Assembly: GCA_021234155.1 (NCBI GenBank)
Contig: JAJEKV010000064.1
Coordinates: 1,426,001 to 1,490,000 of the forward strand
Direction: 5' to 3'
Source: Isoetes taiwanensis
Taxonomy: Eukaryota; Streptophyta; Lycopodiopsida; Isoetales; Isoetaceae
DNA length: 64,000 nucleotides
The notes under the pieces are model-generated. The model was not told the origin of the DNA, did no database searches, and was given only the letters and a program-made list of their open reading frames with translations. Each line of letters begins with the position of its first letter. The stretch's first letter is position 1. This document shows positions 1 to 64,000 of the stretch, piece by piece. The position numbers and the translations under genes were made by a program.

Positions 1-546
1 TAGGTCTTGGTTACAAGGTTAATTTTGACACTGAAGGATGTATTATCTATCATGGAAATGAAAAAAAGTTTATTGCAAAAAGGGTTGGCAATCTCTTTCA
101 ACTGAATGACTTAGTTTGTAATGAAATAAATGCTATAGAAGTTTCAGATTTCAGCATATGGCATAGCAGGTTAGCCCATACTCATTTCAACAATATAAAA
201 AAATTAGTCAAAAAAGGATGGATACAACGTACTTCTGCAAAACTTGTATGTGAAGATTGTGCTCTAGGAAAATTGAATAGGTTGCCTTTTAAAAAATCTC
301 GAACAAGAGCTAGTGACATTTTGGAACTTGTGCATACAGATTTGTGTGGGCCTTTGAATGTCAAAAGGGAAGACAAACAAAAGGTATTTCATCTCTTTTA
401 TAGATGACTATTCCAGAAAGTGTAAATGCTATTGCTTGGAGAAGAAGTCACAAGCACTAAGTGCTTTTAAGAATTATGTAATGGAGATGGAGAGACAAAC
501 TGGAAAAAAGGTCAAATGTATACGATCTGACAGAGGTATGATATAA
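1..546 (+). pseudogene. copia GAG-pre-integrase and integrase N-part
   Basis: The translation shows the GAG-pre-integrase zinc motif: WHSRLAHTHF supplies the histidines and CEDCALGKLNRLPF the CxxC. It then enters the integrase core at ELVHTDLCGPLN, with a catalytic Asp in HTDLCG, and continues through ISFIDDYSRK to IRSDRG, where the second catalytic Asp lies. One frame break occurs near 355-400. The integrase stops at about 546, where canonical copia would continue with a GGEY-like stretch; the rest resumes at about 3298. Confidence 0.85.
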
Positions 547-649
547 TTGTGGGGACAAAATATATCAAGAGAACATTAATATCACCATTTATATTCATGG
601 ATAAAATATTTTTACATTCAAAAGATAGGCATAGAAAATTGAAAGTTTT

Positions 650-2060
650 AAGTTTTATTCTTGGAGTCTTCTTATATATTCTGGGTTATCCTCCAAGAAT
701 TTCTTCACTTGGGCTGTGCCGACTGTTCGCCCTAAGTTCCTCAGGATGTTGGTGGTCGTGCCTCCTTGGAGTGCGGTCACCAAGTCTTCAACCCTTCTGT
801 CTGATGTATAGGCTGCGGTGACTGCCAACCTGCCCTATCACCTATAAGGGACCGCGAAGTCGAAGATGCTTAATGCTATTGTCCTCTTGACTAGGATGAC
901 ATGGTCGATGTTTGGGGTCATGCAAGCATGTCTTTTGAATCCTGAGAGAGCAATGAGCATAAAAACTCCTTCCCCACGTGGGCTGAATTGGCGGTGTATA
1001 ACCGCTATCCTTCCATCGATGAGAAAAGATAGATAGAACCTGAGGGTTTTGTTGTGCCCTGCCTCCTCGCCGGATCTGAATGCAGCCCTGTGTCTTCCGG
1101 AGTATTCATCGACCGGTACTTCTATCATTTCCCTGTAGTCGCTGAACATGGAAGATGCTAAGTTGATGCTGCCTTCGGCTGGTGCTGGTGCCGCTGCTGA
1201 GGTGCTGCGTAAGAGTGCACTCGTTGATTTCCCTTTAATTCCCATCCGTTCTTGGATTGCTAAGAACTCCTCCTCTGTGGATAACTCCTGCTGGGCCATC
1301 ATTTGCTGATGCCGGTGTAGGCTTCTATGTCTGTCGATGTTTGGCCAGTATACGTCCGGGCCTCCCTTATGCTGATGGAGAAGTCCTGTGTCTCCCGGTT
1401 GATGAAGTCATCAAGGTCCGGTTGCTGACGTAGGAGATGTAGGAGCTCTCTATCATGTAGCCCCTGTCCCTGCACTCTGGAAGGTTCTTGATGTCGTGGA
1501 GGCTCAGGTACGCCTCTTCTTGGATGATTACTGGGGTTAAGCTTGTGATGCCTAGCCCAAGTAGTGGAGTTGTTCGCGTGGTTCTCAGCCCCTCTTCAAA
1601 GCTCTGGAGCTCCTGCTCTGCTTGTTGCCTTTCTTGTGCCGGGTCGACGTCAATGATGTCTTCAATGTCCGACCCACGTCCTTCATCTTCCTCCTGCTCT
1701 TCCCTCTCGTAGTCCAGAAGCATCTGCTCTTCTTCTCCTTCTGCCATGGCCATAGGCTCAATGTCTAGGGGTTGGACAGATGGGTCCCCTATCTGGGTTT
1801 GGGCTCTATGGGATAAAAAAATGGCTACAGCTGCGGTATATGAGAAATATCTCCTCCTATTTACGGATACTGACATATAATTAGGCAAGTGGCTAGCCTT
1901 GTTTTCTAAGTACTTGTCTATCTTAGGGATGTCTTACAGAGCTGTACGAAGGGCCATGCTTGGGGCAAAGTATCCTATGCAAGGTGGGAGTTCTACTAGA
2001 GAGGGTCCTATCTTGGTATGGGATTCAGTCATGATGTCTTGGTAATAGGGGATGGCATTG
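650..2060 (-). pseudogene. unrecognised coding relic on minus strand
   Basis: Reading right to left, three minus-strand stretches look like one broken protein. The first (about 2060-1367) contains the segments VELPPCIGYFAPSMALRTAL and LPNYMSVSVNRRRYFSYTAA, followed by a very acidic linker rich in Glu and Asp. The second (1302-838) contains HNKTLRFYLSFLIDGRIAV and ends near TIALSIFDFAVPYR. A third piece (about 835-650) reads RVEDLVTALQGG and VKKFLEDNPEYIRRLQE before a stop. Stops and frame changes separate the pieces. The composition looks like true protein, not a shadow, but I do not recognise the family. A transposon-borne or viral structural protein is possible and untested. Confidence 0.45.
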
Positions 2061-2460
2061 ATGGTTGCATCCACATCAATCTCCTTCTAAAAGATGGCGA
2101 AGACTGAGTTGATGTCGGCCTCGGCCACATGAGCAGTGGCACTGTACCATCGCCTAAATGCAGATGTTGCATGATATTAGAGCAGCTGGGGATGTCAAAC
2201 AGATGGGGAACACCTTTGGGAGCTGGAAAATCGCCTTTGGAGTGAGGAGCAAATGGGTAGGGTGCAAATGAGGGTTCTGGTCCTATTTATAAACAAAACC
2301 CTAATTTTGGGAAATTTTAAGGTTGGGGAATATCTATGATTCTAAGATGCTACTATGCAATTCATAGGCAAACTACGTTAAAGAGTGCATACTAAGGGTC
2401 CTATTGCAATAAACTTCATCTAATTTGGGGAAAATTGCGGCAAGTTAGGTCAATTTTAGT

Positions 2461-2945
2461 CTGACCACTCACACAGTGCGCGAGAGGCTAATCCGAAAAT
2501 CTCGGATTGGGTCCTGGCACACTCTGTGAGGGGTGGGGCCCTATTTGGGTCGAGGATGATTCAAAACATGCAAACTAAGGGTCAACTCCTGCTTGTCTCA
2601 TCGAGGTAGGTCGGATTGTGCCTTTACTTTCTTCATTTGGACAAGTCTTGGCATAGATCAGGGGTCGACCACTCAAACAGTGCGCGAGAGGCTAATCCGA
2701 AAATCTCGGATTGGGTCCTGGCGCACTCTGTGAGGGGTGGGACTCTATTTAGGTCTAGGATGGCTCAATTTCTACAATTTAAGGGTCAAATCCTACTTAT
2801 CTCAATGAGTTAGGTTGGATTGTGCTCTTACTTTCTGCATTTGGTCAAATCTTGGCAAAGATCAGCACTCGACCACTCACACAGTGCGCGAGAGGCTAAT
2901 CCGAAAATCTCGGATTGGGTCCTGGCGCACTCTGTGAGGGGTGGG
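2461..2945 (+). repeat. three tandem ~203-bp repeats with nested hairpin
   Basis: A block of about 70 bp recurs at about 2463, 2666 and 2869. Each copy has an outer inverted pair (ACAGTGCGC with GCGCACTCTGT) and an inner pair (AATCCGA with TCGGATT). The DNA between blocks is also similar, for example the stretch with TTTGG-CAA-TCTTGGCA, so the whole 203-bp unit is tandem. They lie upstream of the minus-strand coding relic and could be its regulatory or terminal repeats. Confidence 0.8.
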
Positions 2946-3297
2946 GTCAAAATCACTGAGTTTTGGTCCAAATTTGGCAATTCCAAACGCAGATATCATT
3001 AATACAATCTAGATACTTACAATTTTGCACATTAACATGACAAAAACATAAATTTGTATTTACAAAAAGTCTGTATTTACAAATCTTCCTTTTTAATAAA
3101 CCTAGCTAATTTCATATCTTTAGGCATACAAGTTACTCTTTTTGCATGGAGGGCACATGCTAAAAAGTCTTCAAAATGTTGAAGTATCCTTTGTTCTGCT
3201 GCCTCGAGTAACATGTCATCTGTTACTCTCTTGGTGTTGTCAAATTCTTGCAAAATTTCGCGGGTGAGTCTCGCGAAGGCAGCTCGTGGGATCAGTG

Positions 3298-5605
3298 GGA
3301 TAAAAAGACAATTGACATGCAGGTATAGTCCACAACAAAATGGTGTTGCAGAAAGAAGAAATAGAACCTTAATGGATGCAGTTAGATCAATGATTAAGGG
3401 AAGTGGACTGCCTAATTATCTATGGGAGGAAGCACTCAAAACTGCTGTCATGATACAAAATAGACTGCCTTCTTCGAGCATTCAAGGTAATATTCTGGAA
3501 CTTATTTGGTCTGACAAATATCACAAACTTGATTATGATATGTTTAAGGTGTATGGATGCTTGGTGTATGCACATATACCCTCTGAATTAAGGAGGAAAC
3601 TAGATGATAAAGCTGAAATGGGATATCTGGTTGATTACGATGAGGAAAGCAAAGCCTTTATAATTTTCGTACCATCCACTAAGTCAATAACAGTGAGCAG
3701 AGATGTATTGTTTAATGAAGAAATTGTGTATAAAGATAGACGTGGTAAGAAAGCAGTGGAACAAAACATAAATAAAGGTCAAGAAAATCTTGAAAAACTT
3801 ATGAATGATGACCTAGATTCTGATGATGATATGGATGGAGAGAAAGAAAACAAAACAGAAAGCACAAAGCATGATGTGACAGCAGAACAGAAACAAAATG
3901 ATAATGATGCTATGGAGAAACAAGTCAAGGATAAGAGAAAGACTCAAGCTGAAAAATTATTAGAAGAAGCAATTATTGACAGAGAAGTCTATGGAAGAAA
4001 TATGTTTGGACGAAGTAAAAGAATTGAGGCACTAAGTCTGGACTATGATGAAATCTTGGCAATAGTAGATGATGAACACATTCCAAAAATAGTAATGGAG
4101 GCATTGAGTTGTCAAGATAAAGCAAAATGGGAAGAAGCTATGAAGGAGGAACTTGCATCATTTATAGAAACAGGAACTTATGAATTGGCTGAATGCCCAA
4201 CAGACCACAACATAATAGGTAGCAAGTGGATATTTAAAATAAAAGAAAGTGTGGATGGGACAAAGAAATATAAAGCTCGGGCTAGTAGCCCAAGGCTACA
4301 CTCAGAAGGAAGGAAAAGATTTTGAAGGTACATATTCACCTATTGTTAAACTTACAAGCATAAGCATGCTATTGGGTTTGGCTAATGCCTTAAATTTAGA
4401 GTTACATCACATGGATGGAAAAACAACATTTTTGAATATGCAAAACTAGATCAAACCATTTATATGAAGCAAGATCCAGGGTATGAGGAAGGCAAAAATA
4501 TGGTTTGAAAACTAAATAAGGCTGTTTATGGGCTGAAACAGGCACCAAGAGAATGGTACATGTGTATCAACAATTATCTCAAGGAACAAGGGTTTGAAAA
4601 ATTGCAGAATGATGGGAATATTTATAGATATAGAATTTGTGATAACTATTGCATCATAGCATTGTATGTAGATGATTGCATCATGATTGCTAATGATGCA
4701 AAGATTTTGGATGCATGCAAGAATATTTTGAAAGCCAGGTTTAAAATGACTGATTTAGGGGAATTAAAACATTTCCTAGGGATTGAAGTCATAAGAGATA
4801 GAGAGAAGAAATTTCTGAAATTAAATCAAAGCAAACATGTCAACTCAATTTATTAGATGCTAATCCAGTCAAGACTCCTGTGGTTCCTGGACACATACTT
4901 ACAGCAGAAAAAGAAATGACAGAAATAAAGGAGATGGAAAAGGTTCCATTTAGGGAGCTGGTTGGTTGTTTACTGTACTTAGCAAACAATAGCAGGCCAG
5001 ATATCTCATACATATAGTCAATATCTTGAGCAGAAAATGCAATAATCCTAGTAAAGAGCATTGGCTAAGTGCAAAAAGAATGTTGAAGTATCTTAAAGGC
5101 ACAACGAATCAAGGTATAACCTTTGACTCAGAAGATCTTAACATGTATGCCTACAGTGATGCAGATTGGGGAGGTGATTTAACCTTTCGAAAATCAACTT
5201 CAAGGTATGTAGTTTTTTTTGGCTGGAGGAGCAATCTCATGGAAATGTAAAAAGCAAAATGCAATAGCCATGTCCTCGGCTGAAGCTGAATATGCAGCAT
5301 CCTCTTTGTTAGCTAAAGAAATAGCCTGGCTAAGAAGATTATTAGCAGAATTGAAATGTGAACAAACAGGGCCTACATGTATATTTACTGACAGTCAAAG
5401 TTGTATTGCTATCACAAAAAATCTAGTAGACCATGAGAGAACAAAACACATTGAATTGAGCATGCACTTTATCAGAGATTTGGCTTCAAAGAATTACATC
5501 AAAATGGTATATGTTGGTACTTCCAATCAAGTGGCAGATATATTTACAAAGGCATTGCCTGAAGGGAAGTTCATACAATTCAGAGGTGATCTTAAAGTGA
5601 TGTAA
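3298..5605 (+). pseudogene. copia integrase C-part, reverse transcriptase and RNase H
   Basis: Integrase resumes with RYSPQQNGVAERRNRTLMDA and runs through the GKTP-like and SRDVLFNE regions to a long acidic linker. RT begins at KWEEAMKEELASF, passes KWIFKIK, and shifts frame near 4290 into YTQKEGKDFEGTYSPIVK, then LHHMDGKTTFLN. Further breaks occur at 4447-4510. The catalytic YVDD is present at about 4666 in ALYVDDCIMIA. After another break near 5010 comes LLYLANNSRPDISY. RNase H is in YAYSDADWGGD, SSAEAEYAA, TDSQSC and the terminal VADIFTKALPEGKF, ending at 5605. The domains are complete but the frame is broken at least five times. Confidence 0.9.
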
Positions 5606-5658
5606 TTAACAGTCCAGAAATAATTTTGAAGTCATCTGATTATGCAATAAAGGAGGAA

Positions 5659-6301
5659 TGTTGGAGGTGTAAGGTTATTGCATAATGGACTGTGAACTTG
5701 CTCGAGATTCTTTGGCTTAAAATACACAGGTTCTCTCAGTAGATCAACTTGACCTAGTGTTGTTACAGAAAATAAAGAAAGGTCAGTTGAAATATCATGG
5801 TTGTTGAAAATAACCTATGGTTTCAAAGGGATGGCCCTATTATATTATAAGGGTCGTTATTTCTATTGTTAAGATAACGAAATATTGGAAGGAACCATAT
5901 AAACTTAGAAAATAAAAAGGGGTGGCCGAACCGAGATGCATGATCATCTCCTTAACCGTCGGACAGTACAGATAAAGATCAGAGAAGACAGATTCGATCA
6001 GGCAGGTGGTTCATCGACCATTCTATTAACTTGGGTGAATCAATCAAACAAGGGAAATGCGATGAAATAAGATCATTGTTGAAGTTCAGTTCTCTGCTAC
6101 AGTGTTTCGATGGTTTAAAGGTTAAATATTTTCCTTACCATTGAAACCTTTGGATTTGTGACTTTGTTATGGTATGACTAAGGACTCGATGAAAATTCTC
6201 ATATGAATATCATTGAAAGATTGCATGTGAGTAAGTTTAAGATGTGCATTGAAGACTGTGTCTAAGTGAATCTAAGCTATAGAATTGTTATAATTCTAAC
6301 A
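5659..6301 (+). repeat. 3' LTR of copia A
   Basis: A purine tract, AAAGGAGGAA, ends just before 5659, as expected for a polypurine tract after pol. The LTR would start TGTTGGA and end TCTAACA at 6301, giving a TG...CA unit of 643 bp with near-matching terminal inverted repeats. No second copy is in the window to confirm the ends; they rest on the tract and the terminal dinucleotides. Confidence 0.65.
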
Positions 6302-6303
6302 TA

Positions 6304-7500
6304 CTATATGTGAACACCATAATGAAAAGTGCTCTTAAGATATCTCAAAACACGCTTAGCATTGTGCCAATGTTCTTTGTCAGGATTAATCACGAATTGG
6401 TCAAGAGTATTGGCAGCATAACTAATATCTGGTCTACTTGCATTTGCAAGATACATAAGAGCTCCTACAAGACTTGCATAAGGACACTTCTGCATTTCTA
6501 GCTGATCCTCATAAGTTACTAGACACTGTCTTTTCGACATTCTTGTTTTCGTGGAACCAACTAGCAATGGAGTAGATTGCTCTTTAACAGAAAGTAACCC
6601 AAATTTCTCAAGAAGTGTCTCAATGTACTTAGACTATGAGAGTTGGAGAAAACCTTTGTCTTTGTCTCATTTGACGTGAATATCTAAACACGAGTGTATT
6701 TCTCCCTATGTCAACCATCCCAAATGCAAAAGATAGTCTCCTCTTGACTGCTTGCAAGTATTTGAGGTTAGTAGATACCAAGATAGTATCATCCACATAA
6801 AGCGCAATCACTACAAAGTGTTCTTGATTCCTCTAAAGATACACATTGGAATCTGCAGAACTTGGTGGAAATCCATCAGAAATAAGATAAGAGTTCATTT
6901 TCACATACCAGGCTCTAGAATCTTGTCGTAGACCATATAAAGCCTTTCGCAAGCGGCAAACCAGTCTCTCATTACCACGTACTTCAAAACCTTCTAGTTG
7001 ACTCATGCAGATTTCTTCACTAAGATCTCCATTGAGAAACGCAGTTTCGACATCCATTTGATGTACAAACAAACTAAACTGAGCGGCAAATGCTAGAAAT
7101 ACTCTCGAACTAGTGAGACGAACAACAGATGAGAAAGTTTCCTCATAATCGATTATAGCCACTTGCGAATATCCTTTCGCAACTAGTCGTGCTTTGAACT
7201 TATCAAATGAGCCATCTGCTTTGTACTTGGAGCGAAAGATCCATTTACATTTAATTGGCTTTCATCCTTCAGGAATTTCAACAAGCTCCCAAGTACCTTT
7301 GTTTATAAGAGATTCAAACTCCGCTTCCATGGCCATGCGCCAATTTTCAATATAGCCTCTTTTAGTGTAACCGGATCTGCATTAGTGGCTAAAGCAGCAT
7401 GATATTCCAAGATCCATTTGGTGGGCTTCCATTGCCATCTTATCGGAGTCTCATCGTCAGGAACCCCAACGCAATAGAACTCGACTCCATGGGGCATAAA
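6304..7500 (-). pseudogene. copia B reverse transcriptase and linker remnant
   Basis: Right to left the translation gives a pre-RT linker (7497-7303), DYEETFSSVVRLTSSRV and HQMDVETAFLNGDLSEE (7162-6833), ALYGLRQDSRAWY, then LYVDDTILVS with the catalytic YVDD (6811-6629), and CPYASLVGALMYLANASRPD up to AKRVLRYLKS (6567-6304). RNase H and the LTR are missing at the left, where copia A's LTR begins. Several stops separate the pieces. The right portion is duplicated at about 7954-8430. Confidence 0.88.
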
Positions 7501-7864
7501 TGGGCATAAATGTTATATGAAACGTAATTCCGCAGTGGAAGGGAAGTACGGTACGGTATATGTCATATATGGAATGTAATTCTGCCGTGGAGAGGAAAAA
7601 AGAAAGAAAAAAAAAAAAAGAGTAGTAGATCTACTAGCGAAGCACGATGCAGTCTTATGTCGAAAAAAGAAAGAGAAAAAAAAAAGAGGGTAGTAGATCT
7701 ACTAGCGAATCTACAGCGGAAGCTCTGGTCATTAAGGCGGCTATTGAACGGTTCCTAAGACTATGTTACATGATGCTTCTTATAAATGACGTGTTTAAAC
7801 GCCAAACGATGAATATAAAAGCCCAAGAATACTTGTCTTCTTCAGTTCATTCTTCAGTTCAAAA

Positions 7865-7993
7865 ATGGATACTTCACTGGCTCACGCATCTCTGGCCATC
7901 CTTCTTGTTACGATGCTTTCCCTATCTAGCCCAGTTTCCGGACTTAATGGTGCCTCCATTGAGAAACGCAGTTTTGAAACATTTGATGTATAA
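7865..7993 (+). pseudogene. chimeric 42-codon ORF: subtilase signal peptide fused to antisense copia
   Basis: This copy starts at an ATG in the same context as the real subtilase start and keeps the promoter and TATA region upstream. The first 28 codons match the subtilase signal peptide and first mature residues (MDTSLAHASL at the start, SSPVSGLN at the end). The frame then crosses the duplication junction into antisense copia sequence and stops at 7991-7993. If transcribed it would give a very short secreted peptide. Most likely a non-functional by-product of the duplication. Confidence 0.6.
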
Positions 7994-8430
7994 ACAAACC
8001 AAACTGAGCGGCTAAATGCTAGAAATACTCTCGAACTAGTGAGACGAACAACAGATGAGAAAGTTTCCTCATAATCGATTCTAGCCACTTGCGAATATCC
8101 TTTTGCAACTAGTCGTGCTTTGAACTTATCAAATGAGCCATCTGCTTTGTACTTGGAGCGAAAGATCCATTTACATTTAATTGGCTTTCATCCTTCAGGA
8201 ATTTCAACATCCCAAGTACTTTTGTTTATAAGAGATTCAAACTCCGCTTCCATGGCCATGCGCCAATTTTCAGCTTGTGACGAAGACATAGCCTCTTTTA
8301 TTGTAACCGGATCTGCACTAGTGGCTAACGCAGCATGATATTCCAAGATCTATTTGGTGGGCTTCCATTGCCATCTTATCGGAGTCTCATCGTCAGGAAC
8401 CCCAACGTCATAGAACCCGACTCCATGGGG
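7954..8430 (-). pseudogene. second copy of copia B linker/RT fragment
   Basis: The fragment repeats 7026-7500 with small differences. Recognisable are DYEETFSSVVRLTSSRV near 8060 and the pre-RT linker that ends by the TCATATATGG stretch at 8478. It is part of the tandem duplication, not an independent insertion. Confidence 0.85.
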
Positions 8431-8582
8431 CATAAATGTAATTCCGCCGTGAAAGGGAAGTACGGTACAGAGTATGTCATATATGGAATGTAATTCTGCT
8501 GTGGAGAGGAAAAAAGAAAAAAGAAAGAAAAAAAAAAGAGAGTAGTAGATCTACTAGCGAAGCACGATGCACTGCAGTCTTA

Positions 8583-9579
8583 GGCCCTTTTTCCACGGCC
8601 CTTCTGTCTTAAAATCATTGAACTAGGATTGGGCCACATCAGCATATAAGACACCATGGCTTTTCCATGGTAATTTTTAAGACGTGTCGCATTTCAAGTC
8701 CGTACAATCATGGTGTCACATTTTCTTCCGGGGGAAAACCCCCGCCACAAAATGCGACAGGCAAACATGGCCAATCCCAGGGCTTTCTGGCCGTAGTTTT
8801 AGGATATCTTAGAAAAGGTACGCCACGAGGATGTTTATCGCCGGATTTGTGCCACAGCATGAAACGCCCTGAGATTGCAGAGGACCTGAAACGCCGGATT
8901 TGTCAAGAAATTGCAGACGCCCTGAAACGCCGGATTTGTCAAGAAATTGCGACGCCCGAGATTGCGAGAGGCGGGCCTCCGCTTTGGGCACAAAGGGGGC
9001 GACTTTCTTGCAGAGAAGATCCCGAGAGGCCCGAGATATTGTTGTTGCCTGTCCGCACTTAAATTGCGAAGAAGCAGAATATGGCCTCCGGAAGTAAGAT
9101 TTGAGCAAGTCACAGAACAAAAGGGCCGAAGTCTGGCCGAATTCTTACTTGATTATATTGTTGACCACACAGAGGAATTGCAGCATGGAAATCGGATAAG
9201 CTTTTTGTACCAATTCCTTGATAATCTGATTCAAGTTTTGAGCTCTGCTGCACATAAGAAAGCTGAAGACGATCTTATCCAAGCTGATGACTGCTGTTAG
9301 ATGACGGTTTACCAAAATAAGTTAGACTGCTGTTGATACTGCGATTCATCTTCAAAATCCAAGGGGAAGGCAGACACGAAATTGCAGAAGAAGCAGCATG
9401 TGGAAAAGCTCAAATATAAGACACGTCTCATATTCATATGACATGTCTTATATTTTAGCAATGGAAAAGTGATTTTTTTAGGGCGTGTCTTATTATGACG
9501 TGGAGGTGATGTGGAGCTTAAAACGGTGTCTTATAAAAATGTGACAGCCATAAAATACGACTGCTGTGGAAAAAGGGCC
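8583..9579. mobile_element. 997-bp PIF/Harbinger-type non-autonomous element
   Basis: The ends are perfect 14-bp inverted repeats, GGCCCTTTTTCCAC at 8583-8596 and its complement at 9566-9579. They are flanked by TTA on both sides (8580-8582 and 9580-9582), the 3-bp target duplication typical of PIF/Harbinger and Tourist elements. The unoccupied site survives in the other duplication copy at about 7650-7660, where GCAGTC-TTA runs straight into TGTCGAAAAAAG. Inside there is no transposase. There are three near-identical units around CGCCGGATTTGT (about 8840, 8890, 8928) and a possible captured coding piece (about 9088-9300, with LAEFLLDYIVDH) of unknown origin. Confidence 0.88.
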
Positions 9580-9599
9580 TTAGTCGAAAAAAGAAAGAG

Positions 9600-9786
9600 G
9601 AAAAAAAGAGGGTAGTAGATCTACTAGCGAATCTACAGCGGAAGCTCTGGTCATTAAGGCGGCTATTGAACGGTTCCTAAGACTATGTTACATGATGCTT
9701 CTTATAAATGACGTGCTTAAACGCCAAACGATGAATATAAAGGCCCAAGAATACTTGTCTTCTTCAGTTCATTCTTCAGTTCAAAA
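9600..9786 (+). promoter_or_regulatory. subtilase core promoter and 5' UTR
   Basis: A TATAAAG box lies at 9736-9742, about 45 bp before the ATG at 9787, so transcription should start near 9765-9770 with a very short leader. Upstream is a purine-rich tract and a palindromic GTAGATCTAC motif. The same block occurs at about 7680-7864, 52590-52710 and 52940-53100, so this promoter has been copied several times with parts of the gene. Confidence 0.6.
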
Positions 9787-12048
9787 ATGGATACTTCACT
9801 GGCTCACGCATCTCTGGCCATCCTTCTTGTTACGATGCTTTCCCTATCTAGCCCAGTTTCCGGACTTAATGATGTCTCTTCTTATATAGTCCTCATGGAT
9901 CAGACCAAAATGCCTGCAATTTTTAACCACTATGAAGAGTGGTACTCTAGTCTGACCACCAAATTAACCTATGTCTACAACAACAAATTCCAAGGCTTTT
10001 CGGGGCAGTTGACAGCGCTCCAAGTGGAAGCAGTACAGAAAATGAACGGATTTGTTGCCATATTTGGAGAAAAGGTGCATCAGTTGCATACAACACGCAC
10101 TCCAGAGTTTTTGTCTCTAAATTCAAGCGCTGGAATTTGGCCAGAGACAGACTATGGAAGCAACGTGATTATTGGGTTTCTGGACACAGGCATATGGCCA
10201 GAGAGTGCAAGTTTCAGAGACACAGGCATAGGCCCAGTACCTACAAAATGGAAAGGGGTATGCGAGGCAGGAGTTGGGTTCAATTCTTCTCACTGCAACA
10301 ACAAGCTAATAGGAGCAAGGTACTACTACAGGGGCTATTTGAGTTACTACGGTGCTCTAAATTGGAGCACAGAATATGCATCTGCAAGAGATAGCGACGG
10401 ACACGGTACTCACACTGCTTCAATTGCTGCAGGAAATTATGCTACAAATGCAAGCTTGTTTGGGCTTGCACAAGGCACTGCTAGAGGCACGGCCCCAAAA
10501 GCCAGAATTGCTGCTTACAAAGTTTGCTGGGAAGAAGGTTGCACCGATTCTGATATCATTGCAGCCATGGATCAGGCTGTGGCAGATGGAGTTGACGTTA
10601 TTTCTATGTCCTTAGGATCATCCTATGCCAGTAATTATCAGTCTGATCTAATTGCTATCGGCGCCTTCGCCGCCTCGAAAAATGGCGTATTCTTTTCGGC
10701 CTCTGCTGGAAATAATGGACCATACAGTTACTCTGTAGTTAATACTGCACCATGGATTACAACTGTTGGAGCTGGAACCATTGACAGGTCGTTTCCTGCC
10801 ACTGCTGTGCTTGGAAATGGACTTATTTTTAAAGGGCAATCTCTGTGCAGTGGAAAAGGTTTAGAAAATGCACAGGCGCCTCTTGTTTACTTGGGTTTCT
10901 GTGGTTCAGAAAGTGTGAACTCTAGTGTGGCAAGTGGTAAGATAGTTGTGTGTGACAGTTACTATTCAGCTTTACAAGGAATAAGGGTTTCAAAGGCAGG
11001 AGGAGTTGGCATGATTGTGGTGATGGATTACACCCTTGGCAATAGCACATTTCCTGAAAGCTATACCTTGCCTGCAGTTGCAATTACCTACACAGATGGT
11101 GTTGAGTTGAAGATGTATATTAACTCAACACAAGCTCCTACTTCAACTATCAAGCTGTATGGTACATTCCTCGGCGCTAAGCCCGCGCCGCAGGTGCCTT
11201 ACTTCTCTTCCAGGGGTCCTAACAGCATCAGCAAAGATGTGTTAAAACCTGATGTAATTGCACCTGGTTTTAACATCCTGGCCTCCTGGTCTGGCATTGC
11301 ATCACCATCAGGTCTGCTTGATGATCACAGAAGAGTTGAGTATAATATAATCTCAGGAACCTCCATGTCATGCCCTCATGTCAGTGGCATTGCTGCTCTG
11401 TTGAAAGCAGCCCATCCTTCCTGGAGCCCTGCTGCAATCAAATCTGCCATCATGACTACTTCCTACATATCTGATAACATTGGTGCCAATATTTCTGAGG
11501 CAACAACAGGCCAGTTTTCTAGCGTTTTTGCTTATGGATCAGGACATGTGGATCCTCAGAAAGCTCTAAATCCTGGACTTGTCTATGATCTAACAGAACA
11601 AGATTACATCAATTTCCTATGCAGTTACTATACCAGTCAAGACCTGCTAACCATTACTCAGAACTATTCTGTGTCATGTCCTGCAATAGTACCTCCAGCC
11701 CAAGAGTTCAACTACCCATCCTTTACTGCCGTCTTCAACTACAGCTTATTAAATTACAGTGGTGAAGTCTCCACCACATTTGGCAGAGTGGTGACCAATG
11801 TGGGAGATGCCAATTCCACTTATACTGCTAGTGTTGTAGCTCCGAGTGAATTGAATGTCACGGTTAGCCCTCCTTTGCTTGCATTCACAGAGCTAAATCA
11901 GACCTTGAGCTTTCGTGTCCTGGTGACTGCCCCTGCCTTGGTTGAATGGCACTCCGATTTTAAGAGTGTGGTATTGAGTTGGTCTGATGGGGTGCACACA
12001 GTCCAAAGCCCAATCACACTCTTGATTTCCTACTACTATTTTTCATGA
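9787..12048 (+). CDS. subtilisin-like serine protease (plant subtilase, S8A)
   Basis: An intact, intronless 753-residue preproprotein of normal plant subtilase length. Residues 1-26 are a signal peptide with a hydrophobic core (AILLVTMLSL), so the enzyme should be secreted to the apoplast or wall. An I9-type propeptide follows (about 31-108). The catalytic triad and oxyanion residue are Asp133 (FLDTGIWPES), His206 (DGHGTHTAS), Asn309 (SAGNNGP) and Ser526 (GTSMSCPHVSG). A protease-associated region sits between (about 360-460), and a fibronectin-III-like C-terminal domain covers about 650-753. Many Asn-X-Ser/Thr sites suit a secreted glycoprotein. The ATG is chosen because it opens the signal peptide. 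The substrate cannot be told; the family processes pro-peptides and wall proteins. Partial copies lie at 7865 and about 53100-54384. Confidence 0.95.
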   Translation: MDTSLAHASLAILLVTMLSLSSPVSGLNDVSSYIVLMDQTKMPAIFNHYEEWYSSLTTKLTYVYNNKFQGFSGQLTALQVEAVQKMNGFVAIFGEKVHQLHTTRTPEFLSLNSSAGIWPETDYGSNVIIGFLDTGIWPESASFRDTGIGPVPTKWKGVCEAGVGFNSSHCNNKLIGARYYYRGYLSYYGALNWSTEYASARDSDGHGTHTASIAAGNYATNASLFGLAQGTARGTAPKARIAAYKVCWEEGCTDSDIIAAMDQAVADGVDVISMSLGSSYASNYQSDLIAIGAFAASKNGVFFSASAGNNGPYSYSVVNTAPWITTVGAGTIDRSFPATAVLGNGLIFKGQSLCSGKGLENAQAPLVYLGFCGSESVNSSVASGKIVVCDSYYSALQGIRVSKAGGVGMIVVMDYTLGNSTFPESYTLPAVAITYTDGVELKMYINSTQAPTSTIKLYGTFLGAKPAPQVPYFSSRGPNSISKDVLKPDVIAPGFNILASWSGIASPSGLLDDHRRVEYNIISGTSMSCPHVSGIAALLKAAHPSWSPAAIKSAIMTTSYISDNIGANISEATTGQFSSVFAYGSGHVDPQKALNPGLVYDLTEQDYINFLCSYYTSQDLLTITQNYSVSCPAIVPPAQEFNYPSFTAVFNYSLLNYSGEVSTTFGRVVTNVGDANSTYTASVVAPSELNVTVSPPLLAFTELNQTLSFRVLVTAPALVEWHSDFKSVVLSWSDGVHTVQSPITLLISYYYFS

Positions 12049-12583
12049 TATGATCTAGTAATGTACCCAGCGTTGCTGGGCTATAATACAGTTATTGGGT
12101 TCAATGTTGTAAGATTCGTCCATCATTACTGGTGTGCAATTTGGGCTTAATTTTTGTGTAGTGTTTTATATCATGGAGACCCGATGCATTTCAAACGCTC
12201 CAGGCGTACCTATAAACTTCTTGCTTTTACAGTAGAACAGATAGTTACAATGCCCAACGATCGATGGGCATAGCTTGGGACTTCCATATGGTAGTGTGGA
12301 ACTTTCCATGTTTAATTTCTAGATTCATTAAAGTGATGATTTTTGTAAGTTTATTGATCCATTCTCCTCAACATTTAGCTAAGATTAGAATATGATTATT
12401 GTCTATAATGTGTCTATTCAAATGACAATTTCTCTAAAGTTTATTGATCCATTCTCCACAATTAGAAATGCAATGTAACTGAAGCATTATAGTTATAAGA
12501 TAGTTGGCTAGGAGTCACGATGGAACATTTGGCCTCCATTATTTCATTGCTAAGTGTAAGGGCATGTGATTGCATAACCCTTA
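12049..12583. other. 3' flank of subtilase with Helitron-like hairpin
   Basis: Just after the stop is a strong hairpin, CCCAGCGTTGCTGGG (12066-12080). Read on the minus strand it is followed by a short spacer and CTAG at 12053-12056, like the Helitron 3' ends at 18660 and 59600, but the next base is A, not the expected T. The rest is AT-rich non-coding sequence; TGTAA-type signals near 12100 could serve polyadenylation. Confidence 0.35.
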
Positions 12584-13022
12584 TAAAACAATTTGTGATT
12601 GCAACAAACAACCCATGCTCTCCTTAACATAACTTGCTATGTGACGATGGGTGCACTATAAGAAACTCAATGGAGAGAGTTAAAGAGGGCACTTTTGATC
12701 TACATTAGGTTTCCCAATGACAATTTAGGGCTTCCGAGTGGTTGCTTTTTTTGCAAAATGCTGCCGTCTGTTGGATTTTCAGTGAGCCAAGCCGAGATTA
12801 GAAGGAGGTGAACGCATCTGGAGATCGGATTTTCTAAATTCTCTCTGGGTTGCTAAGTCGTGTGGGCAGTGAATTGCCTGAGCCGCCCTGGTCTGCTACG
12901 TGGTGTTGGAAGGCACCTTCTTCTCAATTCGGCTCCCAATTTCAGCTGCCTGATGTTAAGAAGATTGTTGCATTTATATGTAGTGGTTTTGGCGATGCTT
13001 CTCTTGCTGATTCTTTTGCAAC
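12584..13022 (+). repeat. dispersed repeat R, copy 1
   Basis: About 440 bp, from TTGTGATTGCAACAAA to GATTCTTTTGCAACCA, recur in the same orientation at about 26937-27376 with few changes. Inside are small leucine-rich frames that are probably not real. The two copies lie on either side of the CACTA termini, 14.35 kb apart. The class is not clear; they lack TG...CA ends. Confidence 0.75.
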
Positions 13023-13197
13023 CAGCAGCAACGCAAACGCAAGTACGTTTTGGAGCTTGTGTTTTCAGAATTTAGGACTTGCCATGAATTGATAGGACTG
13101 CTGAACAAAGGCGAGAAGGATCTGGATTATGGCATAGCGATGGTTTGTATTGGGCTAGGGTGCAGGTCTTGGGGATCCATTGTTTGAGAGCTTGATC

Positions 13198-13745
13198 CAC
13201 TACAAGAGGATAGGGTTTTTGTGTCAACCCCTGCGTCACTACCTTCTAAGGTTTGTCAGATTTGTGTCAGAAGCTTGAAAGTGACACAAATTAATTTGAT
13301 TGCGTCAGAACTTGTGTCAATACAATTGTGTCAATAACAACGTCATTCTTATGGCACATGTGTGTCAAAATTTAGGAATTTTTTCGTTAGCTTTTATAAT
13401 GATGATTACATCGTTTATTGCAACAAGATTGTGACATAATTTAAGTCAATGTAGCAATAGGTTTGTTTCCACTATAACATCGTTAGTTCTACAGTTTTGG
13501 GTCGATTTTGTTACGCATTTGTGGCACATTTTGTGATAGTTTCTTGTCACCTTTTGTAGAACTTTTGCATCATTTTGTAGTATCATATATAATGGCAATT
13601 TTACGTCAACTTTTTGTTATAGATTGTGGCACTTATATCTTGTGATTGTGTCAAAAAAGTGTCAATGTAGTGACATTGTTAAGTAGAAATACATAGATAT
13701 CTTGACACAAAAAGGGCTAAGTGACACAAAAGTGCCACTAACTAA
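13198..13745. repeat. left CACTA terminus and subterminal repeats
   Basis: CACTACAAGA is followed by about 540 bp in which GTGTCA, TGTGACA, GCGTCA and their complements recur every 10-40 bp. Confidence 0.65.
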
Positions 13746-16700
13746 TATGAGGGAAACAACCTTGCAAATAAACATTTTATCTTCTTTTTTATTTTGGGAG
13801 AGCTTTGATATGTGTGCCAAGGAACGCCGCATGTAACGCCGCATGCGGCGTTCCCTTCATCTTGCGGCCTCTGCAGGATCGAAGTTCCCCTGGAACCAGT
13901 TGACGAAATTAAGTGCAAGTTTGAAATGGCCCGCCAGCATTCAATGAGAAAGTCTAGAACAAAGGAAGAATCCAGATGGCTTGGTTCTATACGAAATTTA
14001 TGCTGAGCTTTCTCCAACGTCTCATTCGGCGCCTATCTCATTTGTTTGATTCGGTGCCCATCTCATTTGGCACTCAGCTTTGTCGGCTTGGAAACGTGAG
14101 TAGAGAACCGTGGATCTGCAGTATACACGCCTTTGGAATGACTTTGATGGTGGCTTTGCTCAGATTTTTGTTCGATCTTCCTTCTAGAGCCGAGCTTGGA
14201 AGGTTTCTCATTGCTTTCATTTGATCATTTGTGCTTGAGTTGGGTCAGATATTGCTAGAAAACTAACGGTAACATTTTTTTCTTAGGATTTCCAGGATTC
14301 AAAGCTTCCGATTTGTTCTTCTCTTGCTTCGCAAAATACGAAATAATCAAATCACTATGCATGTTCTCATGATTTTAATTGGTAAGATTGCATCGGTTCG
14401 AAATGACTGCTTTTGGTCATGTTGCTTATTTGAAAAATATTTTGGCATAAGTTGGAGTTGCTGCAGCTTGGCATCCAAATTTACATCCGATTGAAAGCTA
14501 CCCAATACAATATCGACATCCAGTTCACACATCCAAATATAGAATATCCGCGAAAATTATGCCTTGTGAAATTACGTAATATGTTTATGCCTCTTCTCTT
14601 TCTTAGTGTTGGAGTAAATCTTTATCTTCTTTACAAGAAAATGTGCATGTAAAAAAGACTGCACCGGTTTGCATGTTGTAGATAATTCCATTCGGGAAGA
14701 TTATTTTCGATGAGGTCTCAATTACACTTTCGAATATACATGTCAATAATATCATGTAGCATACCCAAGCATTTCGATAAGCCATGCACATCAAAATGCG
14801 GGGAGATGCAATTGAAACATAGCTCTGGCGGCGATTCGAAAAAATATGAGGAAGTCTCAGATTCTTCATCATCGAACGTAATCCAAGAAGAAAATCCAAA
14901 TTTTATTTGTGGCCAAATCCACGTGCCTTTGCTTTGAGGGGATTCCGTTGTTGTATTGAGGGGATGTATTTTGCTAATGTTTGTTATAAGAGTGAATGTC
15001 TTTAAATATTATTTGAATTAAAATTTTGTTTTGCTTCCTCAATTGCATATTGCTTTCCGATTTTGCGGGGTTGCGACCTTATTACTTACACTCGACCCGG
15101 AGGTTGTTGTTGAAGAGAGGTATATCTTTATTGTGGTAATATTCTTATACCTCTTCTCTTTCTTGAATGTTGGAGTAAATCTTTATATTCAGTTTGCCAT
15201 TTTTATCTTAAGTTTGCATGTAAATAGGGTGTACCAGGTTTGCTGTTGTAGATAATTCCATTTGTAGCACAAGCGGGGGAAGAGGGATTTAGATTCATAA
15301 TATGGCCCCTTCCATCTTTAGCTCATGTCTATATCCGGTTCTTTTGCAATGGAACCAATTTATTGCTATGTAACTTAAATCTATGTGCACTTTTTTGAAG
15401 TTGAAACATGTGAATGGAAGGACGCGTGCACAATTAGATTTATATGTTCATGCTTTCTTATTGACTCGGATCCGCATCGTAACCTAAATCTAGCTCACGT
15501 AAGTATGAATTAACCGTAGACTTACGATATTTTTAAAGGAGAATAAACCACGGCATCGATGTACCGAAGTAATGCGATGAATGGATTCGGCCACTCTACT
15601 TACTCTATCAAAAAGTTATATTTGAATCATGAGGATGGAGGGTGGTCGCGAGCGAACCTCTAAATTTAGCTAGCCACACTCCCATTTACATGCTTCTATT
15701 ATAATCTTTAGTGTCCTGAAATTTTCTAAATTTAAAACACATATTGTCCGCAAATCTCCTCGCAATGGATACAACTGCATGAACCCCGCGCATTGTGAGC
15801 ATCGATTTTGTAATATGGGCAAGCAAAAGATGGTAAGCATTTTTTCTCTTCGCTTATGATGCTAGCTATATAGAATGCCAAGGTTCATTCTTTGTTATTC
15901 TGTTTGTAGATCCTTGCAAGAGTTGTCTAACATAACAGATTCAAAATGTGGATTTGACATGGGTCTATGAGCTTGATCAATGATTCTTACTACCAACTGG
16001 AGCACTTTCTCTAGCGAGGCTACTTTGATCGTTGAAATTTCTGCACTACAAGCACCGCTAGGTATTTACTGATTCAATAACCATCTTAGTTTAAATTATC
16101 ATTTCATACTTTTGTTGTATAGGAGGATTAAAATCTTTGGAGCAAAGGGCTTTCTAACAAGCATTGTTGTTTCATCTCTGCAGAACACCACGCTAGCAAC
16201 TATAGCATTTGAAGATATGTCGCAAGCAAGTGTTTCAAGCAACGCCATGCCCCTTGAATTTCTATGCATAAATGAAACATGTGTTTTGTTTTCAAATGAA
16301 ATAGGTTTTTCTCAGGTGCCCATGTCCAAGACATTGAATCAACATATTTTTTCCTAGATTCTTTGTCCTCATAACCAAACATTAGGAGGGTAAGTTTGTT
16401 TGCTTCTTTATTTTCTATGCTTTCTCGATACAAATTTTTGCGGGGGTGTAGGAATCACTTGGCTTAGTTCCACATTCGTATAGAGAAGTCATAGAGCCAA
16501 GTTTCATGCAAGAATAAGTTTTAGGAACTTCATTGTGAACATAGTGGTTGTTATATTTCTCCATGTGTTGGGAATTTAAGATTTCGATTTGCGAGCCACA
16601 GTTCTGGGTGGAGAGATCTTCTAAGGTAATGAATGTTCCAACAACATTTCTTTTTGAGTGGCAACATCTTTTTGTTAATCCTCTATGCCCCTTATGGATC

Positions 16701-18630
16701 TTTCTATTTTTTTTTTTTTTCAAGAGCTTAGCTCCTTTTATAATTAAACTTGCAAACGATTGTTAAGCATTTTGGCATGATTACATGCTAGATATTTATT
16801 TTGCTTGCGGGTTTCTACCTTGGTACTTGTCGAGCATTACAACCGGGAGGGCTAATCAGTAGCAATATTAAATACAACATTGAGTCCAATGTAAGATGAG
16901 CTGATTCCTTTTTGTACTTTTTTGTCCTTCATTTGGCTACTTGCAGAGAAAAAACTGCATGTGAATCATGCTAGATATTTATCTAAATGTGGATCATGTG
17001 TATATCTGCACTTTTGTCGAGACTTAGATTGCACAACAAAGTTATTGCATTTTCAAAGTGGGTTGCAGTAGTACGATAAAGGTATCTCCATATGGCACAT
17101 TTCAAAAGAGCATATATAACATAGCTTTGCAATAGCTATTGTAGCTATAACTTTTATTCTCTTATTTATGGGCAAACCTGATATACACTACATAGAAGGT
17201 TGCCCAATTAGATGCATCTATTTCTACCTAGGCACTCAGATATACACGTACCATAGCCTACACGGATCCAGAGTGTCAACAATGCCCATGTGATGGCAAA
17301 ACAAGATGTGAAGGCAAAGATGAAGATGCTCACCTTCATCTTTCTCTAGATCTCGATCCTATATATCTATGTCGGGTTGTAGACATGGTAAGCACCATCC
17401 AATATTTCTTCTCTTTCTTTTCCTTCCCTTTTCAAGTTTGTCCGCAATGAGTCATGTAATTAGCAAGCAAAGGCGTAAAAAGTCACCGCAAATCGAAAAA
17501 CCTATCGATGCCATTGGTAGAAAATGCTTGATTACATGATCAGAAAAAAAAAATAGCTACTAATATGAATCTGGCGGAAATGGCAAGATGCGATTTGGAT
17601 AGTAAAAACACAGGATCTTTTTGCAAACCCTGAGCTGATTTTTATGAAGAAAGATGCATTATGATGCAACCGGATCCCGGAAGAAAATGCTTGAGTTGAA
17701 AATTATGATGTTCCTTAGCACCGCAATTTATGTACTTTGTTCCTACCGACCGAGATCTTCTTTTAAAATTGAATGTGAACGTCCCCGCTTTTGCGGTTCA
17801 CGCTACAAGACAATTTAATGTTTACGGCTTTAATGCAATCGTGAACATGAATTGTTTTTACATTTTACATAAATTGATGTAATGAATTTAGCTATTAAAC
17901 TACTTCAAGAATGCAACAATTTGGATGCCGTAAGTTTTGTATCTACAATTGAGATTTATGAATTGACACATAGATGAATATATTTTTCCAAAATTGGATG
18001 TAAAACATAAAAGGCCCAAACTTTAAAGACTAACTAGCATGAGTTGAGATGAAATTCAAAGTCAGTAGTCATACACACTTAAACATCAAAAGATTTATCA
18101 CCCAATACAATAACAACAATTGCATCAAAATTTGTCACATCTACAAACTTCTATATTATACTGTGGTGCTGCTACTGTATATGCTGTTGATATCCTACAC
18201 TTATTATTTTTTAACTTTCTTTCCATGTCTCAATATTTATAAACGTGTTCTTTATGCCCGGTTGTGTGCATTTTTCCTGTTTGCATTTTACCAGATTCAG
18301 CATCTCCTGACGTTTATTGACATGTCAGCCTCACAAGTGAGCTTCACATCAAGCCGACAGACGTTCCTAGAGTGTTTGGGATAGGTTCTTCATGATGTGG
18401 ATCCATTGAGGCTGACGAACATAATCTCTATTCAGTATTTGTGTGTAGACCCAATATATTTATGTAAGACTTTGTTTGAACTTCATGGTATGTGTACATT
18501 TTAAAGATAAAGTTCGTTCTCCATCTATATGTGTCTATTGCACCTAAACATATATTGCCTTAAATGCATTGCACATTTTTCATGATATAACCATGACTAA
18601 CGCACATTGATGCCTTCACACGTCCACGAC
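13746..18630. other. CACTA interior, no identifiable gene
   Basis: AT-rich sequence with only short open frames that lack motifs. A small GC-rich palindrome-like patch with GCCGCATG repeats lies near 13827-13850. Two stretches with similar wording (about 14590-14700 and 15150-15255, TTTCTT-GTTGGAGTAAATC) are diverged repeats of each other. I see no supported gene. Confidence 0.4.
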
Positions 18631-18634
18631 CAAT

Positions 18635-18663
18635 GCCCGGCATCGCCGGGCACACGTTTCTAG
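18635..18663 (+). mobile_element. Helitron 3' terminus
   Basis: A perfect hairpin, GCCCGGCATCGCCGGGC, is followed after 8 bases by CTAG and then T. This is the Helitron 3' signature: a short GC hairpin, then CTRR, inserted before T. The 5' TC end could not be placed. Confidence 0.6.
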
Positions 18664-18789
18664 TAGTTTTTAATTAGACTATCATGGTTTTAATGGTACT
18701 ATATAAACAATATAACCAATATTTGTTACAGGTGCTCCCAAGGGCATAGCCGGAATCGGGCCCTTGACGGACGTTCATGAGCACGGGGG

Positions 18790-19672
18790 TACTGTTGGTC
18801 ACGGTTGCCGGGCAGTTGTGATTTAATGGGCCATATTGACTGTAACCAGTCTATGGTGACGGGAAGCGGAATAAGGGGTAGTAATGGCTAGCGGCGGGTA
18901 ATGGTCCGCTAGGGGGCACTAATATTACTAAATATTAGTGCGGGAGGAGCTAACAGAGTTTGCCGAGGCAGAAGACCTATATGGTTGCATGGTTAACATT
19001 ATTATGTTAATGTTAATGTTAATGTAACTTGTATAGGCATTAGGGGCCAATGTTATTAACATGAAAGATAAATATGTTAGCTATGGTTTTAATAAACCAT
19101 TAAAGAGACACGTGGCAGCAAAGGATTCGATGGGTCATAGAAATCTGATATTGATCAGAGGAGACGAATTCGTGAAGGAATCCAGCTGCCAGATCGATGG
19201 GAGTTGTAGAGAACGGATTTAGATCAAATAAAAGCCTAATCTGGCCGGTTTTGGGCATATAGGACTGATAATTAACTCCAGAGCTTGTATTATAAAGCTG
19301 GGAGGAAGTATTGGTTGAGGGCACAAATTTGCATCAGAAGAATAGGAGAGCCGATTCTGCTATAAGACTTGGCTAATTGATTCAAGAGCTAGGCCTTGAG
19401 CTCGGATTTGGATTCCAAGGTCGTAGGGTGTGGCTCAAGGCGATTATTCTTGCCGGGGCCGTTAAGCTTGGCCAGCCGGTAACCATTCATCCAGGGAGAA
19501 TTCTCTGGAAGGATCCAGTCTGTGTGGGTGGTTTTGCATAGTAGCAAGCTATCGTGGTCAGTGAGGGGGATCTAGGATCCAAGGTGTGGGCGGTTCTTAC
19601 CGGCGTAGCAACGCGGGCAAGGGTTTTCCTTTGGAAAATTTTTGTCTTTATGAATTAATGGTATCGAGCCTA
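18790..19672 (+). repeat. LTR-like remnant with primer-site-like end
   Basis: A block beginning TGTTGGTCACGG runs to 19660, where TGGTATCGAGCC resembles the primer site complementary to initiator tRNA-Met (TGGTATCAGAGCC) with one base missing. The unit lacks a clear CA end. A short frame after it (about 19786-20110) could be gag remains but has no motif. Confidence 0.35.
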
Positions 19673-21690
19673 ATGGTGAATCACACACCCGATATCTTGC
19701 CGCTAGACCAATTGGCCGGTTTGCACGACGTGCATCCGGCGAGAAGGCGGCATAATACCGCTTTCCGAGGACATTCATCCGGAAGATGAACCGCCCGAAG
19801 TTCGATTTGGACGAAATTGCACCCTCGATGTCTTTGCTCCATTAGCGGTGACCTATGGGTGCTTTGTCCATGCAAATGCTTTGCAAGTCTGCGACTAATC
19901 GCGGTTTTGGTGATGCCGAGAACGCCCGGGAGCAAGTCTTGAAAGGTCCCGTAAGTATGAACTTACCTGACAATGATGAAGTTCTTGTCAACCGATCGTA
20001 TAGGGAACTAAACGAAATAAGAACTGAACAAGCCAAGTTCAGGGATACCCTAGGGTTGATGCAAGAAAACTTGCAGAAGTGGCACAAGGCCCCCAAAAAT
20101 GAACTTGTATAAAAAATTAGCATGAAAACCAGTATGTATGTGGTTTTCTTAGACGATAATCCACCATGTAAAAAAAAACCATGTGTCCTTCCTAGTTTTA
20201 CAAAACCCATAATTTGATTTACGAATTTCCGTTCGACTATGTCGTGGACCGCAACCTCCTTCTAAAGGAATTTGATTTAGCCAGACAGAGCAGTTATAGT
20301 ATAGCAAAATACCTGGGTAAGGCTTTACCTCAGTAAGTTTTTTCGTCTACCAATGGATACATTTAATCTATGGCTAGAAAAATTAAAAACCTTTGGAAAA
20401 TAAGCTATCGCTCTTTATTTGCATTGAGCTTCGATGGTTCGACGATATGCTCCTTGCCGGAGGTTAGCATCCCAAGGTCTGCAGATTGGGTCACAGAAGA
20501 AAGGCCGCCTGGTAGCTTTTTAACTCACCTCACAATTATGTTTAATATGAAGAAGCTCGTGGCCAATGAAAGGCATGTGTAGCTCAAGGTAAAGGCCCCC
20601 AACTCTGCCAGATTGTTGCCAAGGCTCCACTCTGTTTGCTTGTCTGCCTATCTGCCTGCGTGACTTTTATTTAAATGTAGGTACATATTTCCAAATTCTT
20701 GCTTAAAATACCAATGACGGATCTGAATCTCCATCAGGCTATCTTTCTTGGCCATGCACGAGGTGTGAAGATGGACTTTCAGCATTAGTAGATCTGCTAC
20801 CCCCTTGAGATAAGTATCCCTCTACTGATCGTGAGTAGATGATCCATCCAACACTGCAGAAAATTCATTCAAGCCATTTTCATTTATTGTGCAGAAAATC
20901 TAATTACCTGGTCCATGTCCCTGTTTTCCAGCCCTTTGTACATAGTTGCAACAACACAAATCAGTTCAGGTCACATGACATTAAGGGCTACATTAATTGG
21001 AGTCTCATCTAGTGATGAAAGGTTTGTGTTATAGATTGCCCAGATTGTACAAACAATGTAGGCTCTACAATAGTTCCAGTCGATTCTTGAGTTTCTTCCT
21101 TTTGTGCAGTCCATTAAATTAAAGATAGGGTTATTGTTTTCATCCCAAGTTCATCCCATTTCGTGATGGCATGAGCATGGTGAAAAGGCAAAGATGAGTG
21201 ATGGTGTGGCAAAATACGAAGGGGTGGAAATATGAAGAATTTGCCTAGCCAACTTTGCAATTTTTTAGAATAAGCATATTTCACCGTGGTGACTTGGCAT
21301 TTCATTGGATGATGTGGCATGTCACATGACGTCTAAGCATTTTATGCACTTTTCATAGAAATTGATACCGAAGGAGCCGCCAATCTTCGGATATGAAGGT
21401 TCAGAAGCCACCAAGTTAGATGGTTGGGGTTTCCAAATTCCTCCTCGCTAATGATCTATAGAATTTAGCCAAAGTTAAAGATAAAAATTGGCTTTAGATA
21501 GATAATGATAACGTCGCAACAACAAAGCTTGAATCCCTGATAACAACGGAGAAACCCTGCTTCTTCCGGCATGACTCTGCAGTGAAGAGCATAAGACGGT
21601 CTGTAGGTGTTTGGATCCTTCTGTGATACAGATGAAAGGAGGGACATATTGCCTTCAGAGTTTCTGGATAATCTGTGTCTTCAAAGGCTG
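19673..21690. other. CACTA interior, non-coding
   Basis: Possible gag-like remains up to 20110 (ending LQKWHKAPKNELV), then AT-rich sequence without coding signal or repeats that I can name. Confidence 0.35.
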
Positions 21691-21765
21691 GTTGATCAGG
21701 TGAGCCAAGGGCATAGGATTCTTGTTGGGGTTCGATTCCCCAAGCCCTGGTCTGGTTCAAGTCTG
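21690..21765 (+). repeat. tRNA-like (Pol III box) remnant, possible SINE
   Basis: GGTTCGATTCCCC forms a perfect T-arm stem (TTGGGG with CCCCAA), and AGGGC pairs with GCCCT around it, but a full cloverleaf with acceptor and D arms cannot be built. It is more likely a tRNA-derived SINE or relic than a working tRNA. Confidence 0.3.
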
Positions 21766-22752
21766 AGTTCTATCAGGATCAGAAATTAAACTAGATTGTG
21801 AAGGTTCAGATAAGTTGTTACAAGAATACTCTTTTGATTGCAGAAACATTATACAGTAATCTGTTCTGTTGCTTTCATACTATATTGTACAAAAGCGAGA
21901 ATATAGTTTTATCCAATTACTATTTTATGCAATAGTCTGTGCCTTAATAATGCCCCCTTAAAATTCGGGTCAACAGGGGCCGGTTTGACCTTCAAAAGAC
22001 CCGCTTTGAATGCTCTGGATTCATGGATGGGGAATATGCTGCCAAATGTGCCCTTATCCAATGGCCGAGAAGCCATAATACAAGCTTTAGCCATAATCTA
22101 ATCTATACAAGAATATCAATGTATATTTGATTTACTTCAAGGAGGGAAATTTAAACAATTTTTCCGTTTTAAAATTCTTACCCTTTCCCTCTTCTCTTCT
22201 GACGATGCGATGGCGCCGGAGCTCTTCAGCTCACAACTAGGCGATTGGTAAGGCCTGTATTTCGTTTCACATCTGTGCAGTCAGTATTTTATTTTGTATA
22301 TATCCTGCCGACTTTGAAGATTAAGCTCCCAGCCCCGCACAGAAGCAATCGGAACTGGTTCCAGCTGCAAACTATGAAAGCCACTCTGATAGCCGCTGCT
22401 GTCGGTTATGGGGAGCCCATTTATTTTGCTCCATTCCTCTACAAACAACAGATACGCTACCTTTTCAGGTCGTTCTTGAATCATTTGTCTTTATATCCCC
22501 GGCAGAGCAGAGAAGATGATGTTATCCTGGATTTTGCAGGTCCTAGTTTGAAATACTATTTTATTTGTTGCTTTCGTATGCAGGTTAGATCAAAATCTGT
22601 GTTTTAAGGTGTCGGCATTGTAAAATGTTGGCACCGATATGAGAATCTTGGCACTGCCTTAAAGAAAGCAAAAGGTGTAAGGTATATATTTGAGTCGTTT
22701 CTGCTTGGATATATCTTTGAGTCGTTTACCTAATGAGACTTTGCTTGTGCAG

Positions 22753-22840
22753 GTTGACTGTGATGAACACGAAAATCTTTGCACTAAGTCTGGGGTTTCT
22801 GCTTTTTCCACCATTAAGTGGTTTCCCAAGGGTACTGCAG
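22753..22840 (+). pseudogene. captured exon of a PDI-like thioredoxin-domain gene
   Basis: An AG acceptor and a GT donor bound an 88-bp exon reading VDCDEHENLCTKSGVSAFST then IKWFPKGT. This matches the thioredoxin-fold segment after the CGHC site in plant protein disulfide isomerases (VDCDE...YGVSGYPTI.WFPKG). Flanking PDI exons, including any CGHC exon, are not seen in correct order, so this is probably a gene fragment carried within the CACTA unit. Confidence 0.7.
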
Positions 22841-23129
22841 GTGAGTTCACAAGTCAGTTGACAGGTGAGTTCTCACCTAGGTAAATGTATCTGCAGTTAT
22901 CATCTTCATTAGTTGAATTCTGCTTGTCATAAAGTAGCTTTTCTCAAATGTTAATAAAGCTGGCTCCTGATTTAGGAGACACATTTGTGTTTGCTGTCCA
23001 GCCAGACACAAGGTAGAATCTTCATAGAGATGAGACTGTGCAATGCCCCATCCAGGTAAATAAGTGATGTGCCACCTATAAATTGCTGTGCTTGGCATAC
23101 ATATCATGGATGGCATTGCAGCAAGAATG

Positions 23130-23840
23130 CTAACTTAAGTAGCACTATCTATCTCTTGGCATGCCTGTTGCATGTGGCTACAGATTACATGCTGAGAATA
23201 GAACCCAATCCTGAAAGAGCATGAGAGCAAATTCTGGTTATCCATGTTGTCAAAAATCATTCGTGCATGATTTATGCTACCATATCTTCTATATGCAGTG
23301 TCGAGGATGGTGCCAACAATGACCTCTAGTCATATCCACCATCAAGCATCCGAGCATGAATCATTTTAGTTTCTGCTAGGGCTGCAAGACTAGCAAATAC
23401 ATTTAAACTCAAAAGACAAGCAGATATCGTCGGGCTGCAACCCCTTTTTGTTGGACTTTAGTCTCATGGTATTGATCGAAGACCACTTGGGCATCATGAA
23501 GCCATCCACACTTACCATACATGATAATCATTGCAGAACTAATAATGGCAGTCCATGATAAGTGCCTTTAAAGCATCCTACCAAATAATTGTGTTGATCC
23601 TGTCAGATATCCACTCATGGACTACCACCTCAGCGTGAAGTTTCTTTCCCTGCCCTATGAAAGTCAAGCATACACTTAGAATCATTGTATGTGCAAACTT
23701 ATCTGTGCTGAGACCCTTTCTGCTGCATTTGCTCAAAAATCTTGAAAGCTGTTGGCAATGTGCACCAGTACTGAATTTACAAGTTCTAGACACACAAATG
23801 CAGGGTTCACAAACTTTATTAATCTTGTTTAGCATTGGTC
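23130..23840 (-). pseudogene. PPR-protein pseudogene fragment
   Basis: The minus strand reads KGLSTDKFAHTMILSVC, then GQGKKLHAEVVVHEWISD and NTII, a typical pentatricopeptide pattern (GL..D..T...VLS.C....GK.IHA.V...G..SD). Farther on (about 23420-23330), LAALAETKMIHARMLDGGYD in broken frames gives another repeat. Stops and frameshifts interrupt it throughout. Plant PPR proteins of this type act in organelle RNA editing or processing; this copy cannot. Confidence 0.65.
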
Positions 23841-24152
23841 TGACCAGAGGTAGATAACTATTCTAATTTCACGTAGCAAAGACATGTATCTTCTAGGCTA
23901 TAGTCACGTTGGTCCCAGCCATGGTAGACATGCTATAATGCAGTTGTAATTTTCTAACTTTTTCTTGGAGGCAAAAGCCTTTGGCACAGCAAGACAAAGG
24001 TATTTATATTTTTCTGTGGCTCGCTTATCAAACTCTATAGTCTCGATGATCTATGCTACTTTCAGCAACTGCACAGTCCTGCGCAGTACTGTCATACAAG
24101 CTTCCATATATATGTGAACCCCATCCATCTGTAAGTCCATATGCCATAATGT

Positions 24153-24280
24153 CTGAGAAACTTTGATTGTAGACATTTGTTGGAGGCCAGCTCAAAATCC
24201 TTTGATTTATTCTATTCTGAGAAACTTTGATTGTAGACATTTGTTGGAGGCCAGCTCAAAATCCTTTGATTTATTCTATT
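24153..24280 (+). repeat. exact 64-bp tandem duplication
   Basis: CTGAGAAACTTTGATTG starts at 24153 and again at 24217; the two 64-bp units are identical as far as I can read, so the duplication is recent. Confidence 0.85.
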
Positions 24281-24355
24281 GCTTGTAAAATGTAAAGGTT
24301 ATGTGAAAATCCCCTTTTTTTATATGTATTTTGATCACTTTCTTTGATGTTATAG

Positions 24356-25238
24356 TTCAATGATTGGGGAACGTTTCCAATTGATGGTCTTGTACGGAAA
24401 ATAAAAGACGAGGGTGGATATACAGTATGGAAGAAGAAAATGATTGCAAAAGGTTATGAAGTATGCAAGGTATACAGAAAATGATAATCTGCATGTGAAT
24501 CAACATTTTATTGCTTGAAAAATTATATGCTTATGGTATTTTTTGTGTTGCAGCATACGTCAAAAAACCTAGCCCTGGGATTGTGTTTAAGAAGAAGATA
24601 AAGCAAGAGGATGGAGTAAACTTGAAGAACCAAGAACCTACTTATCTTAATTTTGACGAGGTTAGCAATTTTATTGGAAATTTTAAGATGCCTCTCTATT
24701 TACATTTAATTGTTAACTAGAATAGTCTTGGAGCAGTGATTTCACCTTTTTACTATATTCTTCAATAGTGGCATCCATCTCATTCCGAACATGATGCTGG
24801 TCTATCTTACAGCAAGAAAGTAATTCAGTCATTTGTTATATAGTCAAAAACAGATGTGGCCAAGCTTCAACCTTCTCTCATGCTCATGTTAATCTATAAG
24901 GCTTAAAGACTTAAATTCAAAAATATAGAGGAGGCATATAACTTGATTGAAATACTTCCTTGTTGGATGCAGTAATAATGGCCTTTCCATAAGTAATGGA
25001 AGGCTAGTCCATAATCTAATCAGTAAATATGGCCTTACTGATATTGTGATTTTAAGCAGCTCACTTAGAATCTGTGTTAAATCCAAAAATATAGAGGCAT
25101 ATAACTTGTTTGAAATAGGTGCATAATTTGAGAATTGACCAAGTTCTTTTCTTTTCTAAACAGGTTAGCGAAGATGAAGAACGCAATCAGCCCAATGATG
25201 AAGGTCCATCTCCTACCAACGACGATAATCTGGAATGA
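24356..25238 (+). pseudogene. 3' end of an unrecognised gene, three exons
   Basis: Exon 24356-24469 (38 codons, DWGTFPIDGLVRKIKDEGGY) has AG and GT borders. Exon 24554-24660 reads VKKPSPGIVFKKKIKQEDG and ends LNFDE at GT. Exon 25164-25238 starts after CAG, reads SEDEERNQPNDEGPSPTNDD and stops with TGA at 25236-25238. The last two exons join in phase; the first and second do not (phase 0 against a start needing one base), so an exon is lost or a frameshift occurred. The end is acidic and probably disordered. I do not recognise the family; it may be another captured host gene end. Confidence 0.5.
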
Positions 25239-25689
25239 AAATAATCCATGGTAGAGTGTTGTTTCAAACTGAAAACTATTGGATTTATTTTGATCAATGT
25301 TAGAAGTACTCTAAATGTAAAACGATCTTCCATTTGACCATAATTTCCTTATTTTGTCAAGTAATTTGATCACAATTAATCTTCTTATCACTGATGCAGT
25401 TACTTCCTTTTCATTTTTTCTTCCTTTGTTCATTGTGCATGATGCAACTATAGACTAAAATGAAACCAATCTGGGATGAACACAAGAAAAAGCATCTCAA
25501 ATACAAATTTGCCTCGCCTCCCCCCACCAAAAAATAAAAATAAAAAATCTATTAATGAAAAGATAAAATGACAAAAAATAAAGGTGGAATTGCCACAAAA
25601 AGACATAACGTGAAGGTATGATGGACACAAATTTGGCAATGGTCTCATTATAAAATTGACATGCATATGTTACAAAAAGACTTAAACTT

Positions 25690-26328
25690 TGACACAATTT
25701 TGTTACTCAACTATTATAAAAAGAACACTAGTTTGTCATAACAAAAAGATATACAACGTGTAATAAGAGTTGTAAATCTGACGCAAAGGATGTCAACCTA
25801 TGCAAGCTACGTGCACCAATATGGTGTAACATGTTAGTTGCATAATCGAGACTAATATGATATAAATATGACGCAGTTGTCGACAAACTTGAATATAAGT
25901 TTTGACATAAATATGCCATGCTATTGTTACAAATGTAGTCACTGTGTTAAGACTAATCTGATAAAAAATAGGACACAAACATTGAATTACTTAGACATAA
26001 GCTCGACACAAACATGGCATGCAATTGCCACAAATGCAGTCATTGTGTCGAAACTAATATGATACAAAATATGACGTAATTATTGAATAACTTGGATACA
26101 AGATCGACGCAAACGTGCTATGTAATTGCCACAAATGTAGTCATTATGTCATTTTTGCGTTATGTAGCCGTGACGGAATACTTGACGCAAAAGTTGACGT
26201 CCATGCGACATCAAAGTATAGTACTTTTAGCGTCATTATCGTGACATTTAACAGGCCTTTGAGAATACGCATAGCGTCACTTTATTTGACGCTATACCCG
26301 ACAAAAAATGCCCTATTATGTTGTAGTG
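25690..26328. repeat. right CACTA terminus and subterminal repeats
   Basis: Dense GACACAA, TGACGCAA and TGACGT motifs lead to the end ATGTTGTAGTG at 26328, the complement of a CACTACAACA terminus. Confidence 0.65.
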
Positions 26329-26539
26329 TTGGTCTACAGAAGAGATGTATATAAAAGCTAAGTGGGAGATGAATAAATTATTGCCAATGCCCTGAGACAT
26401 ATATAAAAGCGAGGTGGGAGATGAATAAATTATTGCCAATTATTACCAAGCTTTTGAACAATTCTCAAGTGCTGGCCCTCCACGCCATCTCTCCGTTTTG
26501 CCTCTAGATCTGAATCAAGGATAAAACGGACAAAGCCTT

Positions 26540-26905
26540 GCCATGGCAATGCAATGGTATCACCACTCCCTTGGATTCGGGGATCCACTTATCTACTAAT
26601 TCATCCAGCATGTTCCTCTTTCCTTCATTACATTTGCAGCCAATACTATGTTGTTCTTGGACTTCTAGATATTGCTACAACTTATTACCAGATCTGATCT
26701 ATCTAAGCCAATACCATGTTGATCCGAAGCAATCACATTGTTCTTAAACTACCTCCTTCACTATCTTGCTGGAACAACTCTTTATGGATTATTTTATCGG
26801 AGCAAAGACACTCCTTTCTTGGACATATTCTTTCATGATGACTGGGAAGGGAATGCAGATGATCAAAAATCCGCTTCTGAATTTATGTTCACATTTGAAA
26901 TGCAC
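26540..26905 (+). pseudogene. copia RT/RNase H relic
   Basis: HYLAGTTLYGLFYRSKDTPF followed by DDWEGNADDQKSASEFMF matches the copia RNase H junction (RYLAGT..YGL.Y......L..FSDADWAGD..DRKSTSGF.F). The preceding 200 bp look like the decayed TRPD segment. Confidence 0.7.
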
Positions 26906-26936
26906 CAACTCCACCTGCAACTCATAGTGCATCTAT

Positions 26937-27376
26937 TCACAATTTGTGATTGCAACAAAAAAAACCATGCTCTCCTTAACATAACTTGCTATGTGACGAT
27001 GGGTGCACTATAAGAAACTCAATGGAGAGAGTTAAAGAGGGCACTTTTGATCTACATTAGGTTTCCCAATGACAATTTAGGGCTTCCGAGTGGTTGCTTT
27101 TTTTGCAAAATGCTGCCATCCGTTGGATTTTCAGTGAGCCAAGCCGAGATTAGAAGGACGTGAACGCATCTGGAGATCGGATTTTCTAAATTCTCTCTGG
27201 GTTGCTAAATCGTGTGGGAGCGAATTGCTTGAGCCGCCCTGGTCTGCTACATGGTGTGGGAAGGCACCTTCTTCTCAAATTCGGCTCCCAATTTCGGCTG
27301 CCTGATGTTAAGAAGATTGTTGCATTTATATGTAGTGGTTTTGGCGATGCGTCTCTTGCTGATTCTTTTGCAACCA
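26937..27376 (+). repeat. dispersed repeat R, copy 2
   Basis: This is the second copy of the repeat at 12584-13022, same orientation. It is cut at 27376 by the start of an LTR (TGTAACG...). Confidence 0.75.
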
Positions 27377-29470
27377 TGTAACGAACCTAGTGGCTTACTT
27401 TATCTCAGTATAAGATGGTGTAGATCGTCTAACGACCTTGTTGATATGCGTCCATGGGTTATGCTAGTAGTGGCATTTAAAACTATAGAAATACATTAGC
27501 AAATGTTATATAAGCAGAAGGGGTTAGATTATTGAGTATTGGACTTGTAAAATATGATAAGCATGCATTAGATTGCATGCATGTACATGCACATGCACAT
27601 GCATGCATGTGATTGCATGCACAACACTTGTCTAGCATGCATATGCATTGAGATTTACTGTTGTATATATATATTGGATGTGAACAAAAGAGAGGGTGTC
27701 TTAGTTTGGTGAAGGATCTTGTTTATTATTATCCTCAACCTATTCTCTAGAGAAGGAGAGGCTGGCCAAATTGTAGAACAGTAGCAGAAACCAGAAGGAG
27801 TTGCAGATGGGAAGGTGACGAGGAAATAGAAGCAAAGAGGCAGACCCAGTCGATAGGAACCAGAATCAATCCGAGAAACTGAGGTGGGGATCTGATGCGT
27901 GCTTGGGGATCTGATGCGTGCGTGGGGATCTGACGCGTGCTTGGGGATTTGATGAGTGCTTGGTTTGTTGTATTGGTTGGTTATGCTTCCAGTAGAACTG
28001 GCGGCTATGGCGAACCCAATCGGCGGTTTCGGCTAGAATAGATCTTCAATTTGGTTCTATGATGCCACCAAGAGTCTTCCTTATGAATTTCGGTCTGTTC
28101 TACCTCCATCTTGGCCAGTTTTGATCTTGTTTCCAATCTGGCAGTATCCCTGTGCGAAAGAGAGCCTCTAATATGTCTTTTTGGTTTTCAAATATTGTTC
28201 TTTATAATTGTTTTGCCCTTTAAGTTCATTGAAAGCCTTGTAGGTTAATTGGTTAATAGTTGAGCCTTTCAGGCTACAGACCCAAGTTCGAATCTAGACT
28301 CAAGCATATGTTTTTGCACAAGTATTCCTTTTTGAACTTAGGGATATTAGGGCTAGGAATATGCTATGGCCTATCTAGTAGAGATTCTGAGTGGTAGTCC
28401 ATCTCATGAGTTTAGACCTCAGGATGAAGTAGAATATGTGAATTGTCTCTAGGGCATTAGTGTAATTATGGTATTACCTGGAAGTTATGGTTGCTTATAT
28501 GTTAACAAAATCATGTTCTTGCTTTGAGATGTGGCGATGAGATGTTATCACTGGGTTATGAAATATCTTGGTATGAACCTCATTCTATTGTATTGCATTG
28601 CTATGTGGTTGTTCTTGAAAGTAAGATGCATGAGGATTCTATGATATCTCGTGTTTGATCAACGTATAAGGATATTAATGATATTCTATCTTGTAAAGTC
28701 ATGATAAATGATGTTGCATCTTGCATTGCAAACGGACCATCTTCGGAGGGGTGGAATGGCCGTGAGACTCCGCATCTGTGCTAGATGGCTAGACGGATGG
28801 CATGTTGCATTTACAGCCCACCTTCGGAGGGGTGGGGTGGCCATGTAACTCCGCATCCGGCCAGATGGCCTGTTGGATGAGTTGAACCCTGTACGTACAG
28901 ATGGAGAGAGTGGTCTCCTTGGGGTCGCAACCCAAGGATTACGCTTGGCATATGTGCATACATACAGAAGATTGATGTGAATGTAAACATGCCTGTAGTA
29001 TGAGTTCTAACTAATGCAGGGGCATAGTGGAGCAGGTAAATCTATTGTCTTCTTATCTTGGATGTTATATGTTAGATTGCTTTGTGGTTGATGTTGTGAA
29101 TGCTCCCGAAATGTTTCCTCCCCACTTAGCCCTTGTGGACTAACCCCCTTGTATTGTCTGTGTATGTTTAAGAGGGTACGTCTTGAGCTGAGGATGCGGT
29201 ATTCAGAGGGAGAAACTGGGCATGAAGTTGCGCGAGCAGAGCGTTTTCCCGAGTCATCCTCAGTGACCTATAAGGAGGAGAATTCGGAGTGACTTGTTAA
29301 GCTATAGGAGTTGTAGTATGCCAAGACTCAGAGGAGTTTGGTCTTGTATATAATTATCTGATCAATGGGACTATACTTTATTGAGCAAGTATACGAGTAT
29401 CTTGGATGTTTAACTTAGATGTTAAACGTGTCGGTGCAACGGCCTAGGCCAAGGGGCTAGGTCCGTTTCA
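27377..29470 (+). repeat. 2.1-kb LTR (5' LTR of an LTR retrotransposon)
   Basis: The LTR begins TGTAACGAACCTAG and ends CTAGGTCCGTTTCA; reverse-complemented, the end matches the start at 12 of 14 positions, giving TG...CA with terminal inverted repeats. A primer site follows two bases later. Inside are a GCATGCATGTACATGC-type microsatellite (27562-27625), a four-unit 21-bp tandem repeat around GGGGATCTGATGCGTGC (27890-27965) and two units around CTTCGGAGGGGTGG (28742-28870). No second LTR is in the window. Confidence 0.75.
28228..28310 (+). repeat. tRNA-derived Pol III box inside LTR
   Basis: TGTAGGTTAATTGGTTAATAG then AAGTTCGAATCTAG resemble degenerate A and B boxes of a tRNA-derived sequence. 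The acceptor stem does not pair. It is probably a SINE relic carried in the LTR. Confidence 0.25.
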
Positions 29471-29472
29471 GT

Positions 29473-29485
29473 TGGTATCAGAGCC
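29473..29485 (+). other. tRNA-Met primer binding site
   Basis: TGGTATCAGAGCC is the standard plant LTR-retrotransposon primer site complementary to the 3' end of initiator tRNA-Met. It lies two bases after the LTR end and fixes the element's direction as +. Confidence 0.85.
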
Positions 29486-31400
29486 AAAAGTTCTGACACC
29501 TTCGGGCCCTGGGAATTAGGGGCTAAGAGTTCAAGAGATTCTACTATAAAGTAGAATGGTTTGGTGATTGGTAAATGCACTAGCCAAGATGAGTTAAGAT
29601 GAACAAGAAATGAGCATAAGTCTAAGGGATTGATAGTATCTTAAGTTTTGATTATTATTCTGTGCTATATAAGCTAGAAAAGCTAATGAGAATGCAGTTC
29701 ATCAAGGAGCTAAACTTGGTCGAAAGTTACCGAAAATAGGATGAAATGTTAAGACGGATGTTTTCATGCAAGGCATGGACAGCGGACCATGATAATTGTG
29801 AAGGTATGTTCCTACAAATTTCTATAATTGGTAGATTGTCTAATGGTGGACCACGTTGCCGCGTTATTTTAAAGTAGACCATGTGTAGGGAGTTGTAGTG
29901 CTTTAGCAAAATCAATGCTAGGGTTGTGAGGGCCCATGAACAGTGCTTAAAGAGGTAAACTCGAGGGTTTAGGAAGTTGTAACTATGCTGAGTAGGTTCT
30001 TTTTGTGAGAAGTCACAGTAAACTATGTTCATAATCTTTTAGGGTCCCTTGAAATTACTTGTGCGAGTTGTATAGCTATAAGATACACAGATGGGGGATG
30101 TGATTATGTTTTTATTTGTCACTCTTGGATTTGGCCACCCAAGGTGTGTCATATGAATACATACCTAGTCCGACCTGAGTATCTCTCTTGCCATGCTGGG
30201 CTTAGTATTTTATAGTGCACTATTTATCCTTGGTAGGAAAAAGTGGATTAACCATATAATGCAGATGTTTGCTACGTCAGCTTGAACATGTGTAGTAAAT
30301 AATTATACGAATTTCATTATAAGTTTAGTTCCAAACTTTATACATGCTAGTGGCAAGGTTGATGCACTTAGATGTATTTAGAGTATGTGGTAGATTAAGT
30401 TGGAACTGCACCAATTTGGACGAAAATAGTAGAGCTTAAGCCATATGTAGGTTAATGAGGAAGTTCTTGTATAATAAGCACAATTTCATTATAATGGGAA
30501 AATTTTTAGTAAACTGGAATTTTTTTATTATGGGGGTTGTATAGACCTTATGCAGGGGTTGTATACACGTGTACAGTACCCTGTATCATAGACCTTATGC
30601 AGGGGTTGTATACACGTGTACAGTACCCTGTATCATAGACCTTATGCAGGGGTTTAGGACACGTGCAGTACCCGTGTATCATACATACATGAATATTTAG
30701 AGAACATAATAACACGGTATCATATACCAACTTCCAAACACAATAGAGACCAGAAGTATGAACTATGTATGTCCCTATTAACCTTCCCCGTGTTCCTAAC
30801 CCCTTCCCCTTCCCCTTTCCCTGCCTGCAGGTCTAACCCATGCATCCGGGTTAGGAGTCAAGAGCTCACGCTCCTCCCAACTGATTCTTCCCACCATATG
30901 GGGTACCTAGTCATTAGAAAAAGTAATTCCACAGGATGATACTCACGGAAGAAGAGCGGACACAACTCCACAAAACCGTTGTACTTTCGTTGTAGTACAC
31001 CCCTAATAAGGCCATACATCCGTCCCTTACAAATTTCATGAATGAACTCGATATATATACATCCGAGAGAGTGTGCTAAATATCCAAAGACGAAGAAGAG
31101 GCCTCAATTCTTTGTAGCATCTCGTCCGGATAAGGAGGGGGGTTCAAGAATTCCCCTCATTGCAAGTCTCCTATAACATTCGGATGGATTAATTTCCATC
31201 GGTGGCTCATGACCACAATCAAATCGCTCTAGAATGAAGTTGATCAACTCCATTGTAAGCTCCTTGGTGGGGCTGCGGGCACAACCTCCACTCAAAGAAA
31301 TGGTCCCATAGCTCATCCATTCCAGGCCGCCTGAGAATGCCCAGGGCATGCTTGCGTGCCTTCGAGTAGCCCAGGGAGGATTGGGTCCAATCATTTGCAA
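29486..31400 (+). other. retrotransposon interior without recognisable coding
   Basis: AT-rich sequence with no gag or pol motifs. At 30545-30690 a ~47-bp unit (around GGGGTTGTATACACGTGTAC) is repeated in tandem, two good copies and one diverged. The minus frames at 31104-31466 show no motif. Confidence 0.5.
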
Positions 31401-31409
31401 AAGCAAGCA

Positions 31410-31700
31410 AGGATCACCGACGGAGCAAGGAACACGGAGCAGAGCAAGTAGCAAGTTCAAGAGCAAGCAACAAGATCAAGTAGCAAGGAGCACGGGAATG
31501 AAGTAGCAAGGAACAAGGATCAAGATCAAGTAGCAAGATGCAATGAACAAGGAAGATCAAGTAGCAAGAAGATCAAGGAACAAGGAAGATCAAGGAGCAA
31601 GAAGCAAGGATCAAGATCAAGTAGCAAGGAACAAGATCAAGTAGCAAGATCAAGAGCAAGGAACAAGATCAAGTAGCAAGAAGATCAAGGAACAAGGAAG
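31410..31700 (+). repeat. AAGATCAAGTAGCAAGGAAC minisatellite, left part
   Basis: Irregular tandem units of 10-20 bp built from GATCAAGTAGCAAG and GAACAAG. The array continues at 36000-36270; the copia element between them split it. Confidence 0.85.
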
Positions 31701-31892
31701 TGTTAGAAATATGAGACACACACAACTTTTCCCACAAGACAAGACAAAATTTTATTCATATGAGATACATATTTATACATCAATATGAGCCACTATTGGA
31801 CTAGTGCCACAATAGGTGCTATATGTGACATACATGCCATACATGGCAAAAGGTAAAGGTGCACGTCTCCTATAGAAAGGAGATTCCAAACA
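31701..31892 (-). repeat. 3' LTR of copia C
   Basis: 192 bp, nearly identical to the right LTR but lacking CAAGAG after AATAGG. Target duplication GGAAG is at 31696-31700. Confidence 0.93.
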
Positions 31893-32065
31893 CCCTCCCT
31901 GCAACTTTAGCCTTTTGAACAAAATAATTGTATCTCATATTTAAAGATACCTCCAACCATCCCTCCCTGCATCTTTAATCTAGTGCTTGGATCAAAAAAA
32001 CCTTTTGTGGGTTAAAAGGAAATAACCCAAGCACTTTCAGAACAACTCAAGTAACAACAAAAGAT

Positions 32066-33960
32066 TCAACAATTCCAAGAGCTGCTTTGCACATCTCTTG
32101 CTTCAAGTCCTAATGCTTTGGTGAAGATGTCGAAACCATTGGCCGACGTTGGACAATATTTAAGCATAATAGTCTTCTTTTCATACTTCCAATTTGATAT
32201 AATGATAATGTAGCTCAATATGTTTAGATTTAGAATGAAAAACCTCATCCTTTGTTAATGCAATTGTACTTTGATTATCACACATGAGTAGAGTAGGCCC
32301 CACCTGAGTCTGATGAAAACAATCCATCAACCGTCGCAACCAAACCAATTCTCTACTAGCAATTGATGCAAAGAACATACTCGCCCGTGTAGTGAAAAAG
32401 AAACACATCGTTGCTTTTTGCTCATCCAAGAAACTAAGGATTTCCCAACAAAAAAACAACTCCCACTAGTAGAACGAAAAGTGTCAGGACAACCACCCCA
32501 ATCAGCATCTGTATAGCCTAACAAAGTCAATACATCAACATCATTCTGCTTTGTGTACAATAAACCACAAGTAGAAGTGCCTTTCAAGTATCTCAAAACC
32601 CTTTTAGCAGCAATCCAATGAACCTGTCCAGGATTAGTCATGAATTGACCAAGAGTATTAGCAAAGATAACTAATATCGTATGGTAGCATTGGCCAAATA
32701 CATCAACGCACCAACCAAACTAGCATAAGGACATTTTTTCATTTGCAATCTTTTCTTCATCGATTAAAGGACTTTGTTTTTGAGAAAGTTTGGAGTATCT
32801 GGAACTAACAACAAGAGGAGTACTTTGTGATTTTGCTTCACTCAAATCACCATTCAAGAAGGCTGTCTTTACATCCATTTGATGTATATGAAGATCATCT
32901 TTGCATTGCAAAAGGCTAACAACACTTTCAAAACTTGTAAGACGTAAACCGGAGAAAAGGTTTCCTCATAATCTACACCTTCAACTTGTGAGAAACCTTT
33001 GACAACAAGGCGAGCTTTGAATTTATCAAAAGAACCATCAGCTTTAATCTTGGTCTTAAAAATCCACTTACATTGAATGGGCTTTCGTGCTGCAGGTAAT
33101 TCCACAAGTTCCCATGTACCTTTATTGATCAAGGACTCATATTCAGCCTCCATGGCCATTTTCCATGATTCTCGCTTTGATCCGAACCGAGAGCATCGAC
33201 CTTGTAAATTGGATCGCCAGTCATAGCCAAAGCAGAATAATAATCTAAGATCCGTTGCGTCGGCTTCCAAGCTCGACGTGCAACAATAGCATCATCATGA
33301 GGAACCTCATGAATAACTTCATCATCATGAGCACCCTCATGAATAACTTCATCAAGACCATCATGATCTTCCTCATCATAATCACTATCATTAGCAAAAT
33401 CATAAGCAAGTTCAGGAACATCAAGAGCTTCAGCAGGATCAAAAATCGGATTATGTGCATCAAGGATAGCAGGAGCAATGAGAGGAGTAGTAGGCAGCAT
33501 AGGAACATCAGTAAAAAGATTATCATCTGAAAAAGGGAATTCAGCAAGTATTTCACTTTCATGTTGACTATTAGATTTGAAGCGTAACATAGAAAGCTCA
33601 TCAAAAGTAGCATCACGACTAATGATAACTTTTCGAGAAACAGGATCCCAAAAACGATATGCTTTAGCATTAGAAGCATATCCAAGGAAAATAGCTTTAG
33701 AGCAACAGGGATCAATCTTTTTTCTTTTTTCGGTTGGAATATGAACATAAGCGGTTACAACCAAAAACACGCAAATTAGCAACATTGGGTTTACGACCAA
33801 ACCAGGCTTCAAACGGAGTTTTGCCTTTCAAAGCAGAAGTAATCAAGCGATTTTGCACATACACAGCAGTGGCAACAGCTTCTGCCCAAAAACACTTATC
33901 CAAACCCGGAATGAATAAGCATACAACGCACAAAGATTCATGATTGTCGCGATTCTTCCT
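32066..33960 (-). pseudogene. copia C integrase end, RT (deleted core) and RNase H
   Basis: Right to left: the integrase tail (KCFWAEAVATAVYVQNRLI, KTPFEAWFGRKPNVANLRVF), AIFLGYASNAKAYRFWDP and SRDATFDE, an acidic linker, then RT start KWIFKTKIKADG and GVDYEETFSPV and HQMDVKTAFLNGDLSE. The next residues (AKSQSTPL) belong to the region well after YADD, so about 130-170 RT residues including the active site are missing. The remainder gives AKRVLRYLKGTSTCGLLY, YTDADWGG and ASRELVWLRRLMD of RNase H, with HIELHYHYIKLEV, in broken frames. Confidence 0.88.
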
Positions 33961-34420
33961 TTCAAAGAACACCATTACGTTTGGGGAGAATAAGGCGCGG
34001 TATATTCATGAAAAATACCTGATTCTGCACAAACTTTGTCAAAAGCCAAAGATTTAAACTCACCACCATTATCAGTGCGCAATCTTTGAATCATGGTTCC
34101 AGTTTGAACCTCAACCAATTTCTTAAAGGTACAAAAGATGGATAGGACATCAGATTTTTTGGAAAGAAAGTACACAAAGGTATAGCAAGTATAATCATCA
34201 ATGAAAAGAAGAAAGTATATGGCTTTACCAATGGAAACACAAAATGGGCCACAAAGATCGGAATGTACAAGTTCTAAGAAATGCGAGGGTAGGATGTCCA
34301 TCTCCAGAGAATGGATGGCGATGCTGCTTACCAAGAGCACAAGCCTCACAAACACCCAATACACCATGGGTTGACAAATTGAGACCATCCACAAGTTCAT
34401 CACAGCTCATGTCCAAAAGA
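33960..34420 (-). pseudogene. copia C integrase core
   Basis: Contains ELVHSDLCGPF, FIDDYTCYTFVYFLSKKSDV and RLRTDNGGEFKS, ending at YTAPYSPQT. The DDE aspartates are present (HSDLCG and TDNGGEF). The frame is shifted from gag-protease near 34300, and the downstream NGVMVFFERKNR part is in another frame. Confidence 0.88.
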
Positions 34421-35802
34421 GCTTGAAAGTTAGCATGACCAAAGCGTCGATGCCACAAAGTACCGATATCATCACCACGAGATATCACAACATTAGCAAA
34501 CTCATCATTCAGTTGAAGAGCATAAAGATTGCCTTGGCGAAAAGCAGTGGCAAAAACAAGACCATCTTTCACAAAACGGCAAACACGGTTATCAAACTGA
34601 ACAAGGAAGCCAATATCAGTAAGACGAGCAAGAGAAAGGAGATTGTGGGAAAGGTCCGGCACATGTAGAACCCCATGCAAAAGCCGCACACCAGAAGATG
34701 TGCCAATTTGAAGAGTACCAATGCCTTTGACAGCAAGGGGTCTATTGTCACCAAGATAGACAAATTTCTTAGCAAGAAGAGGACGATATTGAGTCAACCA
34801 ATGCTTGTGATGAGTCATGTGTTGAGTGGCAGCAGAATCTACAAGCATAGAATCATTAGCTTTAACCATTTCAAGCGCATCATGGACACAATGTCCCTCA
34901 TCTCGCATGCCAAGAAGAAGTTTATGCTCAGTAGCAAATTTTTTATAATAACATTCTTCTTCAGGATGGCCAGACTTTTTACAATATTCGCAAACAATAG
35001 AGCGACCACGACCATAGCCACGGCCACGGCCGCGTCCACACCCACGACCAGAACGACCAGCATGCTCATCAGCATAATTATCCTGATCATCATCACGAGA
35101 TCGTTTAGAACGAACCACAAGAGCTGTTTCTGTCTGATCTTTAAAATATTTTTGAAGTTTGGTAGCTTCATCTTTCAATGAAATATGAACACGATCTAGA
35201 GTGAGGTTGGCTTTATTGAGCAAAACGGTACGAACAACCTTGAATTCTTCTGGCAAAGTTTCTAGAAGTGCAACAATTTGTTGTTGAGGTGGCATGACCT
35301 CACCAGCAATAGACAAGCCATCTACAAGAGTTTTAAACTTATCAAAGTGAAGGTCAAAAGATTCTGTGAGGCTATAACGAAGATTTGCAATATCATTGCG
35401 AAGACTATAAATCTCATAGACAGTCTTTTGCTCATAAACTTTGTCAAGGTAACTCCAAACCTCAGCAGAGGTTTTGAGATCCCTAACATCCATCAGAATG
35501 GATTCTTTGAGTGCATAATGTATCAAAGAACGTGCCGCTTTATCTTTTTCTTCCCAGTCAGCTAAAAGCTTGACCCAAGTATCGTATTCAGCTCCACTGG
35601 TAGCAAGAGCACCAGCACTAGTCAATGGTTGTTTAGGAACACGGATTTTACCCGTGACGTAATCAAAAAGTTTGTCACTCTCCAACACCAACTCCAACAT
35701 AAGCTTCAAAACAGGGAAGCCAGATCCAGAAAAGACGTAAAGTGTCTTTGTCCCGGAGAGCCCGCGAAAAGTAACAACAGAAGAGCTTGGCTCTGATACC
35801 AT
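34225..35802 (-). CDS. copia C gag-protease polyprotein
   Basis: The ATG overlaps the primer site just after the LTR (MVSEPSSSVV), a common arrangement. The long frame holds a UBN2-type gag (about residues 35-215, with LIHYALKESI and YSLRNDIANLRYSL), an Arg/Gly-rich basic stretch, the zinc knuckle CEYCKKSGHPEEECY, the protease active site LVDSAATQHMT, and the GAG-pre-integrase motif WHRRFGHANF with CEACALGKQHRHPF. Only the join to integrase is broken, so gag-protease could still be translated. Confidence 0.88.
   Translation of the reverse strand: MVSEPSSSVVTFRGLSGTKTLYVFSGSGFPVLKLMLELVLESDKLFDYVTGKIRVPKQPLTSAGALATSGAEYDTWVKLLADWEEKDKAARSLIHYALKESILMDVRDLKTSAEVWSYLDKVYEQKTVYEIYSLRNDIANLRYSLTESFDLHFDKFKTLVDGLSIAGEVMPPQQQIVALLETLPEEFKVVRTVLLNKANLTLDRVHISLKDEATKLQKYFKDQTETALVVRSKRSRDDDQDNYADEHAGRSGRGCGRGRGRGYGRGRSIVCEYCKKSGHPEEECYYKKFATEHKLLLGMRDEGHCVHDALEMVKANDSMLVDSAATQHMTHHKHWLTQYRPLLAKKFVYLGDNRPLAVKGIGTLQIGTSSGVRLLHGVLHVPDLSHNLLSLARLTDIGFLVQFDNRVCRFVKDGLVFATAFRQGNLYALQLNDEFANVVISRGDDIGTLWHRRFGHANFQALLDMSCDELVDGLNLSTHGVLGVCEACALGKQHRHPFSGDGHPTLAFLRTCTFRSLWPILCFHW
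35788..35801 (-). other. primer binding site of copia C
   Basis: GGCTCTGATACCA on + is the complement of TGGTATCAGAGCC, directly inside the right LTR. Confidence 0.85.
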
Positions 35803-35999
35803 GTTAGAAATATGAGACACACACAACTTTTCCCACAAGACAAGACAAAATTTTATTCATATGAGATACATATTTATACATCAATATGAGCCACTATTGG
35901 ACTAGTGCCACAATAGGCAAGAGTGCTATATGTGACATACATGCCATACATGGCAAAAGGTAAAGGTGCACGTCTCCTATAGAAAGGAGATTCCAAACA
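35802..35999 (-). repeat. 5' LTR of copia C
   Basis: 198 bp; target duplication GGAAG follows at 36000-36004. High identity to the left LTR suggests a fairly recent insertion. Confidence 0.93.
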
Positions 36000-36425
36000 G
36001 GAAGATCAAGGAGCAAGAATCAAGGAACAAGATCAAGTAGCAAGATCAAGAGCAAGGAACAAGATCAAGTAGCAAGGAGCACGGGAATGAAGTAGCAAGG
36101 ATTCCGAACAAGGATCAAGATCAACTGTAGCAAGAAGCAATGAACAAGGAAGATCAAGTAGCAAGAAGATCATGGAACAAGGAAGATCAAGTAGCAAGAA
36201 GATCAAGGAACAAGGAAGATGAAGGAGCAAGAAGCAAGGATCAAGATCAAGTAGCAAGGTGAAAAGTGAGAAGTGAAAGCAAGGTAAAAGAATTTATAGC
36301 TACGAATCCAATAATGTTGAAGTATAATACCAATAATGTTGAAGTATAATACCAATAATGCTGAGGTATAATACCAATAATGCTCACGATAATAATAATA
36401 ATAATGCTGAAGTATTATACCAATA
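36000..36425 (+). repeat. minisatellite, right part, then AT-rich tandem units
   Basis: 36000-36270 continues the GATCAAGTAGCAAG array. From 36305 to about 36425 units of about 22 bp around ACCAATAATGTTGAAGTATA repeat several times. No gene. Confidence 0.75.
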
Positions 36426-36943
36426 ATTCTACAACGACTATAAAAGCAGCTCCATTCTGGTAGAAGTCATTCATCTCCCATGGCTTATAATATCTATGAG
36501 TATGAAGATCGGTTTGAGACCATTCTTTGCTCCATGAGCTACAATGATATTGTTCGGTGCATACATAAAAGCAGTTAAAATTTGGATCCCTACTTGCAAT
36601 CCAAAGGCGATGGTCCCGAGTGTCATTGCCCCGGCCTTACTCGTGTTGTGATCCATCTTCTTTGGCTTCCCCGAACGTCGTGCCTATGAGCTGAATGCGA
36701 TCCGTTAGCGAGGATTGAAGATGAGTGAATCATCGACTCTATAATGCCATCAATAATATGTGCATCTAAATTATATGTATGCCATCAATAATGTGTGCAT
36801 CGATATAATGATGTGTATTAAACACCTATTATAAAAGATGTAAGGATGTTAGTATAAGCATAATGAAAGCTAATTGATGTATCGACAATGTATTAATTGT
36901 CCAAAATGCTTAAGTATTATAGCAAAAGAAATTACATACATAA
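36426..36943. other. 3' flank of DUF7869-type gene, no gene supported
   Basis: A 61-residue minus frame (36656-36471) with a hydrophobic middle has no recognisable motif or context. The rest is AT-rich and probably 3' UTR or spacer of the minus-strand gene. Confidence 0.35.
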
Positions 36944-39900
36944 TTATCGAGAACATGACTGAGATTGAGAGCTTTTAGCTAATGCTATGTCCCCCCACAT
37001 GTCAACAATGTATTTTGGAATCAAGCAGTCTTGGGTCTTTTTGCCATTTGCATCCCATGCATAATGTATGGCATCTAACTTCTCATACCTTGATGGATCT
37101 GATGGATTGGGTCGCCAACGTTTAGTTAAGCAACCTGTATAGTCACGACCAACAGGCATCCACCATGATACATAAATGTGACCATAATTGGTAGACTCTG
37201 GATCTAGGATGGCATCTTCTTCTGTAAAGCCCAACTACGTTGGAGTTTCATCGTCTCCAGGTCGGACTAAAACAAACATACCTTTCGTAACATGTGCATG
37301 AGGATCGAACTCATCCATAGGCAACACCGGACGCCCATCTGGCTGGCCCACAATGTCGTAGGCAAAGGTCTTACAAGCCGCAGCGGCTTCATCGACCTCT
37401 GGAGTAAATGCAGCTTGTAGAGGTTCTTGCCTTGTACGCAACCAAAAGTTATCATTTTGAGGTTGTCCTGGAGATACATCTTCCAAACACACAAGAATCT
37501 CGTTCCAGTAATCCATAGTTGCTTTGTACTGTCGTGCAAACACATATCTTCTTGATTTTTGCAGAAGGAATTCCATAATGCTATGTACTTGCGATCTTTG
37601 TCTCGCCAAAGCCGAGATCTTTCAATGTCTTCCTTGGAGGAATATTTTTAGGCACCCCCGTTGGTAACGTTGGCTCACCATTTTCATCCTCCTTCCACAT
37701 TCTTATTCCTTTTTCTAGAATCCACTCTTTATGGGTTGGCCGCATCTTATATTGCATAATGGGCCATTTCCCATCCATTTTAAATCGAATAGCAATGGGC
37801 CTCGGTATGGCTGTTAGGCGTTGGCCTTTATCGGGGATATATCCCTTGACAAAGCCTTTCAATCGGAACTTCATCCACAAAATATGGAATAGGAGACTTT
37901 GCATTGCACTTGCTAAACAAGTAAAAGCAACTTCGAGCAAAGTTAGAGCATCCGATGAACTCATTAACGTCGAAAAGTTCTCAAACAATGCATCAATATC
38001 GTCATGAGTATGCCCAACCATCATGAAGCCAACCTGAATCTCATCGAATACCTTAAGCCATGTCAAATAAGAGAGGTAGGAGAACACATATCTATTTTTA
38101 TTTTGACCCGATGCATTATCCAACTGTAAGTAGAGATTTCGAGGAAGAGGATTGAAGCCTTCTAAGTTGGCACTAGAAGATGAAGGCATCTTCTCTTGTG
38201 TCTGCGCTAGCTTATGCTGCAGTGGTCGAGTATCTTTTAGGGCTTGCATCAATTTGCAATCTGTAGTTCTGCTTCCACACAGATCACCACACTTGTCTTC
38301 TTCCGGCAACTCAAGATAGTGTAGGATCCTAGAAAGTGATCCAACATGAAAGTTTGCATCATCCTTCCAAAGATCAAGAGAGAAATGGCCATAAGCCCGT
38401 CCACCATGACCATGTGTCAATGCTCCTGTCAAGCTGCTCTTCAAGCGATCTCCTCTCCAAACAGACTTTGCGAGATGGTGACTTCTTGGTGTCAGTGTTT
38501 TGACCTGATCCATCTTATCATGTATTATGCAAAGGTGACTTTCTGGCGAACGATGTGATAATGCACGCCAATGCCAATATTGACTCCTACAGGAACGTTG
38601 TTCCAACATATGTGCCCGCCGTTGAATTGAAAGGTTGCGCCTCTCCCTTGTATCTTTTGTTCTTTCCAATTTCTGCTTGATGACTGCACATATGTTACAC
38701 TTGGAGAATGCTGTATTTTTTGCTATGCTGACGTCTGGAAACTCTTTCTTCTAAATATTGTAAAAAGAGGGCAAGGTTACACTCTGTCCTGTCAATTCTT
38801 CCACCACGGCACCCACTTCCTTATGTATGCTCTTCTTATTAAGAATGGAAGGAAGTTTGCGAACATTCTCCCTTATATCATCCTTTCCTTTTTTGCTTCT
38901 ATGTGGAATGCTCTCCGCATTCTCACTAATGAAGGTATCAAGCACACTTTCTGTAGCTAGTGTCACAGATCTAGGCTTCTTAGAGCCTGTATTACCATGC
39001 TCCGCCCGTTTTCCACCTAACTCGAACCTCTTCCTCCAACTATAAAACGTAGACTGAGCAACTCCTAAAGCCACGTGCCATGCGAATTGATAGCACTCCA
39101 CTCCAGAGACCACTACTTTCGCCTCCGACTGCCCTGTATAAGTTACACTCAACACATAAAAAACAAGCGTAATCCTGGCAGATTGAGAATAAAATTCTTT
39201 TCTTAAGGCACATACTTGCTCGCCTCGGGTTTTTTTGACACATTAGCCCCTTGCAACATGTTGATTTTAGAGCACTCTTGATTGACTTGGAAGCGCACAT
39301 CCTCTCCTCCTTGCTATCCCCCTTTGGTTCCCTCCTGACCCTCTTCACATATGTATATTTCCTTTTCCTCTTGAATTGCTTCTCAACATCAGCTTCCAAG
39401 CACTCAACTTCTAAGTCATCCTGTTCGAGAGTAGCTCGAGCTTGTAAATGTTGTGAAACTGTCCTACCATCATGAAGCAAAACATCATAGGTCTCCCAGG
39501 TTACTAGACTGTTAGCTATAGGCCTCTCAGCACAAGCATGACATGACCTGATATTTTGGTTTCCCGTTGGATCTATTATGTTACCCACTGAAAGCCCGAC
39601 CTTTAATACACCCAAGAACTCATCGTCTTTAGCATCCTGAGGATCACTAAAGACTATATTCGCCTCCGAATATTTAGATCCAATGCAGGAGTGAAGAATG
39701 TAGCATGGCAAACCTAGTAGATCTGCTGCGGGAGTAGTAGATCGTCTCATCTTCAGGCTTAAACAACTTTGAGACCAAGGCGGGCAGCTAGATTCTCATG
39801 ACCTCAATCTCCTCTACTATCTCGTCTTCTTCATTTGTTGCTGTGTTGCTTGGTTCACCACAGTGAGCAGTGAAACTGATGTCCGGCGGGCTACTGACAG

Positions 39901-40218
39901 ATGGTGGACTACTAGATGAATCCTCTTCTAAAGAGGGCAAATTGAGGGATCTCGAAGACGTATCTTCACTTGAGGGGCACTCATTTTGTTTTACATCCCT
40001 CTTAGGCCACTGAATGAATGTGTCTACTGCTTCACCAAAGTTATCTGCCCCTTCGCAGGGGACTGGAAGCTCGGTCGATGGGATCACGGACTCCGTGACC
40101 TCAATAGCTACATTTGAAGGATCTATTTCCTTCCCATGAAGAGTGGTTCTATTCAAAATATGTCCCCGGGCAACAATTGTCCTTCCGACGAATAGGTTGT
40201 ACAAGGGAAAATTGAACC
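36944..40218 (-). pseudogene. DUF8039/DUF7869-type transposase-like gene, damaged
   Basis: The minus reading starts after a CAG acceptor at 40218, so an upstream exon is expected. Segment 1 (40218-39788) reads YNLFVGRTIVARGHILN then LHGKEI and FIQWPKRD, like DUF8039. Segment 2 (39750-39040) is basic and Cys-rich. Segment 3 (39155-38751) has a helix-turn-helix-like GVAQSTFYSWRKRFELGGKR with HGNTGSKKP. Segment 4 (from about 38710) has CNIC, LCIIHDKMDQVKT, then LYLQLDNASGQNKNRYVFSY and GFMMVGHTHDDIDALF, the DUF7869 signature with RNase H/DDE-like acidic residues. Segment 5 (37609-36944) is the C-terminal part, split by an in-frame TAG at 37235-37237. Frames change near 39100 and 37600. A mobile-element origin is inferred, not shown. 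Confidence 0.75.
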
Positions 40219-40288
40219 TGTTTCAATCAAGCAAGACGACACTTTTTAGAACATATGAATTAGACGAAAAATAAGCAATAAATACGCA

Positions 40289-40640
40289 AAAATGGCGCCA
40301 TTTAGTACAAAAGAAAAATTTTTGGTCTAAATTTGGAGCTAAATGGCGCCATGGCGCCATTTGGTCGTATCGGTGAACACTTGGATCAAATGGCGCCATG
40401 GCGCCATTTGATCCAAATTCAAACCTATGGCACATTCATTGGTGTGAATTTGGAACAAATGGCGCCATGGCGCCATTTCATCCAAGTGCCAAATTTGGAG
40501 CCAAATGGCGCCATGGCTCCATTTGGCTCCAAATTTACACCATTTCAACCGTGCCCACCATTTTCAACCGAATGGCGCTATGGCGCCATTTAGACCAACA
40601 CCATTTTAAGGGTGTATTTGGAATAGAATGGCGCCCTGTG
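40289..40640. repeat. palindrome cluster 1 (GGCGCCATGGCGCC core)
   Basis: Five full or near-full palindromes made of the core GGCGCCATGGCGCC flanked by AAAT and ATTT lie at 40341-40362, 40388-40409, 40457-40478, 40503-40524 (one mismatch) and 40571-40590. A half form, AAATGGCGCCATTT, is at 40290-40303. The copy at 40381-40416 extends to a perfect 36-bp palindrome. The cluster lies just upstream of the first visible exon of the minus gene, probably in its first intron or leader. Confidence 0.95.
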
Positions 40641-40684
40641 ACATGGGGCGATTTGGCTTAGCTCCATCACAAAATCTACACGAC

Positions 40685-40756
40685 GTTCCTATGTTATGCA
40701 TTCTTGCTCCCATTGATGTATGTGTCAATAAGAGCAGGCATGCATAACATGGGAAC
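40685..40756 (+). ncRNA. imperfect stem-loop, candidate small-RNA precursor
   Basis: Arms 40685-40709 and 40732-40756 pair over 25 positions with 22 Watson-Crick pairs, 2 G-U wobbles and 1 mismatch. The 22-base loop can add five more pairs (ATTGA with TCAAT). This is the shape of a short plant miRNA precursor or a tiny fold-back element. I recognise no known miRNA. It lies between two divergent genes. Confidence 0.35.
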
Positions 40757-40969
40757 CCCATGCCAACTTTGCAATTGAAACCAAGTTTCTTAGTGTCCTA
40801 GCAGCATTAATGTCAGCATTTGGACACGCTATACACATGGCAGCAATAGAACAGAATTCATACCAGAAATAGTGGACTTACTTGATATTAGATAGATCCA
40901 TAGTGGTATGTCCTGGAGCAGTAGATGGAACAGGAAAATCAAGCTGATCCCAGCAGATAAATTCGCAGA

Positions 40970-41110
40970 AGAATGCGCCAAGAAGAATTCGCCAAGAAGA
41001 AAGCGCCAAGAAGGATTCGCCAAGAAGAAAGCGCCAAGAAGAATTCGCCAAGAAGAAAGCGCCAAGAATCACCTGGGATTTCTGTGAGCGCCAAGAAGAA
41101 AGCGCCTGAC
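40970..41110. repeat. CGCCAAGAAGAA minisatellite
   Basis: About ten units of roughly 14-15 bp alternate GCGCCAAGAAGAA and TTCGCCAAGAAGAA. The hydrophobic minus frames over this stretch are products of the repeat. Confidence 0.9.
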
Positions 41111-41875
41111 AGCACGCATGCGCCTTGCAAAGTTTCTGCCTAGGCGCCTGAGAAAAGAAGCGCGCCTTATGCGAGCGGCAGCTGAGACGAGCAGGCGGAT
41201 TCGAAAGCGCCTGAATCGTGCACGAAAATGTCTGCGTCGTGGCATGGTCGCATTAAGTGGGAGCACGGCGACAAAGAGGGAGCTTTAAATGCAAAGTACA
41301 ATTTTAAAAGCGGACGATTCAAATTTGGACGGATGGCATCAAATTTCAATTCTGGGGAGAATTTTGACTTTTATGTTAATTCGCGGTGGTAGGGAATTTT
41401 GAATTTTATGTTCAAATTTGGTAGTGATTAGAGCCGGAAATATTGAATTTCAAAATTCAAATTTAGGCGGGCATGGGCGCTGGACATACGATGCATGGCG
41501 GGCATGGGCGCTGGACCGCCACCTGGCATGGGGCGGGCATGGGGTGCTGGGCCGGGCATGGCGCTGGGCGACCCGCAGGCCCTAGTTGGCGCTTTGTGTG
41601 TATTAAGCGGATAGCCAGCGGCCAAAGTTTGTTATGCCTAATTGTTTTTATGAAGTTTCTCATTCGGTTTTTTCGTTTTCGATTCCAGCTCCTAGCGCCT
41701 CGACCTTAAGCGCCCGGCGCCCGGCCTAAGTCGCCAGACACCTAAGCGCCCAGCGCCTAAAGCAACCTTCTTCGTCCTTTGTTTTCAGTGTTTTCTGGCA
41801 CCATTTCCCCACAGTTCAGCGCCTCAACACATCTAGCGACACACCAGCTTTCGGACCAAATTCAAGGCGCTCGAA
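41111..41875 (+). promoter_or_regulatory. presumed promoter region of ParB/methyltransferase-like gene
   Basis: The stretch is locally GC-rich with many GCGCC and GGCGC words (41460-41580, 41695-41760) and no coding. It ends at the ATG at 41876. No clear TATA box. Divergent promoter use with the minus gene is possible. Confidence 0.3.
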
Positions 41876-41976
41876 ATGGAAATCGACAATTCTAGAGCTC
41901 CTCAGAATGTGGAGACAGCTGCTAGCGCACCTCAAGGGACATGTATGTCATCTACTTGCATTGTTTTGTTTGGGCT

Positions 41977-42870
41977 AAATGGCGCCACCGCGCTATTTAG
42001 ATGCTGGTAGCCACTTTAGGGTCTTAATAGTTGACAAATGGTTGGATGCCTGAGCGCACTTTAGGAGTCTATTAGCTTACTTTAGGATGCCTGGTAGCTT
42101 ACTCTAGAGGGTCTTTTGCTACCAAATGGCGCCGCGCCATTTGATGTCTATTAGCTTACCATAGGGCCTTGTTGTTGGCAAATGGCGCCATGGCGCCATT
42201 TGATGTCTATTAGCTTACCATAGGGCCTTGTTCTTGGCAAATGGCGCCATGGCGCTATTCCATGTCTATTAGCATACATTTGGGACTTGTTGTTGGCAAA
42301 TGGCACCATGGCGCAATTTTTATCTGCGTCCAGTCCATAAACACTAATGGAGTCATTCGCATATGTATTGCTCCTACGAATCGCAGGTGCCTCTACCCAG
42401 TCAGAGCCACTCTCCTTCCAACCATCTTCCGCGAATATTGCGAAGGGGAGGGGCTCGTCTTGGAGTGGAAACCTCGCGACTTACGCAGGAAATGCATTCG
42501 AACTACTTCCATGTGATGCACTGAACTCGGATGCAAATGGCGCCATTTGCAGGTCAGTGGAAATTACAGTGCACTTTGTTAAAACGGACGACTAAGCAAA
42601 TGGCGCCATGGCGCCATTTGCATCTGAGTTCAGTTCCGAGGTAGCTTGCTTCTCATTGTGTTGCGTTCTGTAGTGCTCTCTCCTATGAGTCGCAGGTGCC
42701 TCCACCCAGTCAGAGCCACTCTCCTTCGAACCATCTTCCTCGAATATTGCGAAGGGGAGGGGCTCGGAAGCTGGAGGCCTGGAACGACCAAACGCTGAGG
42801 ATATGCATCTGAACTGCTTCCATGTGCTTATGCATCGACTCAGATGCAAATAAATGCCACGGCGCCATTT
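41977..42870. repeat. palindrome cluster 2 in intron 1
   Basis: Copies lie at about 41977, 42124, 42180, 42239, 42298, 42533, 42596 and 42852, perfect at 42180-42201 and 42596-42621 (extended to 26 bp). From 42124 to 42298 they are spaced 56, 59 and 59 bp with similar spacers (GATGTCTATTAGC...CTTGTTGTTGGC). Another ~100-bp unit with CAGTCAGAGCCACTCTCCTT repeats at about 42373 and 42662. Confidence 0.93.
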
Positions 42871-42951
42871 ACCTACCACAACCGATTATGCACGCTTGTT
42901 GTTAAAACCATTTACTGATGCCTCTTTGTTACTGATGCCCCTTTGTTGCAG

Positions 42952-44660
42952 CTATGTTACGTCCGGAAACACAATTTCAATCCGACCAGACTATCATGCT
43001 GATAGACAGGTACTGGTGCATGGAAGTAATGCGGGTGAGCCCCTCTACTCTACAGGGCTCGAAGGAGATCTGCGAGAAGAGAGCTCTGCCTCCTTATAAA
43101 GGAGACGACCCGAATCGGCCCAGGCATTTACCGGCCGGTATCTTGATCCACATGAAGATGGTTGCCAAGAGCGGTCGCGAAGATTGGATCCGGGTGGTCT
43201 GTGGGGATACTATGCGTGAGAGAATAATTGTCTACTATGTGGACTGGAAGTTTTATGATCCGGATTTGTAATGTCTCGCTAGCATTGCAAATGTAGCTGG
43301 TTCCGCGAAGAAGCAAGGCTGGGCGCTGCCATCGTACAACAGCTTTGAAGAAGCTGACATCAAAGGCCCACAAGAAATCTTGAGGGGCTTTATGATTCTT
43401 CGCAATCGTATGAACGAGTCAAAAAACTCGCCTTCATTCGCTGAAGGCTTTAGCCCGCCAGGTTACTACCCGCCATTGTGGACACGACCGGCTAAAAACA
43501 GCTTAGCAAGAAGAAGACAAGACAAACTAAGGAGACACCGCAAATTTAAAAAGACTCCTCATCTTTCTATCGAGGATGTGTCCGTGAAACCCACTTTTAA
43601 GGAAAGGCGGCGGGGCAAGCGGAAAAGTTAAGAGAAAGGATCACAAAGATCCTGAGAAGGAAAAGAAGGAAAAGAAGGAAAAGGAAAAGAAGGAAGAGAA
43701 GGAAGAGAAAGAAAAGAAGGAAAAGAAGGAAAAGAAAAAGGAAAGGAAAGACAAGGATAGGGATGGCAAGGGGCAGAAGGAAGGAAAGGCGAGACAGGAA
43801 AAGGAGGGAAAGGAAGTGGAGACAGAGGAAATGGATGGGAAAAAGAAGAAGAAACACAGGCTGGAGCACCAAGAAGGATAGGACACCTAAAAAGCAAAGA
43901 AGGCAGACTCAGGCTCCTAGTCCTGCTGGAAGTCCAAGAAGTGGTGGTGAAGCTCCAAGCCCATCGCATAGCCAGGATCCTGCGGACACACCGGCCAAAA
44001 GGGTCACCATTCAGAAGCCAGAGCGCAAGCTTACCTTAAGAATTGCTCAGCACTTGCTAGAGGTGCCTGCAAATCTTAAGGTCGAAAGGTCAGAAGAGGA
44101 AAAGACGGCAGAGAATACACTGCAAAAAATTTACGATCACCGGCATCTGTTTCCTCTGGGTGTCACATTTATAAAAAAGATAGACGTGTTCAAACTATAT
44201 CAAGGGCCAGCAAATCTGACATCTAGACCAAGGAATATGGAGCACGTCAAAACGTTAGTGGAGTCCTTTCAGAGAGACCCACATCCAGTGTTCACTCCCG
44301 CTGATGTGATTCCATTCAATCCCCTCACAAACAAACTGGTCCCTTGGAAAACCGAGGATGACCTCATGGGGATGCACTATTATATAGTGAATGGCAATCA
44401 TTCAGTTATGGCTGCTCAGCTTGTATGTAGAAGACTCGGCACAGCAAAGTCCTAAGAGCAAATGTCAAAGATTTATCTTCAACGGAATTGCCGAGTGTTT
44501 GCTTGCAGCTCAGTTGTGAAGTCAATGATATCACTGCGAAGACTATTTTCAAAGAGCCCTTCATTGATAACATAACCCACCAAGGCGGCAATATATGCTC
44601 TATCGCGGGGAAGCCCGATCCATCGGGACGCTTGGCGATCCACGCCGAGAACCATACAAG
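42952..44660 (+). pseudogene. exons 2-3: N-terminal region and ParB/sulfiredoxin-like domain
   Basis: After the intron the frame reads DRYWCMEVMRVSPSTLQGSK, a region I do not recognise, then VDWKFYDPDL and TAA. The same frame continues openly with CLASIANVAGSAKKQGWALP up to 43631, so one codon is mutated. A purine-rich Lys/Glu repeat (43640-43870) follows. The ParB-like part (about 44160-44660) reads VTFIKKIDVFKLYQGPANL, NMEHVKTLVESF, then HYYIVNGNHSVMAAQL, matching the ParB pattern of an opening strand, a helix with L..S, and a closing [VI][VI].G.[HR]...A[AL]. After intron 2 it continues LSCEVNDITAKTIFKEPFID and ends GRLAIHAENHT. ParB-like domains bind or act on DNA; this residue pattern is the main evidence. 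Confidence 0.55.
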
Positions 44661-44691
44661 GTACATACTGTTGTAATTGTTGGCAAGATTA

Positions 44692-44774
44692 GCAAATGGC
44701 GCCGTGGCGCCATTTGCTCATTAAATGGTGCCGCAGCGCCATTTCTTCACTAAGTGGCGCTGCGGCGCCTTTTG
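44692..44774. repeat. palindrome cluster 3 in intron 3
   Basis: Three imperfect copies (44692-44717, 44723-44744, 44752-44774) in which the central ATGG is replaced by GTGG, GCAG and TGCGG forms. They fill about half of the 156-bp intron. Confidence 0.9.
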
Positions 44775-44816
44775 CTCATTAAATGTCATTGAAGGCTAAC
44801 TTCTTGTTGTTTCCAG

Positions 44817-46410
44817 CATTATCTGGCTTTGGCTGAAGTTACCATGCGTGATAAGCATCCAAAAGATTTCAACGGTGGGTCTTCATGCGGAGGATATTTT
44901 TTCGCTTATTCATGTCCCTATGGAACTTGTGGAAATCTGGCAAGCTAAAAGACAACAAGGGACAAACTATTACCTGTAACTGGGCAAAAGAATCTGACTA
45001 CTTCAGTCAAACCTACCTGAGGTGCATGAGGGGACTCGACTACGAAGACTGTCGTGTTCTGTTCCAGGAAGTGCTGGATGAGAAGACCTTCGTCAAGGTC
45101 ACCAATGATTATACATGTAAGCAATTCTTCAAGGCAAGGGCAAAGACACTAAGATCCATATCTTTCTTGAAGAAGGAGATTTTTGAATATGTGAAGGATA
45201 ATTTTCCGAGGAAGTTCAAATCCTTCACTGATCTCAGTACTGCCGTGCCGGGCTTCGAGGATACCGACCTGATTGCCATGGCCACCTTGCATAGTAAGTG
45301 GGTTGAAACTGGAGTGACCAAGGAAGGCGTTTTCGGTAACGTGCCACCTGCCTTGGCAAGATTCATACGCAATCTTTGTCTTGCGAGAGAGGATCTTGAA
45401 GACTTCGTTCGCGAGTTGAACTAACAGACAGCAGGGGGCAAGTTAGATGCACTCCTGTACCAGTATCCTTGATTGTCCTGGACACTAGAGGCATAATTCC
45501 AATGTGGGACAAAACCACACTATCTAATTTCTTTAATACAGCTGTAAAGAACACCACAGCTGATTCTTTCTGGATAGTGGTCTTTGCAAGGCCGGAGCAT
45601 AACTTTTTGATTTCATCTGTGTTGGATGATCTGGATTCCAGATCCAGAGTTTTTATTGGCATGTATGAGGACGAATACAAGAATCCGCCTGCCCCAGGAG
45701 TTCAGGAGGTCCATGCTCTAGTGTACGCCACAAAGATTCAGGCCACTGCAGGTCATCCTGTCGATGCAATTGACCTCAGATTCCCGTTTGCCGATCATCC
45801 TCAAGAACTGCCTGGCTTTCCTGTGCCTAACGAAGAAGACGAAGACGGGGAGACTGAGGCTATGGCGGAAAAGCTCGCAAATGCCAGTCCAGTGCGGTAG
45901 GCAAGGCTTGCCGGGGACATAATCATGAGAAACCACCGGGCCTGCCACATGCTCCTACCTCGTCTGAGAAAAATGGTACCGCCGAGAACAGGGGTGTTTG
46001 ATTACTTCTCTTGTGGTTCGTTTGGCCGGGCTTCATTGATGAATAAGAGATTTTGCATTGTGTTCGAAAGTGAACCGGTTAAGCAGCAGTGCCTACAGGG
46101 CATTCTTGGTAGGCTTGACTGCCTACTGAATCCTATCATCGCAGCAGTTCCTATGACAGAGAGACAAGGTGCTGTTGTTGAAGAAGCTGTAGATCCACCA
46201 AATCCAGAGATGCCTGAAGCTCCACCCGATGTGGACTATGATGTGATCAAGAACGCACAATTCGATCTGGACATTCTTAATGATCCCAATTTCACTGCCA
46301 CAGCGTTCGAGAGCTTTCAGGGAGATCCTATGGTTGCTTCTTCTAGCCATGGCCCTGGCAATGCAGAACCTGATCCTGATGTGGAACCTGATCCTGATGC
46401 AGAACCCTGA
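44817..46410 (+). pseudogene. exon 4: middle region and beta-class DNA methyltransferase-like fold
   Basis: Starts YLALAEVTMRDKHPKDFNG, shifts frame, then reads LWNLWKSGKLKDNKGQTITC and a helical region with DLIAMATLHSKWVE. From about 45440 comes PVSLIVLDTRGIIPMWDK, then SFWIVVFARPEHNFLISSVL, and later GVFDYFSCGSFGRASLMNKR with FCIVFESEPVKQQCLQGIL. The last resembles the S-adenosylmethionine site of N4/N6 DNA methylases (VLDPF.G.GTT..A...GR...G.E....Y). The order, catalytic-motif position before the FxGxG-like motif, matches the beta class. The catalytic DPPY or SPPY appears as LDTRG, so activity is doubtful. The tail is acidic (DPDPDVEPDPD-like). Confidence 0.5.
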
Positions 46411-47820
46411 ATTTTGTGTGAATATAATGTAAATTGTACAATAATACTCTTGTAAACAGACTCTCTCTTCCGAGTCCTTGCCTGTTGTGGCAAATTTTTT
46501 GATATGCAAATCTATGAATTTGGAAATTTTAACTAATTTTGTAATGTTATGTTTCTCTAGCTTCATTATATGCACTGTTAGTATTTTTAATGGCGCCAAT
46601 AAATGACACTTTAGATGCATTTTTTTTTTTTAAATGGCGCCATAATTGCTCAAAAAATTGGCATTAAATGAACTAAAAAGGATTTTCGTTCCTAATTGGA
46701 ATCACGAAATTTCTCATTTTAATGAAATTGTGCTTATTTTCGTCCATCCCCTCTCTGTTTATTCCGGATTTGGAACTTCGATTTTGTTAGGCAGCCAAAG
46801 GTTTGCGGAAGTTTTCAAGCATGATCTTTTAGTTCTGAGCAGTTCAATCATCCAAGAATGTATCAGACTGTGTTGCTTACTTGAAGTCTCTCTTTACAAG
46901 CCATATGACAGTTTAGATCTTGGCGCAGTGTAAGTGGATCTTTGTCTGCCTATTGTGCTTGGTTGATTCTTGGAGCACTCGTGCTGTCTGCCGCCCATCC
47001 CAGCTTAGGGGAAGACGATCTTCTATCTAACTTGTTCAGTTTGTACAGATTAGATAGGGAAAGATAGCAAATAAGTAGACCTCGGGCGGGAGACCAGGTT
47101 TGTTTTGCAGTTGGAAGGAGCGTTGGAAGTTGTGGCCTATGCTAGGATCTGGGATGTGTTTTTGGGGGATATGGCGAGACCACCCCTTTGGGGCAGGCTT
47201 GGGAGATGTCCTTCATAGCGGGAAGACAGAGCACCTCTTATAGTATCGCTATGTTGTGGATTACAGAGCCTAGTTAACGTGCGGGATGGAGCTGGCTTTC
47301 CTGGCCTTTCAGGCACTTTGCATTTTCAAGGGGACAAGCCTCAAGTGGTTGCATCTTCAGGAAGTATTGTGTTATCTGTCCTTTATGTGTGATAGAAACT
47401 TTATGTGTGATAGAATTTCTTCTTGGCATCTCAATTTGACACCCCTTTCGAGGGATGAATGAGATGTCCCAAACAGGTGGAAAGATCCAGGGGCTGTTTC
47501 CTTAGTATCAGTTATTCTTTAGAAGAGGTGTAGGTTTGTGCCAGAGTACTCATCTTTGAGGAAAAAGGGATGGGCCTCCGTTAGTATGAAGAATAACATA
47601 GAAGAAGTAGAGCTACCTTTGCTCAAGTACTAAGTTTGTGCATCTTATCCACCCCTCTTCTTGTGTATGGTTCGAATACTTCCTATCTAGCCTATTATGA
47701 GGCATGTAATAAGGTCTTGTACCATTTCTTTATCAATAAAATATAAATATCTTGCCTCCCAAAACAAAAGAGGGAAAAATAACACATCACATCGCAGAGT
47801 GTAACTCAATTATGTTACAT
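46411..47820. other. 3' UTR, last palindromes and non-coding spacer
   Basis: AT-rich 3' UTR with TGTAAA-type polyadenylation signals near 46430-46455. Partial palindromes (AATGGCGCCA at about 46590 and AAATGGCGCCAT at 46632) mark the right edge of palindrome-bearing DNA. From 46700 to 47820 I see no coding; AATAAAATATAAATA at about 47735 may be a polyadenylation region of something upstream. Confidence 0.5.
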
Positions 47821-47825
47821 TAGCT

Positions 47826-48057
47826 TTTCAAAAGGAGTTTGGAGAAATATCCCTGAGGAAGATGATGAGGTGGACTCAGCACAATGTCTGCATACATTGC
47901 GTGCCTCTATGACGGAGATATACCCTGGCAATGCACTAGAGGTGATACTTGATGTTGAAGAAGAAGATGTCATTGTGGATGAGACAATTAATGTCGACGG
48001 AATGCTGTTAACACTTGAAGAAAGAGATGAACTTATACAAGACGTGAATTCTAATGA
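47826..48057 (+). pseudogene. exon-like acidic coding fragment
   Basis: An open frame reads WRNIPEEDDEVDSAQCLHTL and ends DELIQDVNSNE at a GT donor-like GAGGTATTC. It is acidic and looks like a real exon (many D/E, balanced composition), but no family is recognised and no partner exon is visible. Confidence 0.35.
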
Positions 48058-48189
48058 GGTATTCTAGAATTAACCCCTCCCCTCCTCCTCCCCCATCCAC
48101 CCCCACCCCTTCCCCCTTTTTTTTCTTGTTCTTAAAGTTCGTCTTTTGGTTTTTATTTTCATTTGACAAAACCTTGATCCCAATATCGG

Positions 48190-49310
48190 GCTAGGCTCAT
48201 GGTCGGTCACTTCGTGTGGGCCGGGTATGGGTCCGACACTTCCTGTGTCAATGGTGTCGCCCTGACTCTCAAAAGTTGCAATTGTCGGCTTGACTCTTAT
48301 TTTAGGGAGTTCAGTCGGGTACGGACGTGTGTCGCCACGATCCTCTAGTTGCTCATGGAGCCACCGCACTTCGGGAGGGGGATGCAACCCTTTCTAGCTC
48401 ATCGGACCGGGGAGATGCAACCCGGAGTAGTCTCGTTGGATGATACCATGGGATTACGTCTCCGACAGGTTACAGTCACGACAGAGCCTGATTTAGCCTA
48501 TCTGCAAAGTATGCACAGGAGGGGCGGATGGAGTGGTCAACCCTAGCCATTGTCTATTGCCAGCCCAAGTCATTGCCATAACTCGGTCTGTTCTATCTGA
48601 AGGCCCCCAGCCGTCAGTCGACTCCCCCTTGAGTCTGAGCCCTGGGTAGGAGCCTCTATTTGATGTATTTGATGCATTTGTTGTATTGTTATATTCGATG
48701 ACATGGATGGATGGATTATCACTATCCTATGGGGTAGTTTATTGTTGTTATGTTATTGCTAATGCTTATGTTTATATGTTTTGCTTGATATAGGGACCCC
48801 TAGAGGACGGGACAGAATGACACCTCTGTATCCTCTACTCGATAGTCTGGCCACCCTAGACACGAATTAGACAGAGGGCCCATACGACACGTAGCCGTTG
48901 GATGGGGAAGGTCCTTCGTTGTATACCACGGGCTGTCGTATATAGCACAAGGAGCGTCACACTGCCCCTCCTGTGCATACCTTGCAGATGGGCTAAATCG
49001 GGCTCTGGTGCGACTCTAGCCTTCCGGATATGCAATCTCATGGCATCACCCATCGAGACTACTCCAGGTTGCATCTCCCCGGTCCGTTGAGGCAGGAAGG
49101 GTTCTATCTCCTCTTCCCTGGGTCTAGAGGTTCCACGAGCGGCTAGAGAATCGTGGCGACACATGATTCGTCTCCGACTTAACCTCCCAACACAAGAGCC
49201 AGGCCATCACCTGCAGCTCTTGAGAGGCAGGGCAACACCATCGCCCCAGGAGGTGTCGGACCCATGCCCGGCCCACTCGAAGTGACCGGTCATAAGCCTA
49301 GCCCTATGGG
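48190..49310. repeat. large diverged inverted repeat, arms ~340 bp
   Basis: Arm 1 (about 48199-48535) reads GTGGGCCGGGTATGGGTCCG..., and arm 2 (about 48955-49294) is its diverged reverse complement (CGGACCCATGCCCGGCCCAC). Both include ACCGGGGAGATGCAACC and GTATGCACAGGAGGGGC. The 420-bp spacer is AT-rich. They may be two LTR-type fragments inserted head to head, or an old fold-back. Confidence 0.7.
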
Positions 49311-49605
49311 GTTTCCAGTAGCCACCCTCAGCAAGGACTCTCCCTCCGTCTCGCCTCTAGCCCCGTTATGTGGAGCTGAGTCATACCATAGCTCCCATAG
49401 CCTGGTGGGTTCCTATGCACAGGCCGCATAATAATAAGAACTAAAGGGTCTAACTAGGAGCATTACTAAATAATGGCTACTAGGTCTCTGTCCCCCCTTC
49501 CCAATACAAGAGGAGCAAACATGATCAACCAACATCACATATCCCCATAACGTAATCATAATGAGAAGAACATCTAAATCTAATCATACATATCTAACTT
49601 ATAGT

Positions 49606-49840
49606 TAGGGTTCCTTGATTAGGGTTCAAGATGTTGACTAAGTGTTCTAGGAAGGCTTTACTAGGGGTTCAAGATGTTGACTAAGTGTTCTAGGAAGGCT
49701 TTACTAGTGTCTCTAGTAAAGCCTTCCTAGAACACTTAGTCAACATCTTGAACCCTAATCAAGGAACCCCCTACGTGTCTCTAGTAAAGCCTTCCTAGAA
49801 CACTTAGTCAACATCTTGAACCCTAATCAAGGAACCCTAA
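49606..49840. repeat. compound fold-back repeat
   Basis: A unit around GTTCAAGATGTTGACTAAGT and GTTCTAGGAAGGCTTTACTAG occurs twice on + (from 49610 and 49664), and twice as its reverse complement (from about 49709 and 49780), so the region can form a very long, almost perfect hairpin. The copies are near identical, so it is young. Confidence 0.9.
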
Positions 49841-50440
49841 TGTTCAAAATGGCATACAATCACTAGACGGTTTAAGACAACTTTGATTGCGAAGACACAC
49901 CCTCAATAATAATACAATAAATATCATAACAAAATGTAGTAATGTCTCCACATTGAAGGACAATGGCTGTAAGTTAAGTTGACACTAGCCAAAAGTTTAT
50001 ACAGTAAGAGCCAGAAGAACAGAACAGAAAAATTGTATTCGAGTCCATTAGCATTTTATTCAATGTATTTTCAGTGGAATTGAAAGGCAGTTCCTATAGA
50101 AACTTTATCTACTCCCTCCATGACTCCAGTGAACTATATGCTCATACCTGGCATGGGGTTAAATACTGGTATATTGGGCGACATATAACAGCTCGCTTAC
50201 ATGCGAAAGAAATTATCTACAAACTTTGGAATTATCCATGAGAAAAATTAATATTTATCCAAACCACGGAACCCAAGCTCCAGAGCAGTGTTGGACACAT
50301 CCTTGCATCCATATTCCCACCCCCTGACCTTTACCACAAGAAAACCATAATCGCAAGCAACAACCCTTATCCTCTTAAATATGTGAAAAATTAACCCTTC
50401 CTTCAAGATCATCATCATTATCATGATCATGATCATCATA
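49841..50440. other. AT-rich spacer, no gene seen
   Basis: AT-rich; a small ATCATCATTATCATGATCATG repeat occurs at 50408-50440, beside the kinase exon donor. The next kinase exon expected on minus (with DIKPDN) is not found here. Confidence 0.4.
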
Positions 50441-50441
50441 C

Positions 50442-52319
<1,878 letters not shown>

Positions 52320-52589
52320 CTATTTGCCCTGCAACTGACTGATTGCTTGCTTGCCAAAATGCTGATGAGTGAAACCCATTGCTTGCTTGATGCCGCGGGC
52401 TGCTTGCTTGCTTGATGCCGTGCCAGTTACCCGGTTGGAAATATTCGTGATCTAGAAGGCACGAGACCGCCAGTTTATAGGCAACAAAGGGTTTGGAGTA
52501 GTCACCAGCATATTCTAGCATATACCTAGGATATGCCACAAACCCGCATAAGCAAGGGTTTGCCCCCCCTAGGGGCAACCCAAAAAGAG

Positions 52590-52935
52590 AGTAGTAGATC
52601 TACTACAGCGGAAGCTCTGGTCATTAAGGCGGATATTGAACGGTGACTATGTTAAATGATGTTTCTTATAAATGACGTGCTTAAACGCCGAACGATGAAT
52701 ATAAAGGCCCAAGCAGGGTTCAAAAAATACCTGGATAAACCCTTTGTTTGTCTGGTCCACTTTAGAAATTGCTGGTCGAAATTTTTGGATGCTGGAAAAA
52801 ATCCGATAGAAAAAAACATAATTTAATGTAAAATCTGGTATATTTGTATCTTGTTATGAATATACCCTGTGCCTATTGTATATAGCCGGAAAATTTATCT
52901 GGTGAAGGCTGCGGAGTTTTTTGAACCCTGAGGCC
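52590..52935 (+). repeat. partial copy of subtilase promoter
   Basis: 52590-52710 matches 9620-9745 (GTAGATCTACTA, CTCTGGTCATTAAGGCGG, TATAAAGGCCCAAG) with deletions. It then breaks into unrelated sequence until the next copy begins near 52940. Confidence 0.8.
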
Positions 52936-52939
52936 CAGT

Positions 52940-54384
52940 ATTAGATCTACTAGCAAATCTACAGCGGAAGCTCTGGTCATTAAGGCGGCTATTGAACGGT
53001 TCCTAAGACTATGTTACATGATGCTTCTTATAAACGACGTTCTTAATCGCCAAATGATGAATATAAAGGCCCAAGAATACTTGCCTTCTTCAGTTCAAAA
53101 ATGGATACTTCACTGGCTCACGCATCTCTGGCCATCCTTCTTGTTACGACGCTTTCCCTATCTAGTCGGACTTACTGATGTCTCTTCTTATATAGTCCTC
53201 ATGGATCAGACCAAAATGGGAAGACCGTATATATCATCCGGGATGTGGTTAATCCGGACACCCGTTATCAGCCATTGTGGTTAATCCGGACCTGCGCAGT
53301 TTGAAGCCCAAAAACCAACTGTTTTTGCCCTTTTTTTGATCGATTCTGCTCTATTTCGCCTTAAATCTCTTCCTCTCTTCATCAATCTAACATAAAAGGG
53401 GCATACAAAACGATTGGCATGCTTTTTAAAGCGGATCAAACCGCCCACCGAGCGGCAAAGAGTGATCCCGATCAAAATTTCCCCCCCCCCGCGATTCTCA
53501 CGCTTGGTTTTTGTCCGGATTAACCACTTTTTGTCCGGATTAACCATTTGGCTGATATCGGATGTCCGGATTAACCACCACGGCTGATATCGGATGTCCG
53601 GATTAACCACTCAGGCGTCTGGGATGTCCGGATTAACCACTCTGTTTTGTCCGGGATTAACCACATCCCTGATGATATATCACGGAGTTCCGCACAAAAT
53701 GCCTGCAATTTTTAACCACTATGAAGAGTGGTACTCTAGTCGACCACCAAATTAACTTATGTCTACAACAACAAATTCCAAGGCTTTTTTAGGCGAAATG
53801 ACGGCTCTCAAGTGGAAGCAATCTGACAGAAAATGAACGGATTTGTTGCCATATTTGGAGAAAGGTGCATCGATTGCATACAACACGCGCTCTCGAGTTG
53901 TTATCTCTAAATTCAAAGCCACCGGAATTTGGCGAGAGATGGACTATGGAAGCAACGTGATTATTGGGTTTACGGATACGGGCATATGGCGAGAGTGCAA
54001 GCTTGAGACACGGGCATAGGAACGGTACCTACAAAATGGAAAGGGGTATGCGAGGCAGGAGTTGGGTTCAATTCTTCTCATTGCAACGAAGCAAGGTACT
54101 ACTACAGGGGCTATTTGAGTAACTACGGTGCTCTAAATTGGAGCACAGAGTATGATTCTGCAAGAGATAGCCCGGGACACGGTACTCACACTGCGTCAAT
54201 TGCTGCGGGAAATTATGCTACAAATGCAAGCTTGTTTGATCTTGCACAAGGCACTGCTAGAGGCATGGCCCCAAACGCCAGAATTGCTGCTTACAAACTT
54301 TGCTGGGAAGAAGGTTGCGCCGATTCTGATATCATTGCAGCCATGGATCAGGCTGTGGCAGATGGAGTTGACATTATTTCTATC
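52940..54384 (+). pseudogene. truncated subtilase pseudogene with insertion
   Basis: Promoter, leader and codons 1-~40 match the intact gene (ATG at 53101), with the signal peptide partly deleted. A 476-bp insertion (53219-53694) interrupts codon ~42. Homology then resumes with AATGCCTGCAATTTTTAACC and continues with many small indels through the Asp region (about 53960), the His region (SPGHGTHTAS at about 54170) and DIIAAMDQAVADGVDIISI, ending abruptly at 54384. The Ser region and C-terminal half are absent. Cannot make a protease. Confidence 0.92.
53219..53694. mobile_element. MITE-like insertion in subtilase pseudogene
   Basis: CAAAATG occurs on both sides (53212-53218 and 53695-53701), as a 7- to 8-bp target duplication. 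The ends are long inverted repeats: ATATATCATC-GGGATGTGGTT at the left matches AACCACATCCC-GATGATATAT at the right. Inside, GTCCGGATTAACCAC is repeated about five times. TSD length suggests hAT or Mutator type; no transposase. Confidence 0.75.
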
Positions 54385-55647
54385 TATCTTGTTAAATTGG
54401 GATTTTCCGTTATGGTGGAAAAGTTTTTTGGTTTTTTTTTTGGTGTGATTTCCTAAGATTGTTAAGGTTTTGGTGGTCGGAAAATATTAGCGTTCTTTCA
54501 AAAATCGAGCACATTTTTTTCGTATGTCTTTGAGCAGGGGTTTTTTGGGACCGATCTATTATATCGGCATGCATGCCACGAATGCTGAAGACTGTAGGAG
54601 CGGCTTTGGTTGATTTTTATCCTATTCCATGCCTTGCCCTGTGTTGTGGATTCCAGATTGTAGCCACATATGCATCTGAGCGACATCCTCAATTGCATTC
54701 CGGAGCATGAGCCTGCGATAATCTGTAGTTTATTGTCACTCTTGCCAAAACCTGGTTATGGCATCTGATCTTGCAAATATCTCCTCTGCTTTGGTGGCTC
54801 GGAGTTTCATTCGGTTTTCAGAACTACTGTATTTGTTTCTTGGTTTGAGGCACGGTTTCTTGACTGCATAAGATTATCCTATCCCTATCTTCTTGCAAGA
54901 TTTTATAGCTTCGGAAGGTAAAACTTCTGAGGCTAGTTCCTGGTTGTGATTTTCGCCGGTTGAATTTCTAGCAGATTATACATGTTGAAGATGGCATAGG
55001 TCAGAAGAATAAATGATGTTTCGAATTTGTAAGTATTTTATCTATTTTATCTGATGGATTTGTATAGATCGCTTTCTATTAATGAGGGAAGGGTAACGGC
55101 CATGGTGCAAAGCATACCACGGAAGTTTTCTTCACCACTGGAGTCTTCTTCTGAGGTAAGGCAACAAATTGTTGGAGCTCCGTAAACATTTAAATCTTCA
55201 TATTTTAAAACTTTGCCTGGCAAATCGTTTCTGTATAGTAGTATTTATAATCTATGACAAGTACGTCTTGATTTCTTTTGTTGGCCTGATTTTCTTTTCC
55301 ATTCTAGCTAATATCGAGGTGCTATCTGCATATTGCGGCACATTAGAAGCAAATAAATCACTTCCATTGAGCTATAAAAAAACCTACTTCTGCTGGTCGT
55401 GTTTGGATCACTATCTTAATAAAGAGCTTAGATGCATGCAGTTCCATGATCTAGGATTATGAATCAAGTTTTCTATGTCTACGGCCCTTAGCCGAATCTC
55501 CTTAACAGGGAATTCAGAGGCATTATGGCAACAAGCTGTAGACCAGATCGTTATGAATACTTGCCTGCTACTCTGCCACTGCTCTTAGTTGTAATGATCT
55601 CCGGTTCAGCAAAAACAGCAATGTACCTTTTGTAAATGCTAGAGGCA
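54385..55647. other. non-coding region with one exon-like start
   Basis: No repeat or gene is certain. At 55103 an ATG opens MVQSIPRKFSSPLESSSE and meets a GT donor (GAGGTAAGG), so it could be a first exon, but no continuation is recognised. Confidence 0.25.
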
Positions 55648-56218
55648 GGGAAAAAATTAGCGGCTAATATTAGCCAAATGGCGATTTTTTGGACTTTTTT
55701 GGAAAAAGTACGGCTAAACTATAAAGGAGGAAATTTTTGGAAAAAAGAAAAAAATCGCCAAATATTTTCACAGTTGACCTCCCTTACACCAAGGTTTAGC
55801 CAAACATAAGAAAGAAGGAGAGGAAAAATTCTTCCACTTTAGCCAAACGTTCGAAAGTTTTCCTATGTATTTAGGGATAGACTAGCCATACTTTTTAATA
55901 GCTAATGTAAAATATGAGATTATTCATGAGATTATGGAATAGGGGTTGCTAATACTATATTAGATGGACAGTTTTTTGTTCTCCAACTAGTAGATTTCTA
56001 CTATTAATATGTTCGTACAATAAAAAGTTTGGCATAGCATAAATGTTTGGCTAAAGTTTATATAAAGGTTCAAAGAAAAAATAGCCAAACATTCAAAACT
56101 AGTAAAGGAAAATTATTCAACTTTAGCCAAACATTCGAAAGTTTTCCTATGTATTTTGGGTTAAATTAGCCAAAGTTGTTCTAGCTAATCTAAAATATGA
56201 CTTTAGTAATTTTTTCCC
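55648..56218. mobile_element. ~570-bp MITE with 12-bp TIR
   Basis: It starts GGGAAAAAATTA and ends TAATTTTTTCCC. GCTAGAGGCA flanks both sides (55638-55647 and 56221-56230), a 9- to 10-bp direct repeat as in Mutator-like elements. Inside, AGCCAAACATTCGAAAGTTT and similar AGCCAAA stretches repeat. Non-coding. Confidence 0.7.
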
Positions 56219-56230
56219 TGGCTAGAGGCA

Positions 56231-57415
56231 AATCAATTTAGGTAAGACTTTTACTTGAGGCAATGCAACAGTCTCTTGATGGTGATGAACAATGCCCTAT
56301 CCATAAGCAGATAGGATCAGAGCTGGAGACTTCTTGGAACTCCTATTTCTAAGGCATTCACATCTTACATTTAAAAGAAAAATGTACAGATCTACCAAAT
56401 TCACTGGATCTACCGAATTCACTAGATACTCTTGCTTAGCCTTCAGACCTGCACCTGCAGTAATCGTAAGTCTAAATCACTCCTGCAGTAGACAGTCTTT
56501 TGTGAAACATTGTTGAATCCATGATTGTTATTGCTGGACAGTTACCATGAGCCATAATTTTCTTCAAGTTCATTGTTTGTACTTTTCTTCACGTGCAGGT
56601 AATTTTCTGGTGTAATTTTTTGGTTCATAGCTCCAGTTCTCATCGGTTCATAGCTCCGGTTCTCATCTAGGCCAATATGACTTTTCTGTTGTGTCAAATG
56701 GGAAATGTAAGTTAATTATCCCATTACCTTGCATATAGTTAAAGTTTTAGAAATTTAGAAGCATTTTCCATGCTAAATATTTTGCTAGGCAAGTACACAA
56801 TTCTTTTAGATATCTGAAATCACTTGCTTGGAATCTCTTCAATATCCTTAAGTGCAGTTATAAAATGTTTTCAAAGGGTATGCATGCTCCGTTGAGCTTG
56901 CACTGCTGGGAAGATGTAGGTTTAGATTGAAGCATCTCATGAACTATTGAACAACCTGAGAAGGAACAACTGGGAAACACCTAAGTTCAGCTGGCGGAAC
57001 ATTTTTTATATGATTTGGGGTTTTTGGATTTCCAGGGCATACTAGATGATGCCACATAGAATATGCATGGATTTCAGTGGGATCTATAAGGATGTTTTTA
57101 GAGGATTTGCAGGCCACGCGGTGATTGTTGCTTTATCCTCATTTTCTTTGATAACTGGTTTTTTCTGAATTTGCATGGCAGGGATTTTTCACTGTCTAAG
57201 AAAAAATAGAGTTTTCAGTTTTTTTCAACAGGTTTTACCCCACATGTGCTCCGCATCAGACTCTATATGTAGACAAGTCAGGCATGGCCTGCCAGACTTA
57301 TGGTATAAAAAATGGCAAAATTATATGGGGGTCAACTAATTGTTTTCTTCCTCAGCCATACTAGCTCTCCACGAATTGGATGAATGAAGCAGAAAGAATT
57401 AAAGAAGCTGAGGTA
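56231..57415. other. non-coding region
   Basis: AT-rich sequence with short frames only; no motif or repeat that I can name. Confidence 0.35.
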
Positions 57416-57419
57416 AATT

Positions 57420-57690
57420 AAGGTGGTCCACATGAATTGTGACATTTTCATTTACTAGAGAACATGATTATGTTATAGCTGATGTTCAGTTAAGCAAGTC
57501 CACATGAATTGTAACACTCATTTGCCCACATTAACTGTGTTCAGTTAAGCAAGTCCACATGAATTGTAACACATCTACCCACATTAACTGTGACATTCAT
57601 GGTAACATTTTTTCATCTGAATTGTGACATGCATGTGCCCACACATGGACAGTCTCATTTAGGTGACACATGAACTGTGACATTGGCAAT
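57420..57690 (+). repeat. short tandem units around CCACATGAATTGT
   Basis: Units of about 50-60 bp with AAGCAAGTCCACATGAATTG and CCCACATTAACTGTG recur four to five times with changes. Confidence 0.75.
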
Positions 57691-59356
57691 GTTTCTTCAT
57701 TGGGTATATCGTGCATAAACAAGCATGTGAACTAGACATGAACCCTATGTGCAAATGCGGTAAATTTGCTGTATATAAGCTGCTGAAATGCAGAATATTC
57801 ATTTTCAAAGTGGCGTTGGATCTTGATTCTAATTATTATCAATGGAGCAAGTCACAGATGTGCATAAATATTAATAGACAGTTCCAAGTATAATTTAAGA
57901 GGTATTTATTTCTGAAGGGCGCCAACATATTTGTCAGAAATATCTTATTCCATAAGTGCTACAATTGTATGAAGCTAGGAACATGTGTTTGAATCAGGTG
58001 CGATGACAAAGAATGCACATCTATATAGGAGGATCACTATAGTGCACCATGATCCAATTGATTAGACAAAAATAGATAAGATTCTCCAATAGTAGATCAG
58101 GCCATAATTATTATATCAATCTAAACCACTAAAGTTGAAAAGAATAGACATTCTTAACCATTAAACCTTGATCCACAATCGGGGCTTTAGACCAGGCCAT
58201 AATTTATTATATCAATCTAAACCACTGAAGTTGAAAAAAATAGACCTATTCGTAACCATTAAACCTTGATCCACTATTGGGGCTTTCAATGAGTTCTTTC
58301 TATTTTTAGATGGTAATACATATCTACATTTTTTGAACAAAAATTTGCAAAATTTTGCAAAATACCTAGAACCATGATCTTTTTAGCTATGCAACTTAAT
58401 TCACAAAAATCCCCCAAAAAAAAAAAAAAAAAAGGGAAGGTGGTGAATACGAGATCTCTTTAAAACTATAGGTTTATAGGTTTTAAACCAAAATGTTCAA
58501 TTTGTATAAACCACAATGTCCAATTGTATAGGCTTATAGGATGGGATGTCGACGTAAAACTATAGGCTTATAGGATGGGATGTCAAAGCATAAACCAAAA
58601 TGTCCAATAGTAAACTATTGCTTGCACCACCATCTGTTTACCTAGAGATCAGTATACAAACCTTTTCATTGTAACATTTAGGCTAAGCACCGTCAAATCA
58701 ACACAAGTTCTTTCCAACATGCACCAATGCATGTGCTCAACCAAATCCCAATAAGCATTGTACGTGCATATACGAAAATAATATCATGAAAAACCAACCT
58801 TCTCTTTCTATACTAGAGAATATCTAATAACAAAGTTCATACATCTTCATCCACAAACAACTATTATGTGGCACTATCCCATCTTATAAACCCTCAGACT
58901 TTAAATAAAAAAGTTCACTACACATAGCCCAATCCCATTTTATAAACCATCAACTTAAAATATAAGGTTCACTACACATAGCCCAACGTTCTCTCTCCAT
59001 ATTACATACTATCTAATATTATGTTATGGCAAATTCTAACTCTCAAACGGAATCAAAAGTTTCCAACATCTAATTTGTCCATTTTGTTTGGCATCACATA
59101 ATAGTATCCAACTAAATAGCTCACATTAGCTCTATAAGTTATTGACCTCCTCCTCCTCATCATTAGCTAATATCACATTGTCACATCCATGTTCAACTTT
59201 AACAATTGATGGTCTATTTACAATCTACTTCCACTCACTTATAGTACATGCATAGAAATATTTTTTGGTGCCACTACATTTAAGTTCAAAAGGCTATAAC
59301 TTCAGGACAACCACCATGCTTACAGAAAAAGAACTACCAACATCCAATTTACTTGA
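57691..59356. other. AT-rich, with a 96-bp tandem duplication
   Basis: A 96-bp unit (AGGCCATAAT...GGGGCTTT) occurs at about 58095-58190 and 58191-58288. A CTATAGGCTTATAGGATGGG motif recurs at 58528-58580. No coding. Part of this may be the body of the Helitron ending at 59603. Confidence 0.5.
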
Positions 59357-59575
59357 GCCCGGCCATGCCAGGCAATGTTATTGTAGTCTTTTAAATCCAC
59401 TTTTAGGCTATATGGTTTGATTCACACACTACTTACGCCATCATAAAGCTATACAGAACTGCATGTGAGCAAAGAAAGAGCCTTGGAATTTTTAAAAGCA
59501 AATCTCTTCCCCATCTAGCAATTTCTAAATGGTGAGATCACTTTACTTATCGACATCTTTTCAAATTGTTACTAA

Positions 59576-59603
59576 GCCCGGCAACGCCGGGCACCATAAC
59601 TAG
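59576..59603 (+). mobile_element. Helitron 3' terminus
   Basis: GCCCGGCAACGCCGGGC hairpin, seven bases, CTAG, then T. It is nearly identical to the terminus at 18635-18663, so both belong to one Helitron family. Confidence 0.6.
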
Positions 59604-59626
59604 TGTCCTTAGGATCATCTTATTAT

Positions 59627-59807
59627 TGAGAAACGAGAGTTGCAAAGCACATAGACACAAAGAAGACGAGAGTTTCTATTCATTGTCAAAACGAAATACA
59701 AATAGACGGGTCCCTTAAAGTTAGGAACAACTACTAAATGCTCCAACAAAATCTATCTACTCTCAACGGGTAGTAAAACGTCAGTCATCTTATTGTCATA
59801 TCCCAAC
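59627..59807 (-). repeat. LTR-like unit on minus strand
   Basis: Read on minus, a purine tract CTTGAGGGGAG precedes TGTTGGGATATGAC, the usual layout of a 3' LTR start. The other end is placed at TGAGAAACG by the terminal dinucleotide only. Confidence 0.4.
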
Positions 59808-59937
59808 ACTCCCCTCAAGAAGATGATCTAGAAGAAGTCGAAACTCAACAAAACTTTCTCGCATTTGCCAATACTGGTTTTGACCGGTTTCTATGAGAGA
59901 GCTTTGTGACGACTCCCCCTTAGCCAATTTAAATGAA

Positions 59938-60253
59938 CTCCACTTCTGACGCACTCCCCCTCAGCCAATTCAAAATGAACTCCACTTCTAGTCTGCCTAC
60001 ATGAATATGGAACAGAGTCTTTGAGAAGATATGATGCACCAAGCTTAGTAAGTACCAACTCTCCCCTTGCATGATGAAGCAGAACGATCTTACGGTTATA
60101 ATGAACTCCACTTCGGCGACGCCCCCTCGACCAACTCAAAATGAACTCCACTCCTATGTCTACCTACATGAATACGGAGCAGAGTCTTTTTGAAGATATG
60201 ATGCATCAAGCTTAGCAAGTACCAACTCTCCCCTTTCATGATGAAGCAGGAAC
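59938..60253. repeat. ~165-bp tandem duplication
   Basis: ATGAACTCCACTTCT...TCTGCCTACATGAAT...GATGAAGCAG is present at about 59938-60087 and again at 60103-60253 with some differences. Confidence 0.8.
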
Positions 60254-60809
60254 GATGCGCATGCCAGATAACTCTCCAAATAACTTCAATGTGCATGCCA
60301 ATTCCTAAGCGATTGTAACCAAACTGCTTCCACCAAATGCTGGTTATGTGCTGCTCCATATGCAATGGACCTTGGAAAGGACCATCACGTTTAACAATAC
60401 CTTGTTGGTCTCTCTCAGCAGATAATATTCCTGCTGTAATCTTAAGCATATGGTCCTCCTTTTCCTCTATTTCATGATGCATGATACTATGGTACCTGTA
60501 CCTGTTGCTATCTTCTCCCCCTTGCATCTTGAAATATAACACTAATGGCATACTCTCCTGTTCTGGACTGTTAAAGCCAGTTATACAATGTTTCCAACAC
60601 CCTTTGCTACAATCATCATGAGCAAAAACTTCCACGCTCACCACACCACTGCAATGTGCCATCCGGCTATAACGTCCCCACCAAGGTGATTCAATGTCCA
60701 TCCTGAACAACAGCTTGGAATGACTCCCGTCCTGCATGGTGTAAGCTGGCGCCACATCTGTTCCTGCTGTTGTACCTCTAGCTCGAAGATCCATGTAGGA
60801 CCTCACCAT
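60096..60809 (-). CDS. unrecognised 237-residue ORF upstream of LTR-like unit
   Basis: A long minus frame with a clear ATG, containing MDIESPWWGRYSRMAHCSGV, CSKGCWKHCITGFNSPEQ and PLHMEQHITSIWWKQFGYN. The C-terminal 50 residues lie in the duplicated 165-bp repeat and are probably not original. No family is recognised. Its position before a minus-strand LTR suggests retroelement or captured host sequence. Confidence 0.35.
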   Translation of the reverse strand: MVRSYMDLRARGTTAGTDVAPAYTMQDGSHSKLLFRMDIESPWWGRYSRMAHCSGVVSVEVFAHDDCSKGCWKHCITGFNSPEQESMPLVLYFKMQGGEDSNRYRYHSIMHHEIEEKEDHMLKITAGILSAERDQQGIVKRDGPFQGPLHMEQHITSIWWKQFGYNRLGIGMHIEVIWRVIWHAHRSCFIMKGESWYLLSLMHHIFKKTLLRIHVGRHRSGVHFELVEGASPKWSSL

Positions 60810-62394
60810 TGAGGAAGTTATCTACTCTTTCTTATATAATCTATTCACACCAAGATTCGATTCTTCGATTCCCGAGTGGGGAAAAAAATAGGGGAAAAAA
60901 AAAACTGCAAAATTCTCCCCAGCTGACAGCGGAGCATTGCCTTAGCTCTCCGGTGCCATATCTCCGGTGCCATAGCCGCTCGCTGCTATGATTCCATACG
61001 TCAGGCCAGCCTGCGGAGTTTCGGTGGTGAGACGGCGCCGCTTTTTCCTCACTCTAGTGCACACACAGTGCCGGTTGATCCTACAGTTGATCCTACAGAG
61101 AAGATGCTCTGTCTTTCTCGGATATGGTATGCTTGAGGGATTTAGTTCAATCCTTTTTTTTCCAGCAAGTCCTTTGATGCTCTGTTTGCAAGGGTTTGGC
61201 GAAATTAACAGGGGACAATGCAAGTTAAGGGTTTATTTTTAGATTTTGATGGGGCAAAATAATGCATGCTAGGAGATCTTGGAAAAAAAAACTGAATTCC
61301 GGATTGCCGGATAGGAGATGCTGTGGTTTTTATTTGCTTCTGTTGGTAAGGCACAAAAATCTGTTTCTTTTAATTATTTATTGGCAAACGCTAAGGCAAC
61401 CCATAATGATTTAGGAACAGAGCAATCATGCGTATCTAGAGCAGGCCCAGGTTGCAGGTGATTCAAAATTATGTTGAGGATCCTGAAGCTTGAGTTAGGT
61501 CTTGGGCCTTTGGTACAACCGGCCAGGTAGAACACTCTAGAAGGTTTATGGACCTAAAACGCAGAAATTTCATGCTGTCTAATCCGCTAAGCTATATTGT
61601 TGCTGCATGGAGCTCTTTGTGCCATTGGGCACCTTCAACTGATCACTTGCAGGTTAGCTTTGCGTTTTGATAACTAGTTTCTTGCTCATAGTAAATCCTT
61701 AATGTGTTTGTAAATCCATGGTGATAAGCTTTATTGTAATTTGTGTCTGCTGTAGGTCAGGCATTGGATTGCGTTTGAAATGGTTTATGCATGTGTATTA
61801 ATTCGCTGTGCTTTTCTGCTATTTCAGGTCGATTGACACTTTCAGATGGGAGCATTTACAGAGATGTTGTACCCAAGAGTGCCTCTACTGGTAGATTATG
61901 AGTCTGAAACCCTATCATGTGCAAAATTCTTTATGTAAGATGTGCTTGATGGAAAATGCTGGGATGTGCTGCTAAACATGCAAAAAAACTATTGCATCTT
62001 TCAAAAGCTAACAAGAACCTTCCCTTTGAGATGAAGTTTTCTCTGTGAGTTGTTTTTATTCTTTTAAAATGTGCTTTAAAACCGTGCTCTTACAGGGTTT
62101 TGATACGAGCTAACAAGCCATGGATCCTCACTTGAATTAGGTTAGCTTTAAAACCTGTCCCCATTGGTATCTATATTTTATATCTCATGATTCGCATGTG
62201 TACTATAGTGTTTTGATCTTGTTGTAAAATTTGTCTTACCTTTATGCATGCTTTGTGAGAAAATTCCAAGCCCAAATGAATAGTCTACGATAGATTGTCC
62301 GGTGGTGTCGGATCTGCCGACTGTGCAGTTCACTATCTGAAGTTAACACATTTGAGCTTACGCCCGTGGTTGTTTATTATTTCGTGGCTGCCCT
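60810..62394. other. non-coding region, no gene supported
   Basis: Short frames only. A locally GC-rich patch at 60940-61100 includes repeated CTCCGGTGCCATA and TTGATCCTACAG units. No supported exon. Confidence 0.35.
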
Positions 62395-62862
62395 CGGTTC
62401 AAGTATATAATATTGTTTTGTGCTACACGACATTTGCAAGTTAGAGAAGGAAAACAAGTTCATTGTGTGGGTGAATTCATTGGCCTGGATTCATTGCTCA
62501 TAGGTTGAGGCAGAAGAACATGGTATTGACCTCCAAATTACTGAGGTTCGAACTGCTAGAAAGTCATAACAGGAGTGAGGCCCCTTTTTACACTGACTTG
62601 AATGTTTGTCAGATAACAATCTGTGATCCGGTTCAAGTATATAATATTCTTTTGTGCTACACGACATTCGCAAGTTAGAGAAGGAAAACAAGTTCATTGT
62701 GTGGGTGAATTCATTGGCCTGGATTCATTGCTCATAGGTTGAGGCAGAAGAACATGGTATTGACCTCCAAATTACTGAGGTTCGAACTGCTAGAAAGTCA
62801 TAACAGGAGTGAGGTCCCTTTTTACACTGACTTGAATGTTTGTCAGATAACAATCTGTGATT
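62395..62862 (+). repeat. 234-bp tandem duplication
   Basis: CGGTTCAAGTATATAATATT starts at 62395 and 62629; the two 234-bp units are almost identical, so it is recent. It lies upstream of the ferrochelatase exons, perhaps in an intron. Confidence 0.9.
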
Positions 62863-63455
62863 TTTAGCCTGCCTTAGATTATATTAGATGAGAATTAAGT
62901 ATCTGCTACTTGGGGTGAAGCACTAGATAAAAAATGTGTTGTTCCTTATTCAACTTTTTTTTTCCTCTCATGCAATGCAATTTGTGAAGAACAGAAAAAT
63001 GGATAGGAGACTGTTTGTTTTCAATAGGTTTTATGGGAACAAATGTTTCAGTCCAGCAGCTATTCCATCAACATAATCTATCAATGCATTGCAGATTGTC
63101 TTTAACACTGTGATGTGTACACAAGTTGTTTCACTTCTATATTTTGTTTGTTTTGCAAAATGTGCAACCAGCTTCTGCTCTCAGTTCATATCTACCTTCT
63201 TACAGAAGACGAAAGCCGCAGGTCCCAAGGTAAAGCTCCAGTTTCTAGGTGTAGCTTGGGAAAGAAAATACTATCCGATTGTTTTGCCGCATTGAATATA
63301 CACGCATTCCTCTTGCCCATTTTATCTGCAAATCTAGGGCTGTGTTTAAGGAGTTCCCCGCCTATGCTATGGGAGTTGGCAGTCCTCTTTCTTTCAAATC
63401 TTTATCCTGTGCTTTGTATAATATTTAATTGCTCTTATTATTTACCAAACTACAG

Positions 63456-63791
63456 GCTGCTGCACTAGGGCGAGCTCTTCAAATGAAAGATTTGCATGCA
63501 TATGTCTATGTTGCCATGCGGTATTGGCATCCATTTACAGAAGAAGCTCTTGAACAGGTGCACACTAAGTTGTGCATGTTTTGTTACCACTGCTTAAGAA
63601 TGATCTAATTTATCAGATTCTCCAGTTCTTTGAACTTTAGAAGTGATGGCAGATTTTTGTGGCTGCTTAATGGTTTAGTTCTGTTTGGTTCAATATAGGA
63701 AGGACAAATACCCTTCGCAGATGCCACATATGGGCGGGCTATATCGACGTTAATTTTGAACGAGCTTAACAGTTTTGAAAGTGCAAATGAG
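63456..63791 (+). CDS. ferrochelatase, two internal exons (partial gene at right edge)
   Basis: Exon 63456-63557 follows CTACAG and ends at CAG|GT, coding [20 protein letters not shown] then [11 protein letters not shown], the conserved ferrochelatase segment (A.......VYV.MRYW.PFTEEA). Exon 63699-63791 follows ATATAG, in phase, and reads [20 protein letters not shown], resembling the later helix just before the FSAHGVP motif. The intervening segment with LVVLPLYPQYS, present in the family, is absent between them. Ferrochelatase inserts iron into protoporphyrin IX in plastids, the last step of heme synthesis. Missing exon could mean a pseudogene, an assembly gap or an alternative exon. Earlier exons (LLLNLGGP) were not found. 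Confidence 0.7.
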
Positions 63792-64000
63792 GTATATAGG
63801 CCTTTGTTGTGTCCCTTTTTTATGTAGTTCTATCTATCATGCACTGTTTGCATTAGCATTGTGTCAATATATTTATGAAATTAAGGTCCAGATAACTTTG
63901 CTTTCTTTGGATTAGATAGAACATGTTTGGAACATGCACTATTTGCATTAGCATTGTGTGAATATATTTAAGAACTTAGGTCCATGTAACTTTGCTGTCT

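What the first reader, a model, noticed from the sequence alone, without database searches (positions are those of the whole stretch)
40289..46645. Palindrome family confined to one locus and to its non-coding parts
Seen: at least fifteen copies of a palindrome with core GGCGCCATGGCGCC flanked by AAAT/ATTT, all between 40.29 and 46.65 kb, in the leader or intron of the minus gene, in introns 1 and 3 of the plus gene, and in its 3' UTR, never in exons; none noticed elsewhere in 64 kb. Known: ParB proteins recognise palindromic parS sites, and methylases recognise palindromes. Inference: the palindromes could be binding or marking sites of the encoded protein, making a self-targeting system.
Basis: partly seen in the sequence, partly recalled or inferred. 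Interest (0 to 1): 0.88.

Follow-up and report, generated by a model that had tools for sequence, protein, structure and literature searches.

The report
Palindrome arrays in a plant transposon's introns
A short mirror-image DNA word is repeated inside the introns, and not in the protein-coding parts, of an abundant two-gene jumping element in a plant genome, and it has been kept although the sequence around it changed, so it probably marks where a regulatory protein binds.

Summary
In the window, 23 AAATGGCGCC half-sites all lie at 40.29-46.64 kb, none in coding exons. Genome-wide the 22-bp palindrome has 3308 sites against 1 for a reversed control; all 15 clusters that I read (of 18 listed) lie in copies of one repeat. 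It is a DNA transposon: 30476-46735 here, interrupted by a copia insertion, with terminal inverted repeats, 4-bp target duplications (exact in 10 of 13 copies), a DUF7869 gene and a divergent second gene, mostly about 11-12 kb long, plus 2.8-3.0 kb derivatives; the 7 derivatives read keep both main palindrome arrays. Three diverged copies, saturated at synonymous sites, keep palindromes in the same introns although the flanks of the arrays no longer align. Across 13 copies, 0 of 150 sites fall in 70,281 bp of exon-like sequence. Best reading: arrays of paired protein-binding sites around a divergent promoter; the binder is unknown. The ParB label found no profile support. The half-site resembles YY1 sites of mammalian first introns but mostly misses the last base of the plant YY1 consensus.

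The parts
30476..46735 (+). Whole DNA transposon copy (about 12 kb of element plus a 4.3-kb LTR retrotransposon insertion)
   Evidence: Homology with the other copies read starts and stops here; motif search of the ends
30476..30512 (+). Left end with terminal inverted repeat, AAGCACAATTTCATTATAATGGG...
   Evidence: 423 genome copies of the 37-bp end with up to 3 mismatches, reversed control 0
46699..46735 (-). Right end with terminal inverted repeat (reads AAGCACAATTTCATTAAAATGAG on the minus strand)
   Evidence: 495 genome copies with up to 3 mismatches, reversed control 0
31701..35999 (-). Nested copia LTR retrotransposon inserted in the transposon's left subterminal tandem array
   Evidence: LTR pair 31701-31892 / 35802-35999, 97%; copia-type gag and Pol_BBD domains at 34225-35838; homology of other copies runs from one side to the other
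36960..40217 (-). Minus gene, large exon(s), DUF7869 (PF25273) putative transposase; not open throughout in this copy
   Evidence: PF25273 E 2.5e-34 for 37581-38669; splice borders read by eye
40218..40881 (-). Minus gene intron 1, palindrome cluster A (10 half-sites)
40882..41875 (.). Divergent promoter region with the start of the minus gene and a 14-bp tandem array; no palindrome half-sites
41876..41942 (+). Plus gene exon 1
   Evidence: Translation and splice borders
41943..42951 (+). Plus gene intron 1, palindrome cluster B (10 half-sites, partly in 59-bp tandem units)
42952..44660 (+).
   Evidence: 151 matches genome-wide, a lower bound
44661..44816 (+). Plus gene second intron, palindrome cluster C (29-bp units)
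44817..46410 (+). Plus gene last exon; broken in this copy
46587..46645 (.). Two GGCGCC half-palindromes within about 150 bp of the right end

Best explanation
The palindromes are arrays of paired protein-binding sites (half-site close to GGCGCCATTTG, two half-sites facing each other, usually 10 or 2 bp apart) that belong to a two-gene DUF7869 DNA transposon. They sit in the first introns of both divergently transcribed genes, on both sides of the shared promoter, with smaller groups in the second intron of the plus gene and near the right end. Shown here: the sites track the transposon in the clusters read, avoid exons, persist in the same introns of diverged copies whose array flanks no longer align, and are kept by the deletion derivatives read. 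Inferred: a sequence-specific protein binds them to control expression of both genes (intronic enhancer or autoregulation), and the region may also be needed in cis by the derivatives. Not known: whether the binder is encoded by the element or the host.
For: 3308 sites against 1 control, that is 6.7-7.8 per end counted (495 right, 423 left). 15 of 15 clusters read, of 18 listed, lie in element copies or derivatives; the other 3 have an element end 2-8 kb away. 0 of 150 sites in 70,281 bp of exon-like sequence over 13 copies. C1066, C995 and C941 (62, 64 and 60% identity to the window's domain; pS 0.70-0.81 in all six pairs of the four extra copies) carry 15, 14 and 12 sites at up to 5 mismatches in the same introns, while with palindromes masked the arrays' surroundings give no alignment to the window. 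Core changes are mostly one-sided: among 86 distinct cores 13 complementary double changes, 10.6 expected from independence. Half-sites face each other in 208 neighbouring pairs within 12 bp, against 36 diverging and 50 direct. The 7 short derivatives read keep clusters A and B.
Against: No binding, expression or chromatin data. Within the short derivatives palindrome columns are not clearly better conserved than their surroundings (cluster A 0.931 against 0.872, cluster B 0.880 against 0.893). Arms outside the core are palindromic more often than chance (19 of 165 flank pairs against 3.4 expected), which a plain dimer site does not need. The derivatives are 85-93% alike and may be one lineage, so their retention of the arrays may be one historical event. 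The clusters read come from the first contigs of a capped listing, not from a random sample.
Confidence: 0.58

Rival explanations
1. Narrower version: the binder is the host's YY1-type zinc-finger factor, and the arrays give intron-based enhancement, as YY1 sites do in the human UbC first intron, and as YY1 does on LINE-1.
For: The half-site GGCGCCATTT contains the YY1 core GCCAT and nearly equals the Peg3 first-intron motif GGCGCCATCTTT (PMC11602158, passages); YY1 sites in the UbC intron are tied to intron-mediated enhancement (PMC3680475, abstract); Arabidopsis YY1 binds a CCATnTT motif (PMC10146089, passages). 122 of 182 sites keep GCCAT in both halves and 53 in one.
Against: The base after CCATTT is T in only 16 of 212 flanks (G in 151), so the full CCATnTT is mostly not met. 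C>T at the second C of CCAT, a change that PMC11602158 tested as a loss-of-function variant, occurs in 21 of 364 half-sites. Whether this genome has a YY1 gene was not tested, since the search machine did not answer.
Confidence: 0.2
2. One reading: the plus gene encodes a ParB-like protein that nucleates on these palindromes as parS-like sites and marks or partitions the element.
For: A conserved VNGNHSVxAAQLV stretch recalls the ParB/sulfiredoxin signature (the likeness is recalled, not from a call); the gene looks constrained (dN 0.34-0.49 with saturated synonymous sites) and lies beside the sites in the autonomous-length copies read.
Against: No Pfam, NCBIfam, PHROG, PDB-sequence or protein-database match supports ParB.
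Confidence: 0.08
3. The palindromes act as hairpins in the intron RNA or as cruciforms in DNA, for example to help splice long introns.
For: The three introns that I read all have them and exons have none; arms are extended palindromes in 19 of 165 flank pairs against 3.4 expected, with unrelated arm sequences.
Against: No clear compensatory coupling inside the core (13 complementary double changes, 10.6 expected); frequent one-sided changes that break pairing; half-sites also occur near the right end outside introns; no Rfam match.
Confidence: 0.13
4. Neutral by-product: a palindrome that happened to sit in the introns multiplies by fold-back copying and slippage into tandem arrays, with no function.
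For: Arrays have different unit lengths and flanks in the diverged copies (for example 59 and 29 bp in the window, about 41 and 83 bp in C995); extended arms suggest fold-back copying; weak column conservation in derivatives.
Against: It must be re-made with the same core in the same introns after the flanks became unalignable and synonymous sites saturated, and no cluster outside the element was met among the 15 read.
Confidence: 0.2

Closest known systems
En/Spm (CACTA) transposons with TNPA-bound subterminal motif arrays
   Same: Two proteins per element, and reiterated short motifs that vary between subfamilies; the TNPA role is from PMC2613891 (passages)
   Different: Here the arrays are mostly internal, in introns around a divergent promoter; ends are AAGCACAATTT and not CACTA; duplication is 4 bp and not 3
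Clustered YY1 sites in first introns (Peg3, UbC) and in LINE-1 promoters
   Same: Nearly the same half-site and position in first introns; PMC11602158 passages, PMC3680475 abstract
   Different: Here sites are inverted pairs in a plant DNA transposon, and the last T of CCATnTT is usually missing
ParABS partition systems
   Different: No ParB profile match; no ParA was looked for; the parS sequence (recalled) is different
DUF7869 proteins (PF25273)
   Same: The minus gene belongs to this Pfam family; 87 homologues found at E<=0.01
   Different: One library search found no paper with the family name; two database searches found no homologue of the second gene

Membership tests
Class II DNA transposon with terminal inverted repeats | Terminal inverted repeats | tested here: met
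   AAGCACAATTTCATT at both ends; 423 left and 495 right ends in the genome
Class II DNA transposon with terminal inverted repeats | Target site duplication | tested here: met
   4 bp identical in 10 of 13 copies with both ends read, 3 of 4 bases in 2, not matching in the window copy (compared by eye)
Class II DNA transposon with terminal inverted repeats | RNase H-like DDE transposase | tested here: inconclusive
DUF7869 (PF25273) | Match over the curated cut-off | tested here: met
   119 bits, cut-off 26
En/Spm (CACTA) | CACTA termini and 3-bp duplication | tested here: not met
   Ends AAGCAC, 4-bp duplication
ParABS | ParB_N domain | tested here: not met
   PF02195: no match at E<=1 in the genome, 2 candidates of the first look scored; the fold itself could not be tested
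ParABS | ParA partner gene | not tested
   No search made
YY1-bound site arrays | GCCAT core | tested here: met
   Both halves in 122 of 182 sites, one half in 53, none in 7
YY1-bound site arrays | Full CCATnTT plant consensus | tested here: not met
   T follows CCATTT in 16 of 212 flanks
YY1-bound site arrays | YY1 gene in this genome | not tested
   The genome search did not complete

The most novel reading that the evidence does not exclude
A lycophyte transposon family with its own sequence code: an otherwise unknown element-encoded protein and its palindromic sites are kept together across subfamilies, the sites being housed in introns and near one end, where they couple expression of two divergent genes and also act in cis for mobilisation of derivatives that lost the genes. 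Diverged copies favour different symmetric variants of the core (CATG, CGCG and GAG/CTC centres), as if site and binder change together.
Probability: 0.25. Interest if true: 0.78.

Novelty: new variant of a known kind. Interest (0 to 1): 0.55.

Why it matters
Motif arrays that DNA transposons use to control themselves are known to me mostly at their ends (CACTA elements, PMC2613891, passages). Arrays in the introns of both genes, kept through saturating divergence and in derivatives without the genes, would be a different layout, in a putative transposase family (DUF7869) that my one library search did not find named in print. If YY1 is the binder, the same site type in first introns of mammalian genes, in LINE-1 and in a plant transposon would suggest a repeated solution. 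Hundreds of copies in one genome make it testable.
Full report
Check of the observation. The palindrome family is real. Ten places match GGCGCCATGGCGCC with up to two mismatches, all at 40345-44711, where shuffles give 0.07 on average. The half-site AAATGGCGCC occurs 23 times in the 64 kb, all at 40290-46641. By compartment, 10 lie in the first intron of the minus gene, 10 in the first intron of the plus gene, 2 in its second intron and 1 near the 3' end; none lies in the large exons, in the promoter stretch between the genes, in the left end of the element or outside it. I read two introns in the plus gene and one in the minus gene, and all three have palindromes. Exon borders were read by eye from the sequence; no transcript was available.

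Where the window comes from. The window's assembly has 1,658,258,908 bases in 1110 contigs. The published Isoetes taiwanensis assembly is 1658.30 Mb in 204 scaffolds plus 909 unplaced contigs (PMC8566536, passages). I take the organism to be this lycophyte; this is an inference from size alone.

What the palindromes belong to. Genome-wide, the 22-bp form AAATGGCGCCATGGCGCCATTT has 3308 sites with up to two mismatches and the reversed control 1. Ten loci were read in 20-kb stretches and five more clusters in 3-kb stretches; all 15 clusters lie in copies of one repeat or its derivatives. The other 3 of the 18 clusters listed were not read, but an element end lies 2 to 8 kb away. The sample comes from the first contigs of a capped listing and is not random.

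The repeat is a DNA transposon. Homology between copies starts at 30476 and stops at 46735 in window coordinates. Both ends carry AAGCACAATTTCATT in inverted orientation; 423 left ends and 495 right ends were counted with up to three mismatches, controls 0. Of 13 copies with both ends read, 10 have identical 4-bp flanks, 2 agree in 3 of 4 bases, and the window copy does not match. The window copy is interrupted by a copia element at 31701-35999. Pairing listed exact ends (100 left, and 80 of the 100 listed right ends) gives 48 lengths: 11 of 2.77-3.01 kb, 1 of 7.2 kb, 1 of 9.3 kb, 25 of 10.9-12.1 kb and 10 of 16-27 kb, the last presumably with nested insertions or wrong pairings.

Evidence that the motif is kept. 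Across 13 copies none of 150 sites falls in 70,281 bp of exon-like sequence. In C1066, C995 and C941, whose domain is 62, 64 and 60% identical to the window's, palindromes sit in the same three introns. When they are masked, exons, parts of the promoter region and a piece of the minus intron beside the array (about 40660-40790) still align with the window, but the arrays and their immediate surroundings do not. The arrays have their own unit lengths and flanks in these copies, yet the units carry the core. Some copies prefer symmetric variants, such as AAATGGAGCCATGGCTCCATTT in C941 and AAATGGCGCCGCGGCGCCATTT in C995. The 7 short derivatives read keep the left and right palindrome clusters; two of the short or intermediate ones compared directly with the window (C64, C179) keep little of its coding sequence. 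The 7 are 85-93% alike, so they may be one lineage.

What kind of site. Half-sites AAATGG and CCATTT face each other in 208 neighbouring pairs at up to 12 bp, against 36 diverging and 50 direct; 132 pairs have spacing 10 and 37 have spacing 2. Among 86 distinct cores (209 sites), changes are mostly one-sided; 13 complementary double changes compare with 10.6 expected from independence, and 20 double changes of any kind with 16.3. The most constant positions are 2 and 3 of the half-site: 2 and 3 changes in 364 half-sites. This fits a protein that reads sequence better than a hairpin. Against this, arms outside the core are palindromic more often than chance (19 of 165 flank pairs with at least 7 of 10 complementary, 3.4 expected), and in the derivatives palindrome columns are hardly better conserved than their surroundings. 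Fold-back copying at the core could explain the arms; I could not test it.

Who might bind. The half-site GGCGCCATTTG contains the YY1 core GCCAT, and a YY1 site in the first intron of Peg3 is written GGCGCCATCTTT in PMC11602158 (passages), a paper on YY1 as an activator of mouse LINE-1 Tf. YY1 sites in the human UbC 5'-UTR intron are tied to intron-mediated enhancement (PMC3680475, abstract). Arabidopsis YY1 is reported to bind a CCATnTT motif (PMC10146089, passages). In the sites here T follows CCATTT in only 16 of 212 flanks, and G in 151, so the match is partial. Whether the genome has a YY1 gene could not be asked. The other candidates are the two encoded proteins.

Closest known. CACTA elements use a DNA-binding protein and repeated subterminal motifs (PMC2613891, passages). 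The present element may work like that in outline, but its arrays are mostly in introns, its ends are not CACTA and its duplication is 4 bp, so it is not filed there. It belongs to the DNA transposons with inverted ends and carries a DUF7869 gene; its superfamily is open.

Verdict. The likely function is a set of paired protein-binding sites that control both genes of the transposon.

Noticed in passing
window 31701-35999: Copia LTR retrotransposon nested in the transposon's left subterminal tandem array; LTRs 97% alike.
   Followed up: partly
window 30564 and 30611: A second, different palindrome (TACACGTGTA), twice 47 bp apart near the left end, where the GGCGCC family is absent.
   Followed up: no
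window 40953-41082: Tandem array of alternating 14-bp units AAGAAGAATTCGCC and AAGAAGAAAGCGCC inside the divergent promoter region.
   Followed up: no
window 31396-31700 and 36000-36293: Purine-rich tandem array (GAAGATCAAGTAGCAAG-like) in the left subterminal part of the transposon, split by the copia insertion.
   Followed up: no
window 40663-40778: 54-bp imperfect inverted repeat with an 8-bp gap in the minus-gene intron; part of it still aligns in diverged copies.
   Followed up: no
L029 (C1066), cluster B: Palindrome units occur in both orientations with reverse-complement flanks, as if segments between palindromes had been inverted or inversely duplicated.
   Followed up: no
window 9787-12048 and 52582-54383: Subtilase gene (PF00082, E 5e-53) with duplicated stretches, 88-90% alike, about 43 kb away.
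   Followed up: no
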